A DNA stretch of 64,000 bases from NCBI RefSeq assembly GCF_014873875.1, contig NZ_JADBEM010000001.1, positions 5,518,001 to 5,582,000 of the forward strand, given 5' to 3'. Each line of letters opens with the position of its first letter. Position 1 is the first letter of the stretch. The notes beneath the pieces were generated by a model. That model had not been told where the DNA came from. It did no database searches and was given only the letters and a program-made list of their open reading frames with translations. Positions 1 to 64,000 of this stretch are shown in pieces. The translations under genes were made by a program, and so were the position numbers. The DNA is from Actinopolymorpha pittospori. Its GTDB lineage: Bacteria > Actinomycetota > Actinomycetes > Propionibacteriales > Actinopolymorphaceae.

Positions 1-739
1 GGGTCACGAGGTCACGCAGTTCCAGCACTGTCTTCGCATCCGGATCGCTGAAGTCCCCTCGTTGGACCGTGTAAAGGGCGTATCCGTCATCGCCGTCCTG
101 GCCGGTGTGCACCGCGACCATGACCGGGCTGCTGTATGAATCCATGCGCAGTCGGAGATTCGTCCACCAGTGTGCCGGCCGCTGGACCCAACCTGGCCGC
201 GCCGACGATGCCACGCGGTTGTAGATCGGCGGCATTAGTTCTTGCGCCTGGTCGAAGGACACCAGCCGAATTTGGCGCCCGGTGGGCACTTCGGGGCGGA
301 ATCTGGCACGCGCCCGCCTGATTCGGACCTGTCGGTATCGGGACGCAACGCCATACCCGAACCGGCCGTAAATGGCGCCCTCAGTGGCCCGCAGCGTTGC
401 CAAAGGCTCCGTCAACGCGCCCAATTGGGCACCCATCAGGCCGCACAACACGCCACGCCGGGTGTGATCGGCACGTACTCCAACCCGGCTGACCAGCGCC
501 ATCGGCACCACCTCGCCGCCAGGCACTGCCAATGCTGAAGACCATGACTGTGCCGAACCGACGATCTCCTGATCCCGGAACGCGCCCCAGGTGCGGCCCA
601 GCTCGTAACTCGGCTCCCGCTCCGACCAGTCCCCATCCGTAGTGGGCCTGACGTGCAAGGTGACCCGGAACACGGTATGCGCGGCGCGGTGCTCCTCCGG
701 CTGAACAACACGAATGACATAGTCGCTCACAGCCGCCAT
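1..739 (-). CDS. Eis-family GNAT N-acetyltransferase (3' end beyond window)
   Basis: An open frame starts at the ATG at 739 and runs off the left edge, giving about 246 N-terminal residues of a family that is usually near 400. The N-terminus (VIRVVQPEEHRAA, residues 8-20) and the acetyl-CoA-binding motif RVGVRADHTRRGVL (residues 85-98) are typical of Eis proteins. So is AIYGRFGYGVAS (residues 122-133), which contains the tyrosine region seen in mycobacterial Eis. Members acetylate amines of aminoglycosides, peptides or lysines in the cytoplasm; the substrate here is unknown. The C-terminal domain carrying the catalytic carboxylate is not visible. No operon partner is seen upstream. Confidence 0.85.
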   Translation of the reverse strand, partial: MAAVSDYVIRVVQPEEHRAAHTVFRVTLHVRPTTDGDWSEREPSYELGRTWGAFRDQEIVGSAQSWSSALAVPGGEVVPMALVSRVGVRADHTRRGVLCGLMGAQLGALTEPLATLRATEGAIYGRFGYGVASRYRQVRIRRARARFRPEVPTGRQIRLVSFDQAQELMPPIYNRVASSARPGWVQRPAHWWTNLRLRMDSYSSPVMVAVHTGQDGDDGYALYTVQRGDFSDPDAKTVLELRDLVT

Positions 740-815
740 CCAACAGCAGCCGCTCATGCTCCGGCAATCCCGTTGCGGCGCACTGGCCAGGCGACCAACG
801 ACCAACGCATCGGAA

Positions 816-871
816 CCCACGGCTTGTGAGCTGCCCGGGCCTCGTCGACGAGTGCGTGCCATGAAGCTTCG
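816..871 (-). pseudogene. 56-bp remnant of an APH-like phosphotransferase gene
   Basis: These 56 bases match 38217-38272 with only two mismatches. In the minus-strand frame they read EASWHALVDEARAAHKPW, matching EASWHALLDEARAAHKPW of the phosphotransferase-like protein at 37741-38784. Nothing on either side continues the match, so it is an isolated shard of a second gene copy. The rest of 740-1057 holds no gene I can support. Confidence 0.7.
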
Positions 872-1057
872 CGCGACGAATGAGACCGTACATTTACCCA
901 GCTCAGCGTCTCGTCGGCATGCCGTTGATGGCTCTGTCGAATAGATCTGCGTGGGCAAGTACCGCGACTGGCGTCGGAACGGTGTGACCTCGATTGATAC
1001 GGTCGTTCACGTCCGCGAGATGACCGACGCCCTGGTCGGGGCACCGAGGAGCCGTCG

Positions 1058-2137
1058 ATGCACCGCCCAGACCTGCGGTACGCCGCGCGCCTGGCCGCTT
1101 TTGGGACCGCAGCCACGCACCTGTCCCTGCTGAGTGACCGTCGGCTCGGTGAAGTCGTGGCCGCAGCCGCCCCACTCGGATCCGGCATGGGCGGCAGGTC
1201 GGCGGAGTTGGAGGTCAATGGAGTACGGGTCTTCGTCAAGCGTGTCCCCCTGACGGACACGGAGTTGCGACCGGAGAACGCACGGTCGACGGCGAACCTC
1301 TTCGGGCTGCCGACGTTCTATCAGTACGGGGCGGGCTCGGCCGGGTTCGGCGCTTGGCGTGAGCTGGCCACGCACACCATGACCACCAACTGGGTCCTCG
1401 GGAACGAGTACGAGGGCTTTCCGCTGATGTACCACTGGCGGGTCCTACCCGACTCCCCTCCCGAGGGGTTCTTCGACGAGTTCGGGGGCGTCGACGGAGC
1501 GGTCGCACACTGGGACGGCTCGTCTGCCGTGCGCCATCGCCTGGAGGCCATCGGCCGGTCCTCGTCCAGCCTGATGCTCTTCCTGGAACACGTGCCGCAG
1601 ACGCTCGCCGCCTGGCTGGACGACCACCGGGATGCGGTATCGGAAAGCGGGGACGGCTCGCCCTACACGTGGGTGGAGGAAGCCCTGGCGCGCGGGACCG
1701 CCTTCATGAGCGCTCGCGGGCTTGTCCACTTCGACGCACATTTCTCCAACGTCCTGACCGACGGCCAGCTGCTCTATTTCGCGGACTTCGGACTTGCCCT
1801 GAGCTCCGGCTTCGAGCTCGCAGCGGATGAGGCCGAATTCCTCTCGAACCATCTCACGTACGACCGCTGCTACACAGCGAACCATCTGCTCCGCTACCAC
1901 CTGCTCGATGGCCGCGATGGCGAAGGCGGGCACGAGGCGTTCCTGTGTAAGTGGCTGACTGATCGGCAGCCCGACGGCATCCAGAGCGAGATCGCTGCGA
2001 TCATCGACCGTCATGCTCAGATTGCCGTCGCCCTCGACGAGTTCCATCGCCGACTGCTGACCGAGAGCAAGCGGACGCCGTATCCGACCGCTGAGATCGA
2101 GCGGGCCCTGGCCGCTTCGGCTGCAGCGCCCCATTGA
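1058..2137 (+). CDS. protein-kinase-fold protein of unknown substrate
   Basis: 359 residues with a eukaryotic-like/APH kinase fold. A glycine-rich stretch GSGMGG (41-46) is followed by a candidate ATP-binding lysine in VFVKRV (Lys61). The catalytic-loop motif HFDAHFSN (224-231) supplies the aspartate and asparagine, and ADFG (242-245) is the metal-binding DFG motif. All key positions are present, so it is probably active. Similar stand-alone kinases of unknown target occur in Streptomyces. It is convergent with the histidine kinase at 2212-3417 and has no obvious partner. The ATG start is accepted for lack of a better signal; the domain begins by about residue 20. Confidence 0.7.
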   Translation: MHRPDLRYAARLAAFGTAATHLSLLSDRRLGEVVAAAAPLGSGMGGRSAELEVNGVRVFVKRVPLTDTELRPENARSTANLFGLPTFYQYGAGSAGFGAWRELATHTMTTNWVLGNEYEGFPLMYHWRVLPDSPPEGFFDEFGGVDGAVAHWDGSSAVRHRLEAIGRSSSSLMLFLEHVPQTLAAWLDDHRDAVSESGDGSPYTWVEEALARGTAFMSARGLVHFDAHFSNVLTDGQLLYFADFGLALSSGFELAADEAEFLSNHLTYDRCYTANHLLRYHLLDGRDGEGGHEAFLCKWLTDRQPDGIQSEIAAIIDRHAQIAVALDEFHRRLLTESKRTPYPTAEIERALAASAAAPH

Positions 2138-2211
2138 GATCAGATCTTCTGCGACTCGGTCGCGCCGCGACTACAGGCCTGCGCGGGATGGCACAAAGTG
2201 AGCCTTTCCGG

Positions 2212-3417
2212 TTAATCGGACATGCCGTGCAGGGGGACTTGCCAGGATAAGATGTTTCCGGTTGGTCCATCCGCTCGCACCGTGCACGTCCCTCCCAACT
2301 GTCGGGCTCTTTTCCGTAGACGGACAGGCACACTTCCACTGGCCAAGCGTTTCCCAGCCTGGCCGTCATCGCTGACAGTGAGAGCGAGCTTGTCCGCGGT
2401 CACCTGCACGAATACCTCGATGTTGCTTACTGCCTGGTGAGTGGCGGCATCGGCGAGCGACTCCCGCACTGCGAGCACCAGTTCTTGTTCAAGCCATTCG
2501 GGGAGGCCATTCAGTGGGCCGTGGACCACCAGTCGCGGCGTTTGATTGAACGTATTGCTGACAGCTTCGACTTCCTCCAAAACCTGCGCACTCAGCGGTA
2601 GTCGACTAGGAGTTCTCGCGTCACTGAGCGCGAATACGGTAGCGCTGATCTGACGGATCGTCCCGTCAAGCTCGTTGATGGTGTCCTGAAGGCGTCGGCG
2701 CATCTCGGTTTGACCGACCATGCCGGAAATCACGTGCATGCGTGTGCCGATATCGAATAGGCGGACCAGGATAGTGTCTCGCAGTTCGCCGGCGATTCGT
2801 TCGCGATCTTCCAGAACCATGCTGTGAGTGCGGACCTGCTGCAACGCAAGCGCGACCACATCCGTAAACATTTGCATTAATGGGACTATGGTCGAAATAG
2901 TCTCGAAGGACGAGCCGCGCCGCCACCCGGCAACCAACACACCAAAGGCATTTCCCGAAACGGCCAAGGGTAGGTACATCCCTGGGCCAAGGGTTGAGAG
3001 GGCTTCGGCTAGTTCCGCAGGTGGTTGGAAGCCTGGATGAAGAGGGATGTCAGAACTAATGACGGCTTTGTTAGATTGAATGACATTAGTCCACAATTCC
3101 GACCGTTCGGAGGCGTGGGGAAAATTGCCGGAAACATCTTCGAAGCCCATACCATCGACAACCTCAATGAACGCAGTGCCGACTGGCAAGTGCGGGTCGG
3201 TCAGCCCGATCGCCACGTAGTCGGCGCCAGATACGACACGCAACCTTTGGGTCACAAGTCGTAGACCGCCGCGGACACTAGTCTGTTTCTGCAGTGCTTG
3301 AGTCAGCTCCAATGTGGCTTTTAGCCACCGATTAGCGTAATCATCATTTTCGGGTGTTTCGGGCATTAGTTCGTTCACCATGTCGTCGGGGCACCACAAA
3401 AGCTTGGACTTGACCAA
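2212..3417 (-). CDS. DevS-like GAF sensor histidine kinase lacking the phospho-histidine
   Basis: 401 residues with a GAF domain (about 45-195), a HisKA_3-type dimerisation region (about 205-265) and an HATPase-like C-terminus. In DevS/DosS/NarX-type kinases the phosphoacceptor lies in a motif like RIARDLHD. Here it reads RIAGELRD, with Arg213 (codon CGA) at the histidine position. The N-box is also altered (RESLADAATH, residues 318-327), while a DDG motif remains at 350-352. It therefore probably cannot autophosphorylate and may act as a decoy, phosphatase or ligand-binding partner. No response regulator is adjacent. Met13 or Met18 are alternative starts. Confidence 0.75.
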   Translation of the reverse strand: MVKSKLLWCPDDMVNELMPETPENDDYANRWLKATLELTQALQKQTSVRGGLRLVTQRLRVVSGADYVAIGLTDPHLPVGTAFIEVVDGMGFEDVSGNFPHASERSELWTNVIQSNKAVISSDIPLHPGFQPPAELAEALSTLGPGMYLPLAVSGNAFGVLVAGWRRGSSFETISTIVPLMQMFTDVVALALQQVRTHSMVLEDRERIAGELRDTILVRLFDIGTRMHVISGMVGQTEMRRRLQDTINELDGTIRQISATVFALSDARTPSRLPLSAQVLEEVEAVSNTFNQTPRLVVHGPLNGLPEWLEQELVLAVRESLADAATHQAVSNIEVFVQVTADKLALTVSDDGQAGKRLASGSVPVRLRKRARQLGGTCTVRADGPTGNILSWQVPLHGMSD

Positions 3418-3901
3418 TTGCTTGGTCTACTGGTGGCGTCCGGTCAGCTTACGAGGCGACATGGGTCTCGGAAAGTGCTCGCGAGCACTTTCGTTACCAC
3501 CCCGTCCGCACCGGTCGGGGCACGCAGAGAGGTCTTCGCCCGACGGGCCGACCACCTACTATGCGTCGATTCGCTGCTCCGGAACCGCGTGGAAGGTTGG
3601 GCCGCAACGGTCTCGCCACCGGCAGTCTCCTACCCCTGCGGCTTGGCCGGCTTGTTCGGCACACCCCAGACCGCGCCGGCGGTAGCCGCGGCGGCCCCGA
3701 TCGCGACGATCGCCTCGGCGCCGGTGAGCACCTGATCCTCGCGTCCGGTCGCGAGAGCTGATCTCTTAGCTCGGGTAGCGGAGGCAGGCCGGGGGGCTGC
3801 AAGCGTCTGTGGCTCGGGTGATCCGGAGTGGTCGTGGGCAGGCCCACCTGGGCATTCATTCACCTGCGGGCATCCATGATTATCTGGCGTCTTCCGACGT
3901 G
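3418..3901. other. non-coding stretch with a possible gene-end remnant
   Basis: No complete gene is supported. On the minus strand near 3648-3760 a frame reads LTGAEAIVAIGAAAATAG and ends PNKPAKPQG before a stop. This looks like the C-terminus of a small membrane-anchored protein, but no start or upstream domain is recognisable. Confidence 0.3.
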
Positions 3902-4806
3902 CTAAAGGTTGTCCCGTAATCGGCGTGTCGGGTCGGTAGACCCGCCGGTCGGGGTTGATCATGTCGTGGTGCAGGTGATCAGTGGTTCCTCGGATGGCTG
4001 GATCCGACCGTTTACGGGGTTGTCGGTGCGGGAGTTCCGCAGGCTGGTGGGCATCGTGCGGGCTCGTGGCGCCGAGCAGACGGGTGCGGGTCGCCGGTGG
4101 GGGCTGGGACTTGAGGACCGGGTGTTGCTGGTCGCGGTGTACTACCGCACGAACCTGACGTTGCGGCAGGTGGCGTTGCTGTTCGGGATCTCCAAGTCCG
4201 CGGCAGGGCGGGTCGTCGACCATCTCGCTCCGTATCTGGTGCTCTCGCCCCTGCGGCGCCGTCGCGGCCCGGAGCAGGTGCTGATCGTGGACGGCACCCT
4301 GGTCCCCACCCATGACCGCAGCATCGCGGCGTCGTCGAAGAACTACCGGTACTCCACCAACCTGCAGGTCGTCATCGACGCCGACACCCGCCTGACGGTC
4401 ACGGTCGGCAAACCGGTGCCGGGCAACCGCAACGACTGCCGCGCCTTCCTCGACTCTGGCGCCGATGCCGCCTGTGCCCAGATGGCCGTGATGGGCGATG
4501 GCGGCTACCAGGGCACCCGGGTCATCACACCGTTCCGCAAACCAGCCGGCGCCACGTTGCCGGAATGGAAAGAACAGATCAACACCCGCCACCGCCGCAT
4601 CCGCGCCCGAGCCGAACACGCTCTGGCCGGCATGAAGAACTACAACATCCTGCGTAACTGCCGACGCAAACGCCAAGGCGTCTACTACGCCACCTCAGGC
4701 ATCGCCCTCATGCGCAACCTCACCCTCACCACCGACTAGCCACCACACCCACGGTCGACCCGCCCAACCCCAGCACGCCACAAGATCATTACGGGACAAC
4801 CTTTAG
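3902..4806 (+). mobile_element. IS5-family insertion sequence
   Basis: A perfect 19-bp terminal inverted repeat, CTAAAGGTTGTCCCGTAAT, lies at 3902-3920 and its reverse complement at 4788-4806. Between them is one DDE transposase gene. Because the outermost bases are palindromic, the exact end is ambiguous. GTG flanks both sides of the 19-mer, and a TA lies just inside each end. Either a 3-bp GTG duplication or a TA duplication (IS427-type) fits. The element looks intact. Confidence 0.85.
3909..4739 (+). CDS. IS5-family DDE transposase
   Basis: Up to 276 residues, DDE_Tnp_4-like. An N-terminal helix-turn-helix region (TLRQVALLFGISKSAAGRVV) precedes the catalytic core. The first aspartate is in LIVDGTLVP, the second in VMGDGGYQG and the glutamate in RARAEHALAGMKN. 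It catalyses movement of the surrounding element. A TTG start at 3909 would lie inside the terminal repeat, so a GTG near 3966-3978 is more likely; the conserved part begins around GWIRPFTGLSVREF. Confidence 0.85.
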   Translation: MSRNRRVGSVDPPVGVDHVVVQVISGSSDGWIRPFTGLSVREFRRLVGIVRARGAEQTGAGRRWGLGLEDRVLLVAVYYRTNLTLRQVALLFGISKSAAGRVVDHLAPYLVLSPLRRRRGPEQVLIVDGTLVPTHDRSIAASSKNYRYSTNLQVVIDADTRLTVTVGKPVPGNRNDCRAFLDSGADAACAQMAVMGDGGYQGTRVITPFRKPAGATLPEWKEQINTRHRRIRARAEHALAGMKNYNILRNCRRKRQGVYYATSGIALMRNLTLTTD

Positions 4807-4967
4807 GTGGCCAGATCGTGGCCTCTCTGATCGGCCCCAGGATGTGGGTGCAGCCAGGCAGCGTCGAGATTGTTGGTGAACTTGACAGTCTCCCCTGGAG
4901 CTGCGGCAGTCGGGCTCTTGGCCGGTGGGATCGGCGGGTCGTTGTCGGCGGCGGGGTGCCTATCTGC

Positions 4968-5504
4968 TCAGGCTGGTGGATGGCCGTCCTCGAGGTAGAC
5001 AACGGTCCCTGCTTCGCGGGCTTGAGCAGCGGCGATCGCTCGTCGAGCGTGGAGGGAGTCCAGGCACTCGACTGCCTGGTCGAGAGGGAGGAAGGTGTAC
5101 TCCTCCACCTCGCCGGGGTCGAGCTTGATCGCCGCAATGTCATCCGGCGTCAACACTCCTCCGTCGAAGATAAGGATGACGCCGTCCAGGATGCGCTCGG
5201 ACCATCCCGCGGCGCGCTGGCGCTCGGTGAGGTTGCGGTCGTGGGAGGGTTCCCAGTCGACGACAAGCAGCGCGCCAGGCTCCTTGGCGAGGCCAATCTC
5301 CTCTTCAACCTCGCGACGGACCGTGGCTCGCGGGGTCTCATCGGAGTCGGCCACACCGCCTGGAAAGCCCCATGGACTGACTCCGTAGGTTGCTTTGACG
5401 AGAAGCAACCGACCGTCGGTGTCGAAGAACACGGCCATGTGCGCCTCCCGCTTGGCCGGCAGAGGTCCGCGCGGGAGCGGTTCTAGTTCGTCTATCTGGT
5501 TCAC
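4968..5504 (-). CDS. NUDIX hydrolase
   Basis: A GTG start at 5504 gives 178 residues beginning VNQIDELEPLPRG; the longer upstream frame has no coding character. The Nudix box spans residues 50-72 (GVADSDETPRATVRREVEEE and on to IGL) and fits GX5EX7REUXEEXGU exactly, so metal-dependent pyrophosphohydrolase activity on a nucleoside-diphosphate-type substrate is expected. The substrate cannot be predicted. It is the first of three NUDIX genes in a row on the minus strand, separated by gaps of over 400 bp, so they are probably separate transcripts. The start choice is moderately certain. Confidence 0.85.
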   Translation of the reverse strand: MNQIDELEPLPRGPLPAKREAHMAVFFDTDGRLLLVKATYGVSPWGFPGGVADSDETPRATVRREVEEEIGLAKEPGALLVVDWEPSHDRNLTERQRAAGWSERILDGVILIFDGGVLTPDDIAAIKLDPGEVEEYTFLPLDQAVECLDSLHARRAIAAAQAREAGTVVYLEDGHPPA

Positions 5505-5945
5505 CGTCGCGACCCTACTGTTCGCGCCAGGACGCGTGAGACGCTGATCTGGGTCTGTGGTTGCGAGATGCCAGCCGGCTTTGCACCATGTCCCGCGGAG
5601 CGGGACGTGATGACCGGGCCCGGGACGCCGTACGCCGACAGCTACGGCGAGGGTCGCCAGTGTTCTGGCGGCCCTCTTGTCGCGCCCAGCCGCGCCGGCC
5701 GACCGCGCGCGGAAGGCGCTGAGGGATGGCTGGCGCTGTGCGGCGGTCAGGAGCGGCCCGGTCCGGCCGGCTCCTGAAGACGTACAGAAACTGCTCACTA
5801 CCTGAGACCCGGCATGAGTCAGGCAGCGCTGTCACGACTCAGGCGTCAAGGCGCTGGTGCGTCTAGCGCCCAGGTGCGACGCGAGACCGCCTGCCCGCCG
5901 CCGTAGTCCTGGGCGATGGACGGGCCCAGCTGACACCAAAGTTCC
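5505..5945. other. non-coding gap between NUDIX genes
   Basis: I see no convincing coding region, RNA gene or strong repeat in these 441 bases. Confidence 0.4.
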
Positions 5946-6506
5946 TTAAATCTGGCTGCGATCCTCGGCCCGATCCTTGGACGGCCTTCGATGTCCGGGG
6001 ACAGCAGCCTCGTGAAGTGTGCGCCTGATGATGGGTGCGAAGGGGTGGGCTGCAACCGCGAGGTGGTCCGCGACGTGCTCAGCGTCGACCAGGCGGCGGT
6101 GTGGGATCTCGAACTTTGGTTTCCAGGGGGAGAGTTCGACGTCTGCACGCCACAGAGCGCGGACGAGCACCGCCCCCTTGTGTTGCCCGGCGATGCATAC
6201 CCCGCGAGTGAACCCGAGGAGCCTGGCTTGGACGACGATCGCGCAGGCTTCTTCGAGCATCTCCCGGCGGAGGGTGTCTTCCCAGCTCTCGGTGCCTTCT
6301 GGTCTGCCGGCGGGAAGCTCCCACCTCTCGCCGTCGCGGCTAACGAGGACAATCTCGCCGGTGGGGGTCACGCAGACGCCTTCTGACCCATGGGACTTCC
6401 CGGCGGGAGGTGTCGGCGGGGGATGCCACGAGACGATCCAGTCCCCATGGTTGTCCCGTACGGCGAAGCTCTCGCCGTCGGCGGCGGTCAGGGCCACCTC
6501 AGCCAT
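5946..6506 (-). CDS. NUDIX hydrolase with altered box
   Basis: 186 residues. The Nudix box at 67-88 reads GRPEGTESWEDTLRREMLEE followed by AC. The GX5EX7RE..EE metal-binding core is complete, but the glycine after EE is Cys88. This substitution occurs in some family members and need not abolish activity. The protein is unrelated in detail to the other two NUDIX proteins here. A decayed copy of its C-terminal coding region (PIIRRTLHEAAV) lies at 35628-35703 on the plus strand, so this gene was once duplicated. The substrate is unknown. Confidence 0.82.
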   Translation of the reverse strand: MAEVALTAADGESFAVRDNHGDWIVSWHPPPTPPAGKSHGSEGVCVTPTGEIVLVSRDGERWELPAGRPEGTESWEDTLRREMLEEACAIVVQARLLGFTRGVCIAGQHKGAVLVRALWRADVELSPWKPKFEIPHRRLVDAEHVADHLAVAAHPFAPIIRRTLHEAAVPGHRRPSKDRAEDRSQI

Positions 6507-7008
6507 CGGCAGCTCACCACCCCTTCCCCGTTACCCAACCTGGAGTTGCAGTGGGCGCAAAAGCTTACCCGTCGCCAGCAGGAGAGGGCGATGGCCTTCC
6601 AGGCTGGGTCTCGCCACACTTCGGCTTGACCCCAGCGTGATCCAAGCGACCTGCGACAGCGGACGACGATGAGCGCTAGGACGACGGCCTCCACAGCGTG
6701 GGAGAGCAGCTCGCGACCATGATGCCCGTTCCTACGGATGGCAAGGTCGGGCCGAACGCAAGAACCGCCCGCTGTCCCGTGCAATCCACATGCAACAGCG
6801 GCGGCGGTGAACGAGGGTGCTCAACGGGCATCGGGGGGCAGATACGCTCCGCCGTTGGTCCTGGTCAGAAGGGGGCAGAGGCGGAGCGTAGCCGCCGACC
6901 CTTGCGCTCTTCAGACCCCGCACATCTTCCCGTCAGAGCCGGTGCGGACCGAGGCCCCGTGCGAAATAGGTGCAACATCTGGTCGCCAAGCTAGGTCCAT
7001 TCATCAGA
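6507..7008. other. non-coding gap with an 11-bp inverted repeat
   Basis: TACGCTCCGCC at 6843-6853 is perfectly complementary to GGCGGAGCGTA at 6880-6890, with a 26-nt loop. It could be a terminator-like hairpin or a transposon scar. A minus-strand frame at 6488-6784 has a CXXC pair (FCAHCNSRLG) but no family resemblance, so I do not call it a gene. Confidence 0.45.
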
Positions 7009-7485
7009 TTAGGACCTGTTCGCGGCCCACCAGTCGAATGCGTCAGGGATGATCGCCTTCATGTCAGGAGGACTTGGAAGGGTCAGGGCGTCGTCGTTGG
7101 TGAACCAGCTGGCCTCGCGAAGCTCCTCATGCTCGAGGTTGAGTGTGCCGCCGAGGAAGCGGCAGGCGAACATGGTGACGACATAGGCGAGCCGAGCTCC
7201 GCCTGGGTAGGTGACCTCGAAATCTGGACCGCCATAGGCGCCGGTGATGCCGAGAATCTCGGCCTCCAGTCCGGTCTCCTCACGTAGCTCTCGCAGCGCG
7301 GCCTCGGCAGGGCTTTCGCCGGGCTCCATACCTCCGCCGATGGTCGCCCACAGGCCGTCATGGTCGTGACGTGCCAGCAGTAGTCGTCCGGCCTCGTTGA
7401 AGACAGCTGCACCCGCGGCAGGAGTCAGCAGGAGATCGGAGCCGATCTTGGATCGGATACTGGCCATGTACGGCGAGATCGCCAT
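7009..7485 (-). CDS. NUDIX hydrolase
   Basis: 158 residues from the ATG at 7485. That start is fixed by a textbook Shine-Dalgarno AGGAGG nine bases upstream; the frame extends further upstream, but no such signal is there. The canonical Nudix box covers residues 51-73 (GGMEPGESPAEAALRELREE then TGL). The family's ordinary role is hydrolysis of nucleotide-sugar, NAD-like or oxidised nucleotide pyrophosphates. No partner is evident; downstream on the same strand lies the 6507-7008 gap. Confidence 0.88.
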   Translation of the reverse strand: MAISPYMASIRSKIGSDLLLTPAAGAAVFNEAGRLLLARHDHDGLWATIGGGMEPGESPAEAALRELREETGLEAEILGITGAYGGPDFEVTYPGGARLAYVVTMFACRFLGGTLNLEHEELREASWFTNDDALTLPSPPDMKAIIPDAFDWWAANRS

Positions 7486-7559
7486 GACGTCGGACCTCCT
7501 GAGGCAAGGCTTCGTGGTGCCATCCAAGCATGAATGCCGCGAAGCCTACGAGACGCTCA

Positions 7560-8137
7560 ACGCGGCGGGGCAGCGAAGGTCCTTTCCTGGACGGCATGCC
7601 GCGCTGGAAGCCTTTGGTGATCTCGCCGATCGTGACGCCGTGGCGGTGCTTGGCAGAGCCCCAGGTCCGGGGCGATGGTGCCCGGCTATCGGTCTCGGCG
7701 ATCCGGGCGGTGTTGAAGCGTGCTGGCCGCCGGCGCAACCTCGATGACACAGCCCGGCGGATCACTACCGCGCTGCGCACCGACCAGCAGTTTGCGCGGC
7801 GGAGCAGATTGTCGCCGCGTTCGCCGCCACCACGACTGCAGCGGGCGGCATCATCGCCGGGTTGAACCGCCAGGTCGCGGAGCTCGAGACCAGACTCGCA
7901 GACCGTTTTGAGCAGCACCCGGACGTCGACATCTACCTCTCCATGCCGGGACTCGGCGATGTTCTTGGCGCCCGGGCGCTCGATGAGTTTGGGGACGACC
8001 CTGATCGCTACAGCACCGCCAAGTCTCGTAGGAACTACGCCGGCATCTCGCCGGTGACGGTTGCCTCGGGCAGAAAACGAGCCGTCCTCGCCCGCCACGT
8101 CGGCAACCGCCGCCTGCACAACGCCATGTATCAGTAG
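7560..8137 (+). pseudogene. decayed IS110-family transposase
   Basis: The best-preserved part, 7862-8137, encodes the C-terminal Transposase_20 domain (IYLSMPGLGDVLGARALDEF, then RNYAGISPVTVASG and RHVGNRRLHNAMYQ) and ends in a premature TAG where family members continue. Upstream, a different frame carries AVLKRAGRRRNLDDTARRI, the segment normally just before this domain, so there is at least one frameshift near 7800-7860. The N-terminal DEDD nuclease half is missing. It is non-functional. Confidence 0.75.
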
Positions 8138-8241
8138 GCCCCACCGCGCAACTCCCACAGCCGACGCCGCTGGAACGCACCGAGCCGCGACGCCGCTGTA
8201 AGCGTCGGAGACTTCGTGGGAAGCCGGATTCGTGGGCCAGG

Positions 8242-8850
8242 TCAGCCTCTGACCGGCCAGTGCAGCTCGGTGTAGTGGTTGTCGGGGTCAGGTGTGACGG
8301 TTGGGTCTGAGAGCCAGATCCAGCGCAATGGGCCGCCCAGTTCGAGGCCGGCCGCTTCGATCTGCGCTCGCAGATTCGCGATCACCGCCTCGACCTTCTC
8401 GACGTCCGCCCAGTTGCCCGAGAAATAGGCTGAGGCCACCTCGCCTCCGGGAAGAACGGCGGGAATGACATGGCCCTCAGGGACGGCCGCTCGATCGACG
8501 GGCACTCCAGCCTCCCATCCATCTGCTTTGGGCTCCTGGTGTCCTGGGCTCAACTCTTCACCAAAGACCGTGTAGGGCGGCCCCGCCGCCGCGAGCCCCT
8601 GATGCTCCAGAGCTTGGAACGATTCTCCGATCGCTTCGCCAATCATCTCGTCCGTCCGGGTACTCCGAACGCACAGGACTGGCTGGTCGCTGAGCGTCTT
8701 GCGCACGATCGCGGTGACGTTCATGTTCGTCTGCGGCGTCGACATGGCACTCCTTTGGGATCGGAGATGCCGGAGAGCAGCCGTGTACGACTCGCCAGTG
8801 CGCTGCATGCGTTGTCGAACGAGTCGCTTGCGATTGCGGTTCGCCGTCAT
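8242..8850 (-). CDS. GyrI-like small-molecule-binding protein
   Basis: 202 residues from the ATG at 8850, preceded by GGAGGG. The first 40 residues are a basic stretch (NRNRKRLVRQRMQRTGESYT) of a kind found at the start of many small actinobacterial proteins. Residues about 45-202 form a GyrI/AraC-effector-like domain, with PYTVFGEEL and the conserved end NHYTELHWPV. Such domains bind hydrophobic ligands. There is no DNA-binding domain, so a stand-alone sensor or sequestration role is plausible. The ligand is unknown. Confidence 0.72.
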   Translation of the reverse strand: MTANRNRKRLVRQRMQRTGESYTAALRHLRSQRSAMSTPQTNMNVTAIVRKTLSDQPVLCVRSTRTDEMIGEAIGESFQALEHQGLAAAGPPYTVFGEELSPGHQEPKADGWEAGVPVDRAAVPEGHVIPAVLPGGEVASAYFSGNWADVEKVEAVIANLRAQIEAAGLELGGPLRWIWLSDPTVTPDPDNHYTELHWPVRG

Positions 8851-9307
8851 CCGGCCCTCCACGCCCGGCGCTACGCCCCCCAGCGACGGCGCCCGGCAGT
8901 GACCGGGACAGCGATCCCGAGGATGTGGTCCCCTTTGCCTCCAACAAGCGGCCCTGCTGGGGAGGACCGACGGAGGTTTGGCGGTGGATCGACGCCACCA
9001 GGCAGGCTACTCAGTCTGGGCCTGACTCCGCAATGGTGGCGCACCACCACAACAACACACCCGACGCCCTTGAAGGTTAGCTCCCTGGGATGTCTAACCC
9101 GTGTGTTGCGCGGGCCATTAGCCCAGGTCGGACAGGTCAGTGCAGGACGCTCGCGGCCGTTGTCCCCGGCGTGAACCAGGGGCCACGCGGCCGTAGATGT
9201 GCGTTCCCAAGCTGACAGTCCGACGGCCGGGCGTGTGCTTACGTCGACGAGGCGTCCGCGCGGTAAACCTGGTGACGAATCGAGTGTGGTCTTGTCACAG
9301 TGTTCGG
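8851..9307. other. non-coding gap between divergent genes
   Basis: No gene is supported in these 457 bases between the divergent GyrI-like and P-loop kinase genes. Promoters for both are expected here, but I cannot pick convincing -10/-35 boxes. Confidence 0.4.
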
Positions 9308-10033
9308 ATGAATTCGGCGTTCGACACCCGCGACCGGACGAAGCCCCGCCTGGTCATGCTTTCCGGTTCCTGTGCGGGCATCGGCAAGTCGACGCTTGCC
9401 GAAGGGCTCACACGCAGGCTGGAGGAAGCAGGTGCGACCGTCGACCTGTTCGGCGAGCACCAGATCTTCGCCCGAGCCGACTTCGTCGACGTCGCGGAGG
9501 CTTTCCGCAGCAGGGAGTTTCCGACACCCGAGCTCTTCCTGCCCACGTACGCGCGGGTCTTCGATGGCTTCCGGGCCGCAAACGCCTGGGGTGTGTTCGA
9601 CTGGCACTGTGCAGGCATGGCGGCCGACCTTCCGTGGGCGATGCGTGACCACGGTCGGCTTGCGCGGCTCTGCCTGGATGTACGAGAGCTTGCGGAGGAC
9701 ATGGATCCTGTCCTCCTAGACCTGGCCGGTGATGTGCGGACGGCGACCGAACGGGCGCTTGCCCAACGTGGTGACGTGTGGGCGAAGCGCTACGCACGCC
9801 TCGCGAGCGACGCCGGTCACACGTCTGGGCGCATCGCTGAGCGGATCGTGGCGTGGTCGCGAGATCAGCTGGGCGCGCTGCGGGAACAGGAGCTCGCGGC
9901 CATGCGGTCGGCAGGCTGGCCGGTCATCGAATTGGACGCGACGGCATCGGCTGCCGAGGTCCTGGAGCAGGCGTGGGATGCCCTGGGCCTCGGCCGGTCC
10001 ACAGCGCTCCCGTCCCCGTGCGTAACGGGTTAG
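9308..10033 (+). CDS. P-loop NTPase, small-molecule-kinase-like
   Basis: 241 residues from ATG 9308 (MNSAFDTRDR). The start is chosen because the conserved Walker A region LSGSCAGIGKSTL (18-30) then sits near the N-terminus, as in nucleotide and gluconate kinases. The first glycine of the classical GXXXXGKS is shifted (SCAGIGKS), but the GKST core is intact. FGEHQIF and FDWHCAG are candidate substrate-pocket elements. A cytoplasmic kinase of unknown substrate is the safest call. Confidence 0.65.
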   Translation: MNSAFDTRDRTKPRLVMLSGSCAGIGKSTLAEGLTRRLEEAGATVDLFGEHQIFARADFVDVAEAFRSREFPTPELFLPTYARVFDGFRAANAWGVFDWHCAGMAADLPWAMRDHGRLARLCLDVRELAEDMDPVLLDLAGDVRTATERALAQRGDVWAKRYARLASDAGHTSGRIAERIVAWSRDQLGALREQELAAMRSAGWPVIELDATASAAEVLEQAWDALGLGRSTALPSPCVTG

Positions 10034-10538
10034 GGCCGCCCGGACTCGGGCGTCCTTCATGCCTGCAGCTAAGTGAGCTCGAGTCGGCCGCTCGTCCGGC
10101 AGTGAGCGCTGGAGCGGATGCGGCGTGACGGCGCTGGCGTTGACCGGCGACGGCGTACCGATTGAGGAAGAGCCGGTCCTGACTGCCACGGCCCAGCCAG
10201 GACCGGCAAGTCTGCTCGGACGCTGTCAGTAGCGGCGGCATCCACGGATCGAATCCCAGGCATGGGACCTCCTCCGGCACCGCGCCCGTCGTGAGCAGGC
10301 CGCACGCGAGTCTGGCCCGGGTAGGAGCGATCTGGATACCGAAGCCACCGGCTCCCCGCGGTGGGTTTCGACCCCAACGTGCCGGCCTGATGTGGCTGGC
10401 CGGACAGGGACGTCGAGTTCGTCCGGCCGCGTGTCCGAGGCGCCGCGGCTGGCCCGCGTGGTGAGCTGTTCGACACGTGGCACGAGGTTCGGCGACGGCG
10501 AGGTGCTGCAGGTCCGCCCGCGGACGCGCGATGGTCAG
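10034..10538. other. non-coding gap
   Basis: I find no supported gene, RNA or repeat in these 505 bases between two convergent genes. Confidence 0.4.
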
Positions 10539-10895
10539 TCAGTCGGTGAGGAAGACCGGGACGCGGTCCTTCGGCCTGCCGATGATCGCCCGCTTTCCCT
10601 TCACCAGCACGGGACGCTGCATCAGCTCGGGGTGCTCGACCAGCACGGCGACCACCTGGTCGGCGGTCGCGACGTCGGCGTTGGTCAGGCCGAGCCGGGC
10701 GAAGGCGGCGTCACGTCGTACCAGGTCGGTTGCGGGGTCCTCGAGCTTGCTGAGCAGGTTACGCAGGGCCGCCTCGTCGAGCGGAGTGGTCAGGTAGCGC
10801 ACCACCTCGACCTCGACCCCGGCAGCGTCGGCGGCGTCGAGGGCCGCCTTCGAGGTGGAGCAGCGCGGGTTGTGGAAGACGGTCACGGCAGCCAT
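10539..10895 (-). CDS. ArsC-family (arsenate reductase-like) protein
   Basis: 118 residues from ATG 10895. The N-terminal FHNPRCSTSKAALD places the single redox cysteine at residue 12, as in glutaredoxin-coupled ArsC/YffB proteins. The C-terminal RPVLVKGKRAIIGRPKDRV is the family hallmark. The family reduces arsenate with glutathione/mycothiol-type thiols, but many members (YffB/Spx-like) have other roles. No arsenite efflux or ArsR gene is nearby, so arsenic detoxification is unproven. Confidence 0.82.
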   Translation of the reverse strand: MAAVTVFHNPRCSTSKAALDAADAAGVEVEVVRYLTTPLDEAALRNLLSKLEDPATDLVRRDAAFARLGLTNADVATADQVVAVLVEHPELMQRPVLVKGKRAIIGRPKDRVPVFLTD

Positions 10896-10964
10896 ACCGG
10901 AGACCGTATCGCAGCGGTTCGATGAGTGCTGTGCTGTGCTGTGGCAGGCGGCCGTATCGCCGCG

Positions 10965-11028
10965 CACCGAGTGGGCGATCGGAGGGCTTGATGGCCGCAG
11001 TCCGATGGTTCCCATCGCCCACTCGGTG
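10965..11028 (-). terminator. 15-bp perfect inverted repeat downstream of pectate lyase
   Basis: CACCGAGTGGGCGAT (10965-10979) pairs perfectly with ATCGCCCACTCGGTG (11014-11028), with a 34-nt loop. It begins about 25 bp after the pectate-lyase stop and before the ArsC start, where a terminator is expected. There is no U-run, as is common in high-GC actinobacteria. Confidence 0.6.
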
Positions 11029-11052
11029 TCGATCGACAGGCTCAACCAGAGC

Positions 11053-12435
11053 TCACTCCCCGTGCGGGCGGCCGTCGAACTCGAACGCCCCGAGGTCGGG
11101 CGCCGAGCCGCGGTAGCGGAACCCGAGGTCGACGCCCCGGTCGATCAGCGCACTGCCCGGGGCCGGACGCAGGTTCGGCAGGTCGGGCAGGTCACCGTTC
11201 GGCTTGCGAGGGGCGTCCCAGCCTTCCTGCGACACGCTCAGGAAGTCGGCGGCGGTCAACTGCAGGCCGAGGTCCCAGGAGTTCGCCTGCGAGTCGGTTC
11301 CGGTCATGTTCCTGAGTCCGCCGGTGCCGAAAGACACGTTGTTGCGCAGGATGCCCAGGCCGTACCTGGTGCCGTCGGGCGCGGTGGAGGTCATGTCGTA
11401 GTTGGTGCCGTTGTCGAACGCGGTGTTGTTGGAGATCACGTTGGGCACCGTGTGGTAGTTGGCGTCGAAGCCGCGCACCCTGTTGTCGAACGCCACGGAG
11501 TGATCGATCGCGAAGGTCTGTCCATTCGGGTCGTACACGCCGCCGAAGCCGCCCAGCTTGAAGCCGTTGCCGTTTCCGGACGCCGCCGGCACGTCGGTGC
11601 CGTAGACGTACCCGTTGTGCCACGCCCACGAGTTCCTCACGCTCGCCGGTGACGACGAGTTGATGAAGTCGAAACCGTCGTCGGCGTTGTTCCACGCCCG
11701 GTCGCCGGAGAACACGTTCGGCCTGGTGCTCGGAGTGTCGGTGTGGGAGCCGAACCCGTCGGCGTTCTGCCCGGCCCCGGTCTTCGAGTAGGGGTCGTAG
11801 TTGTCGTGGGAGTCGCTGTTGCGCACGAGGTTGCCGGCGCCGTCCTGGATGAAGATGCCGGCGCCCATGATGTGGTGGACGTTGAGGCGGTCGAACACGT
11901 TGTCATTGCCGGCGACCCAGACACCCCACGACTCGTTGTTCAGGTTGTTGCCCTGACGGACACCGGTCACCTCGAGTCTCTCGAGCACCACGTGGTCGGC
12001 GGAGACGTTGATGCCCTTGACGCGGCAGTCGTCCAGGATTCCGGCGAAGTCGAGCACCGGTGTCTCGCCCTCTGCCGCGGCGTAGCGGATCGGGCGCTGC
12101 GCGGTCCCGCTCTTGGTGAGCGCGATGACGTCAATGCTGTCGGTCCGGCTCGCGCACTCGTCCACGGCGTCGGTGAACGCGTAGGTACCGCCGCGCAGGT
12201 AGACGGTGTCGCCGGGCCGCACCATCTCCTGGGCGTGCGCGATGGTCGCCCACGGGTGGTTGGGGCTGCCGTTGGCATCGTCGTTGCCCCACGGGGCGAC
12301 ATAGGAGGCGGGGCCACGGTTCGGCTCGTCGGCGGACGCCGGGGTGGGGGCGGCAGCCAGGGTGGCTGCGGCGAGCGCGGCCGACAGTACGGCGGCGCCG
12401 AGCCTGTGACGGCGGGTCGATCGTGTCCGGAACAT
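11053..12435 (-). CDS. secreted pectate lyase, polysaccharide lyase family 9
   Basis: 460 residues. A Sec signal peptide with basic head and hydrophobic core ends at ASA-DEP (about residue 36). The rest is a right-handed parallel beta-helix with many N-rich turns. The PL9 calcium site is visible as Asp226 (QNADG) and Asp252/253/256 (NADDGFDF), and the catalytic base as Lys293 (GNGFKLGG). The spacing matches Pel9A of Dickeya. It cleaves polygalacturonate outside the cell by calcium-assisted beta-elimination, feeding the divergent uptake operon. A LacI-type operator lies about 100 bp upstream. Confidence 0.92.
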   Translation of the reverse strand: MFRTRSTRRHRLGAAVLSAALAAATLAAAPTPASADEPNRGPASYVAPWGNDDANGSPNHPWATIAHAQEMVRPGDTVYLRGGTYAFTDAVDECASRTDSIDVIALTKSGTAQRPIRYAAAEGETPVLDFAGILDDCRVKGINVSADHVVLERLEVTGVRQGNNLNNESWGVWVAGNDNVFDRLNVHHIMGAGIFIQDGAGNLVRNSDSHDNYDPYSKTGAGQNADGFGSHTDTPSTRPNVFSGDRAWNNADDGFDFINSSSPASVRNSWAWHNGYVYGTDVPAASGNGNGFKLGGFGGVYDPNGQTFAIDHSVAFDNRVRGFDANYHTVPNVISNNTAFDNGTNYDMTSTAPDGTRYGLGILRNNVSFGTGGLRNMTGTDSQANSWDLGLQLTAADFLSVSQEGWDAPRKPNGDLPDLPNLRPAPGSALIDRGVDLGFRYRGSAPDLGAFEFDGRPHGE

Positions 12436-12532
12436 GGAGGGTCACCTCTCTGTAATGACTCACACCTGTAACGATTCACGGCCACGGGGAGTGAGCCGCA
12501 CGCCGACGACGGGTGGGCGCATCGGGGCTGAC

Positions 12533-12546
12533 GGTAAGCGCTTGCC
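12533..12546. promoter_or_regulatory. LacI-family operator upstream of pectate lyase
   Basis: GGTAAGCGCTTGCC is a near-perfect palindrome centred on AAGCGCTT, the classic LacI/GalR-family half-site pair with central CG. It sits about 100 bp upstream of the pectate-lyase ATG, on the promoter side. No lacI-type gene is in the window, so the repressor must be encoded elsewhere. Confidence 0.7.
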
Positions 12547-13057
12547 ATGAAGAGTCCAACCCTAAGGACAGGAAACGGACACCGCGCGTCGCCATTGGAC
12601 GCAGCGCACGCAATCCCGGGTACTCAAGGTGTCCACCGTCGCACCCCTGCATCCCGAACTGACTTCGAAGAACGCCCTGGCAGGCGGGCTTCTGTACATA
12701 CGATCTTGGCAGCATCTGACGTGTCGGGCAGGAAGGTTCCTCTCCGCCGCCTCGTATAGGGAGCACATTCGCTGGACTTCTCTGGCTAGCACCGAGGCGT
12801 TTCCCCGAGTGTCGCGGCGTGACCGAGGCAGCCCCTTCGCCGAGGGGTAGCTCTCGCCCAGTTGTTAGGAGAATCCATGGTTCGAGTTCGCTGGGACGAG
12901 CTTGAGCGAACGCCGTAGCCCCTGCGCCCATGCCCAGGTCGACCGGGGTGGTGAGGGCAACCTGCTCGGCCATGTCGGTGTCGGCAACGTCTACTCGTTC
13001 CACATGACGATGGCGTATTCGCGGGACCCGTTCACCTGTTTCACGACCAGCATGGAC
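12547..13057. other. intergenic region between divergent pectin genes
   Basis: About 500 bases without a supportable gene between the operator of the pectate lyase and the IstA remnant. Minus-strand frames here look like drifted continuation of the transposase remnant. Confidence 0.4.
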
Positions 13058-13249
13058 CTCGCCATCGGACCCGACGGCGCGGATTGTGACGATTTCGCCG
13101 TCGACTTGCAGATGGACCCGCTGGCCACCGCGGACCTGGCGGGAGGGGAGGGACGAGTAGAAGCTGGCCTCGAACGAGACCAGAGAGTCCTTGCCGAACC
13201 GGCGCAGGTACTTGTCGGTGACCAGATACGGCCGCGAAGGCGGTGGCAG
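13058..13249 (-). pseudogene. IS21 IstA C-terminal remnant
   Basis: A 64-codon stretch reads PSRPYLVTDKYLRRFGKDSL, then VSFEASFYSSLPSRQVRGGQ and VDGEIVTIRAVGSDG. This is the beta-barrel Mu-transposase-C-like end of IS21 transposases (compare the VRYGSARYSVPTSSI region of the intact IstA at 39616-41166). The catalytic DDE core is absent and the frame is lost on both sides. It is a fossil insertion upstream of the pectin operon. Confidence 0.55.
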
Positions 13250-13277
13250 CCCAGATGCCTCGCCTATAGTGACGCCT

Positions 13278-13291
13278 GGAAATCGCTTTCC
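13278..13291. promoter_or_regulatory. LacI-family operator upstream of the yesL operon
   Basis: GGAAATCGCTTTCC fits the LacI-family pattern GGAAANCGNTTTCC and lies 81 bp before the yesL start. Together with the related site at 12533-12546 it suggests one LacI-type repressor controls both divergent arms of the pectin locus. Confidence 0.62.
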
Positions 13292-13371
13292 CCTCGCACC
13301 TGCACTCGTACGCTTGGCGTCACGGGAGACTGCTTGAACGATTCGACGGTCGCGTGGAAGGGGCCTCACCG

Positions 13372-13995
13372 ATGAAGGAGACTGTCGCGGTCAGGGCGGT
13401 CGCGCTCTGCGAGGCTGTCACCTGGATCGCCAAGTTGAACGCCCTGTGGCTGACCTTCACCCTACTCGGCGGCGTCGTGCTGGGTATCGGGCCGAGCACG
13501 GTCGCCGCGTTCGATCTCAGTCGTCGTTATCACCAGGGCGAGTCGCCGCGGATGCTGCCGGCATTCTGGGCCACCTACCGCACCGAATTCGGGCGAGCCA
13601 CGCTCCTGGTCGTGCCGAACCTACTCGTCGGCGCGATGCTTGCGCTGAACTTCCACTCATTCGGCTCGGCATTCGGGAGCGCATCCACTGTGCTGTCGAT
13701 GGCCACCGTCGCGCTCGGCGCATGCTTCGTGGCGTCGGTGTGCGTACTCCTGCCGATGTTCAGTCACTATGACCTACCGCTCCGCCGCTATCACGTCACC
13801 GCGATGGCTTTCGCGCTCCGCAACCCGGTGTCGATGGCACTGCTGCTCTTCGTCACGATTGCGATCGGCTATCTGAGCTACTCGCTCCCGGGCTTGTTGC
13901 TCTTCTTCAGTGTCGGCGCCTGGATCCATCTCGACAATTACCTGTGCCTCAAAATGTTCGCCGCCAACGACGCTGCGGTTGCCGCGAGGGCTTGA
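13372..13995 (+). CDS. yesL: YesL-family (DUF624) membrane protein
   Basis: 207 residues from ATG 13372, with GGAAGGGG eight bases upstream. It is an integral membrane protein with about five hydrophobic helices (for example LWLTFTLLGGVVLGI, VSMALLLFVTIAIGYLS). Members of the YesL/DUF624 family are encoded beside LplA/LplB/YtcP-type importers in Gram-positive pectin clusters. They are thought to assist or regulate the transporter; the exact role is not established. It is the first gene of a seven-gene operon, 2 bp upstream of lplB. Confidence 0.85.
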   Translation: MKETVAVRAVALCEAVTWIAKLNALWLTFTLLGGVVLGIGPSTVAAFDLSRRYHQGESPRMLPAFWATYRTEFGRATLLVVPNLLVGAMLALNFHSFGSAFGSASTVLSMATVALGACFVASVCVLLPMFSHYDLPLRRYHVTAMAFALRNPVSMALLLFVTIAIGYLSYSLPGLLLFFSVGAWIHLDNYLCLKMFAANDAAVAARA

Positions 13996-13997
13996 TC

Positions 13998-14966
13998 ATG
14001 TCGACGGAGACAGTTCCCACCGAAACAACCGCGACGAAGCCTGGCGAGACCGCGCCTCGCAAGCGAGGCGTCTGGGCCCGGTTGTTCCAGTTGAGGTGGC
14101 TCTACCTGCTGCTCATCCCTGGTGTTGCCTACTTCGCGATCTTCCGCTATGCACCGATGTACGGGGCCGTGATCGCGTTCAAGGACTACGTGCCGTTCCT
14201 CGGCATCAATGACTCCGCCTGGATCGGGTTCGAGCACTTCGAGGAGTTCTTCACCAACCCCGACTTTGCCCGGCTGCTGCGCAACACGCTGATCTTGGCC
14301 CTCTTGAACCTGCTGATCGCATTCCCCGTGCCGATCATCCTGGCGATGCTGCTCAACGAGGTGCGGATCTCGATCGTCAAGCGTACCGTGCAAACCCTGA
14401 TCTACATCCCACACTTCCTGTCCTGGACAATCGTCGCGTCGCTGACCTATCTCCTCTTCGCGATCGACGTCGGTCCGCTGTTCCACCTGATCAACAACGC
14501 GCTGGGGACGCAGGTCGACTTCCTCACCGACCCGGCGTGGTTCCGCCCGATCATCGTTCTGCAGGAACTGTGGAAGAACAGTGGTTGGGGAACGATCATC
14601 TATCTCGCTGCACTCGCGACCGTCAATCAAGATCATTACGAGGCCGCGATCATCGACGGTGCGGGACGACTCCGACGAGCCTGGCACATCACCCTGCCGG
14701 CGATCAGCTCGACGATCGTTGTCCTGCTCATCCTGCAGATCGGGCAGATCCTCAACACCGGATTCGAGCAGATCTACCTGATGTCCAACTCGCTCAACCG
14801 CTCGGTCGCTGACGTGTTCGACACCTACGTCTACTTCGTCGGCATCACCCAAGGCGCATACAGCTATAGCACCGCGGTCGGGCTGTTCAAGGCGGTCGTC
14901 GGCATCGTGCTCATCGTCGGCGCCAACCTGGTTGCCAAGCGGATCAACCAAACAGGGATCTTCTGA
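13998..14966 (+). CDS. lplB: LplB-type sugar ABC transporter permease
   Basis: 322 residues from ATG 13998. A cytoplasmic N-tail (TETVPTETTATKPGETA) precedes six transmembrane helices. The EAA loop that docks the ATPase is EAAIIDGAGRLRRAWHITLP. The motif LIPGVAYFAIFRYAPMYG is diagnostic of the LplB branch of binding-protein-dependent permeases. It forms the heterodimeric channel with the next gene and imports oligosaccharides delivered by LplA (17921-19438). No ATPase gene is in the operon, so a shared MsmK-type ATPase elsewhere is likely. Confidence 0.93.
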   Translation: MSTETVPTETTATKPGETAPRKRGVWARLFQLRWLYLLLIPGVAYFAIFRYAPMYGAVIAFKDYVPFLGINDSAWIGFEHFEEFFTNPDFARLLRNTLILALLNLLIAFPVPIILAMLLNEVRISIVKRTVQTLIYIPHFLSWTIVASLTYLLFAIDVGPLFHLINNALGTQVDFLTDPAWFRPIIVLQELWKNSGWGTIIYLAALATVNQDHYEAAIIDGAGRLRRAWHITLPAISSTIVVLLILQIGQILNTGFEQIYLMSNSLNRSVADVFDTYVYFVGITQGAYSYSTAVGLFKAVVGIVLIVGANLVAKRINQTGIF

Positions 14967-14974
14967 GGCTCGCC

Positions 14975-15850
14975 ATGAAATTCCACAACACTACCGCCGG
15001 TCGTGTCTTCGACGTGGTGAATTACGTCGTCTTGATCGCGATCGGGCTGCTGGCACTACTGCCCTTTGTGTTCGTCCTCGCCGGCTCGCTAGCGACCGAG
15101 GCCGAGCTCACCCGACGATCGTTCTTCCTGTGGCCGGAGACATTCTCAGTCGAGGCCTACCGGGCGATCTTCTCCACGACCGCGTTCCTTCGGAGCCTGG
15201 TGACGACGGTTTGTGTCACCGCCGTCGGCACCGTCGTGCAGCTGTTCTTCACCTTCACGATGGCGTACCCGCTGGCGAAGCGAAGCCTGCCCGGCCGGAC
15301 AGTGTTGATCAACATCGTGCTGTTCGCGATGGTGTTCTCCGCTGGGTTGATCCCCACCTTCCTGGTGGTGAAGGCATTGGGTCTGCTCGACACCTACTGG
15401 TCATTGATCCTGCCTCTGGCGATCAACCCGTTCAGTCTGATCATCATCAAGAACTTCTTCCAGGAGTTGCCTGTCGAGCTGGAGGAGTCGGCGAAGGTCG
15501 ACGGTGCAAACGAACTGAGCATCCTGCTGCGGATCCTGCTACCGCTGTGCAAGCCGGTACTGGCGACGTTCGCGCTGTTCTACGCCGTCAGCATCTGGAA
15601 CGACTTCATGTCACCACTGATCTATCTGAACGACAGCGAGAAATGGACGCTGCAGATGTACCTGCGGCAAGTCACCGTATCGGCGAATCTGAGTGCCGGT
15701 GGCGCACCGATCGATCCCAACTACATCCCGCCGGCCCAGGGCGTGAAGTTCGCCGTCGTGATCGTCGCCACCGTGCCGATCATGCTGTTCTATCCGTTCC
15801 TGCAGAAGCACTTCGCCAAGGGCATGTTGATCGGGTCGGTGAAGGGCTGA
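14975..15850 (+). CDS. ytcP: YtcP/LplC-type sugar ABC transporter permease
   Basis: 291 residues, eight bases after lplB, with GAGGC just upstream. Six transmembrane helices and the EAA loop EESAKVDGANELSILLRILL. FKNFF-type spacing (IIIKNFFQELPVELEESAKV) and the C-terminal KHFAKGMLIGSVKG are typical of YtcP/LplC. It is the second permease subunit. Its stop codon overlaps the start of the next gene by one base, indicating translational coupling. Confidence 0.93.
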   Translation: MKFHNTTAGRVFDVVNYVVLIAIGLLALLPFVFVLAGSLATEAELTRRSFFLWPETFSVEAYRAIFSTTAFLRSLVTTVCVTAVGTVVQLFFTFTMAYPLAKRSLPGRTVLINIVLFAMVFSAGLIPTFLVVKALGLLDTYWSLILPLAINPFSLIIIKNFFQELPVELEESAKVDGANELSILLRILLPLCKPVLATFALFYAVSIWNDFMSPLIYLNDSEKWTLQMYLRQVTVSANLSAGGAPIDPNYIPPAQGVKFAVVIVATVPIMLFYPFLQKHFAKGMLIGSVKG

Positions 15851-16527
15851 TGATCACGACCTCGAACAAGCAGGGGTATCACAATCCACTGCGGTCGGTC
15901 GCCGACCTCGACGGCTGGATCGCCGAGGGACCGGTCGCCGTGACCGCCGTCAATGACGCGGTCGAGTTGAGCAGTTCCGCCGACGAAGCCCGGGTGGGCG
16001 ACCACGCCCATTGGACGCTGTGGTGCCCAGAGATTTTCGGCGATCGGATCAGAATCGGCTGGGAATTCCAGCCGGTACGAGAGCCCGGACTGGCGATGAT
16101 CTTCTTCGCCGCCACCGGCACGTCCGGTCGAGACTTGTTTGATGCCAGTCTGCCGCCGCGCAACGGGTACTACCCGCAGTACCACTCCGGCGAGGTGCAA
16201 GCCCTGCATCTGTCGTACCTGCGACACAAGCAACCCGACGAACGGACGTTTCGAACGTGCAACGTCCGCAAGAGCCCTGGGTGCCATCTCGTTGCCCAAG
16301 CCGCCGACCCGCTACCGCCAGCCGAGGACGCGCAGCACTTCTACCGGTTGGAGTTGATCAAGGACCGAGCGGACGTCGCGTTCTCGATCAACGACCTGCC
16401 AGTGCTTCGCTGGCACGACGACGGAGCACGGGGCGGCGGCCACTACGGCGGCGGTCGCATCGGGTTCCGGCAGATGAGCCCATTGGTCGCGCGATACCGC
16501 TCGCTCGACGTCAGGGTGCTGCCCTAG
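15850..16527 (+). CDS. yesU: YesU-like DUF1961 protein
   Basis: 225 residues; the ATG at 15850 overlaps the ytcP stop as TGATG. The fold is a predicted beta-jelly-roll concanavalin-like lectin/hydrolase (DUF1961). Conserved stretches include HWTLWCPEIFGDRIRIGWEF, GEVQALHLSYLRHK and GGGRIGFRQMSPLVARYRSL. No signal peptide is present, so it acts in the cytoplasm. B. subtilis YesU lies in the rhamnogalacturonan cluster, and its biochemical role is undefined. Co-expression here supports a role in processing imported pectic fragments. Confidence 0.82.
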   Translation: MITTSNKQGYHNPLRSVADLDGWIAEGPVAVTAVNDAVELSSSADEARVGDHAHWTLWCPEIFGDRIRIGWEFQPVREPGLAMIFFAATGTSGRDLFDASLPPRNGYYPQYHSGEVQALHLSYLRHKQPDERTFRTCNVRKSPGCHLVAQAADPLPPAEDAQHFYRLELIKDRADVAFSINDLPVLRWHDDGARGGGHYGGGRIGFRQMSPLVARYRSLDVRVLP

Positions 16528-16562
16528 CCGACTACCCCTCCACTATCGAAAGGCCCGAATCT

Positions 16563-17882
16563 GTGACGCTCGACCAGCGCCGGTCCGAATCGTCGCCTAA
16601 GTACGGCTTCGGCCGTGTGCTCCCTTCGGAGTCGTACGAGTATCCGGACCCGGTGACCGGAGTGACCGTGCGGGTGCTCACAGCACACCCGGCCGGCAGC
16701 CCGAAGCCATACCAAACCCATCCCACCTGGACCACCGACGGCGACTGGATCCTATTCCGTTCCGATCGCAGTGGCGACGGCAGCCAGGCCTACCTCGTGC
16801 ACGAACGCGACGGCCACATCCTGCAGCTCACCGAGGACCCGCGAACCGACACCTCAAGTCTCAACCTTGACGTCGGCAGGAACACTCTCTATTACTTCCG
16901 GCGATCGGCCGTGCCGTCCGCGGCTGACCTGGGACACAGCGAGCTGGTCGGGCTGGACCTGAACCGGCTGATCCCCGACGCGATCGCCGGGGCAGTCGGT
17001 GCCCGTGCCACTTACGAGCGAGTTGTCACCGCGCTGCCGGGCGACCTGCACAGCGCCGGCGGGTTCGCCATCGATGCCGACGGCACGGCGGCGTACTGGG
17101 GCATCGGCTTCGGCCCGCCACCCCAGCGCCCGGCGAAGCCGCAACAGCGTCGCAGCATGATCGATCAGCAGAACACGAACGTGGCCGAGGAGCGCGAAGC
17201 GGCGCGGCAGCGGTTCGCGGTGGCCGGGCGCGGTCCGGGCGGCATCCGGCGAATCGACTTGAACACCGGCGAGATCTCGACCGTCATCGACACCGACTTC
17301 CGGATGGGCCACGTCCAGACGAACCCGTGGGTTCCCGGCGAGATCATCTACTGTCACGAGACCACCGGCGACGCCCCACAGCGGATCTGGACGGTCCGTG
17401 GCGACGGCTCTGGCAACCGCCCGCTCTATGTGGAGACTCCCGACGAGTGGGTCACCCACGAGACCGTGTCCGGTGCGGACGAGGTGATGTTCAACCTGAT
17501 GGCGCACTTGCCGTACCTCGCCGAGAAGCCGAGCGGGGTCGCGGTCATCGACCTACGCAGCAATGAGATGCGGCTGCTCGGACAAGCTCGCGGGCAGGGT
17601 TTCTGGCACTGCAACGGCTCACCGGATCGGCGATGGGCGGTTGCCGACGACTTCCTCGGCGACATCACTCTGATCGATCGACGCAGCGGCGAGATGACCG
17701 TACTGACCACCGACCACAAGATGCGGCCCGATCACACCCACCCGATCTTCAGCCCCGACAGCCGGCGCGTGCTGATTCAGTCGGGACGTCCCAGCGACGG
17801 GCAGGTGCTCGACCTCGTGATCATCGAGGTGCCGGAGACGCTCCGCGGCCGCGTACCCGCCCTTCCCCAGCCCACCAATTGA
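16563..17882 (+). CDS. oligogalacturonate lyase-like beta-propeller (PL22-type)
   Basis: 439 residues from GTG 16563, with GAAAGG upstream. WD/TolB-like repeats form a beta-propeller (THPTWTTDGDWILFRSDRSG at 52-71; HTHPIFSPDSRRVL at 391-404). Candidate catalytic and metal-binding histidines match the PL22 layout: His250 in MGHVQTNPW, His265 in YCHE, His299 in WVTHE, and His391/His393. No signal peptide. PL22 enzymes release 4-deoxy-5-ketouronic acid from unsaturated digalacturonate in the cytoplasm. Sequence alone does not exclude a related rhamnogalacturonan-oligomer lyase. Confidence 0.8.
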   Translation: MTLDQRRSESSPKYGFGRVLPSESYEYPDPVTGVTVRVLTAHPAGSPKPYQTHPTWTTDGDWILFRSDRSGDGSQAYLVHERDGHILQLTEDPRTDTSSLNLDVGRNTLYYFRRSAVPSAADLGHSELVGLDLNRLIPDAIAGAVGARATYERVVTALPGDLHSAGGFAIDADGTAAYWGIGFGPPPQRPAKPQQRRSMIDQQNTNVAEEREAARQRFAVAGRGPGGIRRIDLNTGEISTVIDTDFRMGHVQTNPWVPGEIIYCHETTGDAPQRIWTVRGDGSGNRPLYVETPDEWVTHETVSGADEVMFNLMAHLPYLAEKPSGVAVIDLRSNEMRLLGQARGQGFWHCNGSPDRRWAVADDFLGDITLIDRRSGEMTVLTTDHKMRPDHTHPIFSPDSRRVLIQSGRPSDGQVLDLVIIEVPETLRGRVPALPQPTN

Positions 17883-17920
17883 TCCATCGACTGTTGCGCT
17901 GTCGTTCGAAGGAGAAGCCG

Positions 17921-19438
17921 ATGCTTATCCCGCTTAACCGACGAGTCGCAGCGGCCGTCGTGGCGGTAGCCCTGACCGGTAGCCTCGCCGCATGCGGCAG
18001 TGACGCCGATGGCGGCGACAAGCCGACCGGCATCACGATGATGTTGCCCTTCTATCAGGAGCAGCCGGAGGCGGCCGACGACCCGAGGTTGAAGAAGCTC
18101 GAGGAGATCACCGGCACCGACATCACGGTGAACTGGGTGCCAGACGCGTCGTACAACGACAAGCTCAACGTCACCCTCGCTGGTGATGGCGAAGATCTGC
18201 CCGAGATCATGGTGGCCTCGAAGACTCCCGGCTTCATCAAGAGCGCCGAGGCCGGCGCCTTCTGGGATCTGACCGACAAGCTCGCCGACTATCCCAACCT
18301 GGCGAACGGCAACCCCGACGTGCATCAGATGGCCAGCGTCAACGGCACGCTGTACGGGATCTACCGCTATCGCGATCCGATGCGGGTCGGCGTGATCGTC
18401 CGCAAGGACTGGCTCGAGAAGGTCGGCATGGAGATGCCGAAGACCACCGGTGACCTGTACGCGGTCGCCAAGGCGTTCACCGAACAGGATCCGGACGGCA
18501 ACGGCAAGGACGACACCACCGGGTTGATCATCCCGAAGTGGCCCGGCTCGATCGGCACCAGCAGTCCGTACGACGTGATCGAGACCTGGTACGGCGCCGG
18601 TAACGGGTGGACCGAACGGAACGGCCAATTGGTTCCGGGCTTCACCACCGAAGAGTTCATCGAGGCGGACAAGTTCATCCGGAAGATGGTGTCCGAAGGC
18701 TTGATCAACAAGGACTTCGCGACCTTGGACTCGGCGACCTGGAACGAACCCTTCTACAACGGTAAGGGCGGCATCATCATCGACGTGCTCGACCGCTCGC
18801 AGCAGCTGTACAACCTGTGGCAGGAGTCCGACCCGGACAACCTGGGTGACTACGTTGAGATCACCGGCCAACTGCGCGGACCCGACGGGCAGCTGTATGC
18901 CTACCCGACCACGGGCTACAACGGCTTCATGGCGATCCCGCGCGGCGGCAACGTGAAGACCGAGGAGGACCTCAACCGGGTCCTGACGTTCCTGGACAAG
19001 CTGAATTCCAAAGAGGCTCAGATCGTCATGAACAACGGGATCGAGGGCACCGATTTCACCCTCGAAGGTGATCTTGCTGTGCCGAAGGACCCCGCCAAGG
19101 AGACCAGCTGGGCTCAGCTTCGCTGCGCCGTCGACGGCTACACCGGGTACGCCGTCAAGTTGGCTACCGAGGCCGAACAGGCCACGTACGACAAGCGGAT
19201 CGGCCTGTGGAAGCAGGATCTGAAGAGTGCCGTCTACAACCCTGGCGCGGCTTACGTGTCGGAGACGTACATATCCCGTGGCGCCCAACTGGACAACATG
19301 ATCGCCGACGCCCGCATAAAGTTCATCGCCGGTCAGATCGATGAGCAAGGGCTGCGCGACGCGATCCAGCAGTGGCGATCCAGTGGCGGCGACGACGTGA
19401 TCAAGGAGACCAACGATCTGTGGAAAGCCGATCAGTGA
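17921..19438 (+). CDS. lplA: LplA-type oligosaccharide-binding lipoprotein
   Basis: 505 residues from ATG 17921, with AAGGAG seven bases upstream. The signal peptide ends in the lipobox LAAC (Cys25), so the mature protein is tethered outside the membrane. It has the extracellular solute-binding family 1 fold. DPDGNGKDDTTG (an EF-hand-like calcium loop) and TTGYNGFMAIPRGGN are LplA hallmarks. It delivers pectic oligosaccharides to LplB/YtcP. Its position after the catabolic genes rather than before the permeases is unusual. Confidence 0.92.
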   Translation: MLIPLNRRVAAAVVAVALTGSLAACGSDADGGDKPTGITMMLPFYQEQPEAADDPRLKKLEEITGTDITVNWVPDASYNDKLNVTLAGDGEDLPEIMVASKTPGFIKSAEAGAFWDLTDKLADYPNLANGNPDVHQMASVNGTLYGIYRYRDPMRVGVIVRKDWLEKVGMEMPKTTGDLYAVAKAFTEQDPDGNGKDDTTGLIIPKWPGSIGTSSPYDVIETWYGAGNGWTERNGQLVPGFTTEEFIEADKFIRKMVSEGLINKDFATLDSATWNEPFYNGKGGIIIDVLDRSQQLYNLWQESDPDNLGDYVEITGQLRGPDGQLYAYPTTGYNGFMAIPRGGNVKTEEDLNRVLTFLDKLNSKEAQIVMNNGIEGTDFTLEGDLAVPKDPAKETSWAQLRCAVDGYTGYAVKLATEAEQATYDKRIGLWKQDLKSAVYNPGAAYVSETYISRGAQLDNMIADARIKFIAGQIDEQGLRDAIQQWRSSGGDDVIKETNDLWKADQ

Positions 19439-22083
19439 TGACCGATGACCTGGCTGTCGACCTGCACTGGCTCGAACCGCCGGCGGGTTCGGTCCCCGGC
19501 GTCACCTGGGGCATGCCGTGGCAGCCCGGTGCGCTGACGGACCCGGCCCAGGCGTCTTTTCATGTCTCGGCCGCAAGCGGCGAGCAACGGCTGGTCGACA
19601 GTTGGGTCACCGCCCGGTGGCCCGACGGATCGATCAAGTGGACCGGGCATGCGATCGGTCGACTCGACCAACCGGCCGACGGCTACCGACTCACGGTGGG
19701 TTCGTTCGCCGGGGGCAGCCCTACCGGCGCACGAGTGTCGGTGGAGCACACCGAAACCACCGTGATTGTCGACACTGGCGCGCTTCGGTTGGAGTTGGCG
19801 CGCCGCGGATCCCAGATCATCACCGCGCTCACCCGATCGGGACGGCTCGTCGGCGCGAACGGACGGCTGATCAGCCTGATCCAGACCACCCCGCCTGACG
19901 AGGAAGCGGTGCGGGTCGACAGAGTCCAGTGCACCGGGCATGTCACCGGCATCAAGGTTGAGCGGCACGGCGACCAACACGCCGTGCTGCGGATCGCTGG
20001 CCACCACGAGGTCCAGTCGGGTACCGCGTCAGGTGAGCTGCCCAGACTGCCGTTCGTGCTCCGGGTCTACGCATATGCCGGTTCGCCGGAGCTGCGGCTG
20101 GTTCACTCGTTCACCTGGGACGGTGACGAGCATCGGCATTTCCTTGCCGGGTTGGGAATCCGGTTCGATGTGCCGATGGTCGACCCTCTGCATGACCGCC
20201 ACGTCCGACTCGCCGGCCCGTCGGGACACTTCCTCACCGAAGCGGTCCGCGGGCTGACCGGGTTGCGGCGCGACCCAGGTGCGGACGTGCGTGCCGCACA
20301 GCTTGCCGGACGATCATGCGGCGACCCGTCGAGGTGGAATCCGGAGGTGGCGAATCGGCTGGGACGCATCCCCGCCTGGGGCGACTACACCTTGGCCCAG
20401 CTCAGCTCGGACGGTTTCACGCTGCGCAAGCGAACCGAGCCGGGCCACGGATGGGTCGACGTCGGCGGCGGCAACCGGTCGGCCGGCTTCGCCTACGCAG
20501 GTGGTGTGAGCGGCGGCATCGGCATCGGGCTGCGGGATTTTTGGCAGTCCTATCCCACTCAGCTCGACATCCGAGGCGCCGCATCGGAGCGGGCCAGCTT
20601 GACGCTCTGGCTGTACTCGCCACAGGCGAACCCCATGGACCTGCGCTTCTATCACGACGGGATGGGCCAGGACGACTATGCCAGCCAGCTCGATGGGCTG
20701 GAAGTCACCTATGAGGACTACGAGCCCGGATTCGGCACACCGTACGGGATTGCACGAACGCATGAGCTGATGTTGGTGGCGTACGACTGCACCCCGTCGG
20801 CGGAGCACCTCACCCGACATGCCGGGCTGACCGAGCTGCAACCACTGCTCGCAACAGATCCGGTGTACCTGCACCGGGTCGGCGTCTTCGGTGACTGGGC
20901 TCCGGTGGATCGCAGCACTCCGGTCCGGGCGACTCTGGAGGACAGGCTGGATCAGTTGTTCGCGTTCTACGCCGGGCAGCGCGAGCAGCGCCGCTGGTAC
21001 GGGTTCTGGCACTACGGCGACATCATGCACAGCTACGACGTCGACAGGCACACCTGGCGCTATGACATCGGCGGCTACGCATGGGACAACTCTGAGCTCT
21101 CACCTGATCTGTGGCTGTGGCAGGCCTATCTGCGCAGTGGTCGCGCCGACGTGTTCCGGTTCGCTGAGGCCTTGACCCGTCACACCGGTGAGGTCGACGT
21201 TTATCACCTCGGCCGGTGGCGCGGGCTCGGCACTCGGCACAACGTGCAGCACTGGGGATGCAGCGCCAAGCAGTTGCGGATCAGCAACGCCGGCTATCGC
21301 CGCATCTTCTACTACCTGACGGCGGACGATCGCGTCGGCGAGCTGCTGGACGAGCTGGTCGACAGCGAGCGGCTGCTCCTCGAGGTCGACCCCAACCGCA
21401 AGGTGCGCGATGACGCCTACCTGCCGGGTGCCGAGACGGCGATGGCGATCGGGCTCGGCACCGACTTCGGCGCGTTGGCGGCGGCCTGGCTGACGGCATG
21501 GGAGCGGACCGGTGACCCGGTGGCTCGGGACAAGCTGCTCAACCCGCTGCGTGACATCGGCGCGCTGCGCTTCGGCTTCCTGACCGGCCAAGCGTTGTAC
21601 GACCTGACCACCGGCCGGTTCGACAGCAGCCGAGAGCAGATCAAGGTCTCACATCTCAACGCGGTGTTCGGCCTGGTCGAGGTGTGCAGCGAGGTGATCG
21701 CGCTGGCCGACCGGTTCGACCTGGACATCGGTGATTTCCGAGCAGCATGGCTGCAGTACTGCCGACTGTTCCTGGCAGACCCGCAGACCCAGCAACGTGA
21801 GGTCGGTCAGCCGCTGGGCGGCCGGAGCCTGATCCAGGGGCATAGCCGGCTGACCGCGTACGCCGCCCGAGCCCTCGGTGACCGGGAGTTGGCTGCGCGT
21901 GCCTGGGCCGAGTTCAACTCGGGTGACAGGATCGGTGAGGAGACATTCCAACTCCAACGCGCCGATAGCCCGAACATGATCACCCCTGCCGACGAGGCGC
22001 CCGGCATCTCCACCAACGGTGCGGCGCAGTTCGCGTTGGCCGCGATGCAGAACCTGGCGCTGATCGGCGATCAGCTACATTGA
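19438..22083 (+). CDS. yetA: YetA/PcRGLX-like exo-rhamnogalacturonan lyase (PL26-type)
   Basis: 881 residues; the ATG overlaps the lplA stop by one base. Residues about 1-90 form the RIFT-barrel-like N-domain (SVPGVTWGMPWQPGALTDPA), followed by a beta-rich middle. A C-terminal alpha-barrel holds WYGFWHYGDIMHSYD, YDIGGYAWDNSE and LGTRHNVQHWGCSAKQ. This is the YetA/PcRGLX architecture. Penicillium PcRGLX (PL26) is an exo-acting lyase on rhamnogalacturonan I. No signal peptide, so it would degrade imported oligomers. In Bacillus, yetA neighbours lplA as it does here. Confidence 0.83.
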   Translation: MTDDLAVDLHWLEPPAGSVPGVTWGMPWQPGALTDPAQASFHVSAASGEQRLVDSWVTARWPDGSIKWTGHAIGRLDQPADGYRLTVGSFAGGSPTGARVSVEHTETTVIVDTGALRLELARRGSQIITALTRSGRLVGANGRLISLIQTTPPDEEAVRVDRVQCTGHVTGIKVERHGDQHAVLRIAGHHEVQSGTASGELPRLPFVLRVYAYAGSPELRLVHSFTWDGDEHRHFLAGLGIRFDVPMVDPLHDRHVRLAGPSGHFLTEAVRGLTGLRRDPGADVRAAQLAGRSCGDPSRWNPEVANRLGRIPAWGDYTLAQLSSDGFTLRKRTEPGHGWVDVGGGNRSAGFAYAGGVSGGIGIGLRDFWQSYPTQLDIRGAASERASLTLWLYSPQANPMDLRFYHDGMGQDDYASQLDGLEVTYEDYEPGFGTPYGIARTHELMLVAYDCTPSAEHLTRHAGLTELQPLLATDPVYLHRVGVFGDWAPVDRSTPVRATLEDRLDQLFAFYAGQREQRRWYGFWHYGDIMHSYDVDRHTWRYDIGGYAWDNSELSPDLWLWQAYLRSGRADVFRFAEALTRHTGEVDVYHLGRWRGLGTRHNVQHWGCSAKQLRISNAGYRRIFYYLTADDRVGELLDELVDSERLLLEVDPNRKVRDDAYLPGAETAMAIGLGTDFGALAAAWLTAWERTGDPVARDKLLNPLRDIGALRFGFLTGQALYDLTTGRFDSSREQIKVSHLNAVFGLVEVCSEVIALADRFDLDIGDFRAAWLQYCRLFLADPQTQQREVGQPLGGRSLIQGHSRLTAYAARALGDRELAARAWAEFNSGDRIGEETFQLQRADSPNMITPADEAPGISTNGAAQFALAAMQNLALIGDQLH

Positions 22084-22180
22084 CGACTGGGATACCCACA
22101 CGACCCAAGCCGGTTGTGTCGGCAACCCTGGTCACGCCTACCTGACCAGCGAGGTGTGCCAGATGCTCGGGCAGCCCTGA
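22076..22180 (+). pseudogene. possible 3' end of a lost gene
   Basis: In a frame different from yetA and overlapping its last codons, a 34-codon stretch reads IDDWDTHTTQAGCVGNPGHA, then YLTSEVCQMLGQP and a stop. Its amino-acid composition looks like the tail of a secreted hydrolase, but I cannot identify it. It may be chance. Confidence 0.25.
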
Positions 22181-22189
22181 CGCGGGTCA

Positions 22190-22309
22190 GGGCAACTGGC
22201 GTGTCGACCGCCCCGGACAGGGCGCCGGCGTCGCCGGCGCGGGACCATTCGATGACGTGGGAGGAGCACAAGCCCTCCCGGCGCAGGATCGCGTCCTTCT
22301 CACCGTTAG
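22190..22309 (-). pseudogene. IS3-family OrfA remnant, downstream half
   Basis: The minus strand reads NGEKDAILRREGLCSSHVIE then WSRAGDAGALSG, the conserved OrfA signature of IS3-type transposases. The fragment is cut at 22309 by the IS1380-type element; its upstream half continues at 24066. The 3' side drifts out of homology near 22190. Confidence 0.72.
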
Positions 22310-24065
22310 CCTCGGCTATTCACGTGGGTCGGCGGCACGGGGTCTAAATGCGGCGGAGTGCCTTGCCTGTAAGGAAGAATCGGTGTTTGAGGACAACGAT
22401 CTTTCTCGCAGAAAGGCACTCCGTAGGTGAAGCGTAGCAAGGGTTCGTCGGGTGGGAAGAAGGCACGCCGAGGCAAGGATGGTTCGGCTGGCGGCAGGGG
22501 TGGCGTGGCTGGGCCGCGGTTTCGGGTCAGCTCGGATGGGCACGGGTTGGCCTCGCATGCGGGTGTGTCGATGCTGCGCGAGCTCGCTGAGTTCGTGGGT
22601 CTGACCAGGTTCGTCACCCAGGCGTTGGCTGACACGTATCGGGGCCCGTGGCTTCACTCCCCGGGGCAGGTGTTCGCTGATCAGGCGTGTGCGATCGCCG
22701 ATGGGGCGACGTCGACGTCGGGGATCGCGGTGTTGCGGGACCGCCCGCAACTGCACGGGGCGGTGGCCAGTCAGCCGACCGTGTGGCGGCTGGTCGACAG
22801 GATCGATGAACAGCATCTGGGGCTGGTGCGCCAGGCGCGGGCGAAGGCGCGTGAGCGGGCCTGGCAGGCGGGAGCGGCCCCGGACCTGGAGGCCACCGGT
22901 GGGTATCTGCACATCGACTTCGATGCCACGATCACCATCGCTCACAGCGAGAAGTCCGGCGCTGCACCGACCTGGAAGAAGAGCTTCGGGTTCCATCCGC
23001 TGCACTCCTATCTGGACCGGCCCGAGATCTCCGGCGGGGAGTCGCTGGCTGGGATCCTTCGGCCCGGAAACGCCGGGTCGAACACCATCGCCGACCACAA
23101 GACACTGCTGGACCTGACCCTTGAAGCGCTCCCGGAGTCCTACCGGCCTGGCGTCGACGGTGCGCCGGAGATCCTGATCCGGGCCGATGCGGCCGGGGCG
23201 ACCTACGACTTCGCCGCCTACTGCCGGCAGAAACACTGCGAGTTCAGCTTCTCCACCGAGTCGACCCCCACCTATGTGGGGATCGCCGACGCGGTGGACG
23301 AGCAGCTGTGGGCGACCGCGATCGAAGACGACGGGATCCGTGACGGTGCCATGGTGTTCGAAGCCACACACTGTGTGGATCTGTCGAAGTGGCCGCAAGG
23401 CACCCGGCTGATCCTACGCAAGGAACGCCCGCATCCGGGCGCCCAACTCCAACTGCACAACACCACCAGTGACGGGATGCGGCTGACCGCGTTCATCACC
23501 GACACCCCGGCCCGTGTAGTCCCCCACCAGATCCAGGGACTGGAGCTACGACACCGCCAGCACGCCCACGTCGAAGCACGGATCAAAGACTCCGGCCACC
23601 TCGGCCTGGGCAACCTGCCGCTGGACGCGTTCTGCCACAACCAGGCCTGGTTCGAGATAGCGCTCGCCGCCGCGGATCTGATCAGCTGGGCGAAACTGCT
23701 CGGCTTCAAAGACCACCCCGGGATCGCCAAAGCCACACCCGAAACCTTCCGCTACAAAGTCCTACACGTCGCCGGAAAAATCGTCTCCACCGCCCGACAG
23801 CTGTATCTGAAACTGGACTCTTCCTGGACCCCCAGCCCCGCGATCGAGAAAGGCTGGACGCGCATCCGTACGGCCTTCGGCTAACACCCGCCGTCCCTGA
23901 CCACCTCGCGAGCCGCAGAAACGGAGACCCGCAAACCCCCACTGAACAACAACAACCGGCGCCCAGCCGCCGGGCGCGCCAGCCTACCCGCAAGCAGCTT
24001 TCACAACCACGCAAGCCCAAACAAGAATCCATCACCACTAGATCAATTTCCGTGAATAGTTGAGG
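22310..24065 (+). mobile_element. IS1380-family insertion sequence, type A
   Basis: 1756 bp. The left end CCTCGGCTATTCACG (22310-22324) and the right end CGTGAATAGTTGAGG (24051-24065) are 13/15 complementary terminal repeats. TTAG directly flanks both ends (22306-22309 and 24066-24069), the 4-bp target duplication expected for the family. It is inserted inside an IS3 OrfA remnant. GGAGTGCCTT and AAGGCACTCC form an inverted pair just before the transposase start. Confidence 0.88.
22427..23884 (+). CDS. IS1380-family transposase, type A
   Basis: 485 residues. A basic glycine-rich N-terminus (KRSKGSSGGKKARRGKDG) precedes an IS4-superfamily DDE core. The first aspartate lies in YLHIDFDATITIAHSEKSG, the second in ILIRADAAGATYDF, and a C-terminal region with HAHVEARIKDSGHLGLGNLP carries the glutamate. 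The full-length frame suggests an active element. It is distinct from the type B transposases at 24719 and 44324. Confidence 0.9.
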   Translation: MKRSKGSSGGKKARRGKDGSAGGRGGVAGPRFRVSSDGHGLASHAGVSMLRELAEFVGLTRFVTQALADTYRGPWLHSPGQVFADQACAIADGATSTSGIAVLRDRPQLHGAVASQPTVWRLVDRIDEQHLGLVRQARAKARERAWQAGAAPDLEATGGYLHIDFDATITIAHSEKSGAAPTWKKSFGFHPLHSYLDRPEISGGESLAGILRPGNAGSNTIADHKTLLDLTLEALPESYRPGVDGAPEILIRADAAGATYDFAAYCRQKHCEFSFSTESTPTYVGIADAVDEQLWATAIEDDGIRDGAMVFEATHCVDLSKWPQGTRLILRKERPHPGAQLQLHNTTSDGMRLTAFITDTPARVVPHQIQGLELRHRQHAHVEARIKDSGHLGLGNLPLDAFCHNQAWFEIALAAADLISWAKLLGFKDHPGIAKATPETFRYKVLHVAGKIVSTARQLYLKLDSSWTPSPAIEKGWTRIRTAFG

Positions 24066-24112
24066 TTAGGCGCACTTTCGTACTCGGCGATGATCATCAG
24101 CTTTACCCCGCG
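24066..24112 (-). pseudogene. IS3-family OrfA remnant, upstream half
   Basis: The minus strand reads GVKLMIIAEYESAPN. When the IS1380 element and one TTAG copy are removed, this joins exactly in frame to NGEKDAILRREG at 22309. Its 5' side abuts the truncated SWIM gene. Confidence 0.68.
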
Positions 24113-24599
24113 CTGAACACACGCCGCGACGGTCGACGGTCCAGCCGGGGATTGGAGACCAGGGTCCGCTGCACCTGGCCGTTGGTCTGGACGAAGTAGC
24201 AGTCTCGATGCTGGCCGGCACTGCCGTCGAGCACAGGGTGAAGCTTCCGCATCGGTGGTTGAAGGGATTCGCTGAGGTGCAGGTGGTAGCGGCTGCCATG
24301 GCGCCGCGGGTGGAGTTGGCTCCGGTCGAGGCGCGGCGCTTTCTGCAGTCCCTGCGCCGTAGCCAGGGACGGGGTCAGACGTGGGCTGTGCCGACCGGTC
24401 GAGGGCTCCGCCTCACTACTCGTCCGAGCTCCGGTGCTGTCTGCGTGTCGGGCCCGGAACGGCTGCACTTCCTGAACGCCATGTCGCGCTACTGTCGCGG
24501 ACTGACCGTGTACGGCCTACCCGTCTCGGATGGCAGGCTGCCGACGTCGAGTGCTTGGCAGCTGATGCTGGATGATGCCGCGCTGGTCGTGGTGCTTAG
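24094..24599 (+). pseudogene. SWIM zinc-finger protein gene, 5' fragment
   Basis: The frame gives GPLHLAVGLDEVAVSMLAGT, PHRWLKGFAEVQVVAAAMAP, RRFLQSLRRSQG, GRGLRLTTRPSSGAVCVSGP and LDDAALVVVLS. This is the N-terminal part of an actinobacterial SWIM-domain protein. The true start is lost at the junction with the IS3 remnant near 24110. It is interrupted at 24599 by an IS1380-type element; the CTTAG at 24595-24599 is repeated at 26274. Deleting the element and one CTTAG restores VVVLSPEVTPGFSGEGGV with no frame change. Confidence 0.8.
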
Positions 24600-24648
24600 C
24601 CTCAATCCGTGGACCGGGTGAGTGGGCCCTCGGCGCGGTAGCAGGGAA

Positions 24649-24714
24649 AGTGCCTTCTGGATCGGGAGAATCTGGAGTGTCGAAGTCCTGATCCAACCCG
24701 ATCCAAAAGGCACT
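24649..24714 (+). promoter_or_regulatory. stem-loop ahead of IS1380-B transposase start
   Basis: AGTGCCTTCTGGATCGGG (24649-24666) and CCCGATCCAAAAGGCACT (24697-24714) form a long imperfect stem ending 4 bp before the GTG start. In read-through mRNA it would mask the ribosome site, a known way for IS elements to limit transposase expression. The same structure occurs at 44254-44319. Confidence 0.65.
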
Positions 24715-24718
24715 GGTA

Positions 24719-26134
24719 GTGAAGTTACCGTATGGGTGGTCGCGTGCGAGGCCGGTGTTCGATGATCCGAATCTGGTGTCGTGTGCGGGCTTGGTGCCGG
24801 TGATGGCGCTGGCTGAGCGGGCGGGCCTGTCGGAGTTGGTCTCCAGCCGTGTCGCGATCCGGACCACGACGGTGAGGTCGGCGGCGGTGAACCCGGCGGG
24901 CAAGCTGACTTCGATCGTCGCGGGGATGGCTGCCGGCGCGGACTGTATCGATGATCTGGATGTGATCCGCTCTGGTGGGATGCGTCGGCTGTTCGGCGGG
25001 GTGTATGCGCCGGCGACGTTGGGTCAGTTTCTGCGGGAGTTCACCCACGGCCACTGCATGCAGCTGGCATCGGTCGCCCGGGCGCACCTGGTCGGTCTTG
25101 TTCAGGCCAGCGGGCTGCTCCCCGGCATTGAGGATCAGGTGTTCATCGACATCGACTCACTGCTGCGCCCGGTTTATGGGCACGCCAAACAGGGCGGGAG
25201 TTTCGGGCACACCAAGATCGCCGGCCGGCAGGTGCTGCGCCGGGGCTTGTCACCGCTGGCGACCACGATCAGCACAACCCAGGGGGCGCCGGTGGTGGCT
25301 GGGATCCGGCTCCGCGCCGGGCGGGCCGCCTCGGGCAAGGGTGCGGCGAGCATGGTGGCCGAGGCGATCGCCACCGCCCGTGTCGCCGGCGCCAGTGGGG
25401 AGATCTTGGTGCGGGGCGATTCGGCGTATGGCAACCACGCCGTGGTCGCCGCGTGTGTGAAAGCAGGGGCGCGGTTCTCGGTGGTGCTGACCAAGAACCC
25501 GGCAGTGACCGCTGCGATCGCCTCCATCCCCGACGACGCCTGGACCCCGGTGCACTACCCCGGCGCGGTCACCGATCCCGACACCGGTGAGTTGATCTCC
25601 GACGCCGAGGTCGCCGAGACGGAGTTCACCGCGTTCACCTCCACCAAACACCCGGTCACCGCCCGGCTGGTCGTGCGCAGGGTCCGTGACCGAGCCCACG
25701 ACCAGGCCGGCGATCAGGAGCTGTTCCCGGTATGGCGTCACCACCCGTTCTTCACCAACAACACCGAACCCACAGCCGATGCTGACATCACCCACCGTCG
25801 GCACGCGATCATCGAAACCGTGTTCGCCGATCTGATCGACGGGCCGTTGGCTCATCTACCCTCAGGACAGTTCGCCGCCAACAGCGCCTGGGCCATCTGC
25901 GCAGCCATCACCCACAACCTGCTCCGCGCCGCCGGCACCCTCACCAGCCCCCGCCACGCCACCGCCCGCGGCGCGACGCTTCGCCGCCACATCGTCACCG
26001 TCCCCGACAGAATCGCCCGCCCACAGCGCCGGCCCGTCCTGCACCTACCCGAGCACTGGCCCTGGGCGGAACAGTGGAACACCCTTTGGCACAACGTGTT
26101 CCGCCCCGCAACCGGCCCACCACGCGTCGCCTGA
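24719..26134 (+). CDS. IS1380-family transposase, type B copy 1
   Basis: 471 residues from GTG 24719. The DDE core has QVFIDIDSLLRPVYGHAKQG (first Asp), EILVRGDSAYGNHAVVAA (second Asp), and a HAIIETVFADLIDGPLAHLP region with the glutamate. By eye it differs from copy 2 at fewer than 20 positions, so the two are a recent family expansion. Both frames are intact. Confidence 0.92.
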   Translation: MKLPYGWSRARPVFDDPNLVSCAGLVPVMALAERAGLSELVSSRVAIRTTTVRSAAVNPAGKLTSIVAGMAAGADCIDDLDVIRSGGMRRLFGGVYAPATLGQFLREFTHGHCMQLASVARAHLVGLVQASGLLPGIEDQVFIDIDSLLRPVYGHAKQGGSFGHTKIAGRQVLRRGLSPLATTISTTQGAPVVAGIRLRAGRAASGKGAASMVAEAIATARVAGASGEILVRGDSAYGNHAVVAACVKAGARFSVVLTKNPAVTAAIASIPDDAWTPVHYPGAVTDPDTGELISDAEVAETEFTAFTSTKHPVTARLVVRRVRDRAHDQAGDQELFPVWRHHPFFTNNTEPTADADITHRRHAIIETVFADLIDGPLAHLPSGQFAANSAWAICAAITHNLLRAAGTLTSPRHATARGATLRRHIVTVPDRIARPQRRPVLHLPEHWPWAEQWNTLWHNVFRPATGPPRVA

Positions 26135-26273
26135 AACTACCCACCCGCCACCAAGGCCCGACCGGAGACCAAAGGAAAGCTGGGCAGACCAGCAGCCCCC
26201 GCCTGCCCACCCACCACCAACCACGAGCGACCCGCAACCAAAACCATCAACCCAGCGAGTCCACGGATTGAGG

Positions 26274-26765
26274 CTTAGTCCTGAGGTGACGCCCGGCTTC
26301 AGCGGCGAGGGTGGCGTACTCAAGGACCTTGCGGACGAGCAGGCGATCGGTGACGCGGACCTGCTCGCCGTTCATCTGGGCTGGGAACCAAGACTGGATC
26401 CGGTTCAGTTGTCGGCCTCCAGTGGGCTCGGGCTTGATCGGGTCCTGCGTGCCCTCGTCTGTCTTGGTGGGGCCGGCCGGGTTGGTTTTGACCTCGCGGC
26501 GTCGAGCTATTTTCACCGGGAGCTGCCGTATGACAGCGACATGATTCGGGGCATGCACCCCCGGCTTCGTGAGGCCAGCGCACTCGCCGAGGTCGGCGCG
26601 GTGCGTCGCGTGCGAGGGGGATTCGAGGTGAAGACGGAGGTGACCCATCGGGTCCGGTTGGACCGCAGCCCGCCGACGTGTACCTGCCGATGGTGGGGCA
26701 AGCACCAGGGACAACGCGGTCCCTGCAAGCATGTGCTGGCTGCCGAGCTGATCGAGGGGTCATGA
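26274..26765 (+). pseudogene. SWIM zinc-finger protein gene, 3' fragment
   Basis: Continues the gene broken at 24599: LSPEVTPGFSGEGGVLKDLA, then SYFHRELPYDSDMIRGMHPR, ending with the SWIM zinc ligands CTCRWWGKHQGQRGPCKHVL (CXC...CXH). It overlaps the next gene by 4 bp (ATGA), so the two were translationally coupled. A truncated protein starting at an internal codon could still carry the zinc finger. SWIM domains bind DNA or protein. Confidence 0.8.
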
Positions 26766-29470
26766 CACTGGTCGAGCAGGTCATGGACGCCGTCCGCCGC
26801 GACTGCGGCGCGACCGTCATGTCGCTGTTGGCGGGACGAACCGAGAAGGAACGTGCCGCGGTCGCCCGTGCGGTGAAGGAGTATGTCCGCGCACCAACGT
26901 TCCATGTGGATGGACTGAACACGGCGTTTGCGCTGGCCGTGTTGGGTTCGGTGAGTAGAGCCACTGGAGTCAGTCGCGAGCTCGACTGGGCGGGGCTTTC
27001 AGACGTGTCCGTGTCGATGGCCGTGGAGGTGCTGACCGATCGCAACCCCACCTGGCTCTCCGACCTGCCAACCGCCCTGCCAACCGCCCTGCTCGGCATG
27101 CGCCACGGCGACGAGTGGTGGCGTTTGGTACGCGAGCTCGTGCGACAAGGTGCCGTAGCTGCACCTGACGACCCGAACTACACCCTTCACATGGCGCACA
27201 GTCTCGGCCGACAGACCGTGGACCCCCGCGAGCCAAGTCTCGCGAAGCAGCTTCCCGATGATCCGGCCCTGCTGGAGGACGAGGTTCTTCGCCTCTTCCG
27301 GGTCGAAGGTGCGGGACCGCTCCTCCACGGCCATGACTATTGGGCTGTGAAGCGGGGCTTGGCCGATGAGGACCTGTGGGCCACCTGCCTCACGGGTTCC
27401 CTTCCCCGACAGAAGGCGATCGACCTGGCACTGTCGGCCCTGCGGCAGGACTGGCCGCCCCATCACGTGACCTGGTATGTGGACTTTCACCGGCGTCTCC
27501 AGCCCACAGCCGAGGAGATGACGTCCCGTCAGGACACCTATCGGGCCCTGCTGTCCGCGAGTGCCGGCAGGGCGGTCAAGCTGGCCCAGGATGCACTGCG
27601 CCGACTCCTTGCGGAACAGCTTCTTGACATCCATGCCTTCCTCGACGTCGCGGACGCGCCCCTGCATCACAGGGAGATGTCGGTCGCGATGGCACAGGTC
27701 GCACTCCTGCGAGCCGTGACTGGCGCAGTTCCCACACGGGCGCCAGCATGCGCCCGAGCGGTCGTTGCCGGGCTGATGCACCCACATCAAGCAGTTCAAC
27801 AGGCGGCCGCCGAGGCGGTGCTGGCCATGAAGGTGGACTCCGACCCCCGAGTCGTGGCCGAGGTACGAGCCTGCCTCCCGGCGCTCGGAGGACGCGCGGC
27901 GGACATCCTCCTACCGGTCTTCGCTCAGTCAGAACGGGGATCTACCGTCCCCTTCGTCGAAGTTCCCGGACCCAGGAGCACTCCGCTCACCGTCCGGCCC
28001 ACAGAACTGGCGCGGCTCGACCCCGACATGATCGAACCTGCCCTCGTCCATCTCCTCGAGGAAGCCGACGATCCACTCCTGGTCGAGCAGGTCCTCGACT
28101 TTGTGGCACGGCATGCAGACCGCCGGCCCACCAGTGAGGCATTGCTCGACCGGGCCAAGGCTCTTCAGTCCCGGCGTATCGGCGTGTACCGCGGTACGGA
28201 CCTCTGTGCCGACCTCGCGCAGTTGGTCGCGTCCTGGATGATTGGGCAGGAGCCGGAGGAGTGGATTCGGCTGGACAGAGTGCCGCACTTCGACGGGCGG
28301 ACTTTTGGCAGCCTGGCCGACGAGAACGCACCAGCGATCCTCCACCTTGGGACCATCGTCTCGTCCCGCCTTCGCGAACTCGCGGTCGTCGCGGCACACG
28401 GTCGTCCCCGGACGCTACTGGCGACACCGACCTACACCAACGCGACGATCAGCGCTGCTGACCTTCGTGCACGGTTGGACGAACTCGCCGGCGCGGGCCA
28501 CGACCTGCTCCCGATGGACCTCGAAACCGCGGTTCTACGGGCCGGGCCCGCCGTCATGAGCGAACTCCTCGCCAACCAGCCGTCCGCCGACGTCGGCCTG
28601 GTCAGGGCCGCGACCGACATGACCCGCACACCAGCCTGGCAGCGACTCACCGGACCGCCGGGAGGTACGTCCAACCCCGTGCAGCCCCTCGCTCGCTATG
28701 ACCGGTGCCCACCCGTGGTGGTCTGGCGGAACACGTCCGCACCGAACGGCTCGGCCGAACGGATCATTCCGTCACTCCTGGGCCTGCAGGATCCGCTGAG
28801 TCGGGCCGGCTACAGATGGGACGACAGCGACCCGCTGTATTCCCGGCGCCCTCACCAGATGGTGGCGTGCTGGCCACTGATTGCCCCGCATCACCTTGAC
28901 ATGGTGATGGCCCAGGCCCATCCGATGCTGTGCAGGAATGTATGGGAGGTGCGCGACGGCGCGGTGCCCCTGATCCAGAGCCTCGCCACAGTCACGGTTC
29001 CGCCCGGCGAGCCGACATGGAGCGCGCTCAGCCTGGCCCTGTCCGGCAAGAACCCCACGCTGCGAACCGCCGCTGTCGATGCGGTCGTCGGCCTTGTCTC
29101 AACCAACCTGCTCGACGGTGCCGCACTCGGACGGGTCAGTGCGCACCACGCCGCCGACAAGATGATCGTCGTTCAGCGGCTGCTCCGAAGCCTGGAAGAG
29201 GCCGCCAATGTCGACGCCGCATGCACCTGGCGTGTGTTGGACGTCCTGGCGGCATTGCTTCCGGGCCTGGTTGGTCACCGCGACCTCGGCAGGGCACTTT
29301 TGCTCACCGATGAACTCGCCCAACGATGCGGACGGACACTCGAACTACCCCACGAGCCGAGAGTCAGCCCAGCCGCTGCCAAGACCATCCAACGACTCGT
29401 TCAACGGACGCCGACCGGCACCACGACCCGCGCCGAAGCAGCCCGGCTCCTCACCGAGACCGCTCACTGA
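26762..29470 (+). CDS. DUF6493-family large helical-repeat protein
   Basis: 902 residues from ATG 26762. Mostly alpha-helical with HEAT-like pairs: for example HPHQAVQQAAAEAVLAMKVD; further on, LVHLLEEADDPLLVEQVLDF. No signal or membrane segments. Actinobacterial proteins of this kind (DUF6493) are encoded directly after SWIM genes, and the 4-bp overlap here shows the same pairing. The function is unknown. Because the upstream SWIM gene is broken by an insertion, transcription of this gene may now depend on the element. No catalytic motif is visible. Confidence 0.75.
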   Translation: MTLVEQVMDAVRRDCGATVMSLLAGRTEKERAAVARAVKEYVRAPTFHVDGLNTAFALAVLGSVSRATGVSRELDWAGLSDVSVSMAVEVLTDRNPTWLSDLPTALPTALLGMRHGDEWWRLVRELVRQGAVAAPDDPNYTLHMAHSLGRQTVDPREPSLAKQLPDDPALLEDEVLRLFRVEGAGPLLHGHDYWAVKRGLADEDLWATCLTGSLPRQKAIDLALSALRQDWPPHHVTWYVDFHRRLQPTAEEMTSRQDTYRALLSASAGRAVKLAQDALRRLLAEQLLDIHAFLDVADAPLHHREMSVAMAQVALLRAVTGAVPTRAPACARAVVAGLMHPHQAVQQAAAEAVLAMKVDSDPRVVAEVRACLPALGGRAADILLPVFAQSERGSTVPFVEVPGPRSTPLTVRPTELARLDPDMIEPALVHLLEEADDPLLVEQVLDFVARHADRRPTSEALLDRAKALQSRRIGVYRGTDLCADLAQLVASWMIGQEPEEWIRLDRVPHFDGRTFGSLADENAPAILHLGTIVSSRLRELAVVAAHGRPRTLLATPTYTNATISAADLRARLDELAGAGHDLLPMDLETAVLRAGPAVMSELLANQPSADVGLVRAATDMTRTPAWQRLTGPPGGTSNPVQPLARYDRCPPVVVWRNTSAPNGSAERIIPSLLGLQDPLSRAGYRWDDSDPLYSRRPHQMVACWPLIAPHHLDMVMAQAHPMLCRNVWEVRDGAVPLIQSLATVTVPPGEPTWSALSLALSGKNPTLRTAAVDAVVGLVSTNLLDGAALGRVSAHHAADKMIVVQRLLRSLEEAANVDAACTWRVLDVLAALLPGLVGHRDLGRALLLTDELAQRCGRTLELPHEPRVSPAAAKTIQRLVQRTPTGTTTRAEAARLLTETAH

Positions 29471-29554
29471 CCTCGGTGTCCGACAGGCATCTCTGCGTGA
29501 GCAGCGCCTTGAGCTACGTTCTGGCGGAGCCCGTCGCCATCGAGGCCACCCGTA

Positions 29555-29598
29555 TCGACGTCCTCTGCCTCGACGTCCTCTGCCTCGACGTTCTGCGG
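29555..29598 (+). repeat. short tandem repeat, 15-bp unit
   Basis: TCGACGTCCTCTGCC occurs at 29555-29569 and 29570-29584, followed by a partial third unit to 29598. It lies in the 285-bp gap between the DUF6493 gene and the convergent response regulator, where I see no gene. Confidence 0.6.
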
Positions 29599-29755
29599 CT
29601 GAGCGAAGCCGCGCACGCGGTGGCGGCCGAACTGTTCCGTGCCTGCCAAACCCCCTGATGGCCTTGATAGTCGATGTCCACGCCGCCCTGACACCCGCCC
29701 GGCTCGGTTGTCGGCCTTGGGCTGCCGACGGCCGTCGGCCTGACGGACCCATCCT

Positions 29756-30418
29756 TCAGGCCGTGCGCGGCGCCACCAGCCCCGACTGGTAAGCGAAGAC
29801 GACGAGCTGCGCCCGGTCGCGCGCCCCGAGCTTGGTCATCGCCCGGCTGACGTGGGTCTTTGCGGTCATCGGGCTGACCACCATGCGCTCGGCGATCTCG
29901 TCGTTGCTCAGCCCGTGGGCCACCAGCGCGACGACTTCGCGCTCTCGGTTCGTGAGCAGCCCCAGGTGCGCCGCGGGGAGCAGGTCGGCTGGCCGGGCCA
30001 CGAACTCGCTGATCAGCCGCCGGGTGACGGCGGGGGAGAGCAGGGCGTCGCCACGCATCGTCACCCGCAGGGCCTGCAGTAGGTCCGCCGGCTCGGTGTC
30101 CTTGACGACGAACCCGGAGGCGCCGGCCCGCAAGGAGTTGAAGACGTACTCGTCGAGGCCGTAGTTGGTCAGCATCACCACGTGCACGTCGGCGAGCCGG
30201 TCGTCGTTCGCGATCTGGCGGGTCGCTTCGATGCCGTCCATCTCGGGCATCTGCACGTCCATCAGCACGATGTCGGGTAGGTGTTCGACCGCGAGGGCGA
30301 CTCCCTCACTGCCGTTGGCGCCCTCCGCCACCACCTCGATGTCGTCCTCGGCGTCGAGCAGCGCACGAATCCCGGTTCGGATCAGCGGCTGGTCGTCGAC
30401 CAGCACTACCCGGATCAC
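29756..30418 (-). CDS. NarL/LuxR-family response regulator
   Basis: 220 residues. Receiver domain 1-120 with acidic pocket Asp8/Asp9, phosphoacceptor Asp54 (IVLMDVQMPEMDG) and the conserved Thr/Lys. LuxR-type HTH at about 150-212 (LTNREREVVALVAHGLSNDE, AKTHVSRAMTKLGARDRAQL). Its ATG overlaps the kinase stop by 4 bp, so the pair is one operon. Targets are unknown. The divergent FAD oxidoreductase is not obviously linked. Confidence 0.93.
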   Translation of the reverse strand: MIRVVLVDDQPLIRTGIRALLDAEDDIEVVAEGANGSEGVALAVEHLPDIVLMDVQMPEMDGIEATRQIANDDRLADVHVVMLTNYGLDEYVFNSLRAGASGFVVKDTEPADLLQALRVTMRGDALLSPAVTRRLISEFVARPADLLPAAHLGLLTNREREVVALVAHGLSNDEIAERMVVSPMTAKTHVSRAMTKLGARDRAQLVVFAYQSGLVAPRTA

Positions 30419-31182
30419 GATGCCCCGTCCAGCGGAAGCTCGGCCAGTACCGTGAACCCGCGCGACGCGCCCGGCTCCGCCTGCAGGTGGCCGCTGAGGG
30501 CTGTGACACGCTCCCGCATCCCGACCAGCCCGTATCCGGGTACCGGCGGCTGCCGGGATCCGGTCCCGTCGTCGTCGATGCGGATAGTGAGAGTGCTTGC
30601 GCCGTACGTGATCTGCACCGAGGCGGTCGCTTTTCCCGCGTGGCGGGTGACGTTGGTCAGCGCCTCCTGCACGACTCGGTACGCCGCCTGGTCGACCTGC
30701 GGTGGCAGCGAATGCGGGTCGCCGTGCACCGTGTAGGTCGTCGGTAGCCCCGAGGATCGCGCCCGCTCCACGAGCGCCGGGAGCAGATCCAGCCCGCTGC
30801 CGTCCAAATCATCCTCGCGGCGCAGCACGTCGAGAGTCGCTCGCAGTTCGCGTACGGCGTCGCTGCTGGCCTCCTGGATCGCCAGCAGCGCATCGGACGG
30901 CTCCTCACCGTTCTTGCGGGCCAGATGGGCCGCGACGCCGGCCTGCACTTTGATCACGGAGATGCTGTGGGTCAGCGAGTCGTGCAGCTCGCGCGCGATG
31001 CGGAGCCGCTCCTCCACCGCTCGGCGGCGGGCCACCTCGTCACGGGTGCGCTCGGCCTCCTCCGCGCGGCGCTCCACCTCGCGTAGGCGTGCGTGCCACT
31101 GGACCGCGGCGACCACACCGACTGCGGCCGACACCAGCCAGCCTGTTGTGTAGAGCCTCCGCCATCCGCGATCCGTCCGCAT
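30415..31182 (-). CDS. sensor histidine kinase (HisKA_3 type)
   Basis: 255 residues from ATG 31182; a GTG at 31215 is an alternative. One predicted membrane helix (YTTGWLVSAAVGVVAAVQW) is followed by a coiled coil (REVERRAEEAERTRDEVARR). The phosphoacceptor is in RIARELHDSLTHS (His67). The HATPase domain has EALTNVTRHA (N-box), DDDGTG and GYGLVGMRERV. The usual multi-helix sensor region is missing, so the input signal may be cytoplasmic or come from a partner. It phosphorylates the overlapping response regulator. Confidence 0.9.
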   Translation of the reverse strand: MRTDRGWRRLYTTGWLVSAAVGVVAAVQWHARLREVERRAEEAERTRDEVARRRAVEERLRIARELHDSLTHSISVIKVQAGVAAHLARKNGEEPSDALLAIQEASSDAVRELRATLDVLRREDDLDGSGLDLLPALVERARSSGLPTTYTVHGDPHSLPPQVDQAAYRVVQEALTNVTRHAGKATASVQITYGASTLTIRIDDDGTGSRQPPVPGYGLVGMRERVTALSGHLQAEPGASRGFTVLAELPLDGAS

Positions 31183-31377
31183 GGCCTCGATCGTAGAGCC
31201 GCGACCGGCGTCCACGCGCCCCGCCGAGGGAGTACGCGGCGCCTACTCCGTGTGCGGTATCCGCCGGGCCGATGACCTGCGCGGCCGGTAGTCGGAAGTG
31301 CCAACCCTCGGACGATGCCGGCAGGCGCGGATTCCCGAACGATCGAATGCACCGATTCCACGACCGAGGAGAGACCG

Positions 31378-32736
31378 ATGAGCCTGCAGCACACAGACCT
31401 GGCCGTCGAGACCCTGCGACCCGGCGATGACGGGTACGACGCTGCGGCGCGGGCCTTCTTCGCGACCGGTGACCCGGCGCTGGTGGTTCGCCCCCGCGAC
31501 CCGGACGAGGTCGCGGCCGCGCTCACTCACGCCGTACGCCACGACCTGGCGGTGTCGGTGCGGTCGGGCGGGCACAGTCCGGTCGGCCACAGCACCAACA
31601 CCGGCGGGATGGTAATCGACCTGGCGCATCTGGACGACGTCGAGGTCCTCGACCCGGGGCGCCGGCTCGTACGCGTCGGCGGCGGCGCGACCTGGGGGAG
31701 GGTGGCCGCGGCGCTCGATCCGCACGGCTGGGGCCTCACCGCCGGCGACACGACCAGCGTCGGCGTCGGCGGCCTCACGCTGGGCGGCGGGGTCGGTTGG
31801 ATGGTCCGCCGGCACGGCCTGGCGATCGACAACCTGAGCGGCGCACGGATCGTCACGGCAGGCGGACAGCTGCTCACGACCTCAGAGGACGAGCACCCCG
31901 ACCTGTTCTGGGCACTACGCGGCGGCGGCGGCAACTTCGGCATCGTGGTCGACTTCGACTTCGTCGCCCAGCCGGTCACCACCGTGCACTTCGGGTCGGT
32001 GGCCTACCGGCTCGACAACCCGGCCGACCTGCTCCGTCGGTGGCGCGACGCGATGCGGGTCGCGCCGGACGAGCTGTCCACCACCCTGGTCCTGATGCCC
32101 ACGATGCCCGGGGCGCCTCCGTCCGCGATGGTGCTGCTTTGTTACGCCGGCGAGCCCGTCGCCGCGGTGGGTGACATCGACGCCGCGATCAAACCGCTGC
32201 TCGAGCTGGGAACGGTGACTGAGACGAGCATCTCCGAGCGCCGGTACTCCGAGATCCTGGAGGATGCAGCGCACCCGCAGGGCCTTCGGTTGGTCGCCCG
32301 CAACACCCTGGTGCCGACCCTCGACGACGTCGTGATCGCGGCGATCGACCGTCTCCACAACACTCCGGGTCCCACGGCCATCGCGGTGCGGAGCCTGGGC
32401 GGGGCGTTCGGCCGGGTGCCGACGGATGCCACGGCGTTCGCCCACCGCGACGCGGAGGCGATGGTCGTTTGGGGGGCAATGCTCTCCGAGACGGCAACCG
32501 ACGCCGAGGTCGAGCGAGCGCTCGTTCCTTGGCGTGCCGTCGCGGCCCACGGCACCGGTACGTACATCAACTTCCAGGGCTCGGCGACCGCCGACGACCT
32601 CGCTTCGGCGTATCCGCCTGCGACGTACGCCCGTCTGGCCGCGGTCAAGCGCGTCTACGACCCCGACAACCGGTTCGCGCTCAACCACAACATCGAGCCG
32701 GCTTCGGCCGAGCAGGCTGGGTGTCCAGCGGCCTGA
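31378..32736 (+). CDS. FAD-linked oxidoreductase (berberine-bridge-enzyme family)
   Basis: 452 residues from ATG 31378, with GAGGAGAG upstream. The N-terminal PCMH FAD domain has VRSGGHSPVG, where His66 is the expected covalent FAD attachment. In bicovalent members a cysteine precedes VGVGG; here the sequence is AGDTTSVGVGGLTLGGGVGW without it, so FAD is probably monocovalent. The C-terminal BBE segment KRVYDPDNRFALNHNI is present. It oxidises an alcohol, sugar or aromatic substrate that cannot be named. It starts 195 bp from the divergent two-component pair. Confidence 0.9.
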   Translation: MSLQHTDLAVETLRPGDDGYDAAARAFFATGDPALVVRPRDPDEVAAALTHAVRHDLAVSVRSGGHSPVGHSTNTGGMVIDLAHLDDVEVLDPGRRLVRVGGGATWGRVAAALDPHGWGLTAGDTTSVGVGGLTLGGGVGWMVRRHGLAIDNLSGARIVTAGGQLLTTSEDEHPDLFWALRGGGGNFGIVVDFDFVAQPVTTVHFGSVAYRLDNPADLLRRWRDAMRVAPDELSTTLVLMPTMPGAPPSAMVLLCYAGEPVAAVGDIDAAIKPLLELGTVTETSISERRYSEILEDAAHPQGLRLVARNTLVPTLDDVVIAAIDRLHNTPGPTAIAVRSLGGAFGRVPTDATAFAHRDAEAMVVWGAMLSETATDAEVERALVPWRAVAAHGTGTYINFQGSATADDLASAYPPATYARLAAVKRVYDPDNRFALNHNIEPASAEQAGCPAA

Positions 32737-32955
32737 CTCCAAACCGCTCGAACGTCATCAACCAGCAGCAACCATCGACTCCCTGACCGCGCAGCAGACA
32801 TGAGCGACACCACCGACGCTGAACGGCCGCCACTGGGAATCCGGCTGCCCAATGCCCTGGGAAGGGAGCCGGACTGGTAAACGGTGACGGCCGAGGGCAT
32901 GGTCACCTCCCGCAACGCAAAGAACGCAAGCGGGCGTCCCCTCTGGCACGGGTGA

Positions 32956-33282
32956 TCACCGAACTTCCTGCCACTCGATCGTGGCGCCGCGATCGAGTGG
33001 CAGGAGGAATCCCTGCCCGGCCGCAGGCTTAAGGTCCAGGGTGCCCCGGCCGTCGCCTGGCGCGGTTCCAGTGGCGCCGACCGTGGGCCGTCCGTGCTCC
33101 ACATACACGGCGGCCTGACGATGCTTGTCAAGCCGTCCCGTGTGACGGCAGGGAGCTGGCTCCATGCTGGAGAGAGGACCGGGAGGTTTGAAGGGCACGC
33201 GCAGCCGCGGCCAAATCCGTAGCGAGTCACCCGACAGCACCGGCTCCGATCCTGACGGCAGTCCACCCAGAACCGCCGACAC
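32956..33282 (-). CDS. hypothetical protein
   Basis: 108 residues, not recognised. The stretch SGSEPVLSGDSLRIWPRLRV, then AAVYVEHGRPTVGATGTAP and GQGFLLPLDRGATIEWQEV, reads like a small beta-sandwich. A perfect 15-bp hairpin overlaps its last codons and could terminate it. There is no neighbour support and no clear ribosome site. The remaining parts of 32737-33534 hold nothing I can call. Confidence 0.35.
   Translation of the reverse strand: MSAVLGGLPSGSEPVLSGDSLRIWPRLRVPFKPPGPLSSMEPAPCRHTGRLDKHRQAAVYVEHGRPTVGATGTAPGDGRGTLDLKPAAGQGFLLPLDRGATIEWQEVR
32967..33004. terminator. perfect 15-bp hairpin
   Basis: CCTGCCACTCGATCG (32967-32981) and its reverse complement (32990-33004) with an 8-nt loop. 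It lies at the 3' end of the minus-strand hypothetical gene and about 230 bp after the FAD oxidoreductase, so it could terminate either. No T-run follows. Confidence 0.6.
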
Positions 33283-33534
33283 GACACTCAGAGATCCGTA
33301 GGAGCGGGCACCGTGATCACGATCTGCTCGTTCGCGCTCTGGTGCTCGTCGGCCTGGTGCTCTCGTCGCCCAGTGTTGCAGCTCGTTGGGGTCAGGCTGC
33401 GGTTAAAGCTGGCGGGTGGGGAGTCTCACGTGTGAATATGTGCGGATGGTCCGGGGCTGCTCGTAGGACCGCTCGACGCCGCATGCCTGACCACGGGGTC
33501 GGGCTAGGCCCATCAGGCGCCGGCCTGCGGGACT

Positions 33535-34098
33535 TTGCCTAACTCTGTTGCCGCAACCGCGGCGCCCGACTCAGACTGTGCCGTGCTGATTCGACGTGAA
33601 ACGCCGACTGATGTACCCGCCGTACGGGCTGTCACCGCCGCCGCGTTCGCCAGGCCGGATGACCCGGTTCCTCTCGAGGTCACACTCCTGGACCGACTAC
33701 GTGTCTGCGCTGGCTGGCTTCCGTCACTGTCGCGCGTGGCGGTCGGCGACCAGGAGAAGGTGATCGGGCATGTGGTCTGTACCCGTGGATACGTTGACGC
33801 CGTGCCCGCGCTGGGTCTCGGACCGATCAGCGTGCACCCCGATCACCAGCGTCGGGGTGTCGGCCTTGCACTTGTGCACTCCGTGCTCGGCGCAGCGGAC
33901 GCCATGGGCGAACCCCTTGTCGCGCTTGTTGGTAGCCCGGAGTACTACGGCCGGTACGGGTTTCGGACCAGCACGGACTACGGCATTACCCCACCAGACC
34001 CTGCCTGGGGCGACCACTTCCAGGTCCGCACCTTGACCGCTTACGAGCCCAGCCTCCAGGGCGCGTTCGTCTTCGCGGAGCCGTTCAACCATGTCTGA
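33535..34098 (+). CDS. GNAT acetyltransferase, YhbS-like
   Basis: Up to 187 residues from TTG 33535; GTG at the codon before LIRRETPTD is an equally good start. The acetyl-CoA site is LGPISVHPDHQRRGVGLALV (the Q/RxxGxG/A motif). VALVGSPEYYGRYGFR is the YhbS/predicted-acetyltransferase signature. The substrate is unknown. It is flanked on both sides by over 200 bp without genes. Confidence 0.85.
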   Translation: MPNSVAATAAPDSDCAVLIRRETPTDVPAVRAVTAAAFARPDDPVPLEVTLLDRLRVCAGWLPSLSRVAVGDQEKVIGHVVCTRGYVDAVPALGLGPISVHPDHQRRGVGLALVHSVLGAADAMGEPLVALVGSPEYYGRYGFRTSTDYGITPPDPAWGDHFQVRTLTAYEPSLQGAFVFAEPFNHV

Positions 34099-34328
34099 TC
34101 CTTACCACGAATCGGTTCGAAGTCGTCCGGCCGCTTGACACGCACGCAGTTTGCGCGAAGCGGCATCGTTCGACGAGCCCTGCCGATTGGCCGGCGACGA
34201 GTTGCCGTCCCCATGTGTTGCAGATGATGCATAGTGCTGGCCGGCGCCTCTGGTGTAGTCGAGCCTGAGCCCTTCCGGTAGCGGGCCCGCATGCGGTCTA
34301 CGACACAACGGGGAGAGGCGACAACACC

Positions 34329-35246
34329 GTGGACGACGAAGCGCCGTTCGACCCGGACCAGGCCGATCGGCTGGTGGGTAGGGAGTACGACCTCGGAGCG
34401 CCGAGCGGCATCCGACTGATGAACTCCGGCGGGAACGACACCTATGCCGTAGAGATCAGCGGGGTTCGGTACGCGTTGCGGATCTACGGCCGACACAGGT
34501 GGTACGTCTCCGGACCTGACGACTACCGGTTCGAACTCGGGCTACTCGATCACCTGCACGCCGAAGGAGTCCCTGTCTCGGTGCCGATCCGACGCCGGGA
34601 CGGTGACCCGCTGGGCCGAGTGCCTACCACCGACGGCGACCTCTACTTCAGTCTGTTCTCGTGGGCACCGGGTGCTCCTGGGCACACCGACACCCTGACA
34701 AAGCCGCAGGCCTACCTTCTCGGCCAGACGCTCGCCGCTATCCATGTGACGGCCGACCGTTACAAGCCCGAACCCGGCCATCGCCGTTACGCCCTCGACG
34801 AACGAACCCTCCTGGACAGGTTCGTCCAGGAGCTCGAACCGTCCCTTGGGCAAGACGACGCCAGCGACGTCGCGTTCATCAGGTCGCAGATCACCGATAT
34901 TCGCCGCCGCATCCGGGCCTTCGACCCGGGGCCAGGGGGCTGGGGCATCGTGCACGGCGACGTGCAACCCCTGAACCATCACTTCACCGAGGACGGACAG
35001 ATCACCTGGTTCGACTTCGACCTGTGCGGGTACGGCTGGCGCGCGTACGACATCGCGTACTACTACACCCGCATCCCTAGCCCCCTCAGAGCGCCCGTCG
35101 TCGAAGGCTACGAGTCCATCCGCCCGCTCAGCCGCACCGAGCACAAGATGCTGCCCACCCTCGGACGGCTAGCCTGGATCCGAGAAGGGCTGCGTTCCAA
35201 GATGCTCGTCAAACGACTGCATGAGCCCTACATGTCGTACCAGTAG
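34329..35246 (+). CDS. APH-fold phosphotransferase
   Basis: 305 residues from GTG 34329. Catalytic loop IVHGDVQPLNHHF (His209, Asp211, Asn216) and metal-binding WFDFDLCGYGWRAYD (Asp229). The nucleotide-lobe position is YALRIYGRHRW, with arginine where lysine is common. The layout fits the homoserine-kinase/SrkA/APH branch that phosphorylates hydroxyl groups of small molecules or Ser/Thr. The substrate is unknown. It is one of several such kinases in this window (also 35819 and 37741). Confidence 0.85.
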   Translation: MDDEAPFDPDQADRLVGREYDLGAPSGIRLMNSGGNDTYAVEISGVRYALRIYGRHRWYVSGPDDYRFELGLLDHLHAEGVPVSVPIRRRDGDPLGRVPTTDGDLYFSLFSWAPGAPGHTDTLTKPQAYLLGQTLAAIHVTADRYKPEPGHRRYALDERTLLDRFVQELEPSLGQDDASDVAFIRSQITDIRRRIRAFDPGPGGWGIVHGDVQPLNHHFTEDGQITWFDFDLCGYGWRAYDIAYYYTRIPSPLRAPVVEGYESIRPLSRTEHKMLPTLGRLAWIREGLRSKMLVKRLHEPYMSYQ

Positions 35247-35627
35247 AGATTTGAAGTCCAGCACTACATTCAGCCGTAGCCATGCTCGGAGCCTGAGGGG
35301 TGCAAGGCTCGACAGGTCGACCGTACGGCTTGGCCTCGTGCTGCCTCGCACTCGCCGCTCGAATCTATCATCGGGCCGGCCTCCCGAGGGTGTGCTGGTC
35401 GTCCGCGTTGGCGAGCCTGATCGCCGCTGCGGCGAGCAGGGGCCGCGCCTCAGCGGCGTAGTTGACGTCGGGGATGGTGATGCTCTCGGTCATGCTTCGG
35501 AATCCCTTCCTTGGGGGCGAATCATTCGAGCTAGGCCCTGATGCGAGCTGAGCTCGTGGCAATGATCATGCGCGTAGACCTCGGGGGCTTGCGTAAGAGA
35601 AGCAAGACAGGCACCTCTGAAAAGTCG
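35247..35627. other. non-coding gap
   Basis: No supported gene in these 381 bases downstream of the phosphotransferase. Confidence 0.4.
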
Positions 35628-35703
35628 GTCGCGGACCATCTCGCGGTTGGAGCGCACCTCTTCGCCGCCCATCATCAGGCGCACACTTCACGAGGCCGCT
35701 GTC
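35628..35703 (+). pseudogene. NUDIX gene 3' remnant (paralogue of 5946-6506)
   Basis: The DNA closely matches the C-terminal coding part of the NUDIX gene at 5946-6506 in reverse orientation. One frame reads VADHLAVGAHLFA and, after a frameshift, another reads PIIRRTLHEAAVALG, versus VADHLAVAAHPFAPIIRRTL in the intact gene. The rest of the gene is missing. Confidence 0.7.
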
Positions 35704-35818
35704 GCTTTGGGGCCAAAGCCAGTTGGCGCGGTAACGAGCCAAACGTCGCTGAAGGGGGCTGTAGGTGGCCGGTCAAAAACCTTTGCACTGTGGGCGTCGG
35801 GCTGTTGGAATTGCCGGC

Positions 35819-36799
35819 ATGCCGTTGGGCTCGTATGTGGAGTGGCAGCACGCTCAGGTGAGTACGCCACGCTCGGTGTTGGCCGAGCTCGTACGCCGTG
35901 CTGTGGGAACCGGGATCGACCGGGTGGATCGGATCGTGGAGGGGTACTCGAACGAGGTCTACCGGGTCCGGTGTGCCGAGGGGCAGGATGTGGTGGTCCG
36001 GATCCGCCGGTTTGACGACGACATCTCCTTGGCTATCTCGGCGGGTGAGGCCGGGGCGATCGAAAGGGCCCGTGCCGCCGGCGTGCCCGCCCCGGAGATC
36101 CTGCTCCTCGACACGGTGCGGATCGACGGCTCTGAGTTTCCCGTCATGGTGCAGCGCACCGTGCCCGGCCGGCCGCTCGGCGAGGTAATCGATCGCCTGT
36201 CGGAGCGGCAACGGGACGACGTGCTCGTCGAGATCGGCGAGCTGATTGCCCGAATCAATGGGATCCATGTCGATGACGAACGCGACTGGTCGACCGCGAT
36301 GGCGGCCGACCTGGCTGACCGACATGCGGAACGGGACAAGATCCTCGCCGGCGGGTTCTCGGCGCCTCAGTTCGACCGGATGCTCGACCTGCTGGAGGGA
36401 TACGTCCGCGACTTTCCCTGTGAGCAATGGGTGCTGTGCCATGGGGACCTCAGCCCGAAGCACATCTTCGTGACCGGTGACGGAAGGGACGGCGCGGCCG
36501 TACGGGTGAGCGGGATCATCGACTTCGGCGATTGGAAGCCCGGTGCCCCGGTCCACGACCTGGCCGTGCTCCGGGTTCGTGGCCCGCGGCTGGACCTGCC
36601 ACCACTTCTCGCCGGCTACGGCGCGCCGGCTGACCAGACGTACCGGCGGCAGTTGGACCTGCACACACTGATCATCGCGCTGTCTTCGCTGGAGATCGGC
36701 GTCGATGAGGACGACCAGGCCTGCATCGAGCGCTCAGGCCACCTGATCCGCGCACTGGTCGCCGACCTCGACGACCTAGAGGCCAGGCCGCACAAATGA
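35819..36799 (+). CDS. APH-fold phosphotransferase
   Basis: 326 residues from ATG 35819. N-lobe YSNEVYRVRCAEGQDVVVRI; catalytic loop VLCHGDLSPKHIF (His208, Asp210); metal site SGIIDFGDWKPGAPVHDLA (Asp235, Asp238). All motifs are complete, so it should be active. It resembles aminoglycoside and macrolide phosphotransferases, but that does not prove resistance. It is probably transcribed separately from the kinase at 34329. Confidence 0.87.
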   Translation: MPLGSYVEWQHAQVSTPRSVLAELVRRAVGTGIDRVDRIVEGYSNEVYRVRCAEGQDVVVRIRRFDDDISLAISAGEAGAIERARAAGVPAPEILLLDTVRIDGSEFPVMVQRTVPGRPLGEVIDRLSERQRDDVLVEIGELIARINGIHVDDERDWSTAMAADLADRHAERDKILAGGFSAPQFDRMLDLLEGYVRDFPCEQWVLCHGDLSPKHIFVTGDGRDGAAVRVSGIIDFGDWKPGAPVHDLAVLRVRGPRLDLPPLLAGYGAPADQTYRRQLDLHTLIIALSSLEIGVDEDDQACIERSGHLIRALVADLDDLEARPHK

Positions 36800-36967
36800 A
36801 TAAGCCCAAGCCAGCCCTGCAGTCGTCTGCATCGCACCTTCGCGGCGAGACGCCGTGGCCTTGGGCCGGCGTCGGACGGACGGACGTTGGTGGGCGTGGG
36901 GAGCTTGGAACAAGCTCCCGGGCATGATCGGCTTGACCTGGCCCCGGCGCGAGTCGCTGGTAGCGTC

Positions 36968-37582
36968 GTGGCGACGGCACCGTGGCACAACACGACACAC
37001 GACTGGGCGGTCAGGGTGGATCTCGCGCACTTGACCGCGATTCGACAGGACCCTGCCGGGTTCGCACCGACCGGCGCGATCCACCTGTCGCTTGAGGTCC
37101 TCGCCTATGTTGCGGACGAGGCGGCATGTGGTCACGGCGGCGGGTGTCGGGTCTCGTTGTTTCCAGACGGCTCGATCTCGATTGCTGACGATGGGCGGGG
37201 CACCGACACCCGCCGTGATCCGAACGGTCTTGTCGTGAAGAAGCCGGTTCTGAGCAGCAAGGACATTCGGTTCTTCGATTCGCCGCGGGCGCAGCTTCTG
37301 CCTGATGGACACTCGCGGCGCGGGATGTCTGTCGTCGCCGCGCTCAGCGGATGGCTCGTGCATGTCAATCGTCGCGACGAGGGCTCATGGAGTCAGCGCT
37401 ATGAGCACGGCGTGCCGGTGACGGACCTCCTGCCGATCTCCGACGACGAGGCGACTGGGACGACCGTCCACTTTCGACCGGATCCTCGGTTGCTCGATCC
37501 GCAGGTCGGTCCGGACGAGATCAGCCGCTTGGCCACGGCCTGGGCGAGCCTCAACGTCGAGACCCGTGACCTGCGCCTATAG
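36968..37582 (+). CDS. GyrB-like GHKL ATPase-domain protein
   Basis: 204 residues from GTG 36968; an upstream GTG is possible. It resembles only the ATPase region of GyrB/ParE: HLSLEVLAYVADEAACG (N-box equivalent), SISIADDGRGTDTRRDPNGL (G1), LLPDGHSRRGMSVVAALSGW (G2) and GTTVHFRPDPRLL. The transducer, TOPRIM and DNA-binding parts are absent, and this short form is a recognised actinobacterial family. The function is unknown; an anti-gyrase or ATP-binding regulator role is speculative. Confidence 0.8.
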   Translation: MATAPWHNTTHDWAVRVDLAHLTAIRQDPAGFAPTGAIHLSLEVLAYVADEAACGHGGGCRVSLFPDGSISIADDGRGTDTRRDPNGLVVKKPVLSSKDIRFFDSPRAQLLPDGHSRRGMSVVAALSGWLVHVNRRDEGSWSQRYEHGVPVTDLLPISDDEATGTTVHFRPDPRLLDPQVGPDEISRLATAWASLNVETRDLRL

Positions 37583-37740
37583 GCCCCCAGTGGGGGAGCT
37601 GATCTACCGACATGCCGTCGCCGCGACCGGTGACCCGCGAGCGCTGCACCGAAATCGGGCGCCCCTGAGGTCTTCGATGAGTGCCGGTTGGACGTCAGCC
37701 GTCCGGGGCGACCCTCCAGGGCCGCCCGCAAGGGAAAACT

Positions 37741-38784
37741 CTATGCATCGGCCGCTGCGAGGAGCTGTTGCAGCGAGGAGCGTGTCATCGGTCGGTTGAG
37801 GAGGTCTGCGGCCTCGCTTTCGGAGAATGTGGCGTGGTCGCTGTCGGCGGAGCTGATGGCGGCGCAGATCCTGTCGTAGGTCCAGTTGAGGTATCCGGTC
37901 ACGGCGACGGCGAAAGATGCTAGTTCGAGTTTGGGCCATTGGCCGGCGGCTTCGACATAGCCGTCGCGGAACGATGTGATCGCCTGCTGGTTGGTCGATG
38001 GATGCAGGGTCCAGTCCCTGAGTGCGCATCCGAGTTCGAGTTCGGGTGTGAGTGAGCCGGCGAGGTCCCAACCGGTGGCGACGAGTTCGTCGTTGTGGCC
38101 CATCCGGACCGCTTCGGGATTGAGGCTGCGGTGGCAGAGGATGAGCTCGTCGCCGATGGTGACCTCGATCGTGCTCAGCTCGTCCAGCGTCGGGAGGGCC
38201 TCCTGGAGCTGATCTGCCCACGGCTTGTGAGCTGCCCGGGCCTCATCGAGGAGTGCGTGCCATGAAGCTTCGGGACGCCGCGAGGTCAGGTGCGGGTGGA
38301 CGGGCGCCTCGCTGGGGATGGCCAGGGAGTGCAGTGTCCCGAGGATCGCACCGGCCCGACGAGCCACGTTCGCTGCGATGGGGACCATCGGCGAGGGTCC
38401 CACCTTGATCCACTCCTGTACCCGCCAGGCCTGTTCCTGCACTGTTTCGATCAGCCGACCCTGGCGGCTGCGGACGGGGACCGGTGCGGCGACACCGGCG
38501 GCAACCGCGGCATCGCACAGCCGTGCACCGAGTTCTGCCTGTTCCTCGCTGACCCAGTCCCAGACGGTGACGGCCAACCAGCGGCCGCGGTCTGTCTTGA
38601 TCGACCAACTGCGTCCTCCCGGCGTGTATGAGACCGGCGACGGCGCCTCGGTGACCCTGCCGAGGTCGTAGACGCCGGACAGATCCTCGGCGAGCCCCTC
38701 GGGTGCGGTGGGTGCGTTCGCCGCTCGCTTCTTAACAGCGGACTTCAGCTCGTTCCAGTCGCGCATGCCATACTCCCGCGCCAA
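37741..38784 (-). CDS. degenerate APH-fold phosphotransferase-like protein
   Basis: 347 residues. It begins AREYGMRDWNELK, a short motif shared by many actinobacterial proteins, then an APH fold. The catalytic loop reads LCHRSLNPEAV: His218 is kept, but serine stands where the base aspartate should be. The metal motif is GWDLAGS rather than DFD/DFG. Activity is therefore doubtful, unless it has diverged as in some fructosamine-kinase-like proteins. A 56-bp shard of a second copy lies at 816-871. Confidence 0.75.
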   Translation of the reverse strand: MAREYGMRDWNELKSAVKKRAANAPTAPEGLAEDLSGVYDLGRVTEAPSPVSYTPGGRSWSIKTDRGRWLAVTVWDWVSEEQAELGARLCDAAVAAGVAAPVPVRSRQGRLIETVQEQAWRVQEWIKVGPSPMVPIAANVARRAGAILGTLHSLAIPSEAPVHPHLTSRRPEASWHALLDEARAAHKPWADQLQEALPTLDELSTIEVTIGDELILCHRSLNPEAVRMGHNDELVATGWDLAGSLTPELELGCALRDWTLHPSTNQQAITSFRDGYVEAAGQWPKLELASFAVAVTGYLNWTYDRICAAISSADSDHATFSESEAADLLNRPMTRSSLQQLLAAADA

Positions 38785-39440
38785 CGAGGGCGGGGACTGA
38801 TGTGCGGTGGAAGGTCCCCGCGTGCATCGTGTGTGCTGTCTTCCGCTTCCCGCTCGTCGCGTGATGGTGCCTGGCGCACTGACGCCTTGGCGGCGGTGGG
38901 TCGGGGCGTCTCCGTCTGCCGGCTCCCCAGTAGGCCGGGATCAGGGCATTCGGCACTCATGAAACCAGGCACTATAGGTCCGGTCATCGCGGCACGCTAG
39001 CAGTGGTGCCTGCACCCGTTCCAAGGGTTTGCAAGTCGACCGACACTGCGGAAGGGTCAGCACCGGGACGTGCTCGAGCCCAGCCCGGCCGCGCGGTGGC
39101 AGCCACATCGACCTGCCGATGATGAAAGCGATCCTGACTCTCAACGAGTCGTTCGCTGGCTGCCCACCCATCGGCCTGACGTGCCCACCACCGATACGAG
39201 GCCCGCCACTGAAGCCACCCACGCGGGCGATCCGAGGTGCGCCGCCATCGGAGGCTACGACAACCGCGCCATGGACCTGCTCTCCCGCATGCTCCGGGGT
39301 GCGCCATGCCGACGATGCACCAGCCCCAGCGTCGCGCGGTACTGAGCGGCAGCAGTCCAACCGCGACCGGCGAGAGGCTCTCGGGGGCCATTCGTATCTG
39401 GGAATAACCGCCGCACGCATCTGCGGTCGGCCCGACGGTT
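38785..39440. other. non-coding region next to IS21
   Basis: 656 bases with several open frames but none with recognisable domains or plausible starts. I see no RNA gene or repeat. Confidence 0.4.
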
Positions 39441-39615
39441 TGTCCATGGCCATGAGAAAGTCCCCAGTGGTGGCCAGTTTTAGGTCCCCACTGGTGGCCA
39501 GGTAGAAGTCCCCGTTTCCTCGCTGCTGGTCCCGCGTGTCGGCCGGGGGTTGTGGCCCTGAGCGGTGACGGTGGCGGTGTCTAGCCAGTCACCGCACCGC
39601 TCAGGGAGCTCCCCA

Positions 39616-41166
39616 TTGTTATCTGCGAGGGAACGTATGGACATCATCGCTGCTTACCGCGAGGTAGGCACGTATCGGGGCGCGGCCGCGATGTGCGGCG
39701 TGTCTCACAAGACCGTGAAACGGGTGATCGAGCGGCAGGAGGCCGGCGGGGACGTGGCCTCGGAGCGGGAGCCGCGCGGGCACAACTATGACGAGGTCGG
39801 CGACCTGGTGGCCAGACGGGTGGAGGCCACGAGCGGGAGGATCTCGGCCAAGCGGCTGTTGCCAGTGGCGGCCGCAGCAGGCTATGCCGGGTCGGCGCGG
39901 AACTTCCGGCGTCTGGTGGCGGACGCGAAAGGCCAATGGCGTAAGGACAATCACCGCGGCAGACGGCCCGGGGTGTGGGCGCCGGGGCAGCATCTGCTGA
40001 TCGACTGGGGTGTCGAGCTCGGGGTGCACGTGTTCTGCGCGGTACTGGCCTGGTCGCGGTACCGGTTCGTCCGGTTCGCTCACGATGAGCGGGCCGAGAC
40101 GACGCTGCGGCTGCTGGCCGAGTGCTTCGAATCCCTCGGCGGAGTCCCAAAGGTGGTGCTCGCGGACCGGATGGGCTGTCTGAAGGCCGGTGTCGTGGCG
40201 AATGCCGTGGTCCCCACGGGTGGGTATGTGCGGTTCGCCGCGCACTACCGGTTCCGCCCGGACTTCTGCGAGGCCGCCGATCCGCAGTCCAAGGGCATGG
40301 TGGAGAACCTGGTCGGCTACGCCAAGCGCGACCTGCTCATCCCGCAGGCGCCGTTCGCCGACCTTCCTGCGGCCAACACGGCCGCAGCCCAGTGGTGCCG
40401 GGAGGTCAACCAGGTAAGGCATGCCGAGATCTGCGCGGTTCCGGCCGAGCGGCTGCCAGCCGAGCGAGGGCTGCTAGGCGAGCTGCCCTCGCTACGTCCG
40501 AGCCTGGGGAGGGCGACCCTCCGGAAGGTCGACCGGCTCTCGTGTGTGCGATACGGCTCGGCCCGCTACTCCGTCCCGACTTCTTCGATCGGCGCGAGCG
40601 TGCAGATCATCTGTCACGCCGGCTCGGCGCCGGGCGGAGTCGGTGGCCGGTTGCTGGTCCTGGAACCGGGCACGGGGCAGGTGCTGGCAGAACATCGGCT
40701 GGTCGCACCGGGGGAGGCGAGCATACTCGACGAACACTACGGCGGCCCTCGCCCCGAGCTGCCCGCGCGGGCGGTGCGGGCCAAAACCCAAGCGGAGAAA
40801 GACTTCTGCGCGCTCGGGGACGTCGCCGAAGAGTTCATCAAGGGCGCAGCCGCGGCCGGGAACTCCCGCCTAGCCGCCGAGCTCGCCGACATCACCACGC
40901 TCGAAGCAGCACACGGCCGTCAGGCACTGCTGGCCGCGCTGAACCGGGCGGTGGCGTTCGGCCGGTTCAAGGCCGCCGACGTCCGCTCCATCCTGGCCAC
41001 CGGCGCCGGTGCGCCCGAACCGGCCGAGCCCGGTGATGTCTTGATCCTGCCATTACCCGCTGTCCCGGTCCGGTCCCTGGCCGACTACGCCCTCACCACA
41101 GATGCCGAGCACAGCACTCCGGCCGAGCCCCGCAACACCAACCCCGCAAGGGAGATCATCTCATGA
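39616..41166 (+). CDS. istA: IS21 transposase IstA
   Basis: 516 residues from TTG 39616; ATG 39637 is an alternative. N-terminal HTH (TYRGAAAMCGVSHKTVKRVI), then the rve DDE core: LLIDWGVELGVHVFC (Asp), KVVLADRMGCLKAG (Asp), DPQSKGMVENLVGYAKRDLL (Glu). A Mu-C-like barrel follows. Complete and probably active with IstB. Confidence 0.93.
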   Translation: MLSARERMDIIAAYREVGTYRGAAAMCGVSHKTVKRVIERQEAGGDVASEREPRGHNYDEVGDLVARRVEATSGRISAKRLLPVAAAAGYAGSARNFRRLVADAKGQWRKDNHRGRRPGVWAPGQHLLIDWGVELGVHVFCAVLAWSRYRFVRFAHDERAETTLRLLAECFESLGGVPKVVLADRMGCLKAGVVANAVVPTGGYVRFAAHYRFRPDFCEAADPQSKGMVENLVGYAKRDLLIPQAPFADLPAANTAAAQWCREVNQVRHAEICAVPAERLPAERGLLGELPSLRPSLGRATLRKVDRLSCVRYGSARYSVPTSSIGASVQIICHAGSAPGGVGGRLLVLEPGTGQVLAEHRLVAPGEASILDEHYGGPRPELPARAVRAKTQAEKDFCALGDVAEEFIKGAAAAGNSRLAAELADITTLEAAHGRQALLAALNRAVAFGRFKAADVRSILATGAGAPEPAEPGDVLILPLPAVPVRSLADYALTTDAEHSTPAEPRNTNPAREIIS

Positions 41167-41924
41167 CCGCGTCCAGCCCGCCTACCTTGGCCGCTGACCT
41201 GACCGAGGGACTGCGCCGCCTCAAACTAGCCGCGATCCGCAAACTCGCTCCCGAGCTGCTCCAAACGGCCAAGACCCAGCGCTGGACACCAGAAGAGCTA
41301 CTCCGGACGCTGATCGAGGCCGAGATCACCGCCCGCGAGGCCTCCAACGCCCGCAACCGGCTCAAGGCCGCGGCCTTCCCCCTCGTCAAGACCCTCGAGG
41401 AGTACGACCTGACCGTTTCCTCCGTACCCAAAGGAACATTCGACTACCTCGCCAACCTGGAATGGATCCGTGCGAAAGAGAACACCTGCCTGATCGGACC
41501 GGCCGGCACCGGCAAGTCGCACCTACTCGTCGCGCTTGGCGTCGCCGCCGTCGAACAAGGCCACAAAGTCCGCTACCTCACCGCGGCCGAACTGGTCGAA
41601 ACCCTCTACCGAGGCCTCGCCGACAACTCCGTCGGCCGTGTCATCGACACCCTCCTGCGCAACGACCTGATCATCATCGACGAGCTCGGGTTCGCACCCC
41701 TGGACGCCACCGGCACCCAACTGCTGTTCCGGTTCGTCGCCGCCGCCTACGAACGCCGATCCCTCGGCGTGGCCTCGCACTGGCCCTTCGAGCAATGGGG
41801 CCGGTTCCTACCCGAACAGACCACGGCGGTCAGTCTCCTCGACCGACTCCTCCACCACTGCAACACCGTGGTCACCGACGGCGAGAGCTACCGCATGCGA
41901 CAAGCCCGACACACCAGGAGGTGA
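41163..41924 (+). CDS. istB: IS21 helper ATPase IstB
   Basis: 253 residues, overlapping istA by ATGA. AAA+ ATPase with Walker A GPAGTGKS (112-119), Walker B LIIIDELGFAP, and the C-terminal LLDRLLHHCNTVVTDGESYR typical of IstB. It selects target DNA and stimulates IstA. Confidence 0.95.
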   Translation: MTASSPPTLAADLTEGLRRLKLAAIRKLAPELLQTAKTQRWTPEELLRTLIEAEITAREASNARNRLKAAAFPLVKTLEEYDLTVSSVPKGTFDYLANLEWIRAKENTCLIGPAGTGKSHLLVALGVAAVEQGHKVRYLTAAELVETLYRGLADNSVGRVIDTLLRNDLIIIDELGFAPLDATGTQLLFRFVAAAYERRSLGVASHWPFEQWGRFLPEQTTAVSLLDRLLHHCNTVVTDGESYRMRQARHTRR

Positions 41925-42203
41925 ACGCCTCACCACAAGCTGATCAAACCCGAGGAACGGGGACTTTTAGATGGCCACCAGCGGGGACACGCACTTGGCC
42001 ATTGACACGGTTCGGATGTCATCAGGTCGTTGCGGTGCAATGGCTGCCGCCCTTGCCAACCTCTACGACTGAACGCGACACACCAAGGAGCGACCAGCTC
42101 GGCGTCGGCGAGATGCCCTCGCTCGACCGATCCTGGACCGCAAATTGACCCGCGTGGCCGGACTCTGGTTTGGTCGGTGGACCCTCCCCGACGAGGAGTT
42201 CGG

Positions 42204-44111
42204 ATGACTGGAGCAGGTCGTGTGGCTCGTCTTGGTGTTGCTGCTGGCCTGGTTGTCGGTGTCGTGATGGCCGGCCTTGTCGGGAGTGGTCCGGCCTCGG
42301 CGTCGCGCACCGACTCGCTCGCCGACATCCGCAACAACGTCTCGATCACCGACGCAGCCACCCATCAGCGCGGTCAACTCGACAGTGCCGGCAGCTCCTT
42401 CCGCGCCTCGGCGATGGCCGTGGCAGGGTACGGTCCCGGCGCGGAGGTCAGCGTGGACGGCATCGATTTCACCATGCCTGACGTCACGCCGGGCGAGCCC
42501 GACAACTTCAGCCCGAGCACGGCCGAAACGACGATCGGCGTGTCGGGCAGTGGCAATGCAATCGCCTTCCTCGGCACCGCGGGTGCCTTCTCCGGCCTCG
42601 ACCTCACGGTGCATTACACCGACCGCTCCAGCGAACGGTTGTGGGTCGGGATGCCCGCCTACACCGACACCGCCGCCGACCCACTCGACCTGTCAACGAT
42701 TGCTACCACCATCGCCGGCCGCAACACTACTGCAGCACCCGATGTTGATCTTGGAACCGACTATGCGGTCTTCACGACCGGCGTGAACATCGACCCGTCC
42801 AAGACGGTGCGCAGCCTCACCATGGCCAGCATCGGTTTGGTTCATCTGTACGACCTGGAGGTCACCACCGTCGAGGAGCCTTTCGTGGTCGACTCCGTGC
42901 TGGGCCGGACCCCCCAGCCGGAGGACGACGGTGTGGCGTGCGATCCTCGGGTCGAGGGCGAAGAGGTATGCGGGCCGTTCAACTACTGGGAGAACGCCGA
43001 TCCCTCGACCCACCTGCGCTACTTCCCCGCCTCCGGGGTTGTGCCCGAAGGAGCGACCGCCTTCTACAACGAGATCACCGTGCAGTCGTCGGTTCCGTCG
43101 ACGTACTTCATGACCAATGGCTACAGCGGCGGCTACTACGGCATCCAGGAACTTGGCGACGGCAGCAAGATCGCGATCTTCTCGATCTTCGGCCCCAACC
43201 GGGGCACGGTGCCGGACGACAAGCTGACCTCGAAGGTGCTGTACCGGATCGGCTATGGCGACTTCGTGATCCATGGTGAGTACGCGGGCGGCCCGAGCAT
43301 CCGGATCCCCTTCGACTGGGAGGTCGGCAAGACGTATGCGACCATGATCACCAACCAGCCGGATGCGACGCCTGGCAATCATGCGCAGATCGTGACCGCA
43401 TGGCTGAACACCGAACCGATCGGCCAACGTCCGAACTGGCTCAAGCTGATGACCGTCAAGACCGAGCGCCCGTCCGAAACGCCGCTTCAGATGACCGGGT
43501 TGTATTCCTTCCTCGAGGACTTCATCCGCGACGGGTCGTTCACCGAGGGACGGGTTCGTCAGGCCGCGTACGGCAATGCGGCGATCTACCACGCCCGCGG
43601 CGGATGGCGGCCGCTGAACCGGATCGGCTTCACCGGCCAACTCTCGGGCAAGTACACGATCCAGAACGACGCCTACCCGATGCCAGGCGAAACCTGCGTG
43701 ATCACCGAGAAGATCACCGGCGGCGATATTCCGTTCGCCGACGTACGCAGCGGTTACGGCACGATCTGGGACACCACCAAGTGCGACCGACCCCGAAAGT
43801 TGCCGGCACCTTCCCTTGCCCCGTTGGCCATCAGGGCGCCGATCCAGCAGGCGACGACATTCCTCGACGTCGAGGCCTCTGTGGGCGGCGATCAACTTTC
43901 GGTGTCGACCGAGTTGCTGGCCAATGACGAGCCGGTGCAGGTGAGCGTCGACAGTACGGTGGTCTCGGCTGCCGATCTGGTCGCGTCATCGACCGGCACT
44001 CTCGATGTCGCGATCACGCTGGCCAACCCACTGGCACCGGGTCATCACGCCGTCGAGGTGAGCGGCCGGAGCAGTAACCTGACCGGCAGCACCACCATCA
44101 CCGTCAAATGA
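42204..44111 (+). CDS. secreted DUF3472 protein
   Basis: 635 residues from ATG 42204, with GAGGAG six bases upstream. A signal peptide ends near ASA (residue 34). Residues about 35-220 are a beta-sandwich domain (NFSPSTAETTIGVSGSGNAI). Residues about 260-500 are DUF3472: FYNEITVQSSVPSTYFMTNG, YYGIQELGDGSKIAIFSIFG, LKLMTVKTERPSETPLQMTG. A C-terminal beta domain follows. DUF3472 proteins are exported and often sit in polysaccharide-degrading clusters; their activity is not settled. It lies directly between IS21 and IS1380 copies. Confidence 0.82.
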   Translation: MTGAGRVARLGVAAGLVVGVVMAGLVGSGPASASRTDSLADIRNNVSITDAATHQRGQLDSAGSSFRASAMAVAGYGPGAEVSVDGIDFTMPDVTPGEPDNFSPSTAETTIGVSGSGNAIAFLGTAGAFSGLDLTVHYTDRSSERLWVGMPAYTDTAADPLDLSTIATTIAGRNTTAAPDVDLGTDYAVFTTGVNIDPSKTVRSLTMASIGLVHLYDLEVTTVEEPFVVDSVLGRTPQPEDDGVACDPRVEGEEVCGPFNYWENADPSTHLRYFPASGVVPEGATAFYNEITVQSSVPSTYFMTNGYSGGYYGIQELGDGSKIAIFSIFGPNRGTVPDDKLTSKVLYRIGYGDFVIHGEYAGGPSIRIPFDWEVGKTYATMITNQPDATPGNHAQIVTAWLNTEPIGQRPNWLKLMTVKTERPSETPLQMTGLYSFLEDFIRDGSFTEGRVRQAAYGNAAIYHARGGWRPLNRIGFTGQLSGKYTIQNDAYPMPGETCVITEKITGGDIPFADVRSGYGTIWDTTKCDRPRKLPAPSLAPLAIRAPIQQATTFLDVEASVGGDQLSVSTELLANDEPVQVSVDSTVVSAADLVASSTGTLDVAITLANPLAPGHHAVEVSGRSSNLTGSTTITVK

Positions 44112-44204
44112 TCATGTGACCGGAGCCAACTCGTGGCCGAGGGGCTGCTCGCAGACCAGTCGACAAGGCCGAAACCCGCCGAGTGGACAGCGAGGGCCAC
44201 TGAG

Positions 44205-45878
44205 CCTCAATCCGTGGACCGGGTGAGTGGGCCCTCGGCGCGGTAGCAGGGAAAGTGCCTTCTGGATCGGGAGAATCTGGAGTGTCTAGGTCCTGATCCA
44301 ACCCGATCCAAAAGGCACTGAGAGTGAAACTACCGTACGGGTGGTCGCGGGCCACGCCGGTGTTCGATGATCAGAACCTGGTGTCGTGTGCGGGCCTGGT
44401 GCCGGTGATGGCGTTGGCCGAGCGGGCGGGCCTGTCGGAGCTGGTGGACGAGCGGGTCGCGATCCGGACCACGACGGTGAGGTCGGCAGCGGTGAACCCG
44501 GCGGGCAAGGTGACATCGATCATCGCGGGGATGGCTGCCGGCGCGGACTGTATCGACGATCTGGATGTGATCCGCTCTGGTGGGATGCGGCGGCTGTTCG
44601 GCGGGGTGTATGCGCCGGCGACGCTGGGCCAGTTTCTGCGGGAGTTCACCCACGGCCACTGCATGCAGTTGGCGTCGGTCGCGCGGGCGCATCTGGTCAA
44701 CCTTGTCCAGGCCAGCGGGCTGCTGCCCGGTATCGAGGATCAGGTGTTCATCGACATCGACTCACTCCTACGCCCGGTTTATGGGCATGCCAAGCAGGGC
44801 GCGAGCTTCGGGCACACCAAGATCGCCGGCCGGCAGGTGCTGCGCCGGGGCTTGTCACCGCTGGCGACCACGATCAGCACCAGCCAGGGCGCGCCGGTGG
44901 TGGCCGGGATCCGGCTCCGCGCCGGACGGGCCGCCTCGGGCAAGGGTGCGGCGAGCATGGTGGCCGAAGCGATCGCCACCGCCCGTGTCGCCGGCGCCAG
45001 CGGGCAGATCCTGATGCGGGGCGACTCGGCGTATGGCAACCACGCCGTGGTCGCCGCGTGTGTGAAAGCAGGGGCGCGGTTCTCGGTGGTGCTGACCAAG
45101 AACCCCGCAGTCACCGCCGCGATCGCCTCCATCCCCGACGACGCCTGGACACCGGTGCACTACCCCGGCGCGGTCACCGATCCCGACACCGGTGAGTTGA
45201 TCTCCGACGCCGAGGTCGCCGAGACGGAGTTCACCGCGTTCACCTCCACCAAACACCCGGTCACCGCCCGGCTGATCGTGCGCAGGGTCCGTGACCGAGC
45301 CCACGACCAGGCCGGCGATCAGGAGCTGTTCCCGGTATGGCGTCACCACCCGTTCTTCACCAACAACACCGAACCCACCGCGCAGGCTGACATCACCCAC
45401 CGCCGGCACGCGATCATCGAAACCGTGTTCGCCGACCTGATCGACGGACCACTCGCACACCTACCCTCAGGCCGGTTCGCCGCCAACAGCGCCTGGGCGA
45501 TCTGCGCAGCCATCACCCACAACCTGCTCCGCGCCGCCGGCACCCTCACCAGCCCCCGCCACGCCGCCGCCCGCGGCGCGACGCTGCGCCGCCACATCGT
45601 CACCGTCCCCGCCAGGATCGCCCGCCCACAGCGCCGGCCCGTCCTGCACCTGCCCGAGCACTGGCCCTGGGCCAAACAGTGGAAAACCCTGTGGCACAAC
45701 GTGTTCCGCCCCGCAACCGGCCCGCCACGCGTCGCCTGAAACTAGCCACCCGCCGTCAAGGCCCGACCGGAGACCAAAGGAAAGCTGGGCAGACCAGCAG
45801 CCCCCGCCTGCCCACCCACCACCAACCACGAGCGACCCGCAACCAAAACCATCAACCCAGCGAGTCCACGGATTGAGG
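44205..45878 (+). mobile_element. IS1380-family insertion sequence, type B copy 2
   Basis: 1674 bp, same length and ends as 24600-26273 (CCTCAATCCGTGGAC at 44205-44219, complement ending at 45878). The 5-bp duplication CTGAG flanks it (44200-44204, 45879-45883). The stem-loop ahead of the transposase start is at 44254-44319. Confidence 0.93.
44324..45739 (+). CDS. IS1380-family transposase, type B copy 2
   Basis: 471 residues from GTG 44324, collinear with the protein at 24719-26134 and differing by fewer than 20 substitutions (for example DERVAIRT versus SSRVAIRT). The DDE residues are retained. Confidence 0.92.
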   Translation: MKLPYGWSRATPVFDDQNLVSCAGLVPVMALAERAGLSELVDERVAIRTTTVRSAAVNPAGKVTSIIAGMAAGADCIDDLDVIRSGGMRRLFGGVYAPATLGQFLREFTHGHCMQLASVARAHLVNLVQASGLLPGIEDQVFIDIDSLLRPVYGHAKQGASFGHTKIAGRQVLRRGLSPLATTISTSQGAPVVAGIRLRAGRAASGKGAASMVAEAIATARVAGASGQILMRGDSAYGNHAVVAACVKAGARFSVVLTKNPAVTAAIASIPDDAWTPVHYPGAVTDPDTGELISDAEVAETEFTAFTSTKHPVTARLIVRRVRDRAHDQAGDQELFPVWRHHPFFTNNTEPTAQADITHRRHAIIETVFADLIDGPLAHLPSGRFAANSAWAICAAITHNLLRAAGTLTSPRHAAARGATLRRHIVTVPARIARPQRRPVLHLPEHWPWAKQWKTLWHNVFRPATGPPRVA

Positions 45879-45883
45879 CTGAG

Positions 45884-46454
45884 GTCCGGCATTCCTGCGA
45901 GGAGAGGCAGCGGGTCTACGAACGGCCACGGCGAGCGGTGTGGCAGCGCGTGTGGTTCAGGTCGATGACGACGCCTGCATAGTGATCCAGACAGGTACGC
46001 TGCGGCGGTTATCCCGGGCTCCGGTGTCGACCAGATGCTGGCGACGGCGCAGCATCACTTTGATCGGACGGATCGCCCGCCTGGCCGTGGTCGCAAGTGC
46101 GGGCCAGTAGCCAACCGGCCATCTACCTGCGACTTTGCCCGCACGGTCAGCCCTACGGTGCTGCGGAAACCTCGCTAGTTGGCACCAGTTCGCACCCCAT
46201 CCCGCACCCCGGACGGCCGAGCCGATGACCGCGGGCAAGGAGTGGTGCCGTGACCACCTGGTATCGGCGTAGACGACCAACGCCAGTGCGGCGCAGGGGT
46301 GTCTTCCACTGCGCCCCAACTGCATGCGCATGCGACTCCCGCGCGACAACCGATGTTCGGGTTTCTGATTCACACCGGCCGCACCGTCGCTGGATCAAAC
46401 AACCGACTCCCGGGCGAGCCACAACCATCAGTTGGGCCCGCTTATGCTGAATCA
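45884..46454. other. intergenic region with a shared 27-bp segment
   Basis: No supported gene. The 27 bases at 46117-46143 (GGCCATCTACCTGCG then ACTTTGCCCGCA) match 58552-58578 at 25/27 positions. The latter lies next to a tRNA fragment, so this may be part of an old mobile-element end. The LysR promoter must lie near 46400-46450. Confidence 0.45.
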
Positions 46455-47423
46455 ATGGATACCGAGGCGGTGCGATCGTTCGTCCGCGCCGCCGAGTTCG
46501 GACAGCTGCAACACGCGGCCGACGAGCTCGGCGTAACGCAACAGGCCGTATCGAAGCGGATCGCGACCCTCGAGCGCGAGCTCGACGTCCGGTTGTTCAC
46601 CCGCACCGCCCGAGGGGTCGAGCTGACACTCGACGGCCAAGCTTTCCTCCCGCACGCCCGGAACATCATCACGGGTGTCGATCGCGCCATCACCGCGATC
46701 AGACCGGGCTCGCGGGCCCTTCGGATCGACGTTCTCGGCCTGCGATCCGCGCAGGCCGTCGTCCTGCACGACTACTGGCGGGCGCATCCCGAAACCGACC
46801 TCGACGTGGTGACCCTCAGGGTCAACGACCCGCGCGTGGCCGTCGCCGCTGTCCAAGCGGGCGATATCGACGCCTCGTTCCGCTCGGTCACCGACCCGGC
46901 CACACTGCCGCGCGACGTGCAAATGATCCACGCGTTCGACTCACAGCTGGAACTTCTCGTCGGCCCGAGGCACCCGCTCGCCTCCGCACGAACACTGACA
47001 CCCTCCCAGCTGCGCCAGCACCGGATCTGGGTGCCGGGTATCGCGCCGCGAAGCGAATGGGCAGAGTTTTACGATCAGCTCGCCACCGACTTCGACCTCC
47101 GCATTGATGCCGCGGGCCCGAACTTCGGCAACGAGGTACTCCTCGACATGCTCGCGGACTCCGCAGACGTGGCAACCCTCGTAGGCTCGCGCGACCGGTA
47201 CATCTGGCCGACGAACCACGACCTACGCCGTATCCCGATCGTGAATCCGATGCTCGCATACCCGCTCTCGCTCATCTTCCCCCGAGCCAATCCACACCCA
47301 GGACTCCGGGCAATCATCAACCACTTCGGAAGCCTGGCACCGCTCCCTGAGACAGCCTGGCTCCCATCCTGGGCAACGACACGGCGCCGCAGCGACGGAA
47401 ACATCGAATACACCCGACGCTAA
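46455..47423 (+). CDS. LysR-family transcriptional regulator
   Basis: 322 residues from ATG 46455. N-terminal winged HTH (DTEAVRSFVRAAEFGQLQHA, DELGVTQQAVSKRIATLERE, TRTARGVELTLDGQAFL) and a periplasmic-binding-like effector domain from about residue 90. Residues about 85-95 (GSRALRIDVLGLRS) start the effector domain. It has no adjacent divergent target gene, only remnants, so its former target may have been deleted. The C-terminus (WATTRRRSDGNIEYTRR) is longer than usual. Confidence 0.9.
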   Translation: MDTEAVRSFVRAAEFGQLQHAADELGVTQQAVSKRIATLERELDVRLFTRTARGVELTLDGQAFLPHARNIITGVDRAITAIRPGSRALRIDVLGLRSAQAVVLHDYWRAHPETDLDVVTLRVNDPRVAVAAVQAGDIDASFRSVTDPATLPRDVQMIHAFDSQLELLVGPRHPLASARTLTPSQLRQHRIWVPGIAPRSEWAEFYDQLATDFDLRIDAAGPNFGNEVLLDMLADSADVATLVGSRDRYIWPTNHDLRRIPIVNPMLAYPLSLIFPRANPHPGLRAIINHFGSLAPLPETAWLPSWATTRRRSDGNIEYTRR

Positions 47424-47761
47424 CGGTCGCTTCCAGCAGCACACTGCCGACACGACTAGCCGAACGGCAAGTGCTGGGATGACGTCATCGGCTCGAAAGC
47501 CGGCCCCAACGCCACGCCGACGCCAGCGATGGCCTATGAGCTGACGAACGGAGGCCAAGCGTTAGGCGGCAGCACGCCGTCGCCGGTCACGGACCGGATC
47601 GCGTCAGTGACCTCTCGATCGCGAGGCGACCTCCTTCCTGGTGGTAGGTACTCCTATCCGATCACGTCCACCTGCCAGAAGGCTTCCGGCTCCGATGGTG
47701 ACGGGCGCGTAGTCGAAGTACTGAACCCACGAGGTCTGCTGGTGGCGCTCGGAGTGGGCCG
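47424..47761. other. non-coding gap
   Basis: 338 bases downstream of the LysR gene with no supported gene. Confidence 0.4.
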
Positions 47762-47926
47762 TGGGTCCGCGTCTACCCGATCCTGCAAGGTAGTTGGGGC
47801 AGCGATGGCACCGTTCCGGACTTCGACGCGGCGCGCACCTACTTCGCCGCCGAAACCCCCGAAGACGCGGCGCGCGTGCTCGAAACCATGCTGGGCCGCC
47901 CGGTCAACCCCGACCAGGCGTTCTGA
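47762..47926 (+). pseudogene. unidentified gene remnant, 3' end
   Basis: A 54-codon stretch in one frame reads WVRVYPILQGSWGSDGTVPD, then FDAARTYFAAETPEDAARVL, then ETMLGRPVNPDQAF and a stop. The amphipathic alanine-rich pattern looks like a genuine coding tail. I cannot name the family. There is no start upstream. Confidence 0.35.
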
Positions 47927-48099
47927 GACAAGGCGGCCCGCCCCAAGCTCGGTCTTCACCCGGAGCGCGCGCTGGCTAACGCTTTCCGTGAAGCGATTCG
48001 ACACGAATAGCGGCCCTGACCGAATAGGGTCAGGAAGGTTCGGACAGTGAGACGTGCGTGCCGCGTGGTGGATTCGTCATGCAGGATGCCGTGGTATGG

Positions 48100-48356
48100 C
48101 TGCCCGCAGCGACCTCATCTCTGACGGGGCCAACTTTCGCACCCCGTGGCTCTGGGACCACATCGTGCTCGCCCGCACCGACGACCTGTTCGGGACCGTC
48201 GACGGGCAGACCCTCGCGGAGGCAGCTGAACCCACGGGCAGGAGCCCTTCCTCGCTCGGCCTCGGCCTGTGTAGGGAGGGTGGCAACCGCGTACAGGTGG
48301 TCCTCCGGTACCGCACGGAGGTGGACATGCGTACGTTCCTCCGCTACGACCACGCG
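48100..48356 (+). pseudogene. N-acyl-D-amino-acid deacylase (amidohydrolase) fragment
   Basis: The frame encodes PWLWDHIVLARTDDLFGTVD, GQTLAEAAEPTGRSPSSLGL and VVLRYRTEVDMRTFLRYDHA. This is the segment of D-aminoacylases that follows the metal-binding barrel (compare GRTLAELA...DDMRTFL). The N-terminal HxH metal site and the C-terminal part are missing. It lies about 80 bp before the D-serine-dehydratase-like gene, and a deacylase releasing D-amino acids would fit that context. It may mark a deletion at the head of the operon. Confidence 0.65.
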
Positions 48357-48433
48357 GGCGGCTGGCCCGGGTCGAGGAAGGACGGCGATCAGCAGACCGA
48401 CGCCCGACCGGGCCAGGTCATCCGGGCAGGCCG

Positions 48434-49696
48434 ATGACCAACCAGCCGATGCCGGATGACTGGCAGATCGACTGGCGCTGCAAGGGTTTCCCGCCCATCG
48501 ACCTGTCGGCCCGCGACGTTCCGTCGGCCGGGTGGCGGTTGCACGAGGACTTCAGCACTCCCATCGCCGCGATCAGGGAGAGCGCGCTGGCCTTCAACCT
48601 GGCCCGGATGCGCGACTTCTGCGCCGAACGCGGCGTCGAACTCGCCCCGCACGGGAAGACGACAATGTCGCCGGAGCTGATTCGACGGCAGCTCGACCAC
48701 GGTGCCTGGGGCATGACGGCGGCGACCGCCTGGCAGGCCCGCGCGATGACGAGGTTTGGGGTACGTCGGATCCTCGTCGCCAACGAGTGTCTGGACCCGG
48801 CCGGGCTGCGCTGGCTGGGCGCACACCTGCGAGACGCCCTGGGCACGGAGATCAGCTGTTTCGTCGACTCGGTCGCCGCCGTCACAGCGATGCGGGACGT
48901 GCTCGCGGGCGTTCCGGGAGCTCCGCCGGTGCCGGTGCTGGTGGAGGTCGGCCTCGTCGGCGGTCGCTGCGGCGCCCGGACAGCGGCCGAGGCGGTCGAG
49001 GTGGCAGCGGCTGTCGCGGCGGCGCCCGAACTCGAGCTGGTCGGAGTGGCCGGGTTCGAGGGCGTGGTCGGCGGGTCCCGTGAGAAGGGGGTGGTGGCGC
49101 GGGTCGAGGAGTTTCTGCGCATGCTGCGCCGTACGGCGCAGGAGCTGATCGCGCGCGGATCGTTCCCGGCCGACCGTCCCGTGATCCTCTCCGCCGGCGG
49201 CAGCGCCTTCTTCGACCTTGTGGTGGAGGTCCTCACCCGCGACCGGTCGCGGTACGGCGTTCCCGTCGAGGTGGTTCTGCGGTCGGGCTGCTACCTCGTC
49301 CACGACCACGGCGCCTACCAGGACAGCTCGCCGTTCGCAGCCGACCGGGGATCGGCGTTCCGACCCGCGCTGGAGGTCTGGAGCAGGGTGCTGTCCTGCC
49401 CGGAGCCGGGTCTCGCGTTGACGGACGCCGGGAAGCGCGACATGTCGACCGACGGGCGCCTGCCGCTGGTCCTGCGGAGGCTCCGGCACGGAACGCCCGC
49501 GCCCGTCTCCGCGACTGTGCAGGCGGTGAACGACCAGCACGCCTACCTGCGCTACGACGTACCCGATGACCTCAGGGTCGGCGATCTGGTCTGTTTCGGC
49601 ATCTCCCATCCCTGTACGACCTTCGACAAGTGGCGGGCCATAACGCTCGTCGACGACGACCACCGCGTGACCTCTGTGATCCGTACCTCCTTCTGA
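48434..49696 (+). CDS. D-serine dehydratase/D-threonine aldolase-like PLP enzyme (fold III)
   Basis: 420 residues. Alanine-racemase-type barrel with the PLP lysine in APHGKTTMSPEL (Lys75), a second-domain metal pair His392/Cys394 in GISHPCTTFDKW as in DSD1-type zinc enzymes, and the phosphate-binding ILSAGGS (251-257). Members split or deaminate D-serine, D-threonine or beta-hydroxy-aspartate in the cytoplasm. It is the first complete gene of a seven-gene cluster, all on the plus strand with short gaps. It is preceded by a D-aminoacylase fragment, so D-amino-acid use is plausible but unproven. Confidence 0.87.
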   Translation: MTNQPMPDDWQIDWRCKGFPPIDLSARDVPSAGWRLHEDFSTPIAAIRESALAFNLARMRDFCAERGVELAPHGKTTMSPELIRRQLDHGAWGMTAATAWQARAMTRFGVRRILVANECLDPAGLRWLGAHLRDALGTEISCFVDSVAAVTAMRDVLAGVPGAPPVPVLVEVGLVGGRCGARTAAEAVEVAAAVAAAPELELVGVAGFEGVVGGSREKGVVARVEEFLRMLRRTAQELIARGSFPADRPVILSAGGSAFFDLVVEVLTRDRSRYGVPVEVVLRSGCYLVHDHGAYQDSSPFAADRGSAFRPALEVWSRVLSCPEPGLALTDAGKRDMSTDGRLPLVLRRLRHGTPAPVSATVQAVNDQHAYLRYDVPDDLRVGDLVCFGISHPCTTFDKWRAITLVDDDHRVTSVIRTSF

Positions 49697-49719
49697 CGTC
49701 CCGAACGGAACGGTCCCTT

Positions 49720-51216
49720 ATGCCGATGCGACTGGCGGTCCTGGGCTTCAGCCACGAGGCGAACACCTTCGCGCCGGTGCCAGCGACGCTGGATCAGTGG
49801 CGGCGTGCCGGCATCCTGGAGGGCGAGCGGATCCGCGACGTTTACGAGGCGTCCCGGACGAGCGTGGCGGGCTTTCTCGCATACGGTGCCGAGGCGCACG
49901 GCGTGGAGTTGATTCCACTCGTGTACGCGCGGATCACGCCTATGGGTCCGAGTACGAGTGAGGCCCACGAGCACCTGGTCACCCGCATGGTGGCGAGTCT
50001 TGTGGACCGCGGTCCCTGGGACGGTGTCCTCCTGCCGATCCACGGCGCTGCCGTCGCGGAGGGATGTCCGGACGCCGACGGCGACCTGATCCGGCGGGTG
50101 CGCGGGATCGTCGGACCCGACGTACCGATCGGGGCGACTCTCGACCTGCACGCGAACGTGTCGCGCACCATGGTGGACCACCTCGACGTGGTGACGGTCT
50201 ATCAGACCAACCCCCACGTCGACGCCTACGAGCAGGCGCTCGCGTGTGCGCGGCTGCTGGGCCGGACTATCCGCGCGGAGATCCGGCCACGGCTGGCCCT
50301 GGTCACGCCGCCGCTGGCCGTCACCATCGTGCGGCAGGGCACCGACGACGAGCCGATGGCGAGCCTGCTCGCGGTGGCCCGGTCGGAGGAGGCGCGCCCT
50401 GGGGTTCTGTCGGTCAGTGTGGTCGAGGGGTTCCCGTACGCCGATGTGCCGGAGATGGGGATGTCGTTCCTCGCCGTGGCAGACAGGGACGATGCCATCG
50501 CCCGCGCGGCTGCGGACCGGGTCGCACGGGCGGCCTGGGAGATGCGCGCGGAGTTCGTCGGCGAGGCGGTGCCGGTGGATGAGGCGCTATTCCGGGCCGC
50601 GGCCGCGCTGGCCGGTCCGGTCGTGCTCCTCGACATCGGCGACAACGTGGGCGGCGGGAGTCCCGGCGACTCCACCCACATCCTGCATGCCGCCCGACGG
50701 CTGGGGGTGCGGGGACTGGCGCAGTTGCTGACCGACCCGGTGGCGGTGTCACGCTGCGCGGAGGCCGGCGTAGGCGGCCGGGTGTCGCTGGACGTCGGCG
50801 GCCGGACCGACGACCGGCACGGCACACCGCTCGCCGTGACCGGGGTGGTGACAGCCGTGACGGACGGACGGTTCGAGGATCCGACGCCCACACATGGTGG
50901 CGTGCGCTCCTACGACATGGGACCCACGGCCGGTCTCCGGACCGACGACGGCTTCGACCTCGTGCTCACCTCCGTCGCGGAGGCGACCCACAGCCAGGAA
51001 CAGTTCCGGCTGGTCGGAGTCGAGCCGCGCGAGTGTCCCGTCATCGTCGCCAAGGGCGTGCACTCACCGCGTGCGGGCTTCGAGCCCATTGCCGCCGAAC
51101 TGATCCAGGTCGCGACGCCGGGATCGACCAGTGCCGACCTGTCCACCTTCCGCTACGCCCGTCGCCGGCGCCCGATGTTCCCGTTCGAGCCGACCACCCA
51201 GTGGTCGGCTCGCTGA
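49720..51216 (+). CDS. M81-family (MlrC-like) metallopeptidase
   Basis: 498 residues from ATG 49720, 23 bp after the previous gene. The MlrC N-domain has GFSHEANTFAPV (His12, Glu13), LLPIHGAAVAEG, GATLDLHANVS and YQTNPHVDAYE, which supply the zinc ligands. The C-domain starts near VVLLDIGDNVGGGSPGDST. MlrC from microcystin degraders cleaves a linear peptide, but most relatives lie in catabolic clusters with unknown amide or peptide substrates. No signal peptide. It is likely to act on an imported amide-linked compound. Confidence 0.88.
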   Translation: MPMRLAVLGFSHEANTFAPVPATLDQWRRAGILEGERIRDVYEASRTSVAGFLAYGAEAHGVELIPLVYARITPMGPSTSEAHEHLVTRMVASLVDRGPWDGVLLPIHGAAVAEGCPDADGDLIRRVRGIVGPDVPIGATLDLHANVSRTMVDHLDVVTVYQTNPHVDAYEQALACARLLGRTIRAEIRPRLALVTPPLAVTIVRQGTDDEPMASLLAVARSEEARPGVLSVSVVEGFPYADVPEMGMSFLAVADRDDAIARAAADRVARAAWEMRAEFVGEAVPVDEALFRAAAALAGPVVLLDIGDNVGGGSPGDSTHILHAARRLGVRGLAQLLTDPVAVSRCAEAGVGGRVSLDVGGRTDDRHGTPLAVTGVVTAVTDGRFEDPTPTHGGVRSYDMGPTAGLRTDDGFDLVLTSVAEATHSQEQFRLVGVEPRECPVIVAKGVHSPRAGFEPIAAELIQVATPGSTSADLSTFRYARRRRPMFPFEPTTQWSAR

Positions 51217-51253
51217 CGGGCGTCGCTGCCGGCCGAGACGAAGGAGTTTCGAG

Positions 51254-52906
51254 ATGACGCAGGGCGAGATCAGCCGACGCGGGTTCCTGCGCGGAGTCGG
51301 CGGTGCGGCGTTGGTCGCCGGAGGCTCCGCGGCCGTAGGCGGGTGTGGGGGAGGCGACGGCCTCGGCCAGGGAGGTGGCGCGCGGGCGGGGAGCGACGCG
51401 GCGGTACGCCTGCCCGCGTATGCACCGAAGACCGCCGTCGAGGCGGACCTTCCGGCGTTGCCCAACGGCACACCGGGTGCTTTGCTCCGCTATCCCGCCG
51501 CACCGAAGCGGATGTACGAAGGTCCGCCCGCGCACGGGGGCACCATCGACGTCCTCAAGATGATCGACGGCGCTCCACCGCCGCCGGTCCAGCGCAACCC
51601 GTTTTGGCAGCAGCTGAACAAGCGGGTCGGCGCCGAACTCCAGCTCAACAACGTGATCGCGTCCGACTACTCCAACAAGCTGGCCACCCTGCTGGCCAGT
51701 GGGGACCTCCCGGACCTGGTTCAGCTCCCGACCAACGTCCCGCACCTTCCCGACGTGCTGGCCAAGGAGTTCCAGGACCTGAGCGAGTGGGTGAGCGGCG
51801 ACGCGGTGAAGAACTACACCGGCCTCCCTGCGATGTCGGAGGTGTCCTGGAAGAACGTCGCCTTCAACGGCGGCATCTGGGGCGTGCCCTGGCAGTTGGG
51901 CCTGCCCGCCTCGGTGCTGGAGATCCGCCAGGACCTGGTGGAGGAGAAGGGCCTCACCGGTGAGCTCCACGACGGACAGGACTTCCTCGACCTGTGCGCC
52001 GCCCTGACGGACCCGGACCATCAGCGGTGGGCGATCGGAACACCCTCGACAGCGCTCAACATCGTCCGGGAGATGGTGGGCGTCCCCAACAACTGGAAGC
52101 AGGTCGACGGCGAGTTCACCAGCATGTACGAGACGGAGGAGTACCGCCGGGCGCTCGACATCATCGCGTCGCTGTGGAAGAAGGGCTACATCATCCCGGA
52201 CTCGATGAACTCCACCGCGCCGATCAGTGACTGGTTCGGCAGCGGCAGGGTCGCGATGAGCGCGGGCGGTTACACGAACTGGGCCCTCTACATCACCGCA
52301 AACAAGCCGACGAACCCGAAGTTCACGATGGGATGTCTCGTCCCGCCGAAGTGGGAGGGCGGCGGCCAGGCAGCCCACTGGGTCGGCAACGGGATGTACA
52401 CCTTCACGGCGGTCAGGAAGGCGAGCAAGGCGCGCGTCGAGGAGCTGTTGCGGGTGCTGGACTGGTTCGCCGCGCCCTTCGGGTCGGAGGAGTACACGTT
52501 CCGCCGCTACGGCGTACCCGGCCGCGACTACACGGTGGTGAAGGGCGAACCCGCCGTCACCCGCACGGGCACCAACGAGGTCCAGAACATGGCGATCGGC
52601 TACGTCGCCACCTGCCCGTTGCTGCTCTACATCCCCGGCCAGCCCGAGGCGACCAGGGACGAATACGACGCGCTCAGCGCGCTCATGAAGGTCACCGTCG
52701 CCAACCCCACCGTGGGGCTGTTTTCCGACTCCGCGCTCACCGCCGGCCTCACCAGCGAGAACAAGCTGCTGGACCTGCAGAACGGCATCATCTTCGGCCG
52801 CGAACCGCTGTCCGCCTGGGACGAGGGTGTCCGATCCTGGCGGTCCGGCGGCGGCGACCAGGTGCGATCCGAGTACGAGAAGGCGTTCGCGGCCGCGAAC
52901 AAGTAG
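51254..52906 (+). CDS. Tat/lipoprotein extracellular solute-binding protein
   Basis: 550 residues from ATG 51254, with AAGGAG upstream. Twin-arginine motif SRRGFLRGVGG plus lipobox VGGC (Cys31), so it is exported by Tat and lipid-anchored. The fold is family 1 sugar-binding; FWQQLNKRVGAELQLNNVIA and NGGIWGVPWQLGLPAS resemble LplA-type binding proteins. No permease or ATPase genes are in this cluster. It must pair with a transporter encoded elsewhere, perhaps LplB/YtcP at 13998-15850. Confidence 0.9.
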   Translation: MTQGEISRRGFLRGVGGAALVAGGSAAVGGCGGGDGLGQGGGARAGSDAAVRLPAYAPKTAVEADLPALPNGTPGALLRYPAAPKRMYEGPPAHGGTIDVLKMIDGAPPPPVQRNPFWQQLNKRVGAELQLNNVIASDYSNKLATLLASGDLPDLVQLPTNVPHLPDVLAKEFQDLSEWVSGDAVKNYTGLPAMSEVSWKNVAFNGGIWGVPWQLGLPASVLEIRQDLVEEKGLTGELHDGQDFLDLCAALTDPDHQRWAIGTPSTALNIVREMVGVPNNWKQVDGEFTSMYETEEYRRALDIIASLWKKGYIIPDSMNSTAPISDWFGSGRVAMSAGGYTNWALYITANKPTNPKFTMGCLVPPKWEGGGQAAHWVGNGMYTFTAVRKASKARVEELLRVLDWFAAPFGSEEYTFRRYGVPGRDYTVVKGEPAVTRTGTNEVQNMAIGYVATCPLLLYIPGQPEATRDEYDALSALMKVTVANPTVGLFSDSALTAGLTSENKLLDLQNGIIFGREPLSAWDEGVRSWRSGGGDQVRSEYEKAFAAANK

Positions 52907-52941
52907 GACCCGACCCAGTCCGGAAGGATGGAGCAGGCGAG

Positions 52942-53871
52942 ATGTTCTGGGGACACTTCCTCTACCTCGGCGTCAACATGTGGAGCGACCGTCCACCGAA
53001 GTTCGTCGAGGAGCTCACGTTCGACTACGAGGTGTGGGAGGAGGTCACCGCGAAGATGTCGGCCGACGGCCTCGACCTGCTGGTCGTCGACCTCGGCGAC
53101 GGCGTCCGCTACGAGAGCCACCCGGAGATCGCGGTCCGGAACGCCTGGAGCCCGCAGCGGCTCCGGGAGGAACTCGCGAGGTTGCGCGCCCTCGGCATCG
53201 AGCCGATCCCCAAACTGAACTTCAGCACCGCCCACGACGCCTGGCTTCGGGAGTACGGTCGGATGGTCTCGACGCCGCGCTACTACGAGGTGTGTGCCGA
53301 CCTGCTCGCGGAGGTCGCCGAGCTCTTCGACCGGCCGAGGTTCGTCCACATCGGCATGGACGAGGAGACCGCACACCACCAGCGCACCTTCGACTACTCC
53401 GTCGTACGCCAGAACGACCTGTGGTGGCACGACCTGGTCTTCCTCGCCGAGCAGGTCGAACGACACGGCGCCCGGCCCTGGATCTGGTCCGACTACGCCT
53501 GGCACCATCCGGACCTGTTCTACGAGCGGATGCCCCGACGGATCCTGCAGAGCAACTGGTACTACGGCGAGTCCTTCGAACCCCCGGCAGGCGGCCGACC
53601 GCGGGTGCTGGAGGAGGCGGAGGGCTTCTTGACCTATCCGGACCTGGAGGCGCACGGTTACGACCAAATGCCCACCGGTAGCACCCACTCGGACCTGGCG
53701 AATTTCGGCCGCACCGTCGAGTACTGCACCGAACACATCGACGGCTCGCGGCTGCTCGGGTTCCTGCAGGTGCCCTGGCGGCGGACGGTCGCGGAGTTTC
53801 GCGACATCCACCTGACCGCCGTCGACCTGGTGCGGGAAACCAAGGAGAAGTACGACGATGCGAAGCGGTAA
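52942..53871 (+). CDS. GH20-like TIM-barrel protein
   Basis: 309 residues from ATG 52942. A barrel starting GHFLYLGVNMWSDRP, with GIEPIPKLNFSTAHDAWL and the pair Asp140-Glu141 in FVHIGMDEETAHHQ. These resemble the catalytic Asp-Glu strand of family 20 hexosaminidases (HIGxDE). The small GH20b domain and a signal peptide are absent, so it is cytoplasmic and shorter than classical members. It probably hydrolyses or binds an imported glycoside. It overlaps the next gene by 14 bp. Confidence 0.7.
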   Translation: MFWGHFLYLGVNMWSDRPPKFVEELTFDYEVWEEVTAKMSADGLDLLVVDLGDGVRYESHPEIAVRNAWSPQRLREELARLRALGIEPIPKLNFSTAHDAWLREYGRMVSTPRYYEVCADLLAEVAELFDRPRFVHIGMDEETAHHQRTFDYSVVRQNDLWWHDLVFLAEQVERHGARPWIWSDYAWHHPDLFYERMPRRILQSNWYYGESFEPPAGGRPRVLEEAEGFLTYPDLEAHGYDQMPTGSTHSDLANFGRTVEYCTEHIDGSRLLGFLQVPWRRTVAEFRDIHLTAVDLVRETKEKYDDAKR

Positions 53872-54670
53872 GGCCGCCGTCGCGGTGCGGACCGACGGCC
53901 GGGCCGACGCCAGCGGGTCGGCGTACTCCATTCGCGCGGTGCAGCGGGTCTGCGAGATCCTGGATCTGATCCAGGAGAGCCCGGACGGATTCTCCCTGGC
54001 GGAGGTGGCCGAGGTGACCGCGCTGCCCAAGAGTTCGGCCTACCGCTACCTCGCCACCCTGGAGGAACGCCGTTACGTCCAACGCGATCCGGGCAGCGGG
54101 TTGTTCAGGATCGGCTCGGCGTTCCTGCCCCTGCAGTCCCAGCAGCTGCGGCTGCTTGCCGACCAGGCCCGCCCGCATCTGGAGCGGCTGCGCGACCGCT
54201 TCGAGGAGACGTTGAACCTCGGCCTGCTGGACGGCAACCAGGTGTCTTACGTCGAGATTGTGGAGAGTCCGAAGTCCGTTCGGCTCGCCGCGCGGGCCGG
54301 CGACCGGGACCCGTTGCACTGTACGGCGTTGGGCAAGGCGATCGCCTCGACCCTCGCCCCGGAACGCGTGCGGGCGATCCTCGCCGCCGAGGGGATGCCG
54401 CGGCGTACTGAGGCGACGATCACCGACGTCGAGACCTATTTCGCCGTTCTCGAGGAGACCCGGGCACGGGGCTACGCACTCGACGCGGGGGAGAACGAGG
54501 AGGACGGCACCTGCCTGGCCGTTCCCCTGACCGGGATCGGGCTTGCCGCCTCGATCAGCCTGAGCGCGCCGTCCTCGCGTTTCCCCGGTGAGCGGGTCCG
54601 CGAGGTGGCCGCCGCGCTCACCGCGGCGGCGTCCCAGTTGACCATCGACATGACGGGGGCGAGCAGATGA
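53858..54670 (+). CDS. IclR-family transcriptional regulator
   Basis: 270 residues. N-terminal HTH (about 25-85: SIRAVQRVCEILDLIQESPD, PKSSAYRYLATLEERRYVQR) and the C-terminal effector domain (about 95-265, with DPLHCTALGKAIAS and GYALDAGENEEDGTCLAVPL). Being embedded in the operon with overlaps on both sides, it probably controls this cluster in response to a small catabolite. Confidence 0.93.
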   Translation: MRSGKAAVAVRTDGRADASGSAYSIRAVQRVCEILDLIQESPDGFSLAEVAEVTALPKSSAYRYLATLEERRYVQRDPGSGLFRIGSAFLPLQSQQLRLLADQARPHLERLRDRFEETLNLGLLDGNQVSYVEIVESPKSVRLAARAGDRDPLHCTALGKAIASTLAPERVRAILAAEGMPRRTEATITDVETYFAVLEETRARGYALDAGENEEDGTCLAVPLTGIGLAASISLSAPSSRFPGERVREVAAALTAAASQLTIDMTGASR

Positions 54671-55938
54671 CTAGGAACCACACACGGTCCGCGGAGCTGG
54701 CCGCCCGCGCGGCAGGCCTGACGCCGGGCGGCGTGCACTCGAACGTCCGGCTCGCCGGACCCAGGGTCTTCTTCGAACGCGGCGAGGGCGCCTGGCTGTG
54801 GGACGTCGACGGCAACGACTACGTCGACTACCTGCTCGGCCAGGGACCGAACTTCCTCGGTCACGCGCCGCGTGCCGTCAACGACGCGGTCGCCGCCGCG
54901 ATGCGCAGAGGATCCGTCTTCGGCGCCCAGCACGCGCTGGAGAACGACGCGAGCGAGCTCTTCCTGCAGGCCGTGGGGTGGGCGGACCGGGTTCGCTTCG
55001 GCGTGTCCGGTACGGAGTCCGTCCAGCTGGCCCTGCGGCTCGCACGAGCCGCGACAGGCCGGAGGCGGTTCGTACGATTCGCTGGGCACTACCACGGCTG
55101 GCTCGACAACGTACTGGTCAGGACTGTCGACGAGACGACCACACCGGCGAGCGCCGGCCAGCTCGACCAGTTCGACCAGTTCCACGTGCTTCCCTACAAC
55201 GACCTCGCCGCCGTCGAGACACTTCTCGCCGAGCACGCCGACGACTTGGCGGCGATCCTGCTCGAGCCCGTCATGTGCAACAGCGGCGTCGTCCCGCCGC
55301 GGGACGGGTATCTGCGGGGGCTGCGCGACCTGTGCGACCGGCACAGCGTCGTGCTGATCTTCGACGAGGTCATCACCGGCTTCCGGATCGCGCCGGGCGG
55401 AGCCGCGGACCGGTACGGCGTCGCCCCCGACCTCGCGACGTACGGCAAGGCCATGGCCGGTGGCTGGCCGGTCGCCGCCGTCGCCGGGAGGGCGGAGCTG
55501 ATGGACCCGATCGGGACCGGCGAGGTGAACCACTCCGGCACCTTCAACGCGTCCGTGCCCGCGTGTGCGGCGGTCGCCGCGACGCTCCGACAACTGCGCG
55601 ACGATCCGCCGTACGACCGGCTGGAGACACACGGCGGGAAGCTCGTCGACGGGTTGCGCGAGCTCGGGACGCGTCACGACGTGCCACTGCGCGCGCAGGG
55701 ACTGCCGATGGCCTTCCACATGTCGTTCGGCGACCCGAGCCCGATCCACGACCTAGGTCAGCTCGACCGGCTCGACCTGGAGCGCTACGCGCGGTTCGCG
55801 CACGTGCTCGTGGACTACGGCGTGTGGGTCGCACCGCGCGGGATCTGGTACATCTCCGCCGCGCATGGTGAGAAGGAACTCGTTGCCGTGCTCGAACGCG
55901 TCGACGCCGCCCTCGCCGCTGGCGGAGGCGACCGGTGA
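54667..55938 (+). CDS. class III aminotransferase, glutamate-1-semialdehyde aminomutase-like
   Basis: 423 residues; 4-bp overlap with the IclR gene. PLP-binding lysine Lys261 in LATYGKAMAGGWP, cofactor aspartate Asp233 in LIFDEVITGFR, N-terminal LTPGGVHSNVRLAGPRVFF. It is related to HemL but sits in a catabolic operon without other tetrapyrrole genes. It is more likely to transaminate an amino-sugar or amino-acid-derived substrate than to make 5-aminolevulinate. Confidence 0.87.
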   Translation: MTRNHTRSAELAARAAGLTPGGVHSNVRLAGPRVFFERGEGAWLWDVDGNDYVDYLLGQGPNFLGHAPRAVNDAVAAAMRRGSVFGAQHALENDASELFLQAVGWADRVRFGVSGTESVQLALRLARAATGRRRFVRFAGHYHGWLDNVLVRTVDETTTPASAGQLDQFDQFHVLPYNDLAAVETLLAEHADDLAAILLEPVMCNSGVVPPRDGYLRGLRDLCDRHSVVLIFDEVITGFRIAPGGAADRYGVAPDLATYGKAMAGGWPVAAVAGRAELMDPIGTGEVNHSGTFNASVPACAAVAATLRQLRDDPPYDRLETHGGKLVDGLRELGTRHDVPLRAQGLPMAFHMSFGDPSPIHDLGQLDRLDLERYARFAHVLVDYGVWVAPRGIWYISAAHGEKELVAVLERVDAALAAGGGDR

Positions 55939-56024
55939 CTGGTCGCCTGCCTCGCGCATCCTGCGGGACGCACGTGATCCGATCAGCCAGCCGACACTCA
56001 CGTCGACCTTTTGGGAGCCCAGCC

Positions 56025-58253
56025 ATGCCTTCGACCACGTCGCCCGAACCGTCCGTCTCCGGTCGGGGAATCAGTCGGCGCACCCTCCTCGGTGGAATCG
56101 GTGCCGCCGCTGCGATGTCCGGGCTCCCCGCCGCGCCCGCGGGTGCGGCGACGCCCCCATCGGCCGCCGGCGCTGTTGGTGTCGTCGTGCAGAACGAGTC
56201 GGCGGGTCGGGGCATGCCGCTCGTCGGCTACAACACCGGGCACTACATGCCGGGCAGCAACACCTCGGCGTGGCTCGAGTACTCGCGGGTCAACGCCGTC
56301 CGCTTCTTCGCCTCCTTCACGCAGTGGGCACCGGACGAGGCGTTCGACGGGGGAGCGGGCATCGAGAGCGTGCAGGACTTCGACGCGCGCAAGGCGCAGT
56401 TGCGCAGCGATCCGGAGCGGAGTCCGTTCCTGCGGTGGGACATCCTCGAGGACCTCTTCGAGAACCAGGTCTACAGCGATACCAACCACTACCAGCTCAA
56501 CTACCAGGTGGCAGAGCTCCAACGACTCGGCGTCGCCCCGATCATGGAGGCGGTGGAACTCGCTTGGAACCGCCCCTGGTCCGGGCTGTGGCTGCAGTGG
56601 CAGAAACACTATGCGTTCACCTACCACCTGGCTCGCCACTACGACGTCGAGCGGTACAACTTCCTCAACGAGCCGGATCACCCGAGCGCAGCCGGCGACA
56701 TCGTCGACCAGGCCGTCTACGTCCGCGGGCTCCAGCTCGCCTCCGACGCGATCCGGTCGGCGATCGCGGATGTCAACTCCCGCTACGGGAAGTCGCTGCG
56801 CGCCATCGTGCAGGCGCCGGTCATCACCCACGCATCCAGTTCCAAGGGTGACGACCACATGGACGCCGACAGCGACGCTGACCCTCGCGACGACGAGCAC
56901 GGCTGGGGCGAGATCTCGCTGCGAAACCTGCGCACGGACTATCACGGGGAGACTGTCGAGCATGACATCTTCGACGTGTTCGACACCCATCAGTACAACA
57001 AGACCGCGCCGACCTACGAGTACGAGATCGCGATGATGCGGTCGAAGATGCGGATGTACACGCCGACGGGTGTCGCACTGCCGATCGTCTACAGCGAGTT
57101 CAATCGGCGTAACACCGGCGCCTTCGAGACCAGCGGCGACGACCTCGACACGCCGGCCATCTACTGTGACCTCGCGGGCATCTGGGCGGCGGCCGCAGCA
57201 GGACAGGTCGAGGGCATGATCGCCTTCAAGTTCCAGAACACCATGCGGGCGAATGGTATCCCGTACGGGACCGGCTTCTATTACGTCGCGAACGAGGGCC
57301 GGTACGACATCCACGGCGTGACCAAGGCTGGCGAGGTCAACCGGCTGTTCGCCAAGGGCTTCAAGGGCGACGCCAAGGAACTGTTGACGGTGGCCGCCGA
57401 CGACGGCCGAATCGTGCTCGCCGCCCACGACCGGGAGGCGCGCCGCTGCGCGATCTGGCTGCCCCATCCCACCGGCACGCCCGCGGAGTCCGTGACCCTC
57501 GACCTCCGCGCGCTGCCGGTTGCGCGGCGGGGGAGCGAGGTCGTGGTGGAGGAGGTCAGCCCGACACACAGTGGTGGCATCGTGCTGAAGGCGCCACTGC
57601 CGGGCTCTGGACGTCTCACCCTCGAACAGCCCGCCGACTCGGTCTGGTTGGTGACTGTCACCGCTCCCGGCCCGATCCATCGAGTCGAGGCGCATGTCGA
57701 TGCCCACGTTCGAAGTGGTGGCGAAACCAGTGGTGGCGACATGCTTGGCGTGTCCTTACCCGCTGCCGGTGCGATCGGTGGGATCGGGACGGACGGCGCG
57801 ACCGGGGCGGAGGTCAGCTACCTCGCGTTCGACCTCGACCACCCGCCGGTGGAGGCCAGGCCGCCGCGCCAGGCGGTCCTCGAACTCTTCGGGTCGGGTG
57901 AGGACGCCGCGCCGTTCACCTTCACCGCGTACGTCGTCATCGACACGGCGTGGGTCGGGCAGGACCTGACCTGGGAGACCGCGCCCTACCTCGACCCGGA
58001 CGGAGTACGCGCGACGGAGGTCGGCACCACCCTGTTTCCGGCTGGCCAGGTGTCGCTGGAAGGCGCTCCCGGAACCGCCAGACTCGACGTGACGGATGCC
58101 CTGCGGCACGTCGATGGTGACGCGGTCGGGTTCCTGCTGATCCGGGAACGCCGTCGGGCCGAGGACAACGCCGATGACGGGCGACGTGGGGAGATCGCGT
58201 CCGTCCGCGCCGAGGAGTCGGAGCGCCGTCCCCGGCTCGTCCTGTCGTGGTGA
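56025..58253 (+). CDS. Tat-exported glycosidase-like protein with C-terminal beta domain
   Basis: 742 residues from ATG 56025. Tat signal ISRRTLLGGIGAAAAMSGLP, cleaved near AGAAT. Residues about 50-480 look like a clan GH-A-type barrel: FLNEPDHPSAAGD offers an Asn-Glu acid/base after strand 4, and IVYSEFNRRNTG a nucleophile glutamate after strand 7. A beta domain, then a DNRLRE/CBM96-like module (LDVTDALRHVDGDAVGFLLI), follow. I cannot assign a GH family. It is the only clearly exported enzyme of the cluster and would generate the ligand for the binding protein. Confidence 0.72.
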   Translation: MPSTTSPEPSVSGRGISRRTLLGGIGAAAAMSGLPAAPAGAATPPSAAGAVGVVVQNESAGRGMPLVGYNTGHYMPGSNTSAWLEYSRVNAVRFFASFTQWAPDEAFDGGAGIESVQDFDARKAQLRSDPERSPFLRWDILEDLFENQVYSDTNHYQLNYQVAELQRLGVAPIMEAVELAWNRPWSGLWLQWQKHYAFTYHLARHYDVERYNFLNEPDHPSAAGDIVDQAVYVRGLQLASDAIRSAIADVNSRYGKSLRAIVQAPVITHASSSKGDDHMDADSDADPRDDEHGWGEISLRNLRTDYHGETVEHDIFDVFDTHQYNKTAPTYEYEIAMMRSKMRMYTPTGVALPIVYSEFNRRNTGAFETSGDDLDTPAIYCDLAGIWAAAAAGQVEGMIAFKFQNTMRANGIPYGTGFYYVANEGRYDIHGVTKAGEVNRLFAKGFKGDAKELLTVAADDGRIVLAAHDREARRCAIWLPHPTGTPAESVTLDLRALPVARRGSEVVVEEVSPTHSGGIVLKAPLPGSGRLTLEQPADSVWLVTVTAPGPIHRVEAHVDAHVRSGGETSGGDMLGVSLPAAGAIGGIGTDGATGAEVSYLAFDLDHPPVEARPPRQAVLELFGSGEDAAPFTFTAYVVIDTAWVGQDLTWETAPYLDPDGVRATEVGTTLFPAGQVSLEGAPGTARLDVTDALRHVDGDAVGFLLIRERRRAEDNADDGRRGEIASVRAEESERRPRLVLSW

Positions 58254-58281
58254 GAACTGTGACTTGACATATCGGCTGTGA

Positions 58282-58372
58282 CGACAGCTCCCCGCTTGCG
58301 CGGGGAGCACCCCAGGCGTGCCCGACCCGCACCTGCGGACAGACGGACCACCCCCACCCGCGCGGGGAGCAC
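58282..58372. CRISPR. two-repeat type I-E-like CRISPR remnant
   Basis: Two 29-bp units at 58282-58310 and 58344-58372 share the 3' 13 bases GCGCGGGGAGCAC and a palindromic CCCC...GGGG core, separated by a 33-bp spacer. Read on the minus strand they begin GTGCTCCCCGCGC, the start of actinobacterial type I-E repeats; the second ends GGTGGTCCG, also typical. The first unit has a degenerate outer end. No cas genes are in the window. Alternatively the first unit (GCTCCCCGC/GCGGGGAGC) is a terminator for the operon ending at 58253. Confidence 0.55.
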
Positions 58373-58488
58373 ACTAGTTGACCTGGGGTTTTTGAAGCGC
58401 ATGCGGTCGTATCTCGCTCACTTTAGTCGGCTGATCGCTGCACGACCTAGGCGGCGCCGCGTCGGGTGTTTCCGCAGGTGGGAGAGGG

Positions 58489-58530
58489 TGCGCCCGGGAG
58501 GATTCGAACCTCCGGCCATCGGATTAGAAG
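58489..58530 (-). tRNA. 3' half of tRNA-Arg(TCT), integration-site scar
   Basis: Minus-strand sequence from 58530 to 58489 reads CTTCTAA (anticodon loop, TCT), then a T-arm GGAGG-TTCGAAT-CCTCC, then CGGGCGC plus discriminator A. The upstream part does not form the expected D-arm or 5' anticodon stem, so homology starts exactly in the anticodon loop. This is the usual core of tRNA-targeting integrases; it is not a functional tRNA. Confidence 0.75.
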
Positions 58531-58551
58531 GAGGGCTCACAAGATCGCCCA

Positions 58552-58578
58552 GGCCATCTACCTGCGCTTTTGCCCGCA
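58552..58578. repeat. 27-bp segment shared with 46117-46143
   Basis: 25 of 27 bases match. It is 22 bp from the tRNA-Arg fragment. It may be part of an element end recurring in this genome. Confidence 0.5.
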
Positions 58579-58749
58579 GCACGATCCCCAAGGAATACCC
58601 CAACCCTCATGGTTGACCACAGTTTCGTGTCACGAACCGTGTCATGGCTCAGCGAGACCGGTAGTTGCCTTCGGACTATCGGCAGGGTGGTCCGACGGTG
58701 TCCCTCGGCATCGGCAACCCGGCTAGGAGCTCGTCTGCGTCGGACCTGG

Positions 58750-58938
58750 TCAACACCACTTGGATCGGGTCCCATGGCGGATGTTGCCCGACTCCGAGGT
58801 GGGCCGGCCGTGCTTGTCATGCACGAGGCCCTCGCTCATCTCCTCATTCAGCGTCCTCTCCAGCACCGATGGTGTCAGCTGCTTCAGCAGCCCGTCCGGA
58901 CCAGTCAGCGACAGGCCCTGCTCCCGAGCCCGACGGAC
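58750..58938 (-). pseudogene. IS256-family transposase N-terminal remnant
   Basis: Minus-strand frame: REQGLSLTGPDGLLKQLTPS, VLERTLNEEMSEGLVHDKHG, then SESGNIRHGTRSK. This is the highly conserved N-terminus of IS256 Mutator-type transposases. A one-base loss after TRSK produces a stop, and the catalytic part is gone. Confidence 0.82.
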
Positions 58939-59045
58939 CGATCTCGTGCAGGGCTGCCCACTGTCGTGATACGACGATCGGCGGGGAGGGAGGAGACCTA
59001 CCCCGCCGATCAGGTGGTGCTAAGCGGCAAGTGATAACGCGACGG

Positions 59046-59426
59046 CTATCCGTTCAGCATGTGCCAGAGCACAACGTCGTGGACGTGTTTGGCCTTCTCC
59101 TCGCCGCGGAACTGGACCTCGTAGTCCTTGCTGCCGGCTCGGATCGAGATGATCGACGACGAAGCGAACTTGCCGAACATCGACTTGTCCGAGACAAACG
59201 ACACCGACGAGACCTGGCGGTACGGGACTGAGGTCAAGGCGACCTTCTTCCCGACGAAGGAGTTGTCCTGGAGGACGACGCGACGGGTGGTCACGGCGAT
59301 GAAGCCGGTTCCGGCGCCGATGGCGTCGTAGACCGCGATGATCTCCTCGCCGTTGAGGAGGCCGGCGCGGATCTTCTCGAACTGCTCCGGCTTGTCGAAG
59401 ACGGGCTGGGCTGTCTGGTGGGTCAT
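59046..59426 (-). CDS. small bacterial PH-domain protein
   Basis: 126 residues from ATG 59426, with GAGAGG upstream. One bPH-type domain: EQFEKIRAGLLNGEEIIAVY, FIAVTTRRVVLQDNSFVGKK, YRQVSSVSFVSDKSMFGKFA, IISIRAGSKDYEVQFRGEEK. No membrane segment. The function is unknown; small PH proteins bind lipids or proteins. Probably functional, as the frame and start are clean in otherwise decayed surroundings. Confidence 0.8.
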   Translation of the reverse strand: MTHQTAQPVFDKPEQFEKIRAGLLNGEEIIAVYDAIGAGTGFIAVTTRRVVLQDNSFVGKKVALTSVPYRQVSSVSFVSDKSMFGKFASSSIISIRAGSKDYEVQFRGEEKAKHVHDVVLWHMLNG

Positions 59427-59977
59427 GGTGGGGTTCCTCTCTGTCAGCCGTCTGGCATGCACTTCTTGTGCTCCATCCAGTACTCGGCCCCCTCGCGGTT
59501 CGCGTCGGCATCGCTGTGCAGTACTGCGCGGCGACGATGGTGTGGGGCACCGGCCCGTACGGGTGCCGGTACGCGTGGCCGTGGGTGACTGTGATCAGGC
59601 CCCCCTTTTCTCCAGCGCCGCGAGCGTTGCTCCCGCGCCCTCATCAAGGACCTCGTGACGCATGCTGCTCTGCCGCCCTAATCAGAGCCGTACCGACGCC
59701 TTGCTCGACCGCCGCCCGCTTCCCGCAGGCCCGGATGGGTGAAAGTAGCCTGGATGACCGTGCGACGCGCCTTAGGTGCGATACGCGGCAGCGGCACATC
59801 GTAGTCCGAGGTTCCGCCACTGCTATGCCGGTGGCGGCGTCCGTCGCTGCGCCCGGTCTCGACGGAGGTCGGCCTCAGCGGCCCGATCCCGGTCGTAGAT
59901 GACCCGCAGGTAAACCCGCTGCCGCTCGTTCAGCCCGGCCCACGCCCGACCTGCCCTGGTAGGGCTCGCTGGGCTCA
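59427..59977. other. non-coding or decayed region
   Basis: On the minus strand just before the PH gene, 59444-59515 reads HSDADANREGAEYWMEHKKC and stops, and a different frame upstream reads HGHAYRHPYGPVPHTIVAAQ. The two may be a frameshifted small gene. Nothing else is recognised. Confidence 0.3.
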
Positions 59978-60421
59978 TCACACCCTCCTATGCAGGTCCA
60001 GCGGCACCTCGTCCGGGGCGATATCCCGCACCCGCATCATCCGCACCAGATGCCGCCACTGCCGGCCCTGGTCGGTGGCGATGTCGGCGTGGATCTCGAC
60101 GACGACGAGCGGCGCGACCTGGTGGTAGCCAGTCGGCCTCGACTGCCAGTTGACGGTGAGCCTCGCCGGCCACGGATGCCCACCGATCGCGGCGACGAGC
60201 AGAGGCGCGACCGACGCGGCCTGCGCGTCCGCCAGATGCGTCGTCCGCCCCGCGTAGTGCAGCCTGCCGGTGTCGGAGCCGTACCGGCCGAGCAACAGCG
60301 CGTACGGGCGGTGCAGCGAACAGGTCACCCCGCCGACCACCGCGTCCGTCGCCTGCCGTGACTGTACTTGAGCCACGCTCGCGCTCCGGACACGTACGTT
60401 CGCGGACTTGATCACCAGGCC
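59978..60421 (-). pseudogene. ATP-dependent DNA ligase C-terminal fragment
   Basis: Frame from about 60421: GLVIKSANVRVRSASVAQVQ, ATDAVVGGVTCSLHRPYALL, LGRYGSDTGRLHYAGRTTHL, GHPWPARLTVNWQ, then VAPLVVVEIHADIATDQGRQ and RHLVRMMRVRDIAPDEVPLD. This is motif V and the OB-fold of LigC-like actinobacterial ligases. The adenylation domain with the KxDG lysine is absent, replaced upstream by a Tn3 transposase fragment. Confidence 0.75.
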
Positions 60422-60459
60422 CGACCCCGGCGACAGCCATCGTGTCGAACCACCTGCGA

Positions 60460-60690
60460 CAACCGAGCAGCCGCGCCCGCCGGAGCCGACGCAACGTCGT
60501 CGGGAACGAACCCCAGCCACGGCAGCGTGCACAGCTGAACCGCAGCACCGAGCACGCCCCCGTCCGTGCGGAACTTCCGTAGAAACGCCTCATCGGCACC
60601 AGCCAGCGTGAAGTGCCGAATCAGCTCCATCCGGTTGATCTCCGGGAACCTGCGAAGCTGCGCCAGCTCCTCCTCAGAAAACACGTCAGG
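60460..60690 (-). pseudogene. Tn3-family transposase N-terminal fragment (DUF4158)
   Basis: Frame: VFSEEELAQLRRFPEINRME, LIRHFTLAGADEAFLRKFRT, GAAVQLCTLPWLGFVPDDVA. This is the conserved N-terminal domain of actinobacterial Tn3 transposases. Only about 75 codons remain, running straight into ligase-derived sequence. Confidence 0.8.
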
Positions 60691-60794
60691 CCGTCCTCGC
60701 TCTCCGCCGGAGCCGTGGTGGGCGAACGTTGATTGCCAGCTTCTGACAGACACCTTGACCGGGCTGAGCAGTGCCATGAGCCTTAAGGCTGGCG

Positions 60795-61047
60795 TGAGAA
60801 CTCCCGGCGGGCTGCGGTGGTCCCCGCACCCCACCCCACAAAATCGCTTCACGATTCCGCGGGGACCCCCGGGTCGGTGCTCGCTGCGTTGTCGCCCACC
60901 CCGCGAAAACGCTCCGCATTTCCGCGGGACGCCGGGGATGGTTGCCAATAGAACCCGCTATTGGCTCCTCCGCCCGGCGAGCACGGCGCGGCCGTGCTGC
61001 ATGAGCGGCTGGCGCCGCATGGCCGACCTCGCCGCCGGGAGTTCTCA
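60795..61047. repeat. 253-bp element bounded by 16-bp perfect inverted repeats
   Basis: TGAGAACTCCCGGCGG at 60795-60810 and its exact complement at 61032-61047. Inside are two TTCCGCGGG-containing hairpins 65 bp apart (near 60855 and 60920) and a CCAATAG/CTATTGG hairpin (60945-60964). No coding sequence. It lies 41 bp before the solute-binding protein start and may be a non-autonomous mobile element or a regulatory leader. Confidence 0.5.
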
Positions 61048-61088
61048 GGCTCTGCGACGACAGTGACCGGGCGTTGAGAGGAGCCGTG

Positions 61089-63044
61089 ATGGACCACCAG
61101 TCGACGAGGCGTGATCTGCTCCGGGTAGGGGGGACTCTGGTCTTCGTCACGGCGACGGCGTCCGCCTGTGACCTGCTCTCGACCAACCCGTCGCGCTCGG
61201 GCCAGTCGGGGCGCGGTGCCGGGGGCGGTCCGAAACCGAAAGAGGCGCCGATGCTCGCTGACCTGGTGAAGCGGGGTGCCATCGATCCAGTGGAGAAGCG
61301 GCTACCGCCGAAGCCCGTCATCGTCCAGCCGAACGACCGGCCCGGTGTCTACGGTGGTGAGTGGCGACTCAACACGGTGGCCAGCGGCTATGGCACGGGC
61401 GCCACGCAGTACCAGATCGCGGGTTACGAGAACCTCGTGCGCTGGGATCCGACGTTCACCAAGATCATCCCGAACATCGCCGACAGCTATGAGATCAGCG
61501 CCGACAGCACCACGTACACGTTTCATTTACACAAAGGGATCAGGTGGTCCGACGGGCACCCGTTCACCGCCGCCGACATGGTCTTCGCGGTGCAAGACGT
61601 GATCATGAACACCGAACTCTCACCGATTCCACAGTTCGGCGAGATGTCAGCAGAGCAGCTCGACGACTACACGGTCCGGTTGACGTTCGCTGAGCCGAAC
61701 GGTGTGTTGATCCAGAACATCGTCACCCGCACCGGACTCGTCTTCACCGACAATCCGGCGCACTATCTCAAGCAGTTTCACAAGAAGTACAACCCGAACG
61801 TCAACGCGCTGGTGGAAAAAGAGAAGTTGGACGACTGGCTGGCGCTATTCAACCTGAAGGGTGGCGACTACAGCTTCGGGTCGAACGTCGACAAGCCCAC
61901 GCTTTACCCCTGGGTCTTGAAGAGCGTGTCCAACTCCCAAATCGTGGTGGAGCGGAACCCGTACTACTGGAAGGTCGACCCCGACGGCAGCCAGTTGCCG
62001 TACCTGGACCGGATCGTCTGGACGGTGGTCACGAACGAAGAGACGACGCTGCTGAAAACCGCTAACGGCGAGGTCGACTTCTCCTACGGGGATCCGAAGA
62101 ACAAACCCGTCCTGGCGCGGGGTCGTTCCCAGGGCGACTACCGGTTCTTCGATGCGGTCCCCGGGCACACCAGCGACGTATGCATTTACCCCAATCTCGC
62201 GCACAAGAATCCGGTGCTGCGCAAGATCTTCCAGAACAAGGACTTCCGCATAGGCCTCTCCTACGCCATCAACCGGCAGGAAATCATCGACGCCGTATTC
62301 CAGCGCCAGGGGGAACCGTGGCAGATCGCCCCGCGCAAGGAGTCGAGCTACTACGACCGCGAGATGGCCGAGCAGTACCTTGAGTACGACCCGGACCGGG
62401 CCAACGAATACCTCGACCGGGCATTCCCCGACAAGGATCCGGACGGCCGGCGGCTCGGGCCCGACGGCAAGCCCATCACGTTCAACATCGACGTGCATGG
62501 CGGAATCACGGAGTGGGTCGACACGATCGACCTCGTCGTGCGCTACTGGCGAAAGGTCGGCGTCAACGCACGCCTGAATAACATCAGCCCCGAACTGGCC
62601 GTGACTCGCGGCGAAGCCAACCAGCACGACATGGCGGTCTGGTCAGGCGAGGGTGGTCTGGATGCCGTCATCCTGATCAATCCGTACAACTACCTGCCGA
62701 TCCTCTCGCCGTACTCCTTCTTCGGGGTGCCATGGGTGGCGTGGTACGACAGTGACGGAAAGGAAGGCGAAAATCCGCCCACACCCGTCCGGCGGCAACT
62801 GCAGCTCTACGACGAGGCGCTGGCCACGTCCGACACCCAGCGCCAGCATGACCTGATGACCGAGATCTTGCACATCGCGAAGGAGGAGTTCTTCGGGATC
62901 GGTATAAGTGCGCCCACGAGTTCGTACGGGATCGTGAGCAACCGTACGCAGAACTGGGCGAAGCAGATGACCACCGGGACGGTGTGGGTCTACATGGACC
63001 CCGCGCCCAGCAACCCGTGCCAGTATTTCGTGGAAGAGCGCTGA
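61089..63044 (+). CDS. family 5 ABC transporter substrate-binding lipoprotein
   Basis: 651 residues from ATG 61089, with GAGAGGAG upstream; the GTG just before is an alternative. Twin-arginine-like TRRDLLRVGG and lipobox SAC (Cys27). The SBP_bac_5 signature appears as IPNIADSYEISADSTTYTFH and LHKGIRWSDGHPFTAADMVF. The family binds peptides, nickel or oligosaccharides; the nearest type is the oligosaccharide branch (YPWVLKSVSNSQIVVERNPY). No permease genes follow, so it is an orphan or its operon has been cut. Confidence 0.9.
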   Translation: MDHQSTRRDLLRVGGTLVFVTATASACDLLSTNPSRSGQSGRGAGGGPKPKEAPMLADLVKRGAIDPVEKRLPPKPVIVQPNDRPGVYGGEWRLNTVASGYGTGATQYQIAGYENLVRWDPTFTKIIPNIADSYEISADSTTYTFHLHKGIRWSDGHPFTAADMVFAVQDVIMNTELSPIPQFGEMSAEQLDDYTVRLTFAEPNGVLIQNIVTRTGLVFTDNPAHYLKQFHKKYNPNVNALVEKEKLDDWLALFNLKGGDYSFGSNVDKPTLYPWVLKSVSNSQIVVERNPYYWKVDPDGSQLPYLDRIVWTVVTNEETTLLKTANGEVDFSYGDPKNKPVLARGRSQGDYRFFDAVPGHTSDVCIYPNLAHKNPVLRKIFQNKDFRIGLSYAINRQEIIDAVFQRQGEPWQIAPRKESSYYDREMAEQYLEYDPDRANEYLDRAFPDKDPDGRRLGPDGKPITFNIDVHGGITEWVDTIDLVVRYWRKVGVNARLNNISPELAVTRGEANQHDMAVWSGEGGLDAVILINPYNYLPILSPYSFFGVPWVAWYDSDGKEGENPPTPVRRQLQLYDEALATSDTQRQHDLMTEILHIAKEEFFGIGISAPTSSYGIVSNRTQNWAKQMTTGTVWVYMDPAPSNPCQYFVEER

Positions 63045-63395
63045 CTGTTTCAGCGCAGCTGCTTTCGCGGTCGAATCTGACCAGATGTGACGCTGACCGT
63101 CGTACGTATGGCGTAGGGGGACACACTGAGCGGGTGGGCGTACCACCCGCTGCGGGCGTACCGGATCAGCGCCTCGCTCGCCTCTCGGCGAGCGGTGATG
63201 CGTGCCTTCGAGGAGGTCGGCGAGATCAGGGCCGGATTGGATGAGTGCTGGCAGCAGTACGTTGTCTCCTTGCTGATGTCTGGCGAAGAGCGTGCGGATG
63301 GACGTCGCCGTGCTCGCGATCTCGAGCGGTTCCCGGTCGGTCCCGAAACACCGTTAGATGCACAGTCCCGCTCCAGGCGGGCCGTGGGAGGAACC
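63045..63395. other. open but unassigned region
   Basis: 351 bases. The frame of the next gene stays open upstream (AYHPLRAYRISASLASRRAV, MRAFEEVGEIRAGLDECWQQ), so the next gene may begin earlier or be fused to a remnant. No family is recognised. Confidence 0.3.
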
Positions 63396-63695
63396 GTGAA
63401 CCCGATCGCGGAGATGCTGATCGATTCTGTTGACTGGTCGAGTTATCAGGAGCTTGGTCAGCCCGCGATCACGCTTGGCGTAGCGTTACGCGACCTCCTC
63501 TCGAGTTCGAACGTTGAGGAGGCGTCAACCGCGTGGAGTGAGATCGAAGAGCACGTCTTCTCGCAGGGGACGATCTACTCCGCGGCTGAGCCGACGGTTT
63601 CCGTCATGTTAGCTGCGCTCACCGAGGACCAACCGTCCTGGCGTAGCGGTCGGATCGTAGATCTCTTGTTCTTCATCGTGCGGGCGCTTCTGTGA
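63396..63695 (+). CDS. small hypothetical protein
   Basis: 99 residues from GTG 63396, chosen for the strong GGGAGG five to six bases upstream. Acidic and helical (IAEMLIDSVDWSSYQELGQP, NVEEASTAWSEIEEHVFSQG), with an aromatic end DLLFFIVRALL. Not recognised. The acidic character and the coupled downstream partner recall immunity-type proteins, but that is only an impression. Confidence 0.55.
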   Translation: MNPIAEMLIDSVDWSSYQELGQPAITLGVALRDLLSSSNVEEASTAWSEIEEHVFSQGTIYSAAEPTVSVMLAALTEDQPSWRSGRIVDLLFFIVRALL

Positions 63696-63865
63696 CGGAT
63701 TCGTCGTTGCAGGATCGATGTAGAGAGCGTGAGCGCGAAGGGCTGTGGCTTCTTGCGAGCTGGGCACTCACGCATGATGGTTGGATGCGGGACAACGTGC
63801 TTGAGGTGATCGAGGTTGTCGCACCAGACCGCGTGGAGATGATCCGGACGGCGACGGCGGGCTGA
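63692..63865 (+). CDS. small hypothetical protein overlapping the previous gene
   Basis: 57 residues from GTG 63692, overlapping the previous stop as GTGA. Sequence includes CREREREGLWLLASWALTHD then GWMRDNVLEVIEVVAPDRVE. Either a translationally coupled partner or the second half of one gene split by a frameshift at 63692. Beyond it, to 64000, nothing is recognised. Confidence 0.5.
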   Translation: MTDSSLQDRCREREREGLWLLASWALTHDGWMRDNVLEVIEVVAPDRVEMIRTATAG

Positions 63866-64000
63866 TGTCCACGCGAAGTCGTCGCGGGCCTCGATAGCGG
63901 TCAGCGGGCTTCTCGGTCGACGGCCGGCCGACCCCGGCCGCGAGCGAGACGGTCCACTCTCGCCAGCGCGGTCGGGATCCGATTCGATCCGGCCATCGCC

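What the first reader, a model, noticed from the sequence alone, without database searches (positions are those of the whole stretch)
48100..58253. Unfamiliar catabolic cluster joining D-amino-acid, peptide and glycan enzymes
Seven packed genes (with 14-, 4- and near-zero-bp junctions around the IclR gene) combine a D-serine-dehydratase-like PLP enzyme, an MlrC/M81 peptidase, a Tat lipoprotein binding protein, a GH20-like barrel, an IclR regulator, a HemL-like aminotransferase and an exported glycosidase-like protein. A D-aminoacylase fragment sits at the head. Each family is known; the combination is not one I can match to a described pathway. A substrate with a glycosidic part and an amide-linked D- or hydroxy-amino acid would need all of these.
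Basis: partly seen in the sequence, partly recalled or inferred. Interest (0 to 1): 0.75.

Follow-up and report, generated by a model that had tools for sequence, protein, structure and literature searches.

The report
Conserved D-amino-acid catabolic gene module
An actinobacterium carries a compact set of breakdown genes whose core (a D-amino-acid lyase, an M81 metallo-amidase, an aminotransferase and their regulator) recurs together in other bacteria, which points to a conserved pathway of unknown substrate rather than a chance mix.

Summary
The seven genes are real and intact (+ strand, 48434-58253); a dead D-aminoacylase fragment lies just upstream (48069-48353). They are not one conserved unit. 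A core of four (D-serine-dehydratase-like DSD, M81, IclR, HemL-like aminotransferase AT3) plus the lost D-aminoacylase belongs to a recurrent module. M81 lies within 8 kb of AT3 in 20 of 33 actinobacterial AT3 loci; of 13 M81 places outside that set, 6 have AT3 within 1.5 kb. A 1.5-Mb genome keeps the set with a Dpp-type transporter, and a Microvirga plasmid has IclR-DSD-M81 near RidA-AT3-M81. Around the AT3-M81 core the deacylase/lyase pair has two forms, not seen together: D-aminoacylase/DSD, or AstE-like/PALP (presumably L-specific); the tree labels change at least twice. The GH20-like protein has a hexosaminidase fold without a Pfam match and joins the module only in some relatives. The binding protein and the exported glycosidase-like protein are not linked to it elsewhere. 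Best reading: breakdown of an N-acylated beta-hydroxy-amino acid or amino-sugar acid, chemically like the ong (oxidised chitin) pathway but not a member of it. Substrate and the roles of M81 and AT3 are inferred.

The parts
48069..48353 (+). Remnant of an N-acyl-D-amino-acid deacylase (D-aminoacylase) gene, middle part only: pseudogene
   Evidence: tblastn with four intact relatives, 47-62% identity over their residues ~297-409, E 1e-21 to 1e-24; intact 67% homologue elsewhere in the genome
48434..49696 (+). DSD: PLP fold-III D-serine-dehydratase-like lyase, 420 aa; Lys75 (PLP) and the His369/Cys394 pair (metal role recalled) present
   Evidence: PF14031, PF01168; 3gwq D-serine deaminase 276 bits with conserved HGKTT, DQHAYL and SHPC-TFDKW; residue numbers
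49720..51216 (+). M81/MlrC-type zinc metallo-amidohydrolase, 498 aa; zinc ligands E13, D142, H144, H166 conserved
   Evidence: PF07364, PF07171; alignment to MlrC 7ylq, ligands from PMC9982164 (passages)
51254..52906 (+). SBP: Tat-like lipoprotein solute-binding protein of an ABC importer, no permease genes beside it
   Evidence: PF13416; ATG 51254 with AAGGAG upstream and SRRGFLRG...GGC signal by eye; 23% identity to the protein at 17921-19438
52942..53871 (+). GH20L: single-domain protein with a GH20 hexosaminidase barrel, no signal peptide seen by eye; HxGxDEE with D140-E141
   Evidence: AF2 pLDDT 91; Foldseek and VIA-align: GH20 structures; D140, E141, E142 invariant in 31 of 31 aligned; no Pfam hit
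53858..54670 (+). IclR-family transcriptional regulator
   Evidence: PF01614, PF09339; 69-70% identical to the IclR of the D-form loci L093 and L096
54667..55938 (+). AT3: HemL/glutamate-1-semialdehyde-aminomutase-like class III PLP enzyme, Lys261
   Evidence: PF00202; below HemL cut-offs; 5i92 274 bits
56025..58253 (+). GHX: exported (Tat-like signal) protein with a glycosidase-like barrel and a C-terminal CBM96/DNRLRE-type domain; neighbour, not part of the conserved module
   Evidence: relatives in unrelated places; weak clan-A match of a poor model

Best explanation
The window holds a rearranged copy of a conserved catabolic module. Shown: a core of AT3 and M81, mostly with IclR, recurs with one of two deacylase/lyase pairs, either D-aminoacylase + DSD (often with RidA and SDR, sometimes SMP-30) or AstE-like deacylase + PALP-fold lyase; the window has the D form with its D-aminoacylase decayed. 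Inferred: a small N-acylated conjugate of a beta-hydroxy-alpha-amino acid, most simply an amino-sugar acid such as N-acetylglucosaminate or a glycoside of it, is bound by the SBP and imported. Inside the cell GH20L removes a beta-linked N-acetylhexosamine, and M81 opens an amide by zinc-assisted water attack. A D-aminoacylase (now perhaps the homologue at 4.35 Mb) takes off the N-acyl group. DSD eliminates ammonia to give a 2-oxo acid, as OngC turns glucosaminate into KDG. AT3 moves the remaining amino group, and IclR switches the set by substrate or product. None of these steps was tested directly; the substrate and the roles of M81 and AT3 are the weakest points.
For: AT3-centred: M81 in 20 of 33 loci, IclR 22, SDR 20, PALP 17, SMP-30 13, AstE-like 13, RidA of either cluster 11, DSD 4, D-aminoacylase 4 (18 genomes). 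M81-centred, +-1.5 kb: AT3 19 of 33; 20 of these 33 are the same places as AT3 loci, and of the other 13 six have AT3. Same set in L096 and L108, in the 1.5-Mb genome L197 with SBP5-DppBC, and across phyla in Microvirga L130. D and L pairs were not seen together (6, 17, both 0, neither 10 of 33; Fisher one-sided p 0.007, not corrected for kinship). On the AT3 tree and on the M81 tree starred branches force at least two label changes. The window's DSD is 57-64% identical to the four DSDs of the AT3 loci and 44% to the genome's other DSD. OngB/OngC/OngD/OngA precedent: a D-aminoacylase-family deacetylase, a DSD-like deaminase, RidA and GH20 on GlcNAc1A (PMC9537276, sections read). Catalytic residues intact.
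Against: No enzyme was assayed. 13 of 33 AT3 loci have no M81 in the stretch, and 10 have neither pair. All six D-form AT3 loci come from one genus (g304); outside it the D set was seen in L197 and partly L198 and Microvirga, whose DSD is only 39% identical. In the window RidA, SDR, SMP-30 and a working D-aminoacylase are missing, so the local pathway may be incomplete or decaying. GH20L is linked to AT3 within about 10 kb in only 2 of 6 other actinobacterial GH20L loci (L059, L140) and in 0 of 46 elsewhere, and the 1.5-Mb genome's stretch has no GH20L, so the amino-sugar part rests mainly on the ong analogy. The D-aminoacylase relative scores about equally with PpOngB (249 bits), N-acyl-D-glutamate deacylase (246) and D-aminoacylase (235), so its substrate is open. 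M81 and AT3 have no counterpart in ong.
Confidence: 0.5

Rival explanations
1. The core degrades N-acylated free D-amino acids or D-amino-acid peptides (for instance from cell-wall turnover); no sugar is involved, and GH20L and the binding protein joined by chance. M81 cleaves the peptide-like bond, D-aminoacylase and DSD process the D residue, AT3 transaminates the partner.
For: The transporter beside other copies is of the Dpp (dipeptide) type, in 8 of 33 AT3 loci and L197; the L197 stretch has no recognised glycosidase; MlrC, the one studied M81 enzyme that I found, cuts a peptide bond of linearised microcystin (PMC9982164, passages).
Against: SMP-30 lactonase-like genes in 13 of 33 AT3 loci and, by my reading, a Gfo/Idh-like gene in 4 (cluster c164); GH20L together with the D set in G663.
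Confidence: 0.3
2. The seven genes are a patchwork brought together by mobile elements and genome expansion, now decaying, without a joint function in this strain.
For: Pseudogene at its head, a DDE_Tnp_1_4 element at 44.2-45.9 kb with a near copy at 24.6-26.3 kb, missing RidA/SDR/lactonase, GHX and SBP not linked elsewhere, genome 10.6 Mb against 6.4-8.0 Mb in five others of the genus.
Against: All seven ORFs intact, two with overlapping starts, and strong codon bias; four of the seven belong to a module conserved outside the genus.
Confidence: 0.15
3. AT3 is an aminomutase or racemase rather than a transaminase, and the module interconverts amino acids so that either the D- or the L-specific pair can finish the job.
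For: AT3 is closest to glutamate-1-semialdehyde 2,1-aminomutase among solved chains; D and L pairs alternate around the same core.
Against: AT3 is below the HemL cut-offs (343 of 527 bits for TIGR00713); the same superfamily holds D-phenylglycine and beta-amino-acid transaminases.
Confidence: 0.15

Closest known systems
ong cluster, oxidative chitin (GlcNAc1A) utilisation of Pseudoalteromonas prydzensis (PMC9537276)
   Same: D-aminoacylase-family deacetylase, DSD-like PLP deaminase, RidA (in relatives of the window cluster) and a GH20 hexosaminidase in one inducible catabolic cluster
   Different: By the sections read, ong has no M81 or AT3 (one search finds neither word 'M81' nor 'aminotransferase'), an RpiR regulator, KdgK and SSS/TonB-type transporters; the window lacks KdgK, RidA and a working deacetylase and has an IclR regulator
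N-acyl-D-amino-acid deacylase + D-amino-acid deaminase gene pairs
   Same: Same two enzyme families, here as remnant + DSD; an intact pair of this kind sits at 7.61 Mb of the same genome
   Different: That pair has no AT3 or M81 within its 20-kb stretch (L157); its DSD is 44% identical to the window's
beta-hydroxyaspartate (Bhc) cycle
   Same: DSD and IclR score best in NCBIfam against BhcC and BhcR
   Different: Far below the cut-offs (108 of 690 and 166 of 350 bits)
mlr microcystin degradation (MlrC)
   Same: M81 family, zinc ligands conserved
   Different: 206 of 999 bits; no other mlr gene recognised among the Pfam/NCBIfam hits of the cluster

Membership tests
ong (GlcNAc1A) cluster | Working D-aminoacylase-family GlcNAc1A deacetylase (OngB) in the cluster | tested here: not met
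   Only a both-ends-truncated remnant at 48069-48353; an intact 67% homologue lies 1.2 Mb away
ong (GlcNAc1A) cluster | DSD-like fold-III PLP deaminase (OngC) | tested here: inconclusive
   Family met; no OngC sequence was available for a tree
ong (GlcNAc1A) cluster | RidA, KdgK and RpiR-type OngR in the cluster | tested here: not met
   None recognised among the gene calls at 44-64 kb; regulator is IclR
ong (GlcNAc1A) cluster | Chitin-active LPMO in the genome | not tested
   Genome not searched for it
GH20 | Match to a curated GH20 sequence model (Pfam) | tested here: not met
   No Pfam family up to E 10
GH20 | GH20 barrel fold and catalytic Asp-Glu pair | tested here: met
GH20 | Hexosaminidase activity | not testable with these tools
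   Needs an assay
Glutamate-1-semialdehyde aminomutase (HemL) | NCBIfam equivalog cut-off | tested here: not met
   TIGR00713 343 of 527 bits; NF000818 368 of 398
Microcystinase MlrC | NCBIfam cut-off | tested here: not met
   206 of 999 bits
Peptidase family M81 | Both M81 domains above cut-off and zinc ligands | tested here: met
   319 of 22.8 and 169 of 27.2 bits; E13, D142, H144, H166
beta-hydroxyaspartate aldolase BhcC | NCBIfam cut-off | tested here: not met
   108 of 690 bits
AT3-M81 module (defined here) | AT3 and M81 in one cluster with IclR and a deacylase/lyase pair | tested here: inconclusive
   AT3, M81, IclR and DSD present within 48.4-55.9 kb, but the deacylase only as a remnant; relatives

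The most novel reading that the evidence does not exclude
A widespread, undescribed catabolic pathway is built on an AT3-M81 core into which stereospecific cassettes (D-aminoacylase + DSD, or AstE-like + PALP lyase) are plugged according to the configuration of an N-acylated beta-hydroxy-amino acid or amino-sugar acid. It would give the M81 family a physiological role beyond microcystin and would be important enough to be kept in a 1.5-Mb genome.
Probability: 0.4. Interest if true: 0.75.

Novelty: new variant of a known kind. Interest (0 to 1): 0.58.

Why it matters
M81 metallopeptidases are widespread, but in the held library the only studied role that my searches turned up is microcystin breakdown. 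The recurrent coupling to a HemL-like aminotransferase, and the exchange of D- against L-type deacylase/lyase pairs around that couple, give testable functions to several orphan enzyme families at once, and to a GH20-fold family of which the window member meets no Pfam model although relatives occur in many phyla.

Tried and rejected
Rejected: a single conserved seven-gene unit (order not seen in the loci laid out; SBP and GHX unlinked); Bhc cycle and MlrC membership (scores far under cut-off); GH20L as the anchor of the system (46 loci without any core gene but one IclR). Led nowhere: plasmid search for GH20L and GHX (no match); GHX in 246 genomes of the phylum at E 1e-30 (own only); GHX structure (pLDDT 61, only 4 sequences), so its matches to GH39-type and other clan-A enzymes are weak; promoter scan; the neighbourhood of the intact D-aminoacylase at 4.35 Mb, which holds no recognised partner gene. 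Literature searches that listed no M81-aminotransferase pathway: (the last found no paper); papers listed there were seen as listings only. Read beyond listings: passages of PMC9608346 and PMC9982164, and the outline plus sections 8, 10, 12, 13, 17 of PMC9537276 and 9, 10 of PMC12017989. Position 292 of PpOngB (Ser there, Thr in D-aminoacylases by PMC12017989) appears as Ser in the D-aminoacylase of L096 by my count on the alignment; the Gln298 region was not aligned, so this test stayed open. Not done: a tree of DSD with OngC (no OngC sequence at hand).

Limits of the counts: gene calls come from a simple GC-frame caller of mine, labels from BLAST against clusters made. In 25 of the 33 AT3 loci no protein was scanned against Pfam or NCBIfam; cluster names rest on representatives, on annotated plasmid records and on my reading. 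Four of the 33 stretches are cut by contig ends. 29 of the 32 non-own M81 places were given as loci and counted, with 4. In searches only 6 and 3 candidates per genome were scored, so places may be missed. Most loci come from one family (f94), so the counts are not independent. My note 4 says 17 genomes for the AT3 loci; the right number is 18. The L-specificity of the AstE/PALP families is recalled.
Full report
What is there. The region holds seven intact + strand genes: DSD 48434-49696, M81 49720-51216, a Tat-like lipoprotein binding protein SBP 51254-52906, GH20L 52942-53871, IclR 53858-54670, AT3 54667-55938, and the exported GHX 56025-58253. Gaps are 23, 37, 35, -14, -4 and 86 nt. Codon positions show the expected bias in all seven (third-position GC 0.86-0.91). 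Pfam and NCBIfam name DSD (PF14031), M81 (PF07364, PF07171), SBP (PF13416), IclR and a class III aminotransferase close to, but below the cut-offs of, glutamate-1-semialdehyde aminomutase. GH20L has no Pfam match up to E 10.

The head of the cluster. Upstream of DSD, 48069-48353 translates into a piece 47-62% identical to residues about 297-409 of 518-535-aa D-aminoacylases found beside AT3 in four relatives; both ends are gone. It is a pseudogene. The same genome keeps an intact 67% homologue at 4.35 Mb without recognised partner genes, and a separate D-aminoacylase + DSD pair at 7.61 Mb whose DSD is 44% identical to the window's. A transposase element with 29-nt imperfect ends lies at 44.2-45.9 kb, with a near copy at 24.6-26.3 kb.

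Conservation of the core. In 97 genomes of the window's order, M81 relatives at E 1e-60 occur in 5 including the window. In the other four, IclR lies beside M81, and in three of them AT3 is the adjacent gene. A search with AT3 in 296 genomes of the class found 34 places in 19 genomes at E 1e-125, the window included; I fetched all 33 others (18 genomes, most of one family). Within about 8 kb: M81 in 20, IclR in 22, SDR in 20, PALP-fold lyase in 17, SMP-30 in 13, AstE-like deacylase in 13, DppB in 8, RidA of one or the other cluster in 11, DSD in 4, D-aminoacylase in 4, GH20L in 1; 13 have no M81. From the M81 side, 33 loci of +-1.5 kb (29 of the 32 non-own places plus 4) hold AT3 in 19. Twenty of these are the same places as AT3 loci; of the other 13, six have AT3 (the three, and L177, L187, L189, two of these at 42-44% identity), while L186, L188 and L194 have none of the labelled genes. 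As a control, 46 loci around GH20L relatives, none titled as an actinobacterium, hold no AT3, M81, DSD or D-aminoacylase hit. Locus L096 reads M81-RidA-DSD-D-aminoacylase-SDR-AT3-IclR on one strand; L108 SDR-SMP30-AT3-M81-RidA-DSD-D-aminoacylase. A 1.5-Mb genome (L197) reads DSD-RidA-SDR-D-aminoacylase-D-aminoacylase-M81-IclR-AT3-SBP5-DppB-DppC, on both strands, with AT3 at 46% identity to the nearest labelled copy. A Microvirga plasmid has IclR-DSD-M81 and, nearby, RidA-AT3-M81; a Halobaculum plasmid has a class III aminotransferase (35-37% to AT3), M81, RidA and IclR near a peptide-type ABC transporter. Other M81 plasmid loci that I opened carry a class III aminotransferase more loosely or not at all next to M81. 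In Arthrobacter sp. Helios an M81 gene and a D-serine ammonia-lyase gene with neighbouring numbers are both induced by PEG (PMC9608346, passages).

Two interchangeable pairs. D-aminoacylase or DSD occurs in 6 of the 33 AT3 loci (all in genus g304), AstE-like or PALP-fold genes in 17, both in none, neither in 10 (Fisher one-sided p 0.007, without correction for kinship). Trees of AT3 (40 rows) and M81 (31 rows) need at least two changes between the labels on well-supported branches, and one supported AT3 clade holds both. The AstE-like protein scores best against DoeB (91 of 403 bits) and the PALP protein against threonine synthases and dehydratases, EutB included. I read this as D- and L-specific versions of the same two steps, N-deacylation and elimination; the L-specificity is from family knowledge.

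GHX and SBP. GHX relatives at E 1e-5 occur in four other genomes of 245 in the order (78, 74, 39% identity and a fragment). The three full-length ones lie in unrelated neighbourhoods, so GHX looks like a native gene beside the module. Its model is poor (pLDDT 61) and matches clan-A glycosidases such as iduronidase and PslG weakly. No SBP homologue was found among the called genes of the 51 stretches; the only ABC permeases that I recognised in the window lie 35 kb away at 13998-15850 in a pectin-type operon.

How it works. The closest described chemistry is the ong pathway, where OngA (GH20) releases GlcNAc1A, OngB (D-aminoacylase family) deacetylates it and OngC (DSD-like) turns glucosaminate into KDG and ammonia, with a RidA protein needed for growth on GlcNAc1A (PMC9537276, sections 8, 10, 12, 13). 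SDR and SMP-30 genes beside the D form in relatives could make a sugar acid from an amino sugar, which fits. M81 and AT3 are extra: M81 has the four zinc ligands of MlrC and should cut an amide; AT3 keeps its lysine and should handle an amino group. I commit to breakdown of an N-acylated beta-hydroxy-amino acid or amino-sugar acid conjugate (0.5), with simple N-acyl-D-amino acids or D-peptides as the main rival (0.3). It is not filed as an ong cluster, since OngB, RidA, KdgK and OngR were looked for in the cluster and not found.

Verdict. The conserved part is DSD-M81-IclR-AT3 plus the lost D-aminoacylase, GH20L is a part-time partner, and SBP and GHX are local. I found no description of the pathway in the library searched.

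Noticed in passing
window 24600-26280 and 44200-45883: Two copies of an insertion element with a DDE_Tnp_1_4 transposase (459-471 aa) and imperfect 29-nt ends; mean column identity 93% over the aligned stretch, flanks included.
   Followed up: partly
window 13372-22083: Pectin/rhamnogalacturonan-type operon: DUF624, two ABC permeases, DUF1961, oligogalacturonate-lyase-like protein, a protein 23% identical to the cluster SBP, and a PcRGLX-like protein.
   Followed up: partly
window 61089-63044: Family-5 binding protein (SBP_bac_5) with no permeases recognised beside it; a 58% relative lies about 8.5 kb from the intact D-aminoacylase at 4.35 Mb.
   Followed up: no
window 42267-44111: Protein with a DUF3472 domain just upstream of the transposase.
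   Followed up: no
L059:10471-12117, L136:7879-9498, L137:7950-9491, L138:7862-9496, L139:7908-9476, L140:16368-18020: A protein of about 510-550 aa, with a Tat-like signal in several copies, sits directly before GH20L in 6 of 6 actinobacterial loci outside the window; the L059 copy has no Pfam or NCBIfam match at the limits used.
   Followed up: partly
L111, L113, L114, L117: A second AT3 branch (60-62% identical to the window's) sits with a fused E1 dehydrogenase and an acyl-CoA synthetase, and in three of the four loci with a ~400-aa protein whose L114 copy has no Pfam match.
   Followed up: no
L197 (G672:C22:66001-86000): A 1.5-Mb genome devotes some 16 kb to this module with two M81 and two D-aminoacylase genes.
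   Followed up: partly
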